DNA of 64,000 bases from Zoroaster sp. YZ-2022 (taxonomy: Eukaryota > Echinodermata > Asteroidea > Forcipulatida > Zoroasteridae). A program made the position numbers and the translations under genes. The notes beneath the pieces were generated by a model, which searched no databases, had not been told where the DNA came from, and was given only the letters and a program-made list of their open reading frames with translations. The DNA lies in contig CM055827.1 in NCBI GenBank assembly GCA_029582265.1, positions 2,837,423 through 2,901,422 of the forward strand. The letters are read 5' to 3'. Shown here piece by piece: positions 1 to 64,000 of this stretch (position 1 is the first letter of the stretch; every line of letters begins with the position of its first letter).

Positions 1-3000
1 AGGTTTGAAATGTTCCATGAACCGGGATTTTCATTTGCAACCCCCTCTCTCTTTCAGTAGTCATGTCATGAAATGTGTAATCACTACATGCATCCTTTAT
101 CATATGTTTCATTGTGCAGTTGTTTCTCATCAATTCTGTGAAACATTGTGTTTATCTGAAATAAATGATCTTGCTTTAACTGAGATTATTCCGGTGTTCC
201 CTAAATTGTTTTGAGTAGTATATGTTTCATAGATACATCATTATTCATTATCCTTTACACAAGAATTGTTTTACTGCTATTGAATAACTGATAGTTACAG
301 TGTAGGCAGGTGATGAATTATACCTGGCTGGATATAAAACATTGTAACATGCAATATGTCAACTTGAGAGTTCCATACAAGCAAGTCAGTTAATTAATAA
401 ATATGAGTATGAGAGGATTGGACTATAGCCGCAGAATTACAGGAATGCAGTAAATGAAAGAACGTCCAATCACATCGCTTATACAGTGTGCTAAAACCAA
501 ATCATTAAACAAAAAATCATGCACAATTAAACTTCCACATGGATTGTTTTAGGGGCGTGGCCAAGTCTTCAGTTTGGACAGTGGGGTTTTAACTCCCTGA
601 AACTTAAGATGATTTAACAGATGAAGTATATATAGATTCATTATCAGGGCCGTAGGGGGTGCGGGGGGGGGGGTGACACCCCCAGAAATATTGTCCTTGT
701 TGTCTCTAAAATAAAAGTACTATTAAATGCTATTGTATCTATAACATTTTTTTTTCATTTTTCATCGGTACATTTCTTGTTCAATGAGATGTCTTTTAGG
801 GGTTCATGTTGTGATTTGTAGGCACATATATAGCCTTTCAACCAATTTAAGTAAATGTATTGATATGTGCTATTAATAATCATCCAAAATAATGTTTGAA
901 ATTCATGTACTACATGTTGTCTTTAATGTTTAACAATAAACAAGAAAACAACTAAATGTGTTATTATGTTGGATATGGTAATCTGTACTTTGTGTATCTC
1001 CACCACACATTATGAATAATGAAAATATATACATACAGTCAAATCATAGCCAAACGTTAGTTTGTTGTTAAGGTTACTACTCAAACACCTTTCAAATGAT
1101 CTTCTGATGATTTTCTATATGTTTGATATATTTTACACTCCATATAATTAAGATTACTTACTTATAATATTCTAAATATGTTGACCAGTCAGCAGGAACC
1201 AATTAAAAACGGAATGTTACTAAACTCGGCATTATATTATATTTACATTAATTTCATATAAAATGCCTGAATGTATATATGCGATTTAACTTCTCTTCCC
1301 CCGTAAATATAAGAAGTTCAGAAAAGTACTTTTTAAAGTTAAGAAAAGTATATAAGGACAAAAAGTAAAGTCAGCATGTCTGATATAATTCCTAGAATTG
1401 GAAATGTTGAAAAATTGGTTTTACCGAAACGTTCAATCTGATTTTCTTTTTCCAGAAAAGCAGAACAAATTAAATTTACGAAAAGGTAAATTCTGCATTT
1501 CGACTGTCAGAAAAGAGAAATTAGTTGTCCACTGTATTATGGAGCGGCAGTTTCAAGTATGGACTCTTGCACTTTGCAGAGAGAAACTCTTGTTTTTTTT
1601 AACTTTATTCTTAGGGATTTCTTGTTCATCGGCACACAATGAACACGTAGGCCATAATACGTGGAGGCAAAATGTCTCTAGTTTTCACTTTTCGTGCAAC
1701 ACGGCTGGGGATTACTTAAAACTACTCTAAATGGGTTGCAAATATGTATCTGAATCCAAAACAGCTTATCCCCAAGCGTGAAAACTGCACATTAATTTTT
1801 TTGAGAGTTATTAATAAAACTGTACTTATGAATAATGTAATAGGCTGCATATGCAATGCACTAAGCACTGTACCATGTTGATATGCTTCAAAAGTTCAAG
1901 CATAATGAAATGTGGTGTTTGCACATGCAGCCTTGGGGTAGGGTGGTGGTGGACAGTTTTATCTTGTGTAGTGGTCTTGCCGGGGGAGGGGGGAGTATTA
2001 ATTAAAATTTGTGGACGGGGAGCCGCGGGGATGCCAGAGGGACATGGTTACGCCATTATTGGTCAAATACAGATAGGTCATCATTCATAGATCAGCTCCG
2101 GGCACCGATATATGAGGGCGCCATTTAAGTAAGCCGAGGTGTCTCCAGCAGGTCGCTGGATCGTGTTTAACTTTTGAATGCATTCATAATCAGACGTGAA
2201 TGGTCACCAGGGAAGAGTTTTCCGCCGTAAAATTTTGAAACAAAATGGCTAAAGAAAAACCTCGTTTTTCAGGCTGAAAACGAGTCATACTCGATGATAA
2301 AAGTGTAGCATGCATGGTGTTCAAAAACTAAATATTTGGAAGGAATTGAGCGAGAGGATGGGATAAAATATGCAGTTGGAATAATTTCTAGCCTGTATTT
2401 CAAGTGACTTTGTACCGTGTTATTTTTAAGTGACAGAACTGCCGAGATCACTGTACACGGACCATAAAAGACTCATGAAGGAAGTTAATTTTTGTTGGTA
2501 TTAATTTTGTAATACGCGAAAAAAATCGCAGTTTCTTTTTCAACGTAAGTTTATTGATAAAGGCTATAGGCCCATGGTTTTGAGGAAGTAACCTTGGCCT
2601 GTACATGGTGTCACCGCAATTAGTCTTACTTGGCACGAAAGAAGAAAACGCGTTAATGGCTCTATAGTAATATATAAAAAAAAATACAAAAGAAATAGGT
2701 AATAGGCCTAATGTGAGTTCTGTGAGGAACGATAATTATTGGTGGAGATATTATTGTTTTCACCTTCATAAAAATGGAGGCATTAGATAGGCAGCAACCT
2801 AAGGCCTTCTGGGTTCGATGACGTCATTAAATGTGCTGGTCATTGTGTATAAAGCATTATTCAGTTCAAAAGAACATGTACATCAACATTTATAAAGATG
2901 GAACAGTACAACGATCCAGATTCTCACAGAAGACACGAAGTGCAGTGGCCGAGGATCAGGAATAATAACAATAATGAATAGTTACAATGCGCCGGGATTC

Positions 3001-4440
3001 GTCAAACACGCTCATGGCGCATCGCGCAGTCATGTACAAGAGAAATACAAAAACAGACTATATGAACAGCGGCGTAGCCACTGGGGGACACGTTCCCCCA
3101 CAAATTTCCAGTAACCCCGCCCCCCAGGTTCCCCCACGAAAAAATCCCGATAGTTCCCCAAAAAAGAAAAGAAAAAGAAAAGGGGGAAAAGAGGGAAAAA
3201 AACATGACCCTTACCACTGAAAAACCCATACCCCTGGGCCCCCACTGAAAAGCAATCCCCCCCTGTGGCCTGTTCCCCCTGTTCCCCCTGTTCCCCCACT
3301 GAGTATAGGGTAGACCTACATGATTTATTATGCAATCTTCACGCAGGGCAGTTTTGAATGTCAGAGATCATTGGAGTGTGAGTGTTCCGGTAAGTCGTTC
3401 CACAATGAAGACGCAGCTGAAGGAAATTATCTTTCATCCCAGGATGATCTATTTCTTGATTCTTCTTAAGAGATGTTGGCTAGCGCTATATTAGATCTCT
3501 TGACTCGCGATTTGAATGATAGGCTTAAAGGCAATAAACATTTTTAAATGGGGCATTATATTTGTAAAATTATCCTGGGATAATTGTTTTCACCGAGTCA
3601 GTACCTGGGGATCATATCCAAATGACGGCTTCCCAGCTAGATACGGACAGATCATTGTTCTTCCTGTACTTCAATATTGCATGCTGCATGTATAGCCATA
3701 GTCCGAATTAAATGTTTTTGGCTATAGCTATGCTATTGGCTGCAGCGGCACTGCTGAAGTAGAGGAAGAAACGGTGACCTAGCTAGCGATCATGAGCCAT
3801 CAGTTCCAGAAACGGCCATTAAATAATTTATTATGCCGCGCCTCAAGTTAATTCAATCATTCCTCCATGATTCAATCAACAGTGTCAGGGTCCCCGACGT
3901 CATAGACCAAAAGAGCCCGCCTTAGCCTAATTGATTTCAAGGGGAAATCAATCAAGCTTGACAGGCGCCATGTGTAAACATTAGGCTTCCCTGGAAACGT
4001 ACGGTCGCTGAAAAAACGATGTTTTTAACTTTTTGAGTTGTATGACAAGTATTTGCTGGGAAAAATTGATCACATGTTGAATGACGGTAGGTACAACATT
4101 TATTTGTGCATTTTTATAAACACTGCTTTAGGCATTTTGGAGAAGTCCCACCGAACGCTAGTTCGTCTTTCGTATGATTGATCGTAGGACGAGACCACTA
4201 ACAACAAGTTAACACTGCATACACTGCTACATGGAGCTATATTCGAATCAGCTCGGTGCCATGAGGTGCCATTGCCATTGGAGTGTCAGACTCGGTGTCC
4301 TGAGTGTGCTCAACTGGGTGCTCGTCGATAGTGTCAGGCCGCCTCAATCCGCAAGTGACGGACCCGTCAGTCCTTTTGTTCAATCGACATTTTAAAAATG
4401 TCAACTGTGAGGAGGGCTAGCCCCCATTTTAGGGCCAATC
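1..4440. other. Gene-poor stretch
   Basis: I see no supportable exon here. The longest open frame (1398-1730, +) has a hydrophobic run but no recognisable domain and no flanking splice context. 661-674 is a G-rich run. 3067-3300 is a C-rich low-complexity patch with a short TGTTCCCCC tandem at about 3268-3297. 2604-2636 carries the CATGGTGTCACCGCAA motif that recurs at MITE ends elsewhere in the window. The rest is AT-rich non-coding sequence. Confidence 0.5.
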
Positions 4441-4449
4441 GGTTCATGT

Positions 4450-4996
4450 TTTTAATAATAATAATAATGTATAGATTTATATAGCGCACGTATCCACCAA
4501 CTAAGTGGCGCTCAAGGCGCATTATATTATTATCCCTGCTCATAAGGCTCATAAGGCTCATAAGGCTCATAAATCATTCCTGAAACCATCTCAGCTCCCT
4601 GGGGAGTATACAGCTCAATTGCTGCCATTTCTAGCGCATATAGAGCAAACCATCTCTGCCTTCACAGGTACCCATTTAACCCCTGGGTGGAGAAGCAATT
4701 ATGGTTAAGTGTCTTGCTCAAGGACACAGGTGTCACGGCCAGGGCTCGAACCCACACTCTGCTGCTGGCAACACCAGAACTTGAGTTCAGTGCGCTAGAC
4801 CGCACGACAATCCACTTTACGTGCATTATACAACACACGGGACCTACGGCTTTACGTCCCATCCGAAGGACGAAGCAATTATGGTTAAGTACCTTGCTCA
4901 AGGACACAAGTGTCACGACCGGGGCTCGAACCCACACCCTGCTGCTGGCAACACCAGAACTTGAGTTCGGTGCGCTAGACCGCTCGGCCACGACAC
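4450..4996 (-). mobile_element. tRNA-Leu-derived SINE with duplicated head
   Basis: Read on the minus strand, this starts with a tRNA-like head: A-box-like TGGCCGAGCGGTCTAGCGC, a CAA-anticodon-like ACTCAAGTTC, and a B box GGGTTCGAGCCC. The SINE body and an ATT-repeat tail follow. The head and the CTTGAGCAAG stretch occur twice (about 4691-4812 and 4875-4996), separated by about 60 bp, so this is a double-headed copy. The short TCATAAGGC tandem at about 4539-4570 lies in the body. The same family recurs at 29.4, 55.9, 58.3 and 62.4 kb. Confidence 0.85.
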
Positions 4997-6286
4997 TCCA
5001 GTAACATGGTACATTGAGCGCATTGTATTATACAGTCATGCTGCCAATGCTAAAAAAATTAAATACTTGCGAACATCAAATCTCAAATAAGTCGAAGGGA
5101 ATTATAGTTATGCTGGCAAAACTGCTTCTAATGTTAGTTCAGGAATCTAGATATAATTATAAATAATATTAGAGTGTTATCATGAATCATGATGTTAAAT
5201 ACTCCAAGTTATTTACATCATATAGGCCTAGGCCAAGCCTCAAAATTAAAAAAAAATTGTCACACACCCTTGTATTTTCACTAGCCCATTTCCAAAAGTC
5301 ACCTGATTTTGTTTTTACTAAACTAATGTTCTTTTTAATATGAAACCTATACGCTTAATTAAATGCATATCTTTGCATGACCCACCTCCTCCCCTCCCCG
5401 CAATGTTTAATATTACACCATGTAAAAAATGAATTGGTTATTGTCCATTCGTGACTAGCAAAAATGCACAACCCATTTTAAAAACAATTATTTATGGTTT
5501 TACCTCAAAATGCACCTGAAGCTGTCCACCAACTTAAAACAATTTTTGTTTAATTGTGACAATTCTCCTGATATATCTGACGATAACATTACTGACAAGA
5601 AAAGGTTCCCCTATCTACATCAGTGATCTACGTGTACATATTGAAAAATATATTAACAATTCATTTTAAAAATAATAATTAAAAAGAAAAATTCACTATG
5701 GGTTTATTATAGGAAGCATTGTCATCATTATCGTCATCATCATCGTCATTCTTTTTACATTTTGAAAACCCAAACTGAAACAAACTTATCTTTCTTGGCA
5801 ATAGCAAAGATTAATCACTAACATAACTTTTATTCCATCATTTATAGTCCACCCAGGGTCAGCTGGTCAAATCTTGACAGCTGTCAAATTTTAGTGTGTG
5901 ACATATTGCACAGTACCAGGCATACTGTGCTGTTGGCCTTTATTCCAAGCAAACAGTTCATCTTAAAAAAAACACCACAAATTTGTACTGATTACACCTT
6001 GCAATATTTTGACACCATACTTCTTGTTTCACTACTGTCACAGCACCATCAGTGTCTGGACATGTTATTATGGGACAAGATATAAAACATGGATAGATTC
6101 AGCAATTACTTACCCAGTTTTTGAAATCACTTATACTACCAGAAAATCCACTTACCATCGGTAAGTGGGTAAGCATGAATTTTGAGGCTTGGCCTAGGCC
6201 TATGCTTACTCTCTTTGAATCAAGATATACATTTAACAACCAACTTCTTACATTAACCCTAACGCACTAGACCCTAGTTGCTGGGT
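4997..6286. other. Non-coding, AT-rich
   Basis: No exon with splice sites and family similarity was found. The open frame at 5894-6085 is short and carries no recognisable motif. A short (TCATCA)-like run lies at about 5724-5750. Confidence 0.5.
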
Positions 6287-6350
6287 ACCATCCTCAATCC
6301 TCCAAAATCCTCCAAAACTGCAAGGAGGATTTTGGAGGATTGAGGATGGT
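6287..6350. repeat. Perfect 27-bp inverted repeat (foldback core)
   Basis: Two 27-bp arms (6287-6313 and 6324-6350) are exact reverse complements around a 10-base loop. The arms are built from CCTCCAAAATCCTCC. The copy is bracketed by ATTAACCCTAA-like sequence at about 6253 and ATGGTTAAT at about 6352. Related sequence flanks and sits inside the 44-bp minisatellite at 51-52.3 kb, so this appears to be a compact copy of the same foldback family. Confidence 0.8.
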
Positions 6351-7620
6351 TATGGTTAATGAGAAATATTTAGTCTGAAACTGACTGTAAACATACCTAG
6401 GCCTACATGAAGGCTAGTTAGTGAAAATGCATTCAGATTTTTTTATTCATTCTCACATAGAAAGTAGAACTTGAAATTATTTAACTTTTCATTAAAATTA
6501 CTACACCTCAGACCAAAATAATTTTACATTATAATTGTACCATTTGGTTATTTTTTAGTAAGCAATCCTATACCTTAACCTGTAAACTGAACAGTAAAAT
6601 GCTGATTGACATCTCTTTATTTCCGTGGCAAGGACCACCAGCCTGCAGATATAATCTCTGAAAGAAAACCACCCTCAAATGATCGAGTGCTAAATTTCCA
6701 ACAATAGCCTATAACCATTCTGTATACAATCGGTATTACTATATATTGGGCCTATATATTTGTATCAACATTTGCAGGTTATTATTTAATTTTAGTAATT
6801 TGTGAATTTTTATTTCTAGAAATCTCCTGTTAACAATGAACCAAGCACAAACATCAGCACGTAAGTAATTTAATATGCAACTGTTTAGGCATTTACAAAA
6901 GGTAAACGATTATCATTTATGATGATCAACAAAATACATAAAAGCTCCGACAAGTGTAAAGTTCCAGGGTTCGCTGTTGGACTGAATTAATTTGGCCCCT
7001 TGCCAATCTTCTCAGCTTCATGAAGCCTTACACAATATACAGCAATCTGAATACATCTACAGGATATACAGTTTCCTTATTGTAGCCATAATGGTTTTCA
7101 CATCACTTGCAGTACAGAATATAAATAATTCATTTTTAATTCCAGTAATATGGAGCTTCATGGAGTGCTAGTCTTGCTTATTGATGACCATGACAGTAAT
7201 AATTACAATATGAATACAACACGTGATATAATTTATGTAATACAATCAAAATGCTATAAAGCGAGCCAGTTACCAAGGGCAACCATTACATCAATTGATA
7301 AACAGAAGACCTTACAATAAAAAAGACTAAATTCAAACAGTATGGTAAGTCTTGTTGCTATGTAAAGAAAAACAGTTTTGTTGCGAATCAAGTCAAATCA
7401 AGTCATACTAAATTATACTTAATATGTGACCCGCTCTACAAAAAAGGGTATTATGTCGCACAAATAAAAAAATTAGTTATATATATAGTTGAATTGGTCA
7501 CATTACAAGCTTTAATTTGGTACAGGTTTGACCCCTGTGGCATTTTGCATTCTGGAGATATATTAATAATTTGCATATTCATATTTTACAATGTAACGAA
7601 AGTGCTTTCAGAGATACAGC
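6351..7620. other. Non-coding
   Basis: No gene recognised. A stretch at 6820-6860 looks like an exon (acceptor TTTCTAG, donor GTAAGT) and was considered for the integrase gene, but a better upstream exon exists at 9141. About 7428-7470 carries a GTGACCCGCTCTAC motif typical of dispersed repeats. Confidence 0.45.
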
Positions 7621-7623
7621 CCT

Positions 7624-7854
7624 TTAACCAGTTCGCGTCGGGAATAAAAAAGTTTTTCTGGGCCCCTGTACGGGTTTCTTTTTCCCACACAAACACGTTA
7701 ATGGAAGCTTCCACAGCGCGTGGCCACGTCTACCGAGCATGTCACTGTACGCTCGGCTCGTTGCCACGTCAACCGAGCATGCATACAAATATTCCGGAGT
7801 TTCCTATGGTGTGTTTAGACGCTCTCCGATCTATGGTGTTCTATAATGGACACC
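7624..7854. mobile_element. Fragment of a TTAA-type element end
   Basis: TTAACCAGTTCGCGTCGGG at 7624 and the following ~65 bp match, in opposite orientation, the right end of the TTAA-flanked element at 32703-33307 (CCAGTTGACGTCGGGAAT and a T-rich run, then a GGTCCCC/GGGCCCC block and GCGGGTTT/ACGGGTTT). The partner end is not visible before the GGCGAC array begins at 7855. The fragment is either truncated or interrupted by the large element that starts there. Confidence 0.5.
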
Positions 7855-8506
7855 TACGCGGCGCCTTTTTTTTTCTACGCGGCGACTTTTTTTTTTACGC
7901 GGCGACTTTTTTTTTTTGGGCGGCGACTTTTTTTTTTTACGCGGCGACTTTTTTTTTTTGGACGGCGACTTTTTTTTTTTACGCGGCGACTTTTTTTGGA
8001 CGGCGACTTTTTTTTACGCGGCGACTTTTTTTTTTTGGGCGGCGACTTTTTTTTTTACGCGGCGACTTTTTTTTTTTGGACGGCGACTTTTTTTTTTTAC
8101 GCGGCGACTTTTTTTTTTGGACGGCGACTTTTTTTTTTACGCGGCGACTTTTTTTTTTTGGACGGCGACTTTTTTTTTTACGCGGCGACTTTTTTACGCT
8201 TTTTTTGGACGGCGACTTTTTTTTTGTCGGCGTCTTTTTTTTTTGCGGCGACTTTTTTTTTTTACGCGGCGACTTTTTTTTTTAACGCGGCGACTTTTTT
8301 TACGCGGCGACTTTTTTTTACGCGGCGACTTTTTTGGACGGCGACTTTTTTTTTGGACGGCGACTTTTTTTTTTACGCGGCGACTTTGACGGCGACTTTT
8401 TTTTTTTGGACGGCGACTTTTTTTTTTTACGCGGCGACTTTTTTTTTTTGGACGGCGACTTTTTTTTTTTACGCGGCGACTTTTTTTTTTTAGGCGGCGA
8501 CTTCCG
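7855..8506 (+). repeat. Left-end GGCGAC-T(n) array
   Basis: About 30 units alternate between TACGCGGCGAC and TGGACGGCGAC, each followed by roughly 7-12 T residues, for a typical unit of about 20 bp. Spacer length varies and a few units are degenerate (GTCGGCGTC at about 8227; CTTTGACGGCGAC at about 8386). The array creates long open frames in all three + frames; these are repeat artefacts and not genes. Such an array could hold many binding sites for a transposase, which is inference. Confidence 0.9.
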
Positions 8507-8625
8507 GGTTGATGAGTGTTTAGGGATTCCCGTACTCACGCGCATGCGCTGATAATAGTGGCTACTTCCGCATTTGTACTCGACTGCATGGCAGCAAGAT
8601 GGAATACAGCATTTTGAATCCATTG
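8507..8625 (+). repeat. Left inner terminal inverted repeat
   Basis: Matches the reverse complement of about 28036-28138 with small indels. It contains GTGTTTAGGGATTCCCGTAC, ACTCACGCGC, CTACTTCCGCATTTGTACTC and GACTGCATGGCAGCA. It probably includes promoter or 5' UTR sequence for the + strand integrase gene, since the mirror copy precedes the SAM-HECT gene. Confidence 0.8.
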
Positions 8626-9140
8626 GTTCCCGACCAGAGAGACAATATCCTTATTATAAAATGCCTTCATTCTGTATTCTTGCACAGTACAACTTTGTTG
8701 ATTTATACGGCCTGAAACGCAATTTAAAACTAAATCGATATTGCTTAACATAATTAAAACAATCGCACCATGTGAAAATTTACCGCTGTACATAATGACA
8801 GGAAAGGTTTTTATCGATGTTTAGTTTCATTGCTTATCTAAGTTCATGTAAAGTTCATGATAAGACCATCCTACTTTCATGATTTTAAGAATAAACATAA
8901 TTATGTGACAAAGACGACAATCCAAAATAAGATTGAATTCAAAACCCTCCTTTTTGTGATTTTAGACGCTGCAGGACACAATGTAGTCCCCCAGTGGACA
9001 TTATTAAACATATTGTAGGGGAAGCTAAGAGATAACTAAGCCAGAGTATTTTACAATAAAACGAAAAGTAAGGATCTATATTTTGTATTAAAAAAACTTA
9101 ACAAGCATGCAAGAGAAGGATTGGTGAGCCACTATTTTAG

Positions 9141-12100
9141 TGCAGGATACAGCTACCGTGAAATATGTTCTATTTTGTTTCTGCGGCATAACATCAATTG
9201 TTGGTGAGAATGCCTATCATTTTTAAATTGTTTGGCCTTTAAAATTATATTTTATTCATTTAAAGATAAAGTATAGCTTTGGTAATTGTTTGGTCAAAAC
9301 GTTCATAATTTATGTATAACAAATACGTAACCTGTGAAAATTTCAGCGTTTCCCGTCAGTATAAGCTTTATAGTTATTCGCTCGTCCGTTTGTTTGTCTT
9401 TTTCCCGTTACCAAAGGAATAATTTATAGTTTTTAAATATGGGGCGAAAGGCAAGAAAGAATGTATGCCACGTGACAAGGCGGGGACTAAGGAAACATAA
9501 TCAAATCTTAATTTTCCTACTTTGATGTTTCTTGTAGCACCAGAACAATTGGAAGGATTCTACGAAGGCTTAATTTGCGACGCAACAATCCAGCCGATGA
9601 AACATTCAACATATTTCTTACGTCTTTAGAAGTAAGTTGAATGAATGGAATGATCACTGGGAAAAGAGCACGGCACGTGGCCATTTGCTTTTTTCATAAA
9701 TATGTTTGTTTAAATTTACGTAAATCATTAATTGTCGTTATTATACTAATTCCTCTTTATAGCTATATATCTTTAGGTGTTTGAAATGTGTTGTGTAATT
9801 ATTCCTCTTGAATAGCCACCATTCAAAATTGTTTCCATGATTTACAAATAATTATCAAAATAAATATAACTTATGAAAACACACCCAGTTAACAAAACAA
9901 TTAACAAAAATTTATGAAAATAACCTTTGAAAAGAGAAAAAGTTCAGTCGACTTTCAAGCACAAACCAACCATGCTGATGAATCTGTAGGATATGCAATT
10001 TTTACTTTGCATAAATTAATTGCGTTAAAACAACAATATGGCAGGTGTGAATTTTATCTGTATATTCAGGGTCTGTATGGACACAGAGTTGTGTACATAT
10101 AAGGATTTCAATCAAAACAAAGTTCGTGGCAATGGTAACTAAAAACTCGGTCCCAAACCGATTTGGGACATTTTGTCTATTTCCCATTATTTATTTATGT
10201 ATATGACAACCGTAACTCACTGGTCGGTTGGGGGGGGGGGGGAGGTTGTCTTCAGAACCCTACCCTACACCATGGAGGTAGAATATGCCTACACCTACGG
10301 GCATTGACAGAGATAGGCTAATCATAATATTTTGACACATTATATAATCATAATGTTCATCAATAATGTTTCCAGATAGAACTACAAGGCAGTGGCAGAA
10401 ACCTTGGGTGCCGCTCGATGGGGCGAAGAATGCTTACTCGATATGGTATTCATGTGCCAAGGTAAACACAAATTACCAAGATGGGTGATTTAATGTAATA
10501 AAAATGATGTGTTATTAGTGACTGTAAGTACTATCGGTGTTTTATTATAACCCAATGATTAGATTAAAAAATTAAATTACAAAATATTTTAATTTATCAA
10601 ACCATTTTGGGAAACAAAAGTCAACTTCTTGTCCTAACTTTTCCTTAGAGATGCTGTCATTGAAGGCCAAAGGATGCTTGATCCCGAAGGCGTCGAAAGT
10701 CGTAGGAGGCACCGACTGAGACGACGAGAGTACAGAAATTTGGGACCTAATTATGCTCTCCACATAGATCAATACGACAAACTGAGAACTTACGGTTTTG
10801 GCATCCATGGCGCTATTGACGGGTATGACAATGATGAATGCAAATAATGTCCTTTCAAAAAATAGAACCATAATATGTTTATTAATGTGTAGATCAATAA
10901 AGGAATATTTGTTTGTCTGTTCGGTGCCCAATAGCCTCATCACAATTTCCACTGTGATATTAGGTGCACCTGGGGACACTGCTTTTCTGTGGGGAACATG
11001 TCGACGAGGCCCCATAGCTTGCCCACTGCGAAGAAGGAAGGAAACAATAAAACATAAAGTTTGAAGTCTTCTGGCCAAAGTGAAGGCCTATAAATGGAAA
11101 CATTACTTTTTAAATCCAGTTCAAACTTTTGAATGACTGTTGCCCTACCATGCATATGTTGTATTATTGATTTGTTGTCGATCAAATCATTTTGTTTAAA
11201 TGATTATCATACCCTTGACTCTGTAGATTTCCGAACAAAGGGTTTCAGAAAATTCCATGTGGTTTTTGTATTTCATGTATAATTTTGTAATTCATTATTT
11301 TAGTTTTTCCCGTCGATTGGTTTGGCTAAGAGTTGCAAGCACAAATCGAGATCCTACAGTGACAGCCTCATATTTCGTGGACTTTTTGAAAGAAATTCAA
11401 GGTGATGTATGGGGCTAATTAATTTTGGGTATTGATGATCTGAATATAATCTCAAAATCGTTTGTAAATTCATAAATCCATACATAAGAATGAAAATATA
11501 ACGTACAGAAGTTTTAGCTAGGCCTAACTTCTTTTTATCGTTTATGAAAAAATAATAAACAGTATTGTTTATATTACATTGTTAAATATCACGTAAATAC
11601 GATTATTTACATCAACAATTGTAACACAAGAACTCATTTCACATGATGTTTGTCATCATTACAATATCACAACGATCTAAGATTTAGAAATAATTTTGGA
11701 GTCTTACTAGTGGGATATTCAGTGGCTTAAACTGAAAAGGAGGTGCCAAAATAACATTCTAGAGTTACGGGGTAAAACTTGTTATGTTTTTTTTTTTTTT
11801 TTTTTTTTATACATTGAGCGAGTTCATCAACAGTATTTATCCCAATGTTTGTTTCTAATTTCAATGTTTTATTTATTTTATACTTCAGCTGTGCCACGTT
11901 GTATTCAGGTAGATAGGGGCACAGAGAATACACGCATTGCGGATATTCAAACTGCATTCCATGAGGAGTATTTCGCCCACCAACAGAGTCCTTGTGTGAT
12001 GTATTCAGCTTCTCCTCACAATCAGGTGCGTACACGGGGACTGTTACCTTAGGAAAACAAGATTCCCTTTTTTTTTTTCAACAATACTCATGCAAGTTTA

Positions 12101-12991
12101 AATATTTTTCTGCAGTGATAAGTGTCTCATTAATGTTTCATAAAACAGGTACCATTGCCCCATTGTAAGTTGTCCAGTAATAAATGAACAATTAATTTTT
12201 TTTTTTTAATTATTCAGAGAATTGAGAGATTTTGGCGAACATTGTTTGACATGATGGTGAACTACTGGTTAGACAGCTTCAGAAACTTGATTGAGATTGG
12301 CATTTTGGACTGCACATCGGCATTGCATAAGTATTTAATTTAACATTCATTTGTTACTTAAATTGGTTAAACTTCCCCTTTGAAATTGTGTGTATTTTAA
12401 ATTAAACACAATGAAAATATATTAAACCGTTTAATTTGTTTGCATATTTTAATTCCAACTATTAATCTTTGCAGGGAATGTCTGAGGTTTTCTTTCACAC
12501 AAATTATCCAATCTGAACTGGACGAGGTAAGAGTCGAGTGGAATCAGCACAGGACAAGGAATGTTACACGCGCTATTGCTCTCCCTGGAAAGCCGGACCT
12601 CATGTACTTTGTACCACATCTCTTTGGTACGATGATTAACACTTAAATTCAAAAAAAAATTGTCGCTAAAAATAAATAAACAGACCAGTAAAGAACTAAA
12701 ACAATAAACTAAAACAATCACATTGCCTAACATGAAAAATATATATAAATATATATTGTTTTATTTAAACTTTGTTTTAAAGGAGCACAAGACTTCCGTC
12801 TCCCCGTGCAAGTACAAGAAATTGTAGCTGTCAAACATGAATTTACGTCTTCACCATCAAGGAATGGATGCATTGAAGAATTTGAAGCCGTGTGCCAGGA
12901 CCTAATTCGCACTCATAACAAGGGAATGCCCTCATCGTTTGCAGAAGGCATAGAATTATTTCAGTGGCTGTTGGACAAAATGCAACCATAA
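9141..12991 (+). CDS. DDE (rve) integrase-like transposase gene, 9 exons visible
   Basis: Exons 9141-9203, 9538-9631, 10376-10461, 10649-10822, 11304-11401, 11889-12025, 12218-12330, 12475-12626 and 12783-12991 join in one frame with GT/AG borders to give 374 residues ending in TAA. Counting from the first full codon at 9142: residues 1-35 are helix-turn-helix-like (GYSYREIC...TRTIGRILRRLNLRR). An integrase core follows with the triad D121 (HIDQYDKL), D180 (QVDRGTEN) and E220 (QRIERFW), spacing 58 and 39. The C-terminal part holds WNQHRTR and PGKPDLMYFVPHLF. Known: many fish and marine invertebrate genomes carry multi-copy uncharacterised integrase-core proteins of this type. The triad is intact, so a catalytically competent transposase is plausible. 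The 5' exon with the start codon was not found; it should end with two bases of a split codon between about 8625 and 9130. Confidence 0.85.
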
Positions 12992-13596
12992 ATCGTCAAT
13001 CGTGATATTGTAATGTGTATTTTATACATAATTGAATAGATCACAGGGTAGAATACACAGTGTTTGTTTAAAACACTTAATTTCTCAATCACCATATTGA
13101 TTTAAAGCCAAATCTATAATGTGGTTTCTATATTGTGTAGCCAGCATGGATCTTTATATAAAACATTGTATAGCTCCATGTAAAGACTAAACATGTATGA
13201 TTGCAGGGGATATGTGCCCCAAAGCACCTCTACACTGTAGACAGTTGCGTACCTCGGGTTCCAAAATGCTGAAACATTAGTTCTCCGAAAATTTTCCATA
13301 AATTCTTTGAAAAGTCCCAACAAATTTATCTCAAAATTATTTTTAAAACTGAACCCATCAAAGCCTTAAACGGATTTTGGGGATGGAAGTCTTTAGTATA
13401 TTGCATGATTGAATGCATCAGGTCTGTGGGTTAAATTTCGCAATATGAAAAAAGCGCCTTATTATTATAAAGTATTTTGTAACAGTATTGTGTAGACAAC
13501 ATAACAGAAGCGGTTGACCAATGCATGACTGCAGTGGTATATACTCATGAGGGTGGTGATTCAAGTTTCTTTTGTAAATATTACTGAGGGTATATG

Positions 13597-13869
13597 TTTC
13601 TGTTTGCGGTAACACCATGTGATTATCCACTCTAGCTTAGTAGAATAGTTCTTAAAATAACTTATCTAACTTAAGTAGATAAGGGATCGGGGAATGATGC
13701 TAGTCAAAACGTTGAGACCACTTAGCGACATATCTCACTTAGCGACAGTGAAGATAATTACAAGAAGTCCCCCCATCCCTTATCTACTGAGCGACAGTAG
13801 ATTAGCATGATAAATTCTTTCAAGAACTATTCTGCGAGAGTAGATAATCACATGGTGTTACCGCAAACC
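13597..13869. mobile_element. MITE with ~50-bp inverted termini
   Basis: The left end GTTTGCGGTAACACCATGTG (13601) and the right end CACATGGTGTTACCGCAAAC (13849-13868) are inverted. The match continues through GATTATC(C/T)ACTCT and AGAATAGTTCTT for about 50 bp. Inside are inverted AAGTAGATAAGGGAT / ATCCCTTATCTACT stretches and repeats of CTTAGCGACA. Relatives sharing the CATGGYGTYACCGCAA end occur at 2.6, 21.1, 26.9, 35.2 and 45.5 kb. Confidence 0.75.
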
Positions 13870-14743
13870 AAAATCCTATAAATCTTTCATTACTGAGGGT
13901 GTTAACAAATTTATAAAAAAGTAGATATGGAGTATAATCTGATTGTGCAATTAACTTTTTAAGTCTTTAACGAGGTTAAACTTCAAATATGAACAGTAAC
14001 ACACTTTGGAACTAAAAACATTTTTAATATATGTGTTACAATGTGTACAAACATTATGTGAGAATACTGTGATAAAATCATGAACACTAACAATAAAAAT
14101 GGTTATATGTAGGCCTATACTGCATACATATAGATTAGAAAATACCCTTTCATACTTTTTCATGATTGAAAGGCACGTTTTACATACAGTACACAAACTT
14201 ATTTTATGACAACTGTGAAATTACACGCTTTCACCCTTGTTGATGAATACTGGCTTATTAACTGGCTTCCCCAATTGTCGTAATAAGGCACATGGGATCG
14301 GTTATTTCAGATCCCTTCTATGTAATTACAGTCAAAGATTACTTCTCTGACATCATCACTTAAACAATAAAAGTATGCAGCATATCCATTTTGTAAACGA
14401 GTCCACATTTAAAAAGAAACTCCTTCAAAGCCCCCCCCCCCTTACAAATGTAACCACAACAGTCTCTCTGTTATGAGAATAATGTTAGTTTGGTCCACTG
14501 AATTCATATTCCACTGGCGATTCTATATTGTGCTATCTCTGAACTGGTGTAAAAATACAGAAACTTAACAAATAAACATCACACAAATAGTAACTCAGAA
14601 CATGGACAGGATATTTTTCTGGAAAATATAAATCCGTCAAGAAAATAACAGAAACTATAGGCCTATTAGCAAAGACGATGGTGATTATCGCACTGAAATT
14701 TAGGCAGTTAATGATGATGGTTTAGATCTTTTATTATGTCATG

Positions 14744-14994
14744 CTATATTTTGCCAAAGCCATGGGCTCCTCGAACCGCATATTCCATCATATTCTGCAG
14801 CTCACTTGGATCATCAACCCCCCTGGGGAGTCGTAGTATCTGTGCACATGTTGAACTGCTTGGCAATCTCATGATGTTTGGTTCTCTTGTATAGAATTCA
14901 ATTTGTAAGTCATATGGAAACCCACAGGGTGGAATTGCGTTTGCTCCTGTCCAGAATTCAAGTACATTGGGGAGTGAGATCGCAGCTCGTCCAC
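14744..14994 (-). CDS. Last HECT exon carrying the catalytic cysteine
   Basis: Acceptor TTTCAG precedes the exon, which completes codon 562 and ends at the TAG stop (14744-14746). It encodes the HECT C-lobe: LEFWTGANAIPP, the cysteine loop LPSSSTCAQILRLPR (Cys611) and the C-terminal GAHGFGKI, which matches the usual FG-containing end of HECT domains. Because the YR element lies upstream in the transcript, this exon is cut off from the start codon in the present allele unless the whole insert is removed or spliced out. Confidence 0.85.
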
Positions 14995-17900
14995 CTGAAA
15001 TAAATTTTTGAAATTTGTTATGATTAATGTTAGTCTCTTTCCACAGTATATAGATTTAGAATTGTAGAACAACGGTCAGAGCTATAAACCTGAAACATGT
15101 AAAATAGTACAGTAATTTGCAATCCTTACTGTTGAAAAATAAAGTTTATACCAGGGCAGTCCAATATTTTTGGGGGATAATTCCGACTGACGCAGGGGTC
15201 AAAAGACGTCAGGGAGGTCAGGTCCACCTTGCTCCCTTACGAACTCCTGAAAATGACACTTTGTGTAAGATTTTTTGCATAGAAATATACAAATGAAACA
15301 AAAAACAAACAAACGAACACAGGCCGGGGAAGATGCAGGGCTTTCATTATTTTGTTGTTGTTGCGTTAGCAGACATTTTGGCTACAAAAAGGCAATTTTA
15401 GCTAAAATATTTGTTTTCTTAGAATTTTTATTGCGATAATTGCAGATCAACTATTTTCCAGATGCATCTAAAAAAGTTTCACATTTTATTTATTTATAAA
15501 ATAATTTACTATTTAATTAATTAATTGGGTGGGGGGGCTGTACAAATTGGTGTGGCGAAAGCTCCCCCCTAGAGAAATGTGGTTTTTACATTTAACACCA
15601 AGGTTCAAATTTGTTGTGACCTAAAACTTTTGGTTATTAATATTGTAATGAAAAGTATGGACGGATCCATACAGACAATGTAGGGTGTGGGGGGAGGGGT
15701 GTGACACAGCAACTATAAAGGGACACCAAAAACCTATAGGGAATTCTACACAGGGCGAGGAAAAATGAGGGGAACATCCCTCTTCGCCCTATACCCCAAT
15801 GAATCCACCGCTTTTGTTTTTTGTTGATATTTACTTGAATTGAGCATCCCACGGTCAGCAAATTATAATTTAACTTACTTGATGCCTTCTCTAGGAACAC
15901 TTCGAAACAGTAAACTGTGTCTTCCTCCAAAGTGTGATTATTTGAGCCAAGAGGTGCATAGTCGATATTGTACAACTTCCTCATATCACAGAATGTCAAG
16001 GGCGGTAAAGCCTTCCACACAAAAAGTGGGCGGACGGAATGTGCATTTCTTCCCTAAACACGCATACATGTAACAAAGAACAACCAGGACACCAGAATGC
16101 GTTTGTGTTGGTGTATTCGGCACAATTGACTGACTGTCTGACAAACACTCTGACAAATTAACATTCGGCTCATTAATTTGTAATAAATTAATACATTATG
16201 TAAAATTTAACAAGATTACGGAACAAGACAGTGCTGTAAGCCGACTACGAAAAACTCACCCTGTCTTTTTTTCTTTTCCTACAGGATGAGAAACGTAGGT
16301 CTGATTCATGCGTTACAGCCAGTCCCAGACAGGACATGTTCCTTGTTAGGTTTTTTACTCAATTTTCCTTATGCTACGATATCGATAGTAGTAAAACAAT
16401 AATCACAAGCCAAGTGATTTTGATACTGATAACATATCACTGACGCTATCGTTGACATACCCGTCTTTCGCATTCTCGGACTTCCACCGTCCGTGTCTCT
16501 TAAATAATCTATCTGGAACGCCCGATTGTGCGGCAACCGTGGCACCCCCTGCCCTGAGACTATGCAATCCAAACTTGGAAACATCATCCACTACCGGCCG
16601 AAGGGCGTCTAATACCACTTCTCTGACACGGGTATATGACATAGGCTGATTGGTTTCTCTAAGTTTGTAGCCTTCTCTTACTTTTGATAAGCTACGGAAT
16701 ATAAATGAATCTGGACTTTGGACCTGGGCAAGTGATATATATGTCTTAAGCATTTCAACTGGGCAATATTTGGAATAAGATTTACTTATAACAAGTGACC
16801 TTCCTTCATGATAAATATCCGTTTTGCTTGATGGAATAGACAATTTTAAACCTTGGTCGTTAAATGTGACATGACCTAACCGTATGGATGAAAGTTCATT
16901 AAACCTGAGGAAACCCGAGTAAGCTAGAAGACACATTACAACTGTCCTTATAGACATTAGATTAACTACTGTAAGGTCTGAATGTTGCTTAATATGCAAG
17001 TCTACCATCTCTCTTAATATACAAGGGGTTACAGGTTCTTTTTTCTGTTTAGGTATCGAAAGTGATCTTCGGAGCCCTTCCGAAGTATATTTAACTGTAG
17101 GCGATTGAGTGGGATCATCAACTCCAGCTGTCTTGTGAGCCCATGAAATAGCCGATATGGCTTTAATTATGGGGGCTGGTGAACGACATGACTTACTGAG
17201 AACAACTAGATACAATGAAATATGGTAGGGGTGTGCCTGAATAGATTTCATATCATATTTCTTTGCCCATTCAGACCACTTATTAAATGCGCACGAATAT
17301 GCCTTAACTGTGGAATCTGCTCTTGACTTTAGGATAATTTGTGGTAACTCTTCAGCAAGATCTCTCAGATCGTCGCAAATGTCCTGTCGCTTTTCTGTCC
17401 ATATGCCACTGTCGAATATGACCTGTGAAATGCGTAAACACCGAAATATACATGTATGTTAAAGTTACTTCCTTAAATGTTATTTGTATCTGTAAAATCC
17501 AACCTCAGTGCTAGAATTTTGCTTCTGACAATATTGCCGAGAAATTCAATATTTCCTCCTCTACCCGGAATAAAAATTCCGCTGTCTCTTGGAATTTCAT
17601 AAATTTCTACCACTGCTCTTATTGGATTATAACCGTCTGGGAAGAGCATCGGCCAATATGGCGCAGAAAACCATCGTGGACAAATCAATGTCCCAACTAT
17701 ACCTTTGTATTTTCCATGTGTTTAAGGACTCTGGGTATCAAAGAGATTGGGGGAACAACCCAATTGTTTTCATCTTTCCAGTTAACTGTAAATGCGTCTA
17801 TTTCTTCGCATCCTGGATTCCAATACCGGGAATTGAATCGAGGGTTTTTGTTATTGTAGTAACTGGCAAATCTGTCCACAGAATGTGGACCCCATAGATT

Positions 17901-20900
17901 ATCCAGAAACAAAAAAACTTGTTCCGAGACTGCCCAATCATCTTGATCAATAATTCTACTAAGTTTATCTGCTCTCTCGTTTTTTGTTCTTGGGACCCAT
18001 TCCATTTCGATGTGAATATTATGACACAGACATGTCTTACAAATACTCAAAGCAATCTCCTGTAAATCTTCCTTCATACTGCCTCTGGTTGTTATTCTAA
18101 CAACAGCCTGGTTATCTGTAAACCACTTAGTCCTTCGGCAGGACAATTTTGTTACAATAGACTTGAGAACTAAATCTACCGCCTTAAGCTCTCTCCATGT
18201 GGAGCTCTTTTTGGCGTCATTGCCATCCCACATACCTTGAACAGTTTCTTCTCCTGTATCTACCAGATACCCACCAAAACCTGTGGAACTTGCGTCCGAG
18301 TAAACTATCTTAGAGCATTCCTTGCGAATTCCTATCGCACCTACATTCATTGTATCTATGTTCCTCCTCCAGAAGTCCAGCTCACTCTCTGCGTCTGCTG
18401 AAACGCTTACCTTTGAATCCCACGCGAACCTAGATTCAATGCACAAATTCAAATATTTGGTCATTACATTAGACACATTGCCCGTTACCAAATTGGTTGA
18501 TATTATTTTACCTACAAGTCTGGCCAGAGACCTTGCTGTCGTTATACCTGAACTGATTGATTGTATTTCTTGTTTTATGCTCAAAATGCATCTCTGTGGT
18601 ACACAGAAAAACCCCGATTCTAAATTTATTTCATAACCTAACCATACTGCCGACTTTGCTGGTGTCCAAACACTTTTGAACATTAGAATAAAACCTGAGC
18701 GGATAATATCTTCTTTCACCTGTTTACTGGCTAATAACGCTTCTGATAAGGTAGGTGCAAAACCTAAACCATCGTCTAGGTAAACTAATATTGATTTACC
18801 TTCACCCCGCCACTTTTTTACTAGCGGTCTCATGAGTTTTGTAAATATAAACGGTGCAGAAGACAGGCCGAAGGGAAGCTGTTTGAACCTATAGAATGAC
18901 TGCACTCCTTGAACTTCCCATGCGAAACCCAAGTACTTCACATGTTGTGGCCATACGTCAACATGGTGATAACCTGATTTGAGATCAAACTTGAAAACAT
19001 AACCACCCTTTCGTAAAAACATGAGCGCAGTGCGCATGTCTTCATATTTTACGGACACTTTCTCCAAATATTCGTTAAGTAACCTCAGGTCCAAGATCAG
19101 ACGTTTCTTTTCGTTACTCTGAACTGATACTGTTAGGGGACTAACAACCTTGGGTCTGACCTTTGTCACCTCTATAGTACCTAATTTAAGTAAATCTAGA
19201 ATAGCTTTGATGACAAATTGTTTATGATTCAAGGACGATTTGTTGTTTTTGCTAAGCATAGCCGGGGGCTCAGAATGAAGAGGTAATATATAACCTTGTT
19301 CCACAACTTTTAATATAAATCAGGTGCAGAAATAGACCGCCAAAATAAACTATGATCTCTCAACCTGCCTGCAACTTTGATACTTAGCTCTGCATTTTGT
19401 TCATATTCAAAATAGTTATCAACTACATATTGAGGGTGAAAATCTGTATTTTCTATATCACAATCTTCAGCAGACTTAACTTTAATGGCCTGACGTTCCT
19501 GCGACTGCGGTTGATGGCTTGAGGAAATTGAATCTGGTTGGGCATGTCGCCTTCCAGTGAGTGAAGCTGCCACACACGAAGCATGCTCCTCCTCTAACTC
19601 TGTTGAGACTGGTATCATATGGGGAAAATTGACCTGAGCGACGAAAAGAACTACCGCTACTACCAGCGGGCTCCATGTTCCCGCTGTTATCCCACTTAAA
19701 CCGCTTCTGTTGCTGAGCTGATGTCGATGCGGCCACTTTCTTTTGCTTGATCTTCCTTCCAGCCCTGTTGATTTTCTGATCGTCATCATCATCTGCTAGC
19801 TGATGTGCCTCGTACTCGGAGACTGTGGCCCAGCCGTAAGTACTAGAATCTGCCAATCTGATCAATTTCTGACGTCTATCTATAAGTGCGACTGCATTCT
19901 TCAAATCGGCTTGTAGATCCAGCTGAGCCGAGTCGCTGCAGTCATCTGCTTTCTCAAGAGCTGACTGAATGGTATCTCTAACTTCTGTGTAAGAAGATTA
20001 TGAAACCCAATTGCCATCATTATATATAATTTTATATAAATTAGTATTTATATATTTTTTAAGGTGTGGAACTCGTGCCGTACCAACGTGAAGTGAAGAC
20101 CTTACAACACTGCCCACTACTTAAGTACTTGCTCATGCACCGTGAAGAAAGCAAATATATTCTAATTCGCACCTGGTCGCTCAACCGAATATATTTAAAT
20201 TTCTTCCCTAAACACGCATACATGTAACAAAGAACAACCAGGACACCAGAATGCGTTTGTGTTGGTGTATTCGGCACAAACACTTGAAGGTTAAAGAAGG
20301 TTGAAGGGTAAATTTTAATTGGGGCTTTTAAATCCACAATCAACCTAATTTGATAACACATGTTACACTTCATTGATACTTGCAGGTTAAACTCAAACTG
20401 CCTCTGATTTCCCTCTCTACGCCACTTAGCTTTTGTTGCGTCCTTCAACTTCTGCGTCAGCGAAAGTGTCGATTTGGAATGCAAATCCAAAAACTCTGCT
20501 TTGGTGTTGCTTAGTTTTCGATCGAAGACTTGCGAAAACTCCGATAGCATAGACCTGATGTCTTCCTTGGTAGCTGGTTGGTCGTTGTTGGACATTATTG
20601 GTTGCAACATAGTCGTGTATAAGGTGTAAAATAAATGTCGATTGCATGAGATTTTTTAAGGTGTGGAACTCGTGCCGTACCAACGTGAAGTGAAGACCTT
20701 ACAACACTGCCCACTACTTAAGTACTTGCTCATGCACCGTGAAGAAAGCAAATATATTCTAATTCGCACCTGGTCGCTCAACCGAATATATTTAAATTTC
20801 TCTTCACATCTTCCCAGAGTGTCCCAAGGCCCTCTTGAAATTGCACAATAGCTGGTTGTACCCTACGGAAATAATTTATTAAAATTACATACCAAGATCC

Positions 20901-23900
20901 AAGTGAGACATACCTTTTGAAAACAAGGTTCCATAAAAATAAGGTAAGTCTGTATTTGCTAAAACATGAAACAAATTATATACAAACTATTCTTTCATAC
21001 AATATTAAATATTTTTATGCCTAAGATGTACTATCTACTTTGTAGTTGTACCACCAGTTCTTTTCAGAACTTATTACTACTCAATTGAGATTCCACATGG
21101 TGTCACCGCAATTAGTCTTACTTATCTACTTTGTTGTTCATTGTTAAAATAAATGTCCAATTGAACATCAGCAAACTGAAATGTCAAAACATTATTGTTA
21201 TTTTTTTATTTTATTTTTTTTATTTTTTGGGGTTGAATGTCATCAGCCTACTCAATGAAAACCATCTAATATCACAGGCATACCTGTAGTACATGAAATG
21301 AGTCAACAGATCTCGGGTTAGAGTATCACGATGTCTGAACGTACATGTATGTACATTTGACACCCCTTGGTCGATGAGCCAGTCGGTTAGCTGTGAAATC
21401 ACGTCATCAAAGTTGTCCGATGTACTCTTCATTATCTAAAATGAATTGTGTTAAAATATAATTTTCTTTAAAAAGAGAAATACATATTATTAAACAGATG
21501 GATGAAATGAGGAAAGGAGTGAGGAATTAGATTCCAGTGAAGTGCTTATACAAATTAGTATGGTTTAGTGGTGCACCATATGCAGCCTCATATTAATTAA
21601 AACAGTTTCCTCAAACTGACATGGTATAATTATTTCATTTGATGAATGCACTACATGTATTATTATCTGTAAACCAAGTAAGCTTCAAGCAATAATTATT
21701 CAGTTGAGTCTGGTCATTTTGGCACATTACCCAAACTACCATATCTTCTCAGTGCATTGATATGTGTGATAAATATCAAGATTACACACTCGCTGTCTCG
21801 GTGATAGTTTATTTCATAATTGAAAAGCATGTTCACTGAACATTGCAGGTGAACATGTTCATCCAAACATTTTCATTTCATGAACTGCTGTCTTCTTTTT
21901 TCATGACGAAGATACCTACAAATATAGCCTGTTTTCAAAATGAAGAAAAGTGCATACATCAAGAAAGATAATTTCGCTATACCTTCTTCAGATTTTCCCG
22001 TGAGACTTGGTCAGGTACATCATGTATCTCCTCTAAGTCTATTTCTGTGGAACTCTGAGTCATCAAGTTGAACACGCATGGACTTAGAGCACAAAGCCCA
22101 GGTCCACCATGAATTAGGCTCCAGCGGACAAACTGACCGGCAAGTGTATACTTCCCTTCTCTGAGGCTCTGGATACTGTACGTAAAATACAGTTTACCAT
22201 TAATGTTGTCAAACACTCCCATTCTTTGCGAAACATCTTGCATCAGAAGCCTGCAGGTGTTACAAATATAGGCTTGTAAGAGAAATACGAGTATCAGAAA
22301 TGTAAGCAGTGGTTACAAAATTATGACATTTTTCCCTTCAATGACATGCTTTTATACGCATTCCAAAGACAATGGGAAAAAGCACAGATGAGTCATTTGG
22401 GATTCGAACCCATGACCTTCTGTATAGAGCAGTGAAAACATCAGCTTCTCTTTATGTATCGTTTACGAGAAAATGTATTTAACTTTTTGGTATGTATTAA
22501 TGGTGCAAAAATTTTCATGCGCATGCACATATTATCACTGTTTTCTTGAAAAATACATCATATCAGATGATATAACTTGACGTGATGATTGTTCCATTAC
22601 CATCTTTCAAGCAAGTGAGTTTTTATAAATATTCTGTAAAATTATTATTGAACAATGCCACTAACTTGAAAAACTCTCTTCTAGGGCCTTCTTTTGTGGC
22701 AAGAAGTGTGGAGTGAAGAAGTCGCTTCCGGTTGATAATGACTGTTGTTTGGTCACCTGTTCGTTTACTGATATGTCGTTGCAATATATCCTCCAAACTT
22801 TCATATGGTCTATACACAACAAAAATAACAGTCTCATGATATACTTAAAACATCAATTTCAGAATGTTTGCAAAACATTTCTTTTTTAAAGAGTTTGCAT
22901 CTTGTAATGGATTATAATATCTAACGTGACTCTTAAGATATGATTTTTTGAAATTATTACAGTTTGATTTACATTAATTTCACACCATGTGATGTCATCA
23001 TGATGTGTTGACTTTGAAGTGAATCAAGAAATCATAATTATTTCTTTATGTAAAGTTTCAGACCTCCAAGTTAAAAACTAAAACCGCAGTATTGCTAAAG
23101 ATGCTAAACTTTGTTTGTATCAGGATGATCAGTATTTTTTGGTTATGAAGAAACTCAAAGAATTAGGTCACACCCTATGTCATTTTGTAGCATAATATTC
23201 AAGACTTTTCATATGTAAAAAAATTGTAACATTATATAATGTTGTTCATAAGATATGATTTTTGGAAACATTAAACTTTGATTTTAATAGTGTAATTTGA
23301 CACCTGATGACACATTTAAACAGTTAATCTACAGGTTAATTTACAAGTTGAGGTCTATGTACATGTCAAGTAAAGTCTGTATGAAAAACATTGGTGAGAA
23401 GGTTCGAGGAGAAGAAGAAAGCAAGGGAAATCTTTTTAGTAAAAATGTGTTTAGTAACCAAATGGGCTTACATTTCTGCAGAGGCCTCAGCAGTAGAATT
23501 GATGGCATGTGAGACATGCATGGTCTGTTCATCCTCTGTGTCATCACCATCCTCAATCACATTCATGTAATTACTATAAGGGCTGTTGTTTTGTGAGGAT
23601 GTGGATGCTGCCTGAAAGTACATATAGGTGAAACACTTTGTACAATATGCATGCTTACAAATTATATTTAAAGTGCAACTTTACATATTTTATCAAATAT
23701 CTATGCTTGATGGCTTAAAACTAAGTTGGCAGTCTTTGTGTAATAAAGTTAAGGGGGGGATGTTGTGTGAGTTCATAGGAATTCAGCAGTGGAAATGTAA
23801 ACAAAAAGAAAAATAAAATGCCCAAGAACTTAGGTTACCTCTAATTATTTACGACTATTATCTAAGACACACATCTAACAAGGCAATTCACAACAATGTC

Positions 23901-26900
23901 TAGAACTACCTTTTGAAAATGAAAAAATCTTTCACAAACCTGAACCACAATTCTGAATTGCTGCCTAGGAGGATAACATCATTTTTGTTCTCATATGATA
24001 GTTCATTTGCACAAAAACCCACAAATTGGGAATTAAAATCTAAAGTCTTGTCAGTATAGCTACAAGGCTATATTGACAGGGGGAAAACAAGCTTTTACTT
24101 TTTATATACTTAAAACATAATTTTAAAACAATCACAGAAAACAGTATAAAACATGAACCTCTGATTTTAAATTGTTTATAAAATGTTGTATTGTAGGATG
24201 GAGGTTTCCTTCATCCTTGATTGTAGCAATACAACATAATATGCTTCCTCTGACTGCACTGCACCAAATGGCTGTTAGGATCCCAAAATGTTGAGTCCCT
24301 CCTGAAAACAGTATAAAAACAGGCCCACAAAAGTATCCCAAAAACATGATGAAAACATGTTCCTACTGAGGATTGTGACTGACGGTTGTTTTTAATAAAG
24401 AAAACCAAAATCAAATTTCATTGAAATCTATTCGAATGTAATAACACCGATTTTATTTTTCATATGTCAGACAATAAGGCCTAACTTTTGATAAATTATC
24501 AATGGTGTACAGGTGGAGTCCATGTTCTAAATTTGGGAAATGCTATTACCATGAATGTCACTGTTGGAGTATTTGGTTGTATAATCGGTGACTGTGTTCC
24601 TTCAACTATGCTGTCAGCACCCTGTCAACAAAATAAACAATAAAGTATAAGCAAATAAGCACACAAAATACTGTCCAAATATTGTTTACATTAAAACATA
24701 TAAATATGATATGACCATTAAGATTACCTGTTTAATATTTCTTAGAACAAACTCATTTTCTTAAAATGTTAATTTCTTTCATTATAAACAAATACAAATA
24801 CAAACCTCATTGCACGTTGTTCTAGTTCGTCTAAATATTTCGGGAAGTTCGTTTTCCTCATCTGATGAGAACATCTGTTAAAAGAATGGGAGTGTTTATA
24901 TAGGCCTACTTATACATGTAATTCATAAAATGCACGATTGTAGGTTCAATAAACAGACTCTTTGTATAAAATAACAATAGACCAATTATTTTATGAGAGT
25001 GAATACACAACTTGTAAATTTATCATCCAATCACAATGCTACATTACATATAGAGAGGCCATTACAAGTTTAGCAAATAATTGATGTATTTTCACAATAC
25101 CTCTTCCATGAAAGTAGTTTCAAGATACACACGGACAGGATGCGTCTTAATGTATGTGAAAAACTCGCCCATGGAAAAAGGATTTCCGTTGATTATTTTT
25201 GGAAGCTCTTCTCCATTAAAGGTGGAAAGTTTGGAGATCAAATCACTCAGCAATAAGTCATTTGCTTTGTTGATTCCGCCTGGGAAATACACGTTTTGAA
25301 TAAGCTCCAGAACAGTCTCCAATGAAGCATCTCGCTCCACATCTAGTTTCAAAGATCCACCACCTTTTGCTGCTGTTACCATCTTGTGTGTACTTCCATC
25401 TTTATCTTTATGCTTCCACCCTGTCTGGATACGTAGCGTTTTGGACTTGGTCTTTCCAGATGGTTGTTGTTGCCGCTTGCTTTGAAACATGGTCCTTAGT
25501 CTATGAACTACAGGTAGAGCACTTGATTGCTCTGAAGATAAAACAAGAGATGACAAGGAATGAATAACAGACCACCAAAATATGTGCACTGTAATAACTT
25601 ATGTGAGTGGCTTACAAGTGATTTGTGGATAAAACACTATCCCATGGGAATATGCAAATAATGAAAGTTGGAATATGACTTTTCATACCTTGGCACAGTA
25701 TATTTTAAAATGTTTAAAGATGAGGTTCCATTTCATGAAAAGCATCAAAAAGTAGTTTTTTATGTACTTATTAGTTATGTGAAGGGAAACAGGTCAACTT
25801 CTACCCCAGCCAACTTGTACCCCTGCCAACTCGTACCCCAAACCATCAAGGCCTATATTAAACAAACTTTGTAGAAAGAAGTCTTTTTAGAACACTTCTT
25901 TTACAGGATAAAATCCAATATTAATTCACTTTATCTACTTCCAGGGTGGGGAACAAAATTTAATTTCCAAAGAGGAAATCGTTTTTATTAAACTTTAATA
26001 AATGATAACTTTGAGAGAAAAGCAAACCCTTGAAATATTTCATACAATTAATTCATATTACTTTAAAATCGGCGAGCGGCAGCAGAGACAACACAAAGAT
26101 TACGAGTTGGTAAGGGTGAGAGTTGCCTGTTAAAAGATAAAGTGCAGCTTTGGTGATTGCATGGTTAATTTATCCATTCCATCGAACGCAGTAATCATAC
26201 TTACTGTCTATGCTCTCCTTGCATTTTTGTTTGATTCTGACTCTGTCTCCAACTTTGCAAACACCAAGTAACCCAAACTCGGTATCTGTTAAACAAACGG
26301 CTTCTTTTGGGCTGACCTATGAAACAAATATTGATACAGTGAACATTGGCAATAAACTTGGATGGAAAGAATTATTGTTTTAAGCCAGCACTGCATTCCA
26401 AAAAAATGGCATCTGTGCCACCAATGTACATATTTAAAAATATACTACTTTTTATCGTTTATTTGTAACACCAGGTTATTCATCGTGAAGGAGATACAGC
26501 CTGAAAGAACCGTATCACATTGTATTCAACCTCGTTGCGAGTAGTTCAGGAGACCATACCGTTTTCTCACGCAGTGAATATGGTTCAGGAGAACATGACT
26601 TACGGGTTAATCAGGGAAGATTTTCACGCCTGATAGCCTGCCTAATCTTCTCCTGAAGAAGATTAGAGCAGGCTAATCGAAACGTAAAGAATAACCTGTG
26701 AAGTCCCTATGGTTCTCCCTGAACCATATTAACCCGTGAAGTCCCCATGGTTCTCCCTGAACCATATTTCTCACTTAGCGACAGTAGAGAAAAACGAGTT
26801 GCCCGAAATTGGTTCTCCCTTGAACCTTTCTCACTTAACGAAGGTTGAGATACGAGTTGTGCGATACGGTTCTTTTCAGAACCTGTATCTCAGCTTCACG

Positions 26901-27520
26901 TTAGTTGAGATAAACACATGGCGTTACCGCAAACCGAAACGATATCGATATTCCACCATGCAAAGCCTCAAAACTTATATACTACTTTTTACTCTAATAC
27001 TCCGCAATAAGAACAATGTCATTTTCTTCTGAAAGTCACCTCTTCTTAACCTTGAGACTAAGGAATCACTTGACCTTAACCCTCAAAGAGCCAGGCTTTT
27101 TATGACCTTCTCACCTCAGTCAGTCAAAATAGGGCTAAAAGGTCAGCCGAAAAAGTCATAAAGCCTATAGGCTTAACATGGGGGGAAAATGCACTGCCAC
27201 ATTATCACAATGGGGGTGGATTCCGCCCCTGGTTCTTTGAGGGTTATAGAACATTCCCAGAAACTGGCAGTAACTTTTCCTCCCAATCTCATAACCATTC
27301 CATCTTTGTGTAGACTCAGTCTCTTCCCTATTTCAAAGGTTTCAACAGAGCAACAGACCAGTGTCGGATTGTCACCACTTCTAGATAACAATAAATAGTA
27401 GGCTAATCAACTTCAAGTGGAAAAAATACAGCTACACTTGGAGAATGTGTGACTCACCTGGTTCACTGCAAATGTATCTATTATGTGCTCCAAGCCGAGT
27501 GCTGATAGTATCTCATCCAT
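14744..27520 (-). CDS. SAM-HECT E3 ubiquitin ligase-like gene (split by insertion)
   Basis: Coding exons on the minus strand: 27520-27458, 26316-26205, 25531-25101, 24874-24806, 24621-24550, 23611-23472, 22809-22666, 22250-21983, 21435-21284, 20862-20802 plus 16044-15879 (one exon split by the retrotransposon), and 14994-14744. With the insert left out and one 6-bp core kept, they total 1,935 nt: 644 residues and a stop, in frame at every junction. Residues 1-58 form a SAM-like domain (LSALGLEHIIDTF...LGVCKVGDRVRI). About 75-200 match the GGGS-containing region of G2E3-like invertebrate proteins (AAKGGGSLKLDVERD). About 210-295 is an acidic linker. The HECT domain spans about 297-644 (GPRREFFK; RWSLIHGGPG; LEFWTGANAIPP) with catalytic Cys611 in SSSTCAQILRLP. 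HECT ligases carry ubiquitin as a thioester on that cysteine. With the insert present, the frame reaches a stop six codons past residue 506, before Cys611. Confidence 0.85.
16045..16125 (-). repeat. B2 terminal repeat of YR element
   Basis: The 81-bp unit runs from the ATTTCT core to GGCACAA. It is identical to the internal copy at 20199-20279. It lies just downstream of the recombinase stop in the element's orientation. Confidence 0.95.
16403..17422 (-). CDS. Tyrosine recombinase of YR retrotransposon
   Basis: The frame is open from a 3'-splice-like TTTCACAG at 17423-17430 to the stop at 16403. The first ATG is at 17251, but the in-frame sequence before it (EKRQDICDDL, ADSTVKAYSCAFNKWSEW) is the expected SAM-like core-binding domain, so translation must enter upstream, by splicing or frameshifting. 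Numbered from the ATG, the catalytic residues are R116 (GFLRFNEL), K143 (SSKTD), H230 and R233 (GLHSLRAGG), H253 (RHGRW) and Y265 (KDGYV). All are present, so the enzyme looks competent. Its role is to recombine the circular cDNA into the target through the short ATTTCT core. Confidence 0.9.
   Translation of the reverse strand, partial: VIFDSGIWTEKRQDICDDLRDLAEELPQIILKSRADSTVKAYSCAFNKWSEWAKKYDMKSIQAHPYHISLYLVVLSKSCRSPAPIIKAISAISWAHKTAGVDDPTQSPTVKYTSEGLRRSLSIPKQKKEPVTPCILREMVDLHIKQHSDLTVVNLMSIRTVVMCLLAYSGFLRFNELSSIRLGHVTFNDQGLKLSIPSSKTDIYHEGRSLVISKSYSKYCPVEMLKTYISLAQVQSPDSFIFRSLSKVREGYKLRETNQPMSYTRVREVVLDALRPVVDDVSKFGLHSLRAGGATVAAQSGVPDRLFKRHGRWKSENAKDGYVNDSVSDMLSVSKSLGL
17473..19400 (-). CDS. 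Reverse transcriptase-RNase H of YR retrotransposon
   Basis: The main open frame is 17697-19304. Numbered from its first Met: motif A FKFDLKSGYHH (about 105-114), motif B LPFGLSSAPF (about 143-152), motif C VYLDDGLGF (about 174-182). RNase H acidic residues are D338 (YSDASSTGFGG), E373 (WRELKAV), D398 (TDNQAV) and D447 (NERADKLSR). A stop follows MENTK at 17697, but another frame then continues the family's usual sequence (GTLICPRWFSAPYWPML, ending LALRLDF at about 17490). A single missing base near 17697-17702 explains this. A second one-base break lies at about 19318-19322, between SAPD and FILKVVEQGY at the gag/pol boundary. Because the repeats are identical, these may be recent mutations or sequencing indels. 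Confidence 0.88.
19310..20610 (-). CDS. Gag-like ORF1 of YR retrotransposon, split by the B1-A2 module
   Basis: The N-terminal part (start at 20610, or more likely 20595) encodes NNDQPATKEDIRSML and ends in REGNQRQFEFNLQ at about 20382. The family sequence resumes at about 19982 with VRDTIQSALEKADD, then LIDRRQKLIRLADSS and YGWATVSEYE, and a CCHC knuckle CFVCGSFTHWKATC (C-x2-C-x4-H-x4-C). Between lie 397 bp bounded by a direct ACTT (AAGT on this strand). They contain B1 and A2 with flanks, and begin with a GTATCA donor-like site and end with TTCTTACACAG. Canonical GT-AG removal would take 395 or 398 bases, one off the frame, so an intron is plausible but not proven. The pol-frame overlap (19310-19500) carries AGRLRDHSLFWRSISAPD. 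Confidence 0.75.
20054..20279 (-). repeat. Internal B1-A2 module of YR element
   Basis: A2 (20054-20204) and B1 (20199-20279) overlap in the ATTTCT core and are identical to the two terminal repeats. In split-direct-repeat elements this internal junction is thought to template circle formation. In described Ngaro elements it lies near the 3' end after the ORFs; here it lies inside gag. Confidence 0.92.
20651..20801 (-). repeat. A1 terminal repeat of YR element
   Basis: The 151-bp unit from ATTTTTTAAGGTGTGG to the ATTTCT core is identical to 20054-20204. It probably contains the element promoter, because gag starts 40-56 bp inside it. Confidence 0.93.
21040..21135. repeat. Half MITE with CATGGTGTCACCGCAA end
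   Basis: It contains AGTTCTTTTCAGAACTTATT and CCACATGGTGTCACCGCAA. Both are features of the MITE family at 13.6 and 26.9 kb. No clear opposite end is present. It lies in a HECT-gene intron. Confidence 0.5.
22385..22445 (-). repeat. tRNA-derived SINE remnant
   Basis: On the minus strand the stretch carries a B-box-like TGGGTTCGAATCCCA preceded by AGAAGGTCA. It does not fold into a full tRNA by eye and lacks an A box. It lies in an intron of the SAM-HECT gene. Confidence 0.4.
25785..25850 (-). repeat. Short TACGAGTTGG tandem
   Basis: On the minus strand, units of about 17-18 bp (GGGTACGAGTTGGCAGG) repeat roughly three times. Similar units occur outside the right end of the large element at 28360-28495. 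Confidence 0.6.
26560..26940. mobile_element. Foldback/MITE-rich segment
   Basis: It contains near-direct repeats of GGTTCTCCCTGAACCATA, inverted AATCTTCTCCTGAAG / GAAGATTAGAGCAGGC pieces, CTTAGCGACAGTAGAG and a right end ACATGGCGTTACCGCAAAC. These are the motifs of the 13.6-kb MITE family. It lies in the first intron of the SAM-HECT gene. Confidence 0.55.
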
Positions 27521-28035
27521 TTTACTGTATGAAACATGAGGAATAATAAAACATAATCATGTAAGCAGATTCATTGTTACAATATAGAGGGCGCACCTCA
27601 GATATGCATTGTGTGCACAATAAACTGCGACCAGTACAGACTACTTAATTTGGAATACTACTACTATAGAAACACAAGGGGAAATACAACCAAAACAAAA
27701 TAAAGGAGTGCAGGGTAGAGGTAAATTCTTGAAAAAAGGGACACACCACTAACTAGTAAACCTAACAAATAACATTTTATCATTATGGCCCGTCTTGTTT
27801 TTAATACAGGGCCACCAAACTTTACAAATGAGGAAAATCATTACCATCCCAGCAGCCAAGCAAACCCAAAGCCCTCTTTAGAATGAAACCAAAAAGATTA
27901 TTCTCATCAGAGCAATTTTAAATAATAAATGTTCATGATTAGCATTAACGTTAAACATGATTAGCATAATTTTTGTATAGGCCTATAGTATAGTGCTTAT
28001 CTCTTACCCCACAATATGTATAATGCGTTAGTTGG

Positions 28036-28138
28036 GAAGTATGGATTCATCGTGCTGCCATGCAGTCGTTAGAGTACAAATGCGGAAGTAGATCAGTTAA
28101 GCGCATTGCGCGTGAGTAACCTGTACGGGAATCCCTAA
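28036..28138 (-). repeat. Right inner terminal inverted repeat
   Basis: Reverse complement of 8507-8625 with small indels. It starts about 0.5 kb upstream of the SAM-HECT ATG, so it may carry that gene's promoter. Confidence 0.8.
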
Positions 28139-28330
28139 ACACTCAACAACCCGGAAGTCGCCGCCCAAAAACAAAAAGTCGCCGCGTAAAAAAAAAAAGT
28201 CGCCGTCCCCCCAAAAAAAGTCGCCGTCCAAAAAAAAAAAGTCGCCGCGTAAAAAAAAAAAGTCGCCGTCCAAAAAAAAAAAGTCGCCGCGTAAAAAAAA
28301 AAAAAGTCGCCGCGTAAAAAAAAAAAGTTC
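28139..28330 (-). repeat. Right-end GTCGCC-A(n) array
   Basis: Eight units of GTCGCC followed by GCGT, GTCC or GCCC and an A run; the mirror image of the left array. The last GCGTA ends at 28316 and is followed by A11 and then GTTCATAAAAAT, where the similarity ends. Confidence 0.9.
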
Positions 28331-28359
28331 ATAAAAATATTTATTGGGCCTATCGAGTA

Positions 28360-28500
28360 CGATTTAGCAAGTGCATACGAGTTGACGTCCTGTTGAGTAT
28401 GAGTTGGTAGAAGTACGAGTTGGCAGAAGTATGATCGAGTTGGTAAGTGTACGAGTTGGCCAAAGTATGAGTTGGCACGTGTATGAGTTGACTCAAATTC
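28360..28500 (+). repeat. ACGAGTTGG minisatellite
   Basis: About seven degenerate units of 15-18 bp around GTACGAGTTGGCAAAAGTA. They lie just outside the right end of the large element. Related units occur at 25.8 kb inside it. Confidence 0.75.
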
Positions 28501-29214
28501 TGTTGTTGCTATAGGGAATTCATCCATTCAGTCTGTTAAAGTTGCCCTTTTCCAATACAAATTGGTTGAGTGCAATATACAATGTGTGCATTAAATGTAT
28601 ACCAATGCACAAAACATCATAGCATTCTCCAATGTGATAACCACCTGAACACACCTGATAGGCCTAACTATAGACAGAGAATAAGAATAGTAGTCTAGTA
28701 CCAAGACACCTTTATAATCGAGATAGGAGCTGCGTCGAAAATTGTTTATAGAAAAATATATTTAAATTAAATGTGTATATTCACATGTGAAAAGCCAAAG
28801 ATGTAGTTAAATTAAATTATTGCTATTTTTTGTTGGATCTATTTTCGTATCACTGTTACTATTATAACAATGAAGTACCAGTAGGCTATAACCATGCGCG
28901 CACCACATGCACAGTGCACATAATTTGGCGGTTGCAGTGACAGCAGGTCTGCTTTCAATATTCACATGGTAGGGATGTATTTGAACAACTTCTTGTGTTT
29001 ATTTTCCTCTGAAAACTCTTAGTCAGCTAGTAAGTATGATTAACTCACTATCTGATAAGTTTATTGACATGGTAATTACAATGTAAATAAAGTTACACAT
29101 ATCCAAAAGGATGTGCCTTTTTCTGAGTGGAACAAGAAGCAAATAAACCGCTGGATGATAGAAATCCCTAATGAATATCGTCACGATCAACAGGGTATGG
29201 AATCGGAGTGATAG

Positions 29215-29400
29215 TTTTAGATCTACCTCCATGGATAAACTCGGTCACTGAAAATAATACCCCACATGATAAGGTCGTATTACAGTTGCTGCTGCATAAA
29301 TAAGCCAGTTATTTTCAGTCACTCTTTTCATCTCAAACTAGGACACCGATTCCGTGCCCTGTTGAAAGTCTGCTCTGATCGTGACAATATTGTCCCTTGT
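29215..29400 (-). repeat. Dispersed repeat, copy 1 of 3
   Basis: Shares GTCACTGAAAAT, GCTGCTGCATAAAT, a CATGCCCTGTTG-like block and GATCGTGAC with 34355-34562 and 48455-48612. It is inverted relative to those two. Confidence 0.65.
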
Positions 29401-29437
29401 ATGATGTAAAATGATTAACAAATATGCAAATATGGGG

Positions 29438-29792
29438 TGTCGTGGCCGAGCGGTCTAGCTTACCGGATTCAAGTTCTGGTGTTAGCAACATAATGTGGGT
29501 TCGAATCACGGCCGTGACACTTGTGTCCTTGAGCAAGACACTTAATCACAATTGCTTCTCTCCACCCAGGGGTTAAATGGGTACCTGTGAAGGCAGAGTT
29601 GGTTTGCTCTATATGCGCTAGAAATGGCAGCAATTGAGTTGTATACTCCCCAGGGAGCTGAGATGGTTTCAGGAATGATTTATGAGCCTTATGAGCAGGG
29701 ATAATAATATAATGCGCCTTGAGCACCACTTAGTTGGTGGATACGTGCGCTATATAAATCCACACATTATTATTATTATTATTATTATTATT
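29438..29792 (+). mobile_element. tRNA-Leu-derived SINE
   Basis: Head GTCGTGGCCGAGCGGTCTAG with B box GGGTTCGAATC, body (CTTGAGCAAGACAC, CCACCCAGGGGTTAAATGGG, CTCCCCAGGGAGCTGAG), then GTGCGCTATATAAAT and an (ATT)9-10 tail. The orientation is the same as the 62.4-kb copy. Confidence 0.88.
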
Positions 29793-29838
29793 AAATATCA
29801 AAGACTCCTATAGTTTCAATAATTCCGTATTTTCACAG

Positions 29839-32800
29839 TGTGTCAGCCTGATGCTGTTGATGTAAACACAGTTTCCTACTCCTTAGACAATGTCTCCGAC
29901 TCTGACCCAGACGATGATGAAAATGCTACCGAGGGTGCAGGTCCTACATGTAATCCAGATATCAGGGACTTAAAACCTGTGCCAGGATACGAGTCAGTGG
30001 TATTCAATAATGGTGAGATTATTAGGTAATCTTTCCTTGAATCATTGATAAATTTGCACTATGTTGTAAATATTATGGTCCTGCTGTGTAAATACATTGG
30101 CTAAATAATTCATATCACTGCTTATTACAGGTATGCACATTCTTCTGCTCAAATTATAGCATAATAAATCTGTAAGATATATATGGCAGAAGGGGCCGTT
30201 GTCATACTAAGGGTACTCCCCAAAGGTACCTAGGCAATCTCAATCCTATACAGGTTTGGGTACTTGTGTGATTGCCTAGGTACCATGGGGGAGTACCCTG
30301 GGTGACAATGATCCCCAAATAACAATTTGGGTTTTTTGTTGGTGACGTTGAGGGTTTTGTCAATTGGTCCATGGTTGAATATTCTATACGTGCAAAATGT
30401 ACAAATACTCATCAGGAAATAAATTTCATTCAAATTTCAAGACAAAGTGATTAGTGGATGACTTTATATTAATCTCATTTTCTTGATTGAAGGACCGCCT
30501 GTCCCTCCCCCTGCCTATGAGCCTCCATCAGATAGTGAACGCCCACAAGAAATATTTGACTAGTAAGTAAACAAATCATAGCAGAACAGGTGATGTCATT
30601 TTGAATCTTCAATAACATTTCCCTACTTTAGTTACCAAGAGTACATTGAACAGAAGAATTAAACAAATTCTGTCACGTATACTGTTTATGGGCACTCCTG
30701 TAAAAGAGCCTTATAGAGTTGTGTAGAAAGTGGGTATAGCATGGTAAACCTGATGTCTAATGCTCTTGTTTTAATCTAGTCTTGACGTTACTTATTGTTA
30801 ACTAATTCAAATGATTTACTCAGGAAAGACTGTATAGGAGAAGAAGCCGTAAGGGCGGCCATCTTGGCTTTTGTTGACAAGCACTGCTGTTATGGTTCAA
30901 GGCCGGCTAAGAACATGACAATTAACAAGATTACACCAACTCAAGCTCTTCATGTAAGTTTGAACATTATGTTTAATATATATACATTTGTCATAGATTC
31001 ATAGAGTTTTCATGGATTTTCGAATATCAATAACTGTCTTCATAGTATGTAATGTCTACCTTCGGAATGGCTATGAAATGAGGTCAAGAGTAGGTTAAAT
31101 ATTAAAGGGAATTTTGTTTGTATCTATAGCATCTCAAACTCCCTTATACAAAGAATGTGTGATAATTATTCAAGAAAAGTGTTAACTTTTTCAAGGTATC
31201 ACAGAGAGCGTCACCACCGAACTCTGAATTTTATAAATTTCTTTTCTAATGATGGTGAGACCGGTCCAATAGAATCACTTACAAATGCAAACACAAATGA
31301 GGGGAAACATGGACACAATTCTTATACTTCCATGAACATTATATTATAATTACACTATTTACAATTTTGAATGTGAAGCACGTACGTTCTGCTCCCATTG
31401 GCCCTGCAATATTTAGTTTAGAATCGTGCACCAGCGTGCTGGTACCCGCGCAGGCAAGTTCAGTTCCCGCGGTACTGCAACATTCCTTGACAACAGAGGT
31501 CTCCCTCGTGTAAACAATCAACTTTGACCCTTTCTAGCGCGCCGAGTTTAAATAACTTTTCCTTCAAATTGACGTTACAAACACTCCAACTCATGAATAA
31601 ACGACGCACAAGCACATTGAGTGACAAAACTACCAAGAAGATGTGTAATGGACCAGAAATTGGTTGCTAAGGTAATTATTTTTAAAAAAAAGTAAGGGTT
31701 AAAAAACACTTAATTTAAATCCATAATTTCTCAGTTTCAAAAGTTTTTGTGAAGAATTGGAAAATGGGTTTCACGAGATGAATGGTTTGAATTTACAAAC
31801 ACGCTTACACTTTCTTACTACATTTTCCCTTTTTGGGGCATTTTAGAAACTATAAAATGGAGCATTGTCTTACTGTTCTGGAAGCACTTTGTCGAATCTG
31901 TGGAAACAGACAAATGAGCTCAGCCTAAAAAGCGAAGCGAAAATCTAAAATAGTTGTAGTGATATGGTGATATAACATAAATTAATCAGAAAATTAATTA
32001 TTATTATTAAAATGATTCCCTTGCTTTACAAACTACATCAATCGGGAGGCGATTTTGTTTTCTGCAAACAAGAATTGCCATCCCACAATATTTCAGCCAA
32101 TCACATGGCACGTTATTTAAGATGACGAATATGTATAAGACATCTGATTGGCTGAAATATCGCGGGATGGCAATTCTTGTTTGCAGAAAAAAAATCGCGG
32201 CAGGGGTAACAACAGAATTTTCAACATATGCAAACGTCTAGTGACTCTAGTCACTACCAAAAGAAAAATGGTAGTAACGCAATGTTTACACATCCGGGAA
32301 CTTCATACCCTCATAAATCATTTCTATTTTTTGATTCTTCCCTAAAAACTTTAACATCGTTTTTATAGCCCAAACAGAAGTGCCTTAATATCCAATGACA
32401 AAAATGTCCCCGAGTTGACTATTTTATCCACGAACAAATTCGCAGGGATTTTCTGTTTGGATTTTGTGGAAATTAGACTCAACATGACGTGAAAGAAGCC
32501 TTGTTAACATAATAAGGGTCAATATACTGATACAATCATGAATAATGCGGCTAACAGAACAGTGATGACAAAAAAAAACCGCGAAAACCTCGTTTGTTTA
32601 CATCGCCTACTTAGTATGCTAATAAGCCTTGAAGTCGCGCATGTGCACAAGCTAAACTTTGCCACAGAACGTACATGTACGTGGAAGGGATTAATTCTTT
32701 AACCAGTTCGCTTCGGAGGCCGTGTATACACGCAATTTTTTTTTGTACAGCGGATCGGAGAGCGTGTGTGTTACCGGGAGACTTGTCAACACGCCACACG

Positions 32801-35767
32801 TGGCGTGCCGTCATGGCGGCTGACTTGTATACACGCAATCGTTTCTCGGAGTCCATGGGGTCACGGTTCGGTGGCCCCGGACAAAATGCACTGCAAACAC
32901 TGAACGAGTTCACTCTTTTTATTGATTTTTGCCTAATCCCTTTATCCAAGACCTGTTCCTTTGACGTACAAGCCAAGAATTTGTAAAGACGGATTTAATC
33001 CATTGTTTACTAGGCCTTCGATCTCTCTCCAGGTATGCCGTCTTTTCGACCGGGCGCTGGTCGCTAATAGGCCGTTGCTTCGGAGCTTGCCAACGGTCCA
33101 ATTGTGCTGAACAAACACAACCGTAATTAAAAAACTAGCCATTTAATTCTCGAAATGTCAATGAGTAAAGGTGTTTATTTGGGTGTCCGAACTTAGTTTC
33201 ATTGACAAAAAAAATTATTAATGGCTAGAAATTTTTTCAGATTTTTCACTGAAAATAAACCCGCACGGGGGACCAGAAAAGAAAAAAAAATTCCCGACGT
33301 CAACTGGTTAAACTACACAATAATCACTCTATTTGTCACAGAAAGTACGCAAATAAATCAATTTAGTAATAAGCACAATCCCTATGGGGTATTTTATAGT
33401 TTTCATTTTTAATATGAAATTATGTTCTCAAATAAGTTTCTTACAAGGTTATAAGGTTTCTTTTGAATAATAATTCTTATTGGCTCTATTATATTTTCCT
33501 TGGCTACCGTGATGAATGTACTAGGCTATTCTTTTAAAGTTTCCAGACCTCACTCCGCAGGAATGCGTTAAGCTTTTCAATGTTACATAATATAGACTAC
33601 TTTACATTCTTTCTTGTTACTATACGGCAGGTGTCTATAGTTACGGCAGGCGTCTATAGTTACATCTGATGACTGGCTGCCTCGGTAATTTTGTCGTCTT
33701 TCACGGCAGGATAAAGGGCTACTCGTACCTCAGGACCGCTACCAATGGCCATGGGATTTGTTTTGATTGGGTGTCTTGCTTGGTTGAGGGTTGCTGTGAT
33801 CTGGACAGATTTTGTTGTTGGTGGCTGCAGCTTTGGCACTGAATTTTGCCAAAGGGCCGAGATCGGGACAAGTCGGTGCAGATTTAACCGAATCTTGAGT
33901 ATCAACTCAACCTCCTGAGTTTTAAGGTTGCTGGTCGTTGATCCTGGTCATCAAGCACCCTCTTAACTCTCACGTCTTCACTCTGAACAAACGGATTTTG
34001 TTCTCTCTCTCTAACACACACTCAGTCATCACATCACCTTCGATCTTTTAATATCAAATGCTACTCTTTTAATCAAGCACCTGATGTATTGTTTTGAACA
34101 AAACCCATGGCCGGTAACAATAACATAAGACGTAACAGTTTGTTTTGGGGTTTTGGGGGGACTGCCACTTGATTGGCTAGCGTGACCTAACCTTGCACTG
34201 CATTGGACGAACGTCGCGATTGACAGTTATCGATTATTGATTATCTATCTAGGGGTGAAACGAGAAATGCACAACTAAATCTTACTTTGTATAAAACAAC
34301 CAGGAATTTAGTGGAAATATCGTGACAGAGTATTTCATGGGAAAAGGGGGGGCTAAAGGGACAGTATCGTCACGATCAGAGCAGACTTTCGACAGGGCAT
34401 GGAATCGATGTCTTAGTTTAAGATGAACACGGTGACAGAAAATTAATGGCTCATTTATGCAGCAGCAACGGTAATATGACCTTATCATGGCAGTCACTGA
34501 GTTAATCTAGAACTAGCATTCTGATTCCATGCCCTAGCTGTTGATCGTGAGGATGCCCCTTTAATTACCAGTCGTGTATGTCTTTGAAAATGCTGATTTT
34601 TATACCTGCAGTTTAAAATGCAGAGACTGACGGGGAAAATGTTTAAAAGTACTAATTTGTTGGGGGGGGGGGGTTTAGAATGTTGTAGTCTCTGCACTTC
34701 CTTTGAAATGTTGACAATTTCCAAATTGGACCTCGGATAGTGAGCGTGATATGTTTTTTTTTTGCAGTATTTTTTGGAAACCTTCAACGAAACACGAATG
34801 CTATCTCGCAAGTTTGCACCATATAGAGGGGGTGGCGTCGATGGACCTCTGAACGGCACACCACCGCCGATATGGTCGATGGAATGTCATCCTAATGAGT
34901 TATTTGTGACTCATGAGAAGCATCTAGAAGTACCGCATACATCGTATCTTAAAGTACGCTCAAAGCTAAACTTGTAAAGTCTTTGTTCAGCATAATAACA
35001 ATACTGTTAGTAACATTGCGCCATTTTCAAGGGCAAGCTTCCCTTCTCTCTCATGAGAAAATACATTCAGCAGGACTGTGATTTCTCAGGATTTTTTCCT
35101 GATTTCTGGTTTTATTACAAATCTCTCAAAAGTAGCTGCTGTTGTGTCCAAACCTCTTGTTTCTTAGGTAAAACTTGTAGCTTTGCATGGTGAGGATGAT
35201 AAGTAAGACTAATTGCGGTGACACCATGGTGTCACCGCAATTAGTCTTACTCTTGTTTCTTGTCTGTGGGGATAGAGAGTCTATAAATCCTCCAAAATTA
35301 AACATGCAGAAGGTTCAGGGGCTTTGTCCTCTAGACCAAAGGAAGACCCAGACCTGCTACCCATTTTTCAGGACTTTTTACTTTTGTCAAATCACACACC
35401 TGATTCAAATTATTTGTATATTCAGTCAATTAAAGTGGAATTTCTGTCTTCTGATAACTTCTGATATTTGAAATTGTTTCACTAATTTTACGCAAACAAT
35501 TGCACCCGAGATACAAGTATTTATATGGGATGTTTTCTACCATCATCAACTTTACACCAATAATTTTTGGTAATATTAAAGTTATGATCCTTTATATGTT
35601 TTGAGATTGCCTAATGTGTATATAGTGACTATAAGTTGGTCCGTCCATCTAAGAGAAAACATAAAGAAAAATATGAATGATATGTAATTTTTAAAAATTT
35701 CTAGACTTGTCATCGATGCATTGGGAGTGGCTTTATTCATTGTGGACGCTGTCAGAGACGGGGAACG
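29839..35767 (+). CDS. SSUH2: SSUH2-like gene (partial)
   Basis: Recognised exons: 29839-30012 (acidic, then LKPVPGYESV), 30493-30562 (PPVPPPAYEPPSDSE), 30824-30953 (EEAVRAAILAFVDKHCCYGSRPAKNM), 34768-34953 (LETFNETRMLSRKF, PLNGTPPPIWSM, HTSYLK) and 35705-35767 (TCHRCIGSGFIHCGRCQRRGT, a DnaJ-type CxxCxGxG zinc motif). The order matches the SSUH2 family (a homologue of a plant ssu-2 type protein), whose molecular role is not well defined. Exons 3 to 5 join in frame. Exon 2 ends in TA and exon 3 starts with G, which would read TAG, so a micro-exon (a candidate is TTACCAAGA near 30632-30640, by eye) or another border is needed. The 5' end is not seen. The 3' exons are missing and the scaffold gap at 36500 may hide them. 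Confidence 0.8.
30188..30315. repeat. Foldback element
   Basis: Arms of about 37 bp are inverted: GGGTACTCCCCAAAGGTACC and TAGGCAATC on the left, GATTGCCTAGGTACC and GGGGGAGTACCC on the right, with a 30-bp loop. It lies in an SSUH2-like intron. Confidence 0.75.
31022..32040. other. SSUH2-like intron, no further gene seen
   Basis: Short frames only; none carry motifs or splice context that fit the flanking gene. Confidence 0.45.
32047..32203. mobile_element. Foldback MITE
   Basis: Arms of about 50 bp: left GCGATTTTGTTTTCTGCAAA then CAAGAATTGCCATCCC and TTTCAGCCAATCA; right TGATTGGCTGAAATA, GGGATGGCAATTCTTG and TTTGCAGAAA. The spacer is about 45 bp. It lies in the SSUH2-like intron. Confidence 0.8.
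32699..33311. mobile_element. TTAA-flanked non-autonomous element (piggyBac-like ends)
   Basis: TTAA at 32699-32702 and 33308-33311 flank a 605-bp body with inverted ends CCAGTTCGCTTCGG and CCAGTTGACGTCGG. The TTAA target site is typical of piggyBac and some Kolobok elements. No transposase is visible inside; the open frames on both strands (32611-32986) are uncharacterised and probably chance. A related end occurs at 7624. Confidence 0.75.
34355..34562 (+). mobile_element. Dispersed TIR element, copy 2 of 3
   Basis: The ends are inverted: AAAGGGACAGTATCGTCACG and CGTGAGGATGCCCCTTT, each followed inside by a CAGGGCATGGAATC-like block. Relatives lie at 29.2 and 48.5 kb. It lies in the SSUH2-like intron. 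Confidence 0.7.
35202..35251. repeat. Perfect 50-bp palindrome
   Basis: Two 25-bp halves, AGTAAGACTAATTGCGGTG + ACACCA and its exact reverse complement, meet with no spacer at CCATGG. Each half equals the MITE terminus at 2604-2636 and 21095-21125, so this is two MITE ends fused head to head. Confidence 0.9.
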
Positions 35768-36499
35768 GTATGTATTTTAAAAATAGGACATTTGTAGGAA
35801 TGCATCGTGAAGCAATTGCACTAATTCCAATAAGGTGATAAGAGGTCATCCTGATAGTAACGCGAATAAAAATACACATATTAAATATTTTGTCCTTGGA
35901 CAAAGCGAGCAAAATATATAATGCATGTGTGCACAGATGCGGACTGATGGTTGACAAATGGTGGATCACTGTGTGATCGCTGAAGGGTGCACCCCACTAA
36001 ATAAACTGCCATAGTAAACAGTGCTAAATACAAAATATTCAAAAATCATTAAAAAATACTTAGAAGTCCCACAGTTTTTAAAACCAAAAGAAAAAATATT
36101 GATCGATATATAACCTTTTATATTCTTCTCTATTTACTTTCTAAAGTCCAGGTTTCCAGGAGTTATTCTCATCCCAATGAAAACCACCTCTACAGTAGTG
36201 AAAACGTCCGACACTGAAAAAGCAGCCATTTTGGAAAAAGGCCTTACGCTTGAAATCAAATTAGACCACTTTTTCAGGGCCTAGTGTGTCCAAAATACTC
36301 ACAGTTGGTGCCAAGGACCCCGGGTTATGATATGGCCATTATTACACAATCCATCAAATGAATGGGCCTCAAATCTTTGTTTTTCAGAAAAATTTGAGGG
36401 CATACATTTTATGATAAATAGCTCGGCGCATGAATTCTCACTATTTAGTGGGTGCACCCTATAAAGAGATGATTTTTTCAATTTGACTTGGGAACACAC

Positions 36500-36999
36500 N
36501 NNNNNNNNNNNNNNNNNNNNNNNNNNNNNNNNNNNNNNNNNNNNNNNNNNNNNNNNNNNNNNNNNNNNNNNNNNNNNNNNNNNNNNNNNNNNNNNNNNNN
36601 NNNNNNNNNNNNNNNNNNNNNNNNNNNNNNNNNNNNNNNNNNNNNNNNNNNNNNNNNNNNNNNNNNNNNNNNNNNNNNNNNNNNNNNNNNNNNNNNNNNN
36701 NNNNNNNNNNNNNNNNNNNNNNNNNNNNNNNNNNNNNNNNNNNNNNNNNNNNNNNNNNNNNNNNNNNNNNNNNNNNNNNNNNNNNNNNNNNNNNNNNNNN
36801 NNNNNNNNNNNNNNNNNNNNNNNNNNNNNNNNNNNNNNNNNNNNNNNNNNNNNNNNNNNNNNNNNNNNNNNNNNNNNNNNNNNNNNNNNNNNNNNNNNNN
36901 NNNNNNNNNNNNNNNNNNNNNNNNNNNNNNNNNNNNNNNNNNNNNNNNNNNNNNNNNNNNNNNNNNNNNNNNNNNNNNNNNNNNNNNNNNNNNNNNNNN
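36500..36999. other. Assembly gap, 500 N
   Basis: Exactly 500 N bases, the same length as the second gap, which suggests a placeholder of unknown true size. Missing SSUH2-like 3' exons could lie here. Confidence 0.95.
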
Positions 37000-37017
37000 T
37001 ATTGATCAATCACATTG

Positions 37018-37195
37018 AAGGCGACGCGCGCGACGGTCGACGGTCAACGGTCGACGGGCGACGGTCGACGGGCGACGCGCGACAGGCGCACAGGCGACAG
37101 GCGACGGGTCACACGAAGGCGCACGGGCAAGCAACGGGCGACGGTGACGGGCGACGGGCGACGTTTAGAAGGGCGACGGGCGATGTTTAGAATGG
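37018..37195 (+). repeat. GC-rich CGACGGGCGA minisatellite
   Basis: Degenerate units of 7-12 bp (GACGGTCGACGG, GACGGGCGA, GACAGGCG) start immediately after the gap and fade at TTTAGAATGGC. Such GC-rich repeats often break assemblies, which may explain the gap. Confidence 0.85.
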
Positions 37196-38570
37196 CAGAT
37201 TATGGAATTCCATCATGTACACCCTATTCGCAGCCTACCCACATTAACATTAATTTCCACTTTAGGTGTACACACAGGCACTGTGCACGACGAGTGATTG
37301 ATGACATGAGCTTAGCAGGATTGGCATCACGTGCCCGTTTCCACGCGTCGTGATTGATGATTTTATAGTAGAACATTTATATTTTTCCCATTGGCATGTT
37401 CGAGTGTTCATGACTAATTATGTAATATTATACAAAAATGGACCCAGTACTGAAAATACATTGACAGTCTCCAGAACCGAGGTGAAGCATAGCAGGCTTA
37501 AAACGGGCACTTAAAAATTATTTATTATTTATTACGGAAAAAGCAGTTAGCAAAACGTAACAAACATTAAAAATGCAAAACATATTCAAATGATACAATC
37601 GATTATACACAAGACACAATTATACAAAATAAAACCAGTTGAGAGTACACCCTGTAGTTCAAACATGCGAACTGGAATCATAGTAGTAAATTGTTTGCCT
37701 TCTATTCATTATCAATATATTTGATTGAGAAAGTAATAAATCATCGAGCAAAGGGGTATGTTACTTTACGGTTATTTCTTCTGCTCAATGAACGTCTTTA
37801 GCACGTGACCCATCAACGTGACCATTATGCAGGCCTACAAAAAAATTGCAGCCGCGGGTATCTGCTCGCGGGTGGAAAGAATGACTGCATACAGTGGGTA
37901 GCCCAGAGTAAGTGAAATAAGGTCTGACTAGACTTGTTGGGATAAATTAACTGCACCCTGCTCTCTTGTGTGGTCAATTTTATACGAGAAAATAAAATGC
38001 TTGAAATTGTTTCTTTTGGTAAATCTTTCTCCGGTTTTCGTCTCGCGCGTGCGTCGCCTCATCAGGCTCGATCGCGCGTCGGTTTTTTAAATTGTTTGTT
38101 GTTGTTTGTTTGTTTGTTTGTCGGGGTGTTTGTTGGGGTGTTAAAGTGTTTGTTTGTTTGTTTGGGGTTTTTTGGGGGAAGCAAGAAACGATGTCCAATT
38201 GCAGCCAAAATTGCTGGATCGATTGAAATTTGCTGTGCTGCTGTGTTTTAATTAAATGACTTCTTCACATAATAGGGAGTAGGAATGTTTGCCTGATTTA
38301 GGAGGCCTCGCTTAGGCCAATACCATATTTTGTATATGGAAATGTGGTCCCCGTGATGGCGCAATCGCATACTACGTATTTCCTCGCTGGCAAAAAAAAA
38401 CAAAAGAAAACAAAGACAAACAAAAAGCGCCTCACCGCATCGGTTTTGAAGCCGACCGACGACCATGAAACCGACTTTTAGGGGCCTAAAAGAATAAACG
38501 CTGAGAGGAGAGAGTGGCGCCCCCATGCAGTCGTGGTACCGTTTAATCAAAACATCGTCAGATCGTCAAC
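37196..38570. other. Upstream region of XPO7
   Basis: No exon recognised. A TTTG-rich tract lies at 38098-38170. The last 250 bp contain GC-rich blocks and no clear TATA box, which is ordinary for a housekeeping promoter; no core element can be fixed. Confidence 0.4.
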
Positions 38571-41500
38571 ATGGCGGATTTGGAGCAGGTGAGTTTGAAA
38601 TATTATGAGGGTTATTCATTTTACCTAAACGGAAGTCAAACAACCAAAATGTCTCTAAATGTTTTGTGAAGGAGCATTGTGCACAGTATTGCCTATCTGA
38701 ACTAGTTGACGGATTATTAATAAAACATTAACTATTTCGATGGAAGTTTGCAGCACAAATTTTGAAAGGGCGAACGGTTTATGACTGTCAGTTACTGTGC
38801 AAGTTGCATGCTCAGCCCATGCCCATGGCAGGCTGAAGGCCAGCTAGGCCGGAACACTACAGTCTATAGTAGGTAACAACACAATAAACAAAAATACCTA
38901 CCAATCACTGGATACATCTTCCGTATACCTGGCCATTTTGTAAGCGATTTAAAATTCTGGAAAAGAAATGTCAGTATCTGATCTGCCACTTTTATAATGG
39001 TTTTTGAATTTTTTTAGATCACTGAACTGATTAAACCAGTTAAAATTATTATTATATTACTTATTAGTCATTAATTAGGCCCCCATATCGATTTCTTGGG
39101 GTACAGATAGCGAAAACTACCGAAAACTAATTTTTTCATGGTTTTTGACTTTATTTCACTTTAAAAAATCTCCCCTTCACCGGCTTCAGAAAATAGAAGG
39201 ATCCTATTATAAAGCCACACGTATGTCCAATGATCAGGAAGAACACATCAGTTCTTTCACGGGGAGTTACACCGACAAAGCGACGTGAGCAACCAGTTTA
39301 TTTTCGAACATTTAGACAGACCAGCCGACGGCAACTTCACGCACGCTGCCCAGAATGCCCACGTGAAGTTTGGTCAGCGCTGGGTCGCAGGACGGCAACG
39401 AACGCTCAAATAAACACCGGCCCCCGCTGCGCCAAAAACATGGCGATATTACCGGAACGCAGGGCTTTATTAGGGAGTTGACAAGATCACACCGATATTA
39501 GGGCCAGGTGAAAAAAATTATTGGCCATTGCGTCCAATATTTATATCAAATTATCAAGGTCTTTCTGAAAAGAAATATACCGGTTTTTAACACTGTAGAC
39601 CGGAATGCGGTAGTTTGAGAATCTCGTTTTATTTAATCGAATCAGCGGCGGCAGGTCCGGCTGAAGCTCAACGATCCGCCACACTGTACATCCCTAATGT
39701 GGCAACAAACCGCTGAATCAGCACACACCGTGATATACACGCACAGTTGCGCCGCTTCCTCATGGAAGAGCTTCCCTGAAAGAGTGAAAATACGATTTCG
39801 CTCAAACTAAAACACCTTACTTGCCTGTACTCAAAATTTACATATGATAGAAAGAGGGCCCATCTATTCAGACACAACCACTCACTTTTAACTTGAAAAT
39901 CTGTATCACCTCGAAAACGGTGTTTACTTCGTATCTCATGTAACCGTTGCCCTAGAGTAGCTGCTGTGAGATCTGAGCAAGCATGGCACAAGTAAATAGC
40001 CTTTGACTCAATAGGGAAACCCGCTACGTCAATCACAATGTACTTTGATGCGGAGACAGCCTCAAGGACGACCCAGAGTGGTTCATTCATAAAACCCAGG
40101 CCAAGATATTCTCGTATCAGCATGATGTATTTTATGGCATTGTTGATAGCTGAGATTAAGTTTCAATGATATTACATGTAAAGATTCCTGACAGGCAAAA
40201 GTAGTAATGAATTTTGATTACTGGGTAAAATTTAGATAGCTGTTATGGCGGGCGATGGTTGTAATGCAGATGGCGGTATTTCTGTCAAGATGTACAAAAC
40301 TGAAAACCCTACTGACATGACTGGAGGAAGTCATCGCTCTACCAAAAATGCCCATGATTTTTCATCGAAATAAATATCCTGGAATAATTTGTGCATATGT
40401 CCATCATCATCCATATGTTCTCCACCTTACTAGGTAGGTAAGCATTAGGGTTTTGTCAGTTCAGACGCGCTTGACCCAAGCCTCCACACGCAGAGCGATC
40501 GCCCAACAAAAAAAAATCAAAATTTTAAATCAAAATTCTATGGCTACTTTTACTCCGTCGAATCTTCTTACATGTAATAGCTCATTGAAAGCTTATAGGA
40601 AGTTTCAGCTATCCAACAATGTACATAAAATAGCAATCGCTAAGCGTCTCTGAAGATAGGGCGATTCTAGCCCGTGAGAAATTTGTCATACTCTGCTGAG
40701 GGTATCCACTTCGAGCTGCTGCTGCGCTCGAGCATATTTTTGTGATTGGACATGGGGGTTTCCCCATTGAGTCAAAGGGCTCTTTGACATACCCTGCTGT
40801 ATGCTTGTTCTAATGATCTCCATAACTACTCTCTACAAACCCGGGTTACGAAGAGATAAAAAGTAAACACCGCTTTTTCGAGGTGAAATATCTGTTAAAA
40901 GGTAAGAGCATGGTGTTTGAATGAATTTTACACCTCTTTTCTATCATATGTGAAAAAGTTTTGATTGCCGTAATTGTGTTTAAGTTTTGAGCCGGGAGAG
41001 TGTATTTTTACACCCTTCTCAAAAAGCTCATATGAGGGAAACGAGCACGAACGCTGCGTGTGTATCACGTAATGTGTGTAGGCTGATTCAACGGTTTTGT
41101 TGCTAACATTAGATGTACACAATGTATGGACAGTCATGTTTCATCGAATGCTGTGTATACTTGATTAAATAAAACAGGATTCCTCAAAAACTACTGGTCC
41201 CGATTTTTTCTTGATTTAAAACCATTGTATTTCTTTTCATCAAGACCTTTAATTTGATGTAAATATTGAGCATATTGGTTTAGGAATAATTTTTCACCTG
41301 AAAACCCTAGGTAAGATTACTTTATTGGTTATATTGAATGAGAAAAAGTGGCGTGTTGGATACTATATCTCTACCCTTTTAAAATACCGACAATATATAC
41401 TAGGCAGTTTCATCGCAAACCGACTGGCGGTGGCTGCTATATTTTTGATGTCCTTTTCTGTCGAATTTAGACCCATTGCCGAAAAAGTTCATTGACGCAC

Positions 41501-44500
41501 CGATAGTACGTGGTGAAATACATAGGTGCAATATCGCTAACGCCTGGGTTACGCTGGGAGGCTTCAATGCTTTTCCTGGATGCTATTTTTATGAGCTAAT
41601 TAAATTATGCAGTCGAGCAACATAAAAAATCAGCGACGGAGAAACCCTTTTGCGTTATGGAAACACAGGCAACTGAATTTCGTAAGCCACCGATTTTCTT
41701 GTCCAACCTTTAATGGTAAAATACTAATTCAAAGGGGGTAGAGTCTATCGACGTTCTAGTGCGATAAGCAATGGATACTACATCGTGGTTTATCTAATTG
41801 GTCAGTCTGCCAATCTGTAACATTGGCGGAAAACAGTACAACTTATGGAAAATGATCCGACGGCAATAACAAAATTAAAAATCACCACTGATCGCCGATT
41901 TGACTCATTGAATCGGGTGTCACGACGCTGAATCGGGGTGTCACGCACGTGGTGGATTTTGGTATTCAATGACATTTTTGTTATAAATAGGGGGACATGC
42001 TATATAGACCAGGGTGTGGGCAACCTTTTGAATGAATGTATATATATAGGAGGAAAAAATTGACTTTGTTAGTACTACAAGGATACGTTGCAAAATTCGG
42101 GTCACAACTTTTCAAATGAAACTGGCCTTCCAAATGACCACAATATTTAAATCAACAAAAAATCGTCAATTTGCATAGGGTTAACCTACCATGACCATTG
42201 CTGACCGCCATTTTCTTTCTAATTTTTGCTCTATCCAGATATGACATTTAAAAGAATTGAAGCAACTAAATTCTTCATGAAACTGCCTGGCTACATGTAT
42301 ACAAGTCCTATACATGCAGAGTTTGTATATTTCAGGTTCATTAGCCTCCCTACTATTGCTGCACTAGTGGGAAGTTTATAGATAGGCATGTCACAGGAAC
42401 CAGTAATAAATCTAAAATACCACAGCTACGCACACACACACACACACACACAACTCAAGACGGGCGCTAGGGGACAAAATACAAAGGATTTTGGGATTAA
42501 ACGTTGTGGGGACAAAAATGTCCCCACAGCTAAGTATGCACCGGATCCTCTTTTGTTCTCTGTCCCCATAACGCCAGTGCTTGAACACACACACACACAC
42601 ACACACAATCCCTTCAAGACGGGCGCTAGGGGACAAAATACAAAGGATTTTGGGATTAAACAGCCAGGGACAGTGAAATGTCCCCACAGCTAAGTAATTC
42701 GATCCTCTTGTTCTTCTGTCCTCATAACGCGCCAGTGCTTGAACACACACACAATCCGCGGGGACAAAATATAAAGGATCAAATTAATGTGGGGACACAC
42801 AAATGTCCCCACAGCTAAGTAATTCCGATCTCCCTTTTGTTCTCTGCCCCATAACGCCGCCAGTGCTCAAAGCCACACACACACACACACACACCCTCAC
42901 ACACATTGATTTGTGGGTATTCTTTGTTCGTTTCTATTATCCCTTTTCCTATAGAATTCTCCTGTGGGGTACAAGATTTTCTATAGTTACCTTAGGGGTA
43001 CCATTGTTCCATTGTGTTTTGGACCCCACAACGAATGGTGTGTAAGCCCACACACACACACAGTCACGCACCATAATTGTGGGGACATTAACATGCTGTG
43101 AGACGCAGTTGTGGGGACAAATTACGGCTAAAATGTTGTGGGACATGAAATGTCCCCACAGATGTCGGGCGGTTCGTCGCCCTTTTCTTATCTGTCCCCA
43201 CAACCTTGCCGAGGCCTACCCACACATACACACACACACACACACACAGAAACTAGTACGAGTGCAAAAACATGCCCTTTTCAAAATCGTTTTTTAAATA
43301 CAAGAATACATTCGTTTTCAACTATGAGTCCAGATTTGAAGAGAGGAAGACTTTATCAATAAAACTAAGTTTCCTTTAATACTAAAATAAAAAACGGGAA
43401 AAGTGCTACTAGTACTGCTTGAAAATGGTTCAATTGTTAACACTTGCCGCAGCTCTTGTTGAAATCGAGTGAAAGTGCTCACCACCAAAGCGTTTAATCG
43501 GTTGTTCTGCGAAGCTCGGCAATGACGATGAATCAAAAGGTGATCCTGGACTCCTACATTGCTCATATTTGAAGTCTCATTCATACATCTGAACAGAGTC
43601 TCGGCGATTACCAACAAGCCACGCTGTGTACGAATCTGAAATTATGCTCTCAATCCATGCCTAATATTTCAAGTTTTCAATTATTCGAACTGATCGTATA
43701 CACAAATACTTATAAATATCTTTTGTGCATTTTCGCCAAATTTAAGATCCATAATTAATCGGATCACCTTTGATTGACACATTTTGAGGGGCCTGCTTGA
43801 TTTTGCCGGTGTGGGATATTAAGCCGGGATTTGACAGCAGATATGTGGTCGCCAAAAAATTTCAAAGCTTGTGACAGATTTTGAAGTTCCAAACAAACAT
43901 TATTTACTTAAAGATGGACTACAACGGAATAATGATAAGTGCTGTATTGTTGTTTTCGTCGAGAAATGTAATGATTACTAACATATTATTATTATTCAAT
44001 AAAACTTGTTCCTTCATGCAAAAACTCAATTTGATCCGTTTACCACTCCAGAAAAGCCCAGTTTCACCAAAAGCCCTCAACTCATGAATAATTCATACTG
44101 TGTGACGAGCACCCATGACGCTTTGTTACCCAATTCCACGCACAACAGTCGATCGTGTACTGTATGCATTTACCATACATGCAATGCGGAACAACAGCGG
44201 ACAAGCCGACATCTTCTAGACCGAAAAACAGCGAAAATGTCCGATAGCAGCTAATATTGGGAAGATCACAGTATAGATGAGGAAGAGGAGTTTCATATAG
44301 GCACTTGAGGATAGTGATGTCAGCTGTAGCGATGAGGGAGCTCCCAGACAAGAGAGAAGGCGACGACGAACAAGTCGGCACGTGGCGCTGAACCATACCG
44401 TTCGAGCCACTTGCGCGCCTGCAGTTGACCAGAAGCCCGGTGACGGGTGATCGCCAGGTCAAGACCTACGAACCAAATCCTGATGATAGACGGCTAAACA

Positions 44501-47500
44501 CAGACTGGTAAGCCCACAAATGATTAATGAATGAAATACTGAATGATGCTTCGCTTTGATCAATTGCTTTCTGTACAAAAATAGTTGTAGGCTATACTGA
44601 CAAAAACATGAACGAACATGATGGAGACCCCAAGGTACATAATGTAGTAGTACATGTACATGTGTACAATACATGTACAGTGGAAATTTGGGGTAACTAC
44701 TATGTCTTATGCTTTTATGATTTGTTGGCAATATTAGCCAGTATTTATGAAGACATGATGGAAAGTAATCACTGCTCAAAAATTCAAATAAAATCATGAT
44801 CTTTTGCCATCATGCTTTAAGCATAATTGACATTTAGTCTTTCCTTCAAATCAAAGGTTGTAGCCCCTGCACAATAAAATGTTTGATCTGCCCATGGAAA
44901 AATGTATTCCTTCGTGATGTACCTGTCCTTGATCAGTTCATGGGGATGTATTTCAAGATCAATTTTAAGTAGTGCAACCCAATGACAAAGTTAATAAAAT
45001 TATATTTTCCAAACTTGTTTTTTGTAATAGGTGTTCGTGTGGACATTGTGTTCTTCAGCCTTGCTCGCAAACCGTATATGTTGCAAAGAAGTTGAGAAGA
45101 CAGAGAACATGATGCGCAGCTGGACATCAACGTGATGATCCCAACCAGTGCCTTACCATCCATGATTGGTTTGATGCGATCTGCCTCCACCCAGGAGTGC
45201 TTGCAACAGCGTATCTTCAGAGATGCAGTTGAAGGAACGCTTGACCAGTAAGTGATTTGAGTGTTGACTGAATGTACAAAGCCAATGTACCATCAATTTC
45301 AATTAATATTTTAGAGCAATGTTGCTTTTGAATGATCTGCATATCAAGCAGATTACTTTTTGATTGACCAGAATGAGCACCGGTGTTTACTTCCAGAGTA
45401 ACTGCACACAACTGAATATGACCTGGTTGACCCATCGCAGCATCTATCTTATTGTACATGCATTACATGTATGTAATTGTTTACTTTTGGATCATGATTG
45501 CCTTTTTGTATGGTTATAGTTTTATAGCATTTCAGTTTCACATGGTGTTAACGTAAACAATATCGACATTCCACCATGCAAATCACAAATCTTATGTGTA
45601 TGATTGTGTCTGATTGGTTTTTGTGTTTTACAGTAGATATCGCCGTGGTGGATATCGGCAAGTGGGGAGGTGGTGTGGGGGGTCTCGTGGCCGCTTCGAC
45701 CGGGTGCCACGGCCATCATGTGTAATGGACGAATCCGCAGGACGCTCCCAAACCCTGATGGACAGTACAAAGGATTTTCGATCCACCACTGGATTAGGCC
45801 GATTTGTTTTGTTTTATTTTTTAAAATTTGGTAACATTCTTCCCTAGTTATAATGATCTGAGGGAGTTACAAATTATTTTAAAGTGCTCATAAAACCATG
45901 ATCAATGGCAGAATCAATTACTGTGTATTTCATTTTGTGTCTTTTCGGGGTGGGAGAAGTTGATTACTTGAGCACTAATGTGAAATAAACTTATTTTATG
46001 TTGCCAACAATACACTATGGTAAAACATTACAAATTCGGTATGGCAGAAAGATGCCAAGAACTGAAAATTTTACAACACCTTAGTACTTTCGAATAAATG
46101 ACAAGACAAAATATGTATGTATTTGCAACCAACAATTGAGTTTATTTTTTAGGTTAAAATATCAAAATTAAAAAGTTGCCTCTTGATGACGAAAACAACT
46201 TAATCAAAATCCTGTACATACTTGTTTGGAACTTGGCCATTGTTCTGTTAAACCTAACTGGAAATCCTTTGAAATTGCTTCACACTTGCTGCTCTTTTTT
46301 CCCAGGAAAAACTTACAATCAGTATAACTCTACTGCTGAGCAGGTTCAGATTTTCTTGGATTAAAGCTAATTCAATTAGGTTTTTTGGCTTTGCATCACA
46401 AAAGGAGAAGTGTGACAAAACTAATATTGTAAATCTCATGTTGGTAAATCTCATGTACTTCTGCCTATAAAACTTAAAACTTGTTCTGAGGTACAGTGGC
46501 AATAAATTGTAAAAATACAAGAATAGAATAACAATAAATGTGTACAGGCCATGTCATTCTGTCTTCAATCAAATATTAATAAAAATATAAAAGACATGCA
46601 TATAGCACCAAATCCATTTGAATAAAATGCTCCCGGCCCTTAAATATAATAAAATAACCTAAAATTAACAATAGCAAAGATTATAAAAGATTAAATACAT
46701 GGGAGCCAGATAAAGTGATAAAAACAGGCAAATATCAGCAGGGTGGATCCAGGAATTTTGGCATGAAGGTGAAATCCTTTCGTATTATTCACGAATCCTT
46801 CACCCATTCCTTTGATATCGCAGGATCCCAGCTGAAATTGAAAAAATGAGTCTCTGGATTCTTAATACTATTTCTAGTGCATCCACCAACAACACATGAA
46901 GTCGGCATTATAACTGTTAGACAACAACGTCAAAAAAGCTTCATAAAACTTCATGCCTTCTGCTGACGATGAAAACGCATGTATAATATACACGGAAGTA
47001 ACATGGCTTCTGTTTACTCGGTGCTCATGCGGTTATACGTCATCCCTTTTCGCTGGTTTACAAGTCCGCTGGTACTATATCGGGATTTCATAGTGGATTT
47101 TCAATGGGTCTTTGTCAGGAACCAGTGCAGGGCGGAAATTTCTAAAATCAAGAAGCGGGTCTAATTTTTTCGTCAAATTGCAACAAAATTATGAAGAGAA
47201 AACATGACCACAACAATAAATTGTTACCTGAACACAACATAAAAACAAGGTTCGATAGTCAATTTAATGTGAGAGTTCTCGTTGTAGTCCATCTTTAAAT
47301 ATCGGAAATTATTGAATAATAAAGTGAGAAATAACGTGTTTAAATAGGAATGTTTTGTGATTTAAAAACTCTGTACGGGGAGTAAGTTTTACACGGAATA
47401 GCATGAAATGCATCACGTGATCCGTAACGCACTCATTGATTGGAAGGGTCACCATTCTTGGCCCTTTTGGCTGTTCTGCCTACTGAACTTACTCCAACTG

Positions 47501-49814
47501 TGATGGGCTCGTGAAATACATATAAAAAAAAAAATCCCCGAAAAATAATATTTTATGTAAACTCTTACGGAACAAAACACAAATATTTGTGAAAGATGTT
47601 CAGCCTTTAAAATGTCATTGTTGTATTAATATGAATGGATTTGGAGATATAACATATTAAAATAGACACAAAGTACACAAGAATCAGTATGGACATTTTC
47701 ACTCACGGTGCCACGCTTATACAGTAAAGTGGCATTGCATTTTTTCAGGAAGGACCCCGAATATTAATCACTTAATAATCTTTAACTTTTGAACTGTTTC
47801 ATCAATTTGTTAATTTTTAAAAAAAAATTAAGTTTGATATTTTTTGCCCTTTTAATCAATATGAGTTTTGTACAGAAACAAGGTGTTTGAATTTTGGGTC
47901 TAACATCCCTACTATAGAGGTCAAAATCAGTCAACAGCCTGTTTTGACTGTTGACCCAAATGTGCACACAGGTGCATTTTTGACTGGTTTTTACTGTCAT
48001 TTTGATCACCCTGAACAATACCAGACAATGCTTTTACTAGTCAAAAATGGTTGACTCATTTTGACCTGTAAATGTACTTACTATATTTAAGGTTTGACAG
48101 TGTTTGATTTTTTTAATTGCACTAGATATACCTCGGCAAGAATATCAACATTTTGACTGATTTTGACCCTTGTAGTAGTAGGAGGGTTAATCTGTATTAT
48201 TTCAGGTTTGTTTGTTCAATTTATTTGTTACATTTGTATGCTAGATCACACAGCTTGAGGTGCTGTGCAAACAGCTTTACGAGACAACCGACACCGGACT
48301 ACGAGCCCAGGCAGAGAAGGCATTGGTCAGTTTCACAAACTCACCCGATTGCCTGAGCAAGTGCCAACTGCTACTCGAAAGAAGCCGTGTATGTAACAGA
48401 ACCTATTAACCTATAGTGTACCTACATGTATTTGACTATTTGATACTTTCAACAGTGCATGGAATTGGTGTCCCAGTTTAACATGAACACGGCGACTGAA
48501 AATTACTGGCTCATTTATGCAGCAGCAACGGTAATATGACCTTAAAAAAAAACTCTAAAACTAGCACTCCGATTTCATGCCCTGTTGATCATGTCGACAC
48601 TGTCCTTTTAAGATTCTCATTAAGTCCAGGGGTAAGCTTGGGCGATATCGATTTTTTTTTCATCCACGATATATCGGCAAACATACATCGCGATTTTCGA
48701 TAATATCACGATTATATTTTTCATTCACGCATGATTGCTTTAGAGCCGATAACCACAGGTAAGTACCTTCTACAAGCATCACAATAAATTGCAAATTCGT
48801 TTGCGTTGTACTTATGTACTTCTGAAGGAGTTCGCTTTTGTTTCTCAATTCCAGAAGACAGTTGTAATTTTGCTTCCATGGAATTCCTGACTTGACTCAC
48901 AATGGCGATCTTTTTTAAACGCGATATATTTTTTAATTGCGATATATTTTTTAATCGCGATTTGCCAATATCTCGATAACTTAAATAGGTTCTCGATATT
49001 GCAATCGAATAAAAAAAGGTATCGCGATATTCGATATTATCATGTTATCGCCCAAGCTTATCCAGGGGTAGAAATTAACTTGAATTTGATGGTAGTCCAC
49101 AGGACTAGATATGTGAAAATTGTACTAGTCCTTCACATTTTTTAGTAGTCGTGAAAAAAGGTGGAAACGTGGAGTTCGTATTTTGTACTTACAACTTGAA
49201 ATATAGTTTAATTTTTATATAATTTTTTTCACTAGCCCATCAGACTATCCAAACCCCAGCAGCTAGTAGTCCTACTGCTAAATCCACTTGTGTTAATTTC
49301 GACCCGTGAAGTCAAAAATGAACAAAACGGCTTTCTCCTAACTTGAAAGTGTTGGGTGAGCAAGGACTGCGAGAGTAACATTTTACCATAGAGCAAGGGT
49401 TTCATGATAAACTGGCAAAGTATGGTTATATTCACCCCTAAAGGTGTATACTACGAGTGTATACATGTACATGTAGTTTAAGACCTCATAATCCTGCATT
49501 GCTTGACCAGGCCATGACCAGACCAGTTGTCCGATACATGTTTATTGTAACCTTATTGGTCAATTCGTGCCGTTTGATTGACAAGCATGTACAGTCGTTT
49601 TGCTACGTTTCAAAGAAAAGAACCAAAGAAATTAGTCATTGTCACAGGCCTTAATTGTAAGTGTAGCTGGTATTACTTCGTCTTCACTCATACATATGAA
49701 ATGACATTTTTATTTTACAGTCCGCTTATGCTCAACTCCTTGCTGCTACGACGCTGACTAAACTCATCTGCCGATCGACAACAGTGCTCCCACTTGAGCA
49801 AAGAATAGATATCA
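38571..49814 (+). CDS. XPO7: Exportin-7, exons 1-3
   Basis: Exon 1 38571-38588 starts at ATGGCGGAT and encodes MADLEQ. Exon 2 48245-48388 encodes [39 protein letters not shown] and QLLLERSR. Exon 3 49721-49814 encodes [18 protein letters not shown] and LPLEQRIDI, ending one base into a codon. All three join in frame and follow the N-terminus of exportin-7 (RanBP16) closely. That protein is a karyopherin-beta family nuclear export receptor of about 1,090 residues in animals that works with RanGTP. Only about 85 residues, covering the start of the importin-beta N domain, are present. No continuation is visible up to the next gene at 63.2 kb, except possibly within the N gap at 58861. Confidence 0.9.
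38589..42420. other. First part of XPO7 intron 1
   Basis: Apart from the weak frame at 39.7 kb I see no gene or strong repeat. The sequence is moderately AT-rich with short open frames. Confidence 0.45.
39668..40123 (-). CDS. Unassigned 151-residue open frame
   Basis: It is longer than chance frames nearby, has two CxxC-like pairs at most, and shows no domain I recognise. It lies in XPO7 intron 1 with no clear partner exons. It is most likely a remnant of a mobile element or chance. Confidence 0.15.
   Translation of the reverse strand: MLIREYLGLGFMNEPLWVVLEAVSASKYIVIDVAGFPIESKAIYLCHACSDLTAATLGQRLHEIRSKHRFRGDTDFQVKSEWLCLNRWALFLSYVNFEYRQVRCFSLSEIVFSLFQGSSSMRKRRNCACISRCVLIQRFVATLGMYSVADR
42428..43255. 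repeat. (CA)n / GTGGGGACA composite satellite
   Basis: About five degenerate units of 150-200 bp. Each has a (CA)n run, then (in the better units) GACGGGCGCTAGGGGACA, AAAGGATTTTGGGATTAAA, a TGTGGGGACA...TGTCCCCACA hairpin, CTAAGTA and a TCTGTCCCCATAACGCCAGT block. Units at 42430 and 42585 are closest; those at 42740, 42870 and 43050-43250 are more diverged. Confidence 0.85.
43256..44236. other. XPO7 intron, nothing recognised
   Basis: No exon or repeat could be supported in this stretch. Confidence 0.4.
44237..45795 (+). pseudogene. Decayed P2X7-type zinc-domain protein gene
   Basis: Three exon remnants sit in XPO7 intron 1: 44237-44507, 45031-45247 and from 45634. Family blocks appear in order. 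They are an acidic start (HSIDEEEEF), [16 protein letters not shown] split by an intron before [48 protein letters not shown] and [15 protein letters not shown]. This matches the cysteine/zinc-binding domain found at the P2X7 receptor C-terminus and in many stand-alone multi-copy invertebrate proteins. The blocks lie in different frames. Stop codons interrupt the start (TAA after MSDSS, TGA and TAG soon after), and at least three frameshifts are needed. The splice borders at 44507/45031 are still good. It is a pseudogene, probably arrived by duplication. Confidence 0.7.
45796..47900. other. XPO7 intron, nothing recognised
   Basis: AT-rich with short frames only. The MITE-like motif ATGGTGTTAACGTAAAC (45542) lies just before, inside the intron of the decayed P2X7-type gene. 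Confidence 0.4.
47905..48075 (+). repeat. Dispersed repeat, inverted relative at 55.7 kb
   Basis: The stretch GTCAACAGCCTGTTTTGACT, GACCCAAATGTGCACACAGG and GACTGGTTTTTACTGTCATT is found in reverse complement at 55690-55790. The function is unknown. Confidence 0.65.
48455..48612 (+). repeat. Dispersed TIR element, copy 3 of 3
   Basis: It shares GAACACGGCGACTGAAAATT, GGCTCATTTATGCAGCAGCA and ACGGTAATATGACCTTA with 34355-34562, but is truncated at the left. It lies between XPO7 exons 2 and 3. Confidence 0.65.
48633..49060. mobile_element. hAT-like MITE with 8-bp TSD
   Basis: Terminal inverted repeats TAAGCTTGGGCGATA are flanked by an exact 8-bp duplication TCCAGGGG (48625-48632 and 49061-49068). 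Inside it is rich in ATCGCGATAT-type motifs. There is no coding capacity. An 8-bp duplication and this terminus fit hAT. Confidence 0.88.
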
Positions 49815-50082
49815 GTAAGTGCCAGATAAGCATTTTACAAACTGTTTCATTTCAAGGGAAGGTGACCGCCAGTGCACATCGTGGCTCTCAGCGGTGAAAG
49901 TGCACCCAGTGTCTTGATGATTGGCCACGTTGGCGTCATGTGATGAGCGTTGTGCGTACACTTTATGCGTACACTTTATGCGCGTACATGTATGTTATGG
50001 TACGTGCATGTACTTCTGTCAGCCAATGATATTGTACACATACGCACATTAACTGCAAAATATGCCAAACAATGCCGACCTA

Positions 50083-50631
50083 TTAACTCCTTGGGTACGA
50101 CGCAATATTATGGACCGCTAGATGGTTTGCCGGTATTATTTTTTACCGAGTGAGGGCAGTGCGGCTAACCAAGAAACATCTGTGGGGCCGGGGAGCACCG
50201 GTCGAACCCGGCCGTGATATAGAGTGCTGGTATAATTACACTGCGCTGTTCAGCCGATGATAGACCAACAATAAGCGGGCAAGCTAAACCGGCATACCCT
50301 ATTCATCGCATGCGAAGTCCCCTACATTGAAATAGAAAGGGCTGTGTTCAGAAAGCTCTTGAAAGCGCTTGTGTTCAGAAAGCTCTTGAAAGCTGTGTTC
50401 AGAAAGCTCTCGAAAGCCCAACCTATTATACAACACTCCCATTCAAGAACAATATGGTTCACCAAACTATCAGCCTTCTTGAAGATTTCTATTCAAGGCG
50501 AAACCCCCATCAAATGCAGCTGGAAAATCAATCAACTCTGTACATGTTGGAACGCGGCTATACACGTCCACCGGCCCAGTGGCATCTCCGCAAGCCGCGG
50601 CTATAGCCGTCAGCCGTACGCAAGGGGTTAA
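50083..50631. mobile_element. TTAA-flanked non-autonomous element
   Basis: TTAA at both sides; inverted ends CTCCTTGGGTACGAC and CCCCTTGCGTACGGC. A 27-bp unit (GTGTTCAGAAAGCTCTTGAA) is repeated about three times at 50343-50418. No transposase. Confidence 0.7.
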
Positions 50632-50998
50632 CCAACAGTGATCTATGAATATGTGTACTCAACAGCTCATGTACAGTGCGAATAGCATCGGTTATGTTGA
50701 CAAAACTTCTTCTGACGGTATGCTTACTCTCTTTGAATCAAGACACACATTAAATAACCAACCTGTGAACAGCTTATTATGTTGTGTCACTAACAAACCA
50801 ATGATGGAAATGAATTCAGATTTTTTGTAAATATTCAAAAATGTGAATTTAGGAAATTCAAATTGGCAATAATGGAACTTTGTTTCAGACCAAATTATTT
50901 CTAATAATACAACATTTATAAAGTGCCCTAATCATATAATACATGCTCTAAGGCGCTGAACACAATTAAAACCTAGAAAATGCACAAAAATAGTTAAG

Positions 50999-52284
50999 AT
51001 TAACCCTAATTCCCTAGGCCCATTTGCTTACACATAACCTGAATCCTTCCTAACTCCCTAGGCCCATTTGCTTACACATAACCTGAATCCTTCCTAACTC
51101 CCTAGGCCCATTTGCTTACACATAACCTGAATCCTTCCTAACTCCCTAGGCCCATTTGCTTACACATAACCTGAATCCTTCCTAACTCCCCAGGCCCATT
51201 TGCTTACACATAACCTGAATCCTCCCTAACTCCCTAGGCCCATTTGCTTACACATAACCTGAATCCTCCCTAACTACCTAGGCCCATTTGCTTACACATA
51301 ACCTGAATCCTTCCTAACTCCCTAGGCCCATTTGCTTACACATAACCTGAATCCTTCCTAACTCCCTAGGCCCATTTGCTTACACATAACCTGAATCCTT
51401 CCTAACTCCCTAGGCCCATTTGCTTACACATAACCTGAATCCTTCCTAACTCCCTAGGCCCATTTACTTACACATAACCTGAATCCTTCCTAACTCCCTA
51501 GGCCCATTTGCTTACACATAACCTGAATCCTCCCTAACTCCCAAGGCCCATTTGCTTACACATAACCTGAATCTTCCCTAACTCCCTAGGCCCATTTGCT
51601 TACACATAACCTGAATCCTTCCTAACTCCCTAGGCCCATTTGCTTACACATAACCTGAATCCTTCCTAACTCCCTAGGCCCATTTGCTTACACATAACCT
51701 GAATCCTTCCTAACTCCCTAGGCCCATTTGCTTACACATAACCTGAATCCTTCCTAACTCCCTAGGCCCATTTGCTTACACATAACCTGAATCCTTCCTA
51801 ACTCCCTAGGCCCATTTACTTACACATAACCTGAATCCTTCCTAACTCCCTAGGCCCATTTGCTTACACATAACCTGAATCCTCCCTAACTCCCAAGGCC
51901 CATTTGCTTACACATAACCTGAATCCTCCCTAACTCCCTAGGCCCATTTGCTTACACATAACCTGAATCCTCCCTAACTACCTAGGCCCATTTGCTTACA
52001 CATAACCTGAATCCTTCCTAACTCCCTAGGCCCATTTGCTTACACATAACCTGAATCCTTCCTAACTCCCTAGGCCCATTTGCTTACACATAACCTGAAT
52101 CCTTCCTAACTCCCGAGGCCCATTTGCTTACACATAACCTGAATCCTTCCTAACTCCCTAGGCCCATTTGCTTACACATAACCTGAATCCTTCCTAACTC
52201 CCTAGGCCCATTTGCTTACACATAACCTGGATCCTTCCTAACTCCCTAGGCCCATTTGCTTACACATAACCTGAATCCTCCAAA
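50999..52284 (+). repeat. 44-bp minisatellite, ~29 copies
   Basis: The unit contains CCCTAGGCCCATTTGCTTAC, ACATAACCTGAATCCTTCCT and AACT. Variants recur exactly 352 bp apart: CATTTACTTA at 51461 and 51813, CCCAAGGCCC at 51540 and 51892. TAACTACCTA occurs at 51271 and 51975, 704 bp apart. This shows an 8-unit higher-order period. Left and right flanks carry TTAACCCTAA and TTAGGGTTAA, inverted. Confidence 0.95.
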
Positions 52285-52474
52285 ATCCTTCAGTAGTAAA
52301 GCAAACACATGACATGTATGCACACATGTGTTTCTAATCTGTGATACATGTACATGGCCAGGGACCCTCCCTGCATGCATGGAGCAATAAACAGTGTCCA
52401 CTGACCCAAGCACTGACCTTGCAATCACTATAACAAACATGTACATGTACCATGGAAAGGCAAGTATGCCTAAT

Positions 52475-52545
52475 AACCTCAATCCTCCAAAATCCTTCAC
52501 TTTGGCAAAGAGGATTTTGGAGGATTTGGGAAGGTTAGGGTTAAT
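52475..52545. repeat. Foldback arm pair next to the minisatellite
   Basis: CCTCAATCCTCCAAAATCCT and AGGATTTTGGAGGATTTGGG are inverted around a 15-base loop and end in GTTAGGGTTAAT. It is the same family as the hairpin at 6287-6350. Confidence 0.75.
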
Positions 52546-52722
52546 ACTGTGCAATAATACTAGAGTTTGTCGCTTTCTGTTAGGCCTTTCTTTCTATAAA
52601 AACAACTTAATTTTGTCAAGTTTACGATTGGTCTGTACATTAGGATCAATACCTCTTGGGTCATGGCTATGGGCGATTAAAGACCAAGCTAAATTAACGC
52701 TTGTAGATATCATGGTTTTTAT

Positions 52723-54071
52723 TAGGGCTGTGCCGGGTATCCGGCTATCCGGATACCCGACCGAAACTGTCATTACCTGGTTCCATTTTTCGGTTCCGAG
52801 TACCTGTAAGCAACTTTTTAAAATTGGGACTTACCATTTCAGTGTTGTGAACAGAGATCTTTGACTATTGAACAATGTAATGTTTACACTTTTAGGAGCA
52901 ATTTTATTCAAGAGATTACACTCTGGTAACGCCTTTGTAAAATATTTTACGGACATTTTCCATACACTTTTGTCCAACTGTTTGTGATACATTGTATCCA
53001 AATAGATTGGCTGCAGCATGCTACAAACAAGTATCAAACTAGCTGCTCAGGATGGAATGTTTGCCTTTTGTTCACAGTAATTGGATTAGTGTGACAATAA
53101 CTGCTGCTTTATATCTGCACTGGAGTGTGCACCATGATGTGTTAATAGAGGGAATTTTATTATAGGGGACGTCCACATTAATTGTTGTCCTAATAAAAAA
53201 GTGGTGTTGAAATTGGTTTTGTTGTGTAATTATGTTGATGTGCCACCGACCATCTCTGGCATATCACCAATATTTACATTTATTTACCCACCGATACCGT
53301 GCTCTCTGGTGTATTACATTTGCCGACAAGGTGACAATTTGTTTCAAAAGAAAGACATAAAAAGGGAGGTGTTAAGTCGGTCATTGTCTTTGAAACCAAA
53401 CCAGCCAGGCTCAGTGATGATCCATGTCATTGGTGGCGGTCAAATGCCGTTCGGTTTCCATCATTCGCAAGGATCGCCAACGAAGTATCTTGGTATTCCA
53501 GCAACGTCAGTGCCCTCCGAACGGATGCAGGGGCGCGGCAAGGCGCAAGCACATGAATTGTTTTCCTACAACGGATTAGTACCGCCCACATCGCCTTTGA
53601 TCGACCAATGACATTATTCAACACGTGTTGCTATACGCATGCGCTCTGATCACGCACACACCAGTGATCATTGTTTTCTGATGATATGATAGTCACTCCT
53701 GACACAGTCACGTGTGAGACTGTGCGTGCGTGCGTGTGATCATATCAATTGGGCTTTCTTTTGTACAGTGTATATGGTACATTGTAATTTGGGTTATTAA
53801 AGACACTTTTGTAGCAATTTTTACGGTTTTATTTCAGAAAAATAACTTTCAGTAAATACAATGTATTATCACCAAGATGTTATACTTTAATAAAGATCGA
53901 CTTAAATATGGTATCCTCTGTATTATAAAGGTCAATGTTGTTAACGTTTACATGTATTTGTACACCAAAGGAGGCATGTTTTAAACAAGAATGAAAACGG
54001 GTATCCGGGTATCTGAACTTTGCTGATTTCGGGTATCCGGTTCCAAAAATATCCGAAAACGCACAGCCCTA
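52723..54071. mobile_element. Decayed hAT transposon
   Basis: The exact 11-bp inverted termini TAGGGCTGTGC / GCACAGCCCTA are flanked by GTTTTTAT and GTTTCTAT, an 8-bp duplication with one mismatch. Inside, at about 53478-53530 on +, a frame encodes KYLGIPATSVPSER, the signature of the hAT C-terminal dimerisation domain. The rest of the transposase is deleted or mutated beyond recognition, so this is a defective copy of 1,349 bp. Confidence 0.9.
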
Positions 54072-54264
54072 GTTTCTATCCTGCAATAAAGACCACAAGA
54101 TATACCTTGAAGACAAAATTCAACACCATACATTTATCAAGAGAAGGCTATTGTCACGACCTTCATAATTTAGCCCCCCCCCCCCCAAAAAAGTTTGGTT
54201 TCTGGTCATAGGTCAGCGTAAAAGTTGGTGCAGTGAAATGCGTTTTTTTTTATATATTTACATT

Positions 54265-54799
54265 TTAACCCTTTCCTTACCATAGGCGACTTTAGTCGAC
54301 CAAGCTTTCACACAAAAAAGCACTCAAGCCTGAGCACAAAGGCCATTTGTTATAAAGCTGTAGTTTTGTTAATGTTCACCCTCCATACCCAAGCTTACAA
54401 TGGTTGGAAAGAGCAAGATCGGATCTTTCCATTGATGGTGAAATAAAATAAGGTTGCTATTATGCAATCCCTTCAAACTGGAGTGGAAAGATCCGAAATG
54501 CCAAACACCTACGGAGCGCCATGTGTTTGTGTACAAAAAAGTGTTTGAGTTTACAGATCACACTGAGGAAACAAAGACCAAGAACTTGGACATTTATTGA
54601 CCGATCTTAATGTTTTTTTGATTTTATGAAAGTGAATTCAATAAGTAAGATATTTTTTATTATTTATTTTGCTGTAAAACAATATCTTCAAGGTGATAAT
54701 AGAGTTTGTAAAATTGGTCTTTGAACACAAGCTTTCTGTTGTGTAAGAATGTGTGCTTCACGCTTGAGTGGTCAAACAATGCGGTACTGAGAGGGTTAA
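54265..54799. mobile_element. TTAA-flanked piggyBac-like element
   Basis: TTAA at 54265-54268 and 54796-54799 bracket 527 bp with ends CCCTTTCCTTACC and CCCTCTCAGTACC. Subterminal inverted blocks contain CACTCAAGC and AAGCTT. TTACCATAGGCGACTTTAGT resembles the end of the piggyBac-like fragment at 61.3-61.45 kb. Confidence 0.7.
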
Positions 54800-55689
54800 C
54801 ATGTGGGCAATTATCTGTGGAAGAGAAAAATATTTCATATTGATTCTAGACCAAAAAGGGAATCCAATCCAAGGGGTTAACATTTTTAAAAACTAATGTT
54901 TTCTGGGGGAAATATGGATTTTTGTGTTATAATTCATGAAATATGTAATTTTTGTTAAAAATTCAAATTGGACATTGTGATTAGTGGAGGCCTGGTGGAA
55001 AACAAGCACTTCATGTGTCCATATAGCCATTGTTCTAAAGACTGTACTTTTGAATTACAAAAAAACAAAAATTGTTTTTCCTGTTCTCCAGAAAAGTTAA
55101 AAATGAGAAAATCACACGTAATTCCGTTACCAAAGAAAATAAAAATAAAAACCCAACATTATTTTTTTCAAAATAAACCTCCCTACAAGTGTTATAAAAA
55201 ATATTTTTACAGTCGCCAGAGAAGGTTTGTATGTTCAACCCCAATATTTTTTTCAGACAGTAAAAAAGTACATGAAAACAGGATAACCTTATAATTAGCT
55301 TTTGAAGCTTCTGGCAGAACAAATAAAAATTGAGAAATCTGAAGCAGAAGCCATCTGTTTATAGTGGCAACTTCCTATAGATAATTTTTTAAACAAACAT
55401 GTATATGTTATTGCTTGGTGACCCCATGAAGTAGTAAATTGTGAAAAATAAATATGCCTATAATCAGGGTTAATAGCCAGGATTTGAAAATACATGTAGG
55501 GTGTCCAAATTTGACTGAATTGAAAAACAGGGCGTCAAAATGTTTTCGGCAATTTTTCAGCAAATAGGATCTGTTTAACAAAAGCAGTTTTGCAATCTTT
55601 TTTTCTAATGGGATTTAAAATGTTTTTGTAATGCTGCAATGGTTACATGGTTAACCGACCGAATACATGGTTACACGGTTAAATTTTGG

Positions 55690-55795
55690 TCAAAATGACA
55701 GTAAAAACCAGTCAAAAATGCCCCTGTGTGCACATTTGGGTCAACAGTCAAAACAGGCAGTTGACTGATTTTGACCTCTATAGCTACTTGCCACT
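55690..55795 (-). repeat. Dispersed repeat, inverted copy of 47.9 kb
   Basis: Reverse complement of the core of 47905-48075, with AATGACAGTAAAAACCAGTC and ACAGTCAAAACAGGC. Confidence 0.65.
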
Positions 55796-55934
55796 AAAGT
55801 GCAGCTAGAGTAGGAGGGTTAATTCTTATTGATCTGTGTCCATTTTGATTGATGGCTGTTGTGTTGGATACATATAGCATACTATACTGCATGTATGCAA
55901 ATGACAGAGTAAAATATGGTTTGCAGGTAACACC

Positions 55935-56306
55935 ATAATAATAATAATAATAATAATGTGGACTTATATAGCGCACGTATCCACCAAACTGGTGCTCAAG
56001 GCACATTACATTATTACCCCTGCTCATCAGGCTCATAAATCATTCCTGAAACCATCTCAGCTCCCTGGGGAGTATACAGCTCAATTGCTGCCATTTCAGC
56101 GCATATAGGGCTAATCAAACACAACAACCAACTCTGCCCTCACAGGTACCCATTTACCCCTGGGTGGAGAGAAGCAATTATGGTAAAGTGTCTTACTCAA
56201 GGACACAAGCACCATGGTCGCAGTTGGGATTTGAACCCACGTTCTGACGACTCAGCCATCAGAACACAAATCCGATGCACTAAACCGCTCCACCATGGCA
56301 CTCCAT
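55935..56306 (-). mobile_element. tRNA-derived SINE, diverged head
   Basis: The minus strand reads GTGCCATGGTGGAGCGGTTT, a B-box GGGTTCAAATC, the shared body (CCACCCAGGGGTAAATGGG, CTCCCCAGGGAGCTGAG) and an ATT tail at 55937-55960. The head differs from the other copies, so it is a subfamily. Confidence 0.82.
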
Positions 56307-56351
56307 TGTGAAATAATCCTTATGAAGATTATGTGGCTCTGAGAAGAACCG

Positions 56352-56530
56352 TGGTGAATAATAATATTAATAATAATAGAAATTTATATAGCGCAAATTG
56401 CAAGTGCCTCTAAGCGCTTACATAGAAGAAAGATAGATCTTGAGGTTTCATACAGTATACTCTGTCCTTCGGGAGAGAAGTGGTCTTCACAACCGCACTT
56501 CTTCATCAAGGATCTTCTATATCTCACATT
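56352..56530 (-). mobile_element. Second SINE-like repeat
   Basis: On the minus strand it ends in AAGCGCTTAGAGGC...TTTGCGCTATATAAATTT and an ATT tail. This resembles the tail of the first SINE family but has a different body. The head is not clear. Confidence 0.5.
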
Positions 56531-56659
56531 ATTACCCCAAACTGTTTATTCATTCATATCCAGTCCACCATGCAAAGCTTCCATACATTGTATCATATTT
56601 TTAATCAAATGATCGGTTGGCACCAGGCCAAGTCGGTTCCTTCAGGATGAGCAGTATTC

Positions 56660-56800
56660 TGTAATTAATGTATGTACTGAATAGTTATTAACATTATGTA
56701 TGTACTGAATAGTTATTAACATTAATGTACATGTATGTACTGAATAGTTATTAACATTAATGTACATGTATGTACTGAATAGTTATTAACATTACAGGGA
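56660..56800 (+). repeat. ~35-bp tandem, four copies
   Basis: The unit TGTACTGAATAGTTATTAAC + ATTAATGTACATGTA repeats four times with small length differences. Confidence 0.9.
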
Positions 56801-56886
56801 AGGTACATGTACTTGTACAACAATTGTACGTGTACATGGAGTAGTCAACAGAAAACTTTGCTAAAATCTCTTTGAATCAAGATTTA

Positions 56887-58098
<1,212 letters not shown>

Positions 58099-58300
58099 GG
58101 TACAACTCAAGGCATTGAGAAACATCTCAAGGAAATAGGAACATCTGTTAGAGTAGAATTACTACAGAAGGCGGCACTCTTAGGGACAGCAAGGATTCTG
58201 CGAAAGACACTCGAGATCTAAGGCTACGGGACGTAGCTTGACTCAAGGTGTAACCGGCAGAAAGGAAAACAAGATCTTTCTTTTCATGCTGTGCTAACGC
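58099..58300 (+). repeat. Second copy of the non-LTR 3' end
   Basis: 58100-58298 repeats 57626-57823 with few differences, including the AGGAACATCTGTTAGAGTAG and TTAGGGACAGCAAGGATTCT blocks, and is again followed by an ATA tail. Confidence 0.88.
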
Positions 58301-58530
58301 ATAATAATAATAATAATAATAATGATGGAGGCATTTTTAATGTGCTCTTACACGAGGTATCACAGCGCTGTACATTATTACCCCTGCTCATCAGGTGCAT
58401 AAATCATTGCTGAAATCATCTCAGCTCCCTGGGGAGTATACAGCTCAATTGCTGCCATTACAGCGCATATAGGGCTAATCAACCAACTCTGCCCTCACAG
58501 GTACCCATTTACTCCTGGGTGGAGAGATTT
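58301..58530 (-). mobile_element. Truncated tRNA-derived SINE
   Basis: Body and ATT tail only, with CTCCCCAGGGAGCTGAG and CCACCCAGGAGTAAATGGG on the minus strand. The tRNA head is missing. The tail adjoins the ATA tail of the non-LTR copy. Confidence 0.75.
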
Positions 58531-58860
58531 ACATATGTACAATAAATAACCAACCAGTGAAAGTTGCAGCTTACATTCACCAAAAGATAGTGAAAATGTA
58601 TTTCAGATGTTTGTGTAATCATTCTAAACCTGCAATGTAGGAAAGCTGCACTTTTCCTATATTCAAACTGCAAAGTATTTCACTTTTTCTACAAGTTAAG
58701 CATCTCAGACAAACAAACAAAATAAATAAAATTCCAGGTGAAATTGATACATCAGCTTGACATCAAGTACAAGGTTTTACTTTCAAATTTGAAAGGTTAC
58801 TTTTGAATGACCAATTCTGCACCTTCTTTAATAACACGCACGAGACAGCATCTTGGGTTT

Positions 58861-59360
58861 NNNNNNNNNNNNNNNNNNNNNNNNNNNNNNNNNNNNNNNN
58901 NNNNNNNNNNNNNNNNNNNNNNNNNNNNNNNNNNNNNNNNNNNNNNNNNNNNNNNNNNNNNNNNNNNNNNNNNNNNNNNNNNNNNNNNNNNNNNNNNNNN
59001 NNNNNNNNNNNNNNNNNNNNNNNNNNNNNNNNNNNNNNNNNNNNNNNNNNNNNNNNNNNNNNNNNNNNNNNNNNNNNNNNNNNNNNNNNNNNNNNNNNNN
59101 NNNNNNNNNNNNNNNNNNNNNNNNNNNNNNNNNNNNNNNNNNNNNNNNNNNNNNNNNNNNNNNNNNNNNNNNNNNNNNNNNNNNNNNNNNNNNNNNNNNN
59201 NNNNNNNNNNNNNNNNNNNNNNNNNNNNNNNNNNNNNNNNNNNNNNNNNNNNNNNNNNNNNNNNNNNNNNNNNNNNNNNNNNNNNNNNNNNNNNNNNNNN
59301 NNNNNNNNNNNNNNNNNNNNNNNNNNNNNNNNNNNNNNNNNNNNNNNNNNNNNNNNNNNN
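58861..59360. other. Assembly gap, 500 N
   Basis: A second gap of exactly 500 N. Open frames drawn through it are meaningless. XPO7 exon 4 could in principle lie here. Confidence 0.95.
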
Positions 59361-60120
59361 TTGCATGACTTGCAAAGTCGCCCCACTACTATACAAGGAG
59401 CAAGAAAATAAAGTATAAATAGTGTAATTCTTTCTAAAACAATTTTGTTGTGGAAACCTCCATAGTTGTAGTAATTAAATTTCTGCAAACATTACCTTCA
59501 ATGCTTCCACATGTATATAATAACATTTCACAGGTTGAGAACTCTCTACATATCTCAGGGGTGACTTTGAGTGGGGGGCAAGATGTTCAGCATTCAATAA
59601 ATAATGGCACCCTATTCTTTCGGCATACACAATCAATATTGCCTGAAATGTCAGCTAAAATAAGCAACAGACTGGATATTATACACTTAAAAGATAATTA
59701 TTAAAAGGTCACTTTCTGAGGTATGTCGACGGTGTTGTTGCACTTGAACTTGAAGGACTAGTAAGTAGTAGTAACGCTAGTACTACCGCTAGAAACGTGC
59801 CGTGCTCCCTCCCTCGTCTCTCATGTTGCATTAATTCACGGAACCGGTGATGAGACAACAAGTCCTCAACAACATCTCTGATAGGCACCGACATTCGATT
59901 CACAACGGATCAGCGGGTCAGTGGAATTCGGATTGGAATACCGCCGGCGCGACGCGGCTGCTTACTTGTACTACTAGTATATAAGTAGTACCAGCGTGCC
60001 GTACGCTCAGTCACCCTTTTCCCGCCAAACATGTACAATTTATAGACAAGGTATACAAGACTAAAGCTCAATTTTTTCGGCCAGGACGAAAAATCGGCTC
60101 GATCTTCGTTGACGACTGTT
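59361..60120. other. Non-coding, no feature
   Basis: No exon with recognisable similarity. Short frames at 59450-59704 (+) and 59709-59903 (-) show no motif. Confidence 0.4.
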
Positions 60121-60139
60121 GACGTCCTTTATATGAAAC

Positions 60140-60610
60140 TTATGTCTTAAATATATGGGCGTCCATGTCTTCAATATATGAAAATGTCCATGTCTTCAAT
60201 ATATGAAATGTCCATGTCTTCAATATTTGAAGTTACGTCCATTATACAGAGGGCGCTGTTCAAAAACTTTTATATTTGTGTTGGTCTTTTATATAATTTG
60301 TTTTTGACACTTTATATATATATTGTTGATCCTTTTTATATTTGTCTGTGATCCTTTATATATTTGTATTTGTCCTTTATATATGGTTTTGCTCTTTAAA
60401 TATATGAGTTTGCTCTTATATGGATTTGCTCTTAAATATATGAGTTTGCTCTTAAATATATGGTTTTGCTCTTAAATATATGAGTTTGCTCTTAAATATA
60501 TGGATTTGCTCTTAAATATATGAGTTTGCTCTTAAATATATGAGTTTGCTCTTAAATATATGGATTTGCTCTTCTATATTTAGTTTAGTCTTATATATTT
60601 GTAAATGCTC
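60140..60610 (+). repeat. AT-rich tandem repeats, two types
   Basis: 60160-60240 has about four units of about 25 bp, GTCCATGTCTTCAATATATG. 60370-60610 has about ten units of about 19-20 bp, TTTGCTCTTAAATATATGAG/GG. Units in between are degenerate. Confidence 0.88.
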
Positions 60611-60849
60611 ATTTAGTCATATACGGCACCTCATACTTATGGTTACAAATCCAAGTAATGGATAAAACATAGCGTATCCATATTCTGTGTACTTTCAAAT
60701 GTAAAGGTTTATAAAAAAAATATGAACACAAGACACTTTGCTCATAATATGATTATGAATATACTCAATTTATTGTTTTTTTGTTTTGCAAAGACAATAT
60801 TTTTCTTTCACAAGAAAAGAACATGAATACATCAAAAATAAGATATATT

Positions 60850-61131
60850 CTAGGGCACACATACAATTTGTGATAATACTAACAAACACCGACGATAACC
60901 ACCTCCACGGCCACGCCGACCACCACGGACTCGCACACCACGCATCCCGCGGCACGCCATTCCCGGCGCGGTAGCCTGTCTTGCACTGCTTGGCCCGGGC
61001 AAATTGTCGTCAGATTCTGACGAAATATCTTCGGATTCTTGGCAAGAATCTTCCTCGGAATCATTTGATTCATTCTCAGAATCACTATCAGCAAAAAGCT
61101 CATCCAGTAACTGAGCATTTCGCTCATCCAT
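60850..61131 (-). CDS. PiggyBac-like transposase N-terminal fragment
   Basis: The frame starts ATG at 61131: MDERNAQLLDELFADSDSEN, then a long acidic/serine stretch and an Arg-Gly-rich stretch (RGGRRGRGGGYRRC), and ends at 60850. An acidic N-terminus followed by a basic linker is common in piggyBac-type transposases. The upstream sequence (61339-61450) resembles the ends of the TTAA element at 54265. The DDD core is absent, so this is a 5' fragment or a first exon. Without the core the family call is uncertain. Confidence 0.4.
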   Translation of the reverse strand: MDERNAQLLDELFADSDSENESNDSEEDSCQESEDISSESDDNLPGPSSARQATAPGMACRGMRGVRVRGGRRGRGGGYRRCLLVLSQIVCVP

Positions 61132-61338
61132 AGTGACAAAATGTTGGAAAAACTTTCGGAAAATTAGCGCATGTGAAAAACTTTGATCTGAGTTTTCTCA
61201 AAAGGTCATAATGGTGACCCCTATTGTTCTATACATCATTGGAAAGCTTATGATGTGTTCTTTTCAACTGTATAAAAATTAACAGCAGAGGGCAGCAAAT
61301 AAATTTAGTGGACCCTCTTGAACATCGGCACTGCTCTC

Positions 61339-61450
61339 GTCGACGAAAGTCGACGATGGTAAAGAAGCGTAGGTAGGTGCGCCGTCGACGAAAGTCGACG
61401 ATGGTAAAGAAGCGTAGGTAGGTGCGCTGTCGACGAAAGTCGACAATGGT
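61339..61450 (-). repeat. 45-bp tandem at a probable piggyBac-like end
   Basis: Two full 45-bp units and a partial third, starting at 61339, 61384 and 61429. Each contains GTCGACGAAAGTCGACGATG and GTAAAGAAGCG. The minus strand reads TTACCATCGTCGACTTTCGT, close to the end of the 54.3-kb element. Confidence 0.75.
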
Positions 61451-62364
61451 ATGATTTTGTTTACTCAGAATTGTTCAGTATGTATTTAGTTATTTATATG
61501 ATATTCCAAAAAACATTAAAACAAATCAGAAATTGCTGAAACAAATCATGATTTGCAGCTAAAATTCCAGCGGTTGAAATCCGTGATGTCTGTTGGACAT
61601 TTGCGACCCGTGGCGGCAGCAAACATTTTTTCTGTTTTTATGACATACTTTTACTGGAGCTCGAAAGGAGCCCTCTTAATAACGATCTGGCTGACGCGGC
61701 GTTGTCCGTTGTACATGTACATGACTGGGATTCCCCTTGACATACAACTCATGTATTGTGTGCGTCCAATATATGTTTCCAGTGCAGTGTGGACATAAGT
61801 ATACGTACGTGGGGCCAGTAAACAGTTGTAGCGTTCGCCCTCCCGTAAATGTACGTCATCAAAATAGGCTCAGTGAAAGTGTCCCTGATGGCTTTTGTTT
61901 CGGGCCTGTCGTTCGCGGTAGTGGCAAAGTACATTTTCATAGATTTTTTGAAGGGTTAAAAAAAATAATGGAAGTCTTATTTTTGGTTATTCCTACTTAA
62001 AATTACTTTCTTTTTAAAAAGGGTTGAAAATATTTACCATTTTGTTTTGTCTTTAACGTTAGATGGTAATAATTACTAGATCAAAAGTTTTTAAAAATCG
62101 CCCCTTTTTTGTACATTTTCTCAAAAAGCAAAATGGAGTAGATTATTCAAGGGAAATATAGAGACAAAATCCACTCCAAAAAGAATTGTCAGTGGAAATG
62201 GCAATGGTTTGAAGAATGTGTTTTTATTAACTAGGCCTACAATAGAACAAAATAATGTCCACATAGGGTATGTTTGATGTTGTCTTTTACACTGTAACCA
62301 TTCACAGTACATGCAGAGATAATTCCATGACCATGTGTGTTGTATAATGCACGTAAAGTGGATT
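61451..62364. other. Non-coding, no feature
   Basis: Short frames at 61553-61798 and 61737-62000 have no recognisable motif or splice context. Confidence 0.4.
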
Positions 62365-62716
62365 GTCGTGGCCGAGCGGTCTAGCGCACTGAACTCAAGT
62401 TCTGGTGTTGCCAGCAGCAGAGTGTGGGTTCGAGCCCCAGCCGTGACACCTGTGTCCTTGAGCAAGACACGTAACCATAATTGCTTCTCTCCACCCAGGG
62501 GTTAAATGGGTACCTGTGAAGGCAGAGATGGTTTGCTCTCTATGCGCTAGAAATGGCAGCAATTGAGCTGTATACTCCCCAGAGAGCTGAGATGGTTTCA
62601 GGAATGATTTGAGCCTTATGAGCCTTATGAGCAGGGATAATAATATAATGCGCCTTGAGCGCCACTTAGTTGGTGGATACGTGCGCTATATAAATCTATA
62701 CATTATTATTATTAGT
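62365..62716 (+). mobile_element. Full-length tRNA-Leu-derived SINE
   Basis: The best copy in the window: GTCGTGGCCGAGCGGTCTAG, ACTCAAGTTCTGG, B box GGGTTCGAGCCC, CCGTGACACC, body and GTGCGCTATATAAATCTATA with an ATT tail. The head resembles tRNA-Leu(CAA), but as part of a dispersed repeat it is not a functional tRNA gene. Confidence 0.9.
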
Positions 62717-62912
62717 GGTCTTGTCGTACCTTCTCACCACCACTACATCAACTCCCATTAACTTTGTGTGAGGCAAGTAGGTTTTGGTAGCAATAATAGC
62801 AGTAACACATAATCTGATAGATAGAAAGGATTTATTTTTCATTTATTATAATGCCTTAGAAAAATGCTGCATCGTTTTTCCAGTGTGCTCAGTTCATACA
62901 GGGTCATCTTGT

Positions 62913-62943
62913 CAATTAATCAATCAATCAATCAATCAATCAG
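62913..62943 (+). repeat. (AATC)n microsatellite
   Basis: About six AATC units and two degenerate ones. A minor feature. Confidence 0.85.
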
Positions 62944-63215
62944 TCGTTATATTTACATGTATAAGGCACCATTCCAATGGTCATTGCTCATGACATCATC
63001 ACTGTGGACGGCTTGAACATTTGGATATGCAGTTGATGATCATTGCACACTGTGCATGTTCAAATCTTGCTATACATTATTCACAAATTATACGCTGTCC
63101 AAATTATTTGCTGTCCGACTTATTTTATACTCTCCAAATTAATTGTTATTTCTATCAAGTATCATTGAGGTTGTTTTCCTTATTCTTAGAAGCATCATAC
63201 AGGTTTGTCTTCTAG

Positions 63216-63993
63216 GGTAAAGTTCACAGTGAGTCAAAGCGTCACAAAATGGAGACCAGAGACAAGACTTTGCGCCAGCAGTTCCAGGCACTGCAGGAAC
63301 AGCAGCGAAAGAAACTAATGAGACGTAAACAACGACAGGAAGAGAAGAATAAGAAAGAAGCCGCCTGCAAGGAGGGGGATGAGAGAGGATGGCCAAAGAT
63401 GAAGGAAGGGTCTAATCTAGGAGGCCTGGGATTGAATGATGACCTTGACCTCAAGGTCAGTGGTTCAAGCCCTTTACAAATTAGTCTAAGGGTTGTCAAA
63501 TTTAAAAAAGAAATCTGTAGATGTCGAAGGCTGCACTGTCAGTTCATACTTTCCTTGACACATGATTTGTCATTTAAAATTGTTAATAAATTATTCACAT
63601 GGTAAGTTTGCTTCGAGCACTCACAATGTGAAGCTTCGCTAGATGTTGATTGGCCAGCTAATTTGGGTACAAGAAATTTGAAATAATTTGATGGATTATT
63701 GCGACTTGAAAATATTTAGCAAAATTTGATGTTTTCTGACAATTACTGTATATATAACCCGTGTTTTTGAATGTCTGTGCAAAAAAGAGAAGTTACAGGA
63801 TTGTCCACTGAAAATCTAAATTAATGTATATTATGTGTATAGTTTGCATCATACATTTTGCTGAGTGATCATTTTTATTGTAACATTTACGGATCACGTT
63901 TCAATTTCTTTGATCTTCTAGCTAAGTGAACCTGTCTCTAATGATGTTAAGTATGACGCGGAACTTACCGACCATCTCAATGGCCAAATAAGG
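63216..63993 (+). CDS. CCDC13: CCDC13-like coiled-coil gene, first exons
   Basis: The exon from 63216 (acceptor TCTTCTAG) has its ATG at 63249 and coding sequence to 63455; the next exon is 63922-63993. They join in phase 0. The start METRDKTLRQQFQALQEQQR and the following basic, Glu-rich helix (KLMRRKQRQEEKNKKEA) match the N-terminus of CCDC13, a coiled-coil protein of centriolar satellites linked to ciliogenesis. The second exon (YDAELTDHLNGQIR) corresponds to the next helical block. A 5' UTR exon probably lies upstream. The gene runs off the window with a good donor GTAAGT at 63994. A different coiled-coil family cannot be excluded. Confidence 0.6.
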
Positions 63994-64000
63994 GTAAGTT

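Follow-up and report, generated by a model that had tools for sequence, protein, structure and literature searches.

The window, a stretch of 64,000 nucleotides from the starfish Zoroaster sp. YZ-2022, holds two intron-rich genes that converge between a pair of inverted ends, as the first-pass annotation of this DNA had described (Table 1). One encodes an integrase-type DDE transposase (Pfam rva_4) and the other a SAM-like/HECT ubiquitin ligase, and together with their ends they make up a DNA transposon that is multi-copy in this species, the copy in the window being a damaged one. A size of 20 kb had been given for the element; this includes a nested retroelement of ~4.8 kb, and complete copies without a large insertion in the host assembly measure 15.5–15.9 kb, the transposon being ~15.7 kb when whole.

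Table 1. Features of the transposon copy in the window (positions counted from the first nucleotide of the window).
Feature	Position	Strand	Remarks
Left terminus	7832..7854	+	23 bp, TATGGTG...; homology of other copies ends here
Left outer array	7855..8503	+	~31 units, mostly 20–21 bp
Left inner domain	8504..8610	+	Unique sequence matching the right inner domain
Possible integrase first exon (uncertain)	8600..8676	+	Open ATG frame beside the left end
Integrase-type DDE transposase gene	9043..12991	+	Nine exons as drawn, open frame of 407 aa
Integrase exons 1–5	9043–9203, 9538–9631, 10376–10461, 10649–10822, 11304–11401	+	
Integrase exons 6–9	11889–12025, 12218–12330, 12475–12626, 12783–12991	+	
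SAM-like/HECT ubiquitin-ligase gene	14747..27520	-	Eleven coding exons as drawn
Tyrosine-recombinase (DIRS/PAT-like) retroelement	16045..20801	-	Within HECT exon 10
Predicted non-coding HECT first exon	28008..28108	-	Starts within the right inverted end, at an approximate position
Right inner domain	28047..28154	-	
Right outer array	28155..28330	-	8 units, ends within a unit; 23-bp terminus absent

Each complete end is built of a 23-bp terminus lying outside the array (TATGG..CCATA for the pair), an array of ~21-bp units and an inner domain of ~110 bp. Inverted ends made of a GGCGAC array and matching unique inner sequence had been proposed, and the inner domains are indeed alike when the array is removed (E values of 8.7e-11 and 8.4e-8), with 101 of 105 gap-free alignment columns identical and a further 31 columns being gaps. 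The left end had been set at 7855 and has to be moved out to 7832, as the 23-bp segment outside the array is common to other copies; allowing up to four errors, 27 of the 30 loci fetched from the host assembly have this sequence at their outer end. The right end of the window copy is truncated, stopping inside an array unit near 28330. Array size in the copies measured ranges from 10 to 41 units per arm, and 259 of 323 unit spacings are 20–21 bp. The left inner domain gave no signal when folded as a single strand (z 0.33), and the window had no Rfam match at the gathering threshold. A further GGCGACG repeat occurs in the window at 37020–37196, with neither an inner-domain nor a unit-plus-T-tract match there.

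The integrase protein matches the Pfam profile rva_4 (E 5.3e-32) and no zinc-finger profile in Pfam, and matches an IS481 model with E 9.8e-6, far short of that model's cut-off. The catalytic triad assigned to it earlier (D121, D180, E220) implies spacings of 58 and 39 residues, and a DD58D39E spacing was found; by its profile matches the transposase is a member of the rva_4/IS481-like group. Both genes had been called intact-framed. This is correct for the integrase in so far as its frame is open, with a putative first exon: the exon boundary at 9043 has no proper acceptor, and the candidate first exon beside the left end is nearly unchanged in sequence in four of five copies examined.

The HECT gene of the window, in contrast, is broken, exon 10 being split by a retroelement of ~4.76 kb and exon 7 being ~63 bp short, with the absent bases present in all six other copies mapped there. 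The retroelement, which has RVT_1 and Phage_integrase matches and split direct repeats that are 100% identical, is not a part of the transposon, and exon 10 is unbroken in four other copies. With the nested insert read as X, the protein matches the HECT profile of Pfam (E 1.5e-13), and the residue named earlier as the HECT cysteine, Cys611, aligns with the catalytic cysteines of AREL1 and E6AP. The SAM-like region scores below the Pfam cut-off for the SAM profile (E 0.03–0.13), and comparison of the protein with solved structures gave ten weak matches (best E 0.026), nine of which we take to be SAM-domain proteins. The HECT gene had been placed ~0.5 kb inside the end, whereas its translation begins at 27520, ~0.8 kb inside; the donor of the predicted non-coding first exon, at 28008, is among the best-scoring ~1% of GT sites in the window. 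Several copies have an open frame near 24.2 kb that may be an extra exon, but its splice phases do not fit.

The first-pass annotation had proposed a search for other loci linking the two genes and for target-site duplications, and this was carried out from right ends in the 1.0-Gb assembly of the host itself. Among the 30 right ends fetched (20 weaker matches, several of which resemble short forms, were left out), the HECT side of the element lies beside 26, the other four being short forms. When ten regions were followed 20 kb inwards, seven held both genes, convergent between the same ends, with one gene incomplete in two of them, and in the remaining three no integrase lay within 20 kb. 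Perfect 6-bp target-site duplications flank five of the six long copies with both ends (TGCTAG, GTAAAG, AGGCCT, TAAAAC and GTCCGC), and all five carry TATGG..CCATA at both ends; the sixth, C9a, has no duplication and its two flanks are reverse complements of each other. Short forms that bear these ends without any gene also exist, and of three with both ends two have a perfect 6-bp duplication and the third matches at five of six bases. Since the 6-bp duplications surround two-gene copies, the unit moves as one, and the suggestion that integrase and HECT ligase are carried jointly as one two-gene transposon is almost certainly right. The window by itself, which has one pair of ends and array edges that lack a target-site duplication, would also suit the chance juxtaposition of a relic integrase with a HECT gene of the host, flanked by inverted repeats that have no relation to them, a reading made scarcely credible by a multi-copy two-gene unit with common termini and five perfect 6-bp duplications. 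The copies are 98.7–100% alike in their exons, which points to recent spread.

Taken together, we put at roughly 85% the probability that the element is a young, multi-copy, cut-and-paste IS3EU-type transposon whose ends resemble those of foldbacks, and of which the window holds a damaged copy. Membership of the IS3EU superfamily, itself highly probable, is predicted from the termini, the duplication length and the transposase profile: the termini are of the TA..TA form, the duplications are of 6 bp, and the transposase is an IS3/IS481-like DDE enzyme without an HHCC zinc domain. The available text on IS3EU/GingerRoot describes this same combination, with duplications usually of 6 bp, and mentions neither HECT nor ubiquitin (PMC10045372). 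Fungal IS3EU elements have TAYGG..CCRTA ends, 6-bp duplications and a second gene oriented opposite to the transposase, as here; their cargo is an alpha-kinase and TET/JBP, whereas that of the starfish element is a HECT ligase, and long arrays, present in the starfish element, go unmentioned in the part of their description available (PMC12730594). Styx, an IS3EU-like element of Zymoseptoria, resembles it in its type of transposase, in duplications of 6 bp, in bearing more than one coding sequence and in recent activity, but is 7.9 kb long with four coding sequences, and neither HECT nor ubiquitin occurs as a word in its description (PMC10853768).

Two other integrase-type superfamilies were considered and ruled out. 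Ginger1 likewise combines an integrase-type DDE transposase with ubiquitin-pathway enzymes, but there the transposase is fused to an OTU or Ulp1 protease, the integrase is Gypsy-like with an H2C2 finger, and the duplications are 4-bp CCGG/CCGT (PMC2836005); the duplications here are of 6 bp and varied, and OTU and Ulp1 matches are absent from both the integrase and HECT proteins. IS481EU, whose transposase is distantly related to IS481, is described with termini TNT..AYA or TGT..ACA, duplications of ~4, 15 or 25 bp, TIRs mostly <50 bp and a single protein (PMC10045372), and is excluded by the TATGG..CCATA termini and 6-bp duplications.

The architecture of the ends invites a different classification. 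They are long and inverted, each divided into a flanking domain, an outer domain made of a tandem array and an inner domain, the arrangement of foldback-type elements, with which the TU elements of sea urchins may also be compared. The element could thus be a foldback of another superfamily (Mutator-like or TU-like) that merely contains an integrase gene, and the foldback Tetris has the same three domains in each end; its duplications of 8–10 bp, however, for which Mutator was suggested, its units of ~220 bp and its lack of conserved ORFs differ (PMC4079207). Given the 6-bp duplications, the TATGG..CCATA ends and the IS481-like/rva_4 transposase inside, this classification is highly improbable; the termini and the length of the duplications were the grounds for rejecting foldback/Mutator membership.

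An IS3EU-type transposon of this build would be mobilised by a transposase that recognises the termini or the arrayed units and may join DNA in the manner of an IS3/retroviral-type integrase. The promoters of both genes could be situated within the inner domains or next to them, in which case the two genes would be expressed together. The ligase, in turn, may be a working accessory protein that targets for degradation either the transposase or a host factor of silencing or repair. The odds that it has some useful role for the transposon seem to us evenly divided, and those of any one named target are far lower.

The HECT gene may instead be a passenger, acquired a single time from the host by a founder copy, borne along ever since and playing no part in transposition, to which we give appreciable weight, short of an even chance. 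None of eight copies scored has a HECT frame that stays open across every exon. Private differences among copies of the host assembly comprise 26 non-synonymous or stop changes against 3 synonymous in HECT exons 1–9, and 19 against 2 in the integrase, where ~3 to 1 is expected neutrally, and thus give no sign of purifying selection on the one gene or the other; shared differences are too few to weigh (3 to 2 for HECT, 2 to 1 for the integrase). The gene-less short forms, which imply that a pair of ends suffices for movement given a supply of transposase, also agree with a passenger. The transposase gene, however, decays likewise after insertion, so that decay of the HECT gene is no argument against its function. 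Moreover, the HECT gene adjoins most of the fetched ends, it has its own slot and orientation and a predicted first exon within the inverted end, and fungal IS3EU also carries a gene opposite the transposase (PMC12730594).

IS3EU elements with cargo genes are already known in fungi. A ubiquitin ligase as DNA-transposon cargo was not found in the literature searched (Repbase Reports and subscription papers lying outside that search), IS3EU together with HECT did not occur among the matches listed there, and HECT is absent from the accessible part of the fungal IS3EU paper (PMC12730594). Known accessory functions comprise ubiquitin/SUMO proteases fused to Ginger1 and the TET dioxygenases and kinases of fungal IS3EU, to which an enzyme that attaches ubiquitin would be an addition; such a ligase could help the transposon to cope with its host, its gene being broken in the window copy. 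Relatives were absent from prokaryote contigs and from viral contigs (exact short patterns, reaching close relatives only), and tblastn gave none for the integrase in plasmids and phages or for HECT in phages.

Fish and marine invertebrates have multi-copy uncharacterised families of SAM-HECT proteins of the G2E3-like type and of integrase-core proteins. Should other animals show this pairing as well, many genes with a G2E3-like or integrase-core annotation would be transposon genes and should not be counted as expansions of host gene families. It is unlikely, in our judgement, that the element stands for a whole animal IS3EU lineage in which a HECT ligase of its own replaces the alpha-kinase and TET genes of the fungal elements opposite the transposase, that this ligase acts as an anti-silencing or transposase-control factor, and that such elements gave rise to the many uncharacterised SAM-HECT genes of fish and marine invertebrates, of which some may have been domesticated. 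With copies ~99% alike and short gene-less forms that have the same ends, the family seems to have been active of late, and what a ligase does for a transposon could be examined in it directly.

The first-pass annotation had proposed inverted ends made of an array plus matching unique sequence, and these were recovered by repeat searches, the unique sequences beside the arrays matching each other with the arrays left out (E 8.7e-11 and 8.4e-8). The aligned inner sequences were identical at 101 of 105 gap-free columns, with 31 gap columns, and an 18-base piece of them occurs in the window at the two ends only (≤3 mismatches allowed). The inverted pair is real and no low-complexity artefact. Comparison with other copies placed the left terminus, TATGGTGTTCTATAATGGACACC, at position 7832, where homology past the array ends. 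The right end is cut off within an array unit, so the window copy has no target duplication; minus its nested retroelement it would measure about 15.7 kb, which fits the size of complete copies.

Features of the window copy and long copies with perfect target duplications elsewhere in the genome
Feature	Position or length	Strand	Description	Target duplication
Left outer array	7855-8503		~21-bp units; repeat searches	
Right array	28155-28330		Inverted counterpart of left array; repeat searches	
Integrase gene	9043-12991	+	Nine exons, open frame, 407 aa (predicted N-terminal start provisional)	
HECT gene	27520 down to 14747	-	Eleven coding exons; SAM-like N-terminus and HECT domain	
Nested retroelement	16045-20801	-	DIRS/PAT-like, in HECT exon 10; reverse transcriptase and tyrosine recombinase	
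Copy C7a	11,507 bp			TGCTAG
Copy C19a	15,908 bp			GTAAAG
Copy C18a	15,522 bp		Includes 500 N	AGGCCT
Copy C1b	15,660 bp			TAAAAC
Copy C4a	21,276 bp		Carries an additional ~6 kb between two of the HECT exons	GTCCGC

When the right inner domain was searched against the window's own assembly (1.0 Gb, 616 contigs), at least 50 matches were obtained (40 of 139 candidates scored). The 30 loci fetched, window included, were the stronger matches; 26 run into the HECT side and four are gene-less short forms, whilst several of the 20 weaker matches left out are closely spaced and inverted, which suggests more short forms among them. Flank comparison resolved 23 of the 26 HECT-side loci into 16 distinct insertions, five of which occur in two to four duplicated places; in the remaining three (window, L024 and L029) the right terminus was not detectable. 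Flanking DNA is common to L004/L005, L006/L019, L007/L018, L009/L015/L022/L023, L014/L026 and L027/L028, at 93-99.7% identity and with some sets inverted; these sets are either haplotypes left uncollapsed or segmental duplications that include the element. One locus, L012, is an internal-deletion copy in which the match to window 28328-27290 is joined straight to 15097-14325, so that most of HECT is lost.

From ten right ends, 20 kb of inward sequence was examined, extended by another 3 kb in one case. The proposed linkage of integrase and SAM-HECT genes, convergent in the window, held at other loci, with exons of both present in seven of the ten regions and convergent in all seven. The 3' half of HECT was not found in the region read for C7a, nor the first four integrase exons in that for C2b, and C2a, C1a and C13a showed no integrase within 20 kb of the right end. 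Both ends were found in six regions, and the alignment of copies that the first-pass annotation had called for yielded perfect 6-bp target duplications in five of these. With the duplications standing in for empty sites, this shows that both genes are inserted together as a single unit. The sixth copy, C9a (L039/L040; 16,848 bp), has both ends and no target duplication at them; the sequence flanking it on the left is the reverse complement of that on the right, a state that recombination between inverted copies could have produced. The short forms (L025, L027, L028 and L030) have both inverted ends inside a span of about 0.5-0.75 kb; they are probably MITEs that the same transposase mobilises. 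Three had both ends in view, two with perfect 6-bp duplications, in one of which the left terminus is degenerate, and one with 5 of 6 bases.

TA..TA ends and 6-bp duplications are marks of IS3EU/GingerRoot (PMC10045372), and the element agrees with IS3EU in its termini, its duplications and its type of transposase. PMC12730594 describes TET-carrying IS3EU families of fungi that have TAYGG..CCRTA ends, make 6-bp duplications and hold an alpha-kinase gene opposite the transposase. Styx, an IS3EU-like element that moves in a wheat pathogen, has four coding sequences and likewise makes 6-bp duplications (PMC10853768). HECT was absent from the searched text of these three papers, and a literature search outside Repbase found no HECT paired with IS3EU or with DNA transposons. 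The element is probably an IS3EU transposon with accessory genes, a kind already described, and its cargo appears to be new.

The integrase bears the DDE triad predicted for it (spacings 58 and 39 residues) and matches Pfam rva_4 strongly (E 5.3e-32) and an IS481 transposase model weakly (E 9.8e-6). In the partner protein Pfam recognised the HECT domain at E 1.5e-13 (insert read as X), the SAM-like N-terminus fell under the Pfam cut-off (E 0.033), and the catalytic cysteine that had been proposed lines up with its counterparts in AREL1 and E6AP. From a good donor site on the minus strand, at 28008, we predict a non-coding first HECT exon starting within the right inverted end.

Both genes had been taken as intact-framed, which stood for the integrase but not for HECT, whose window copy is broken. 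Its exon 10 is split by the retroelement and is unbroken in C19a, C4a, C2b and C9a, the four other copies in which it was read; exon 7 has 60-63 bp more in all six other copies where it was mapped. With this segment, the C2b N-lobe matches a solved HECT structure (E6AP, E 7e-5); the window N-lobe, without it, had no match among such structures. The retroelement's split direct repeats show 100% identity to each other, and no target duplication is visible at its edges in the window. Its internal repeat block (20054-20279) lies between two gag-like frames, not after the recombinase gene.

Across eight copies (window plus seven others) pairwise identity was 98.7-100% in exons and 98.8-99.8% in introns, excluding introns that exceeded 1600 bp, contained N or differed greatly in length. 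Two of the eight, the window copy and C7a, keep an open integrase frame; it is shifted in C19a and C9a and stopped in C18a and C1b, C4a and C2b being without some exons in the stretch read. HECT was open through all eleven exons in none of eight copies scored; that of C2a is open across the six exons mapped. In either gene, most of the differences confined to a single copy are non-synonymous. Because both genes decay once inserted and the family is too young for selection to show, the pattern neither proves nor excludes a ligase function.

The arms comprise flanking, outer and inner domains, as in foldback elements (PMC4079207), with 10 to 41 units apiece in the copies measured. Every unit has a T-tract, and 259 of 323 spacings are 20-21 bp. 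This distance equals two turns of DNA, and T-tracts so spaced would make the ends intrinsically curved. Judging from its family, the integrase would act on the TA ends, with the arrays serving as a series of binding sites, a role proposed for the foldback Galileo (cited in PMC4079207). The anatomy suggests that putative promoters, located within or next to each inner domain, drive the two genes together, and the ligase might, speculatively, target a silencing factor or the transposase. The OTU and Ulp1 domains of Ginger1 prompted its authors to propose that the ubiquitin pathway is widely involved in transposition (PMC2836005); a separate ligase gene would bring in the opposite activity of that pathway.

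A SINE-like family (~350 bp) occupies five places in the window (4453-4838, 29432-29788, 55934-56306, 58300-58527 and 62335-62714), and the inverted orientation of the two copies flanking the element is coincidence. A degenerate GGCGACG repeat (37020-37196), directly adjoining a 500-bp assembly gap, has the GGCGAC core in common with the transposon array and no further match to it. A satellite array at 51005-52279 repeats a 44-bp unit 29 times (97% matches).
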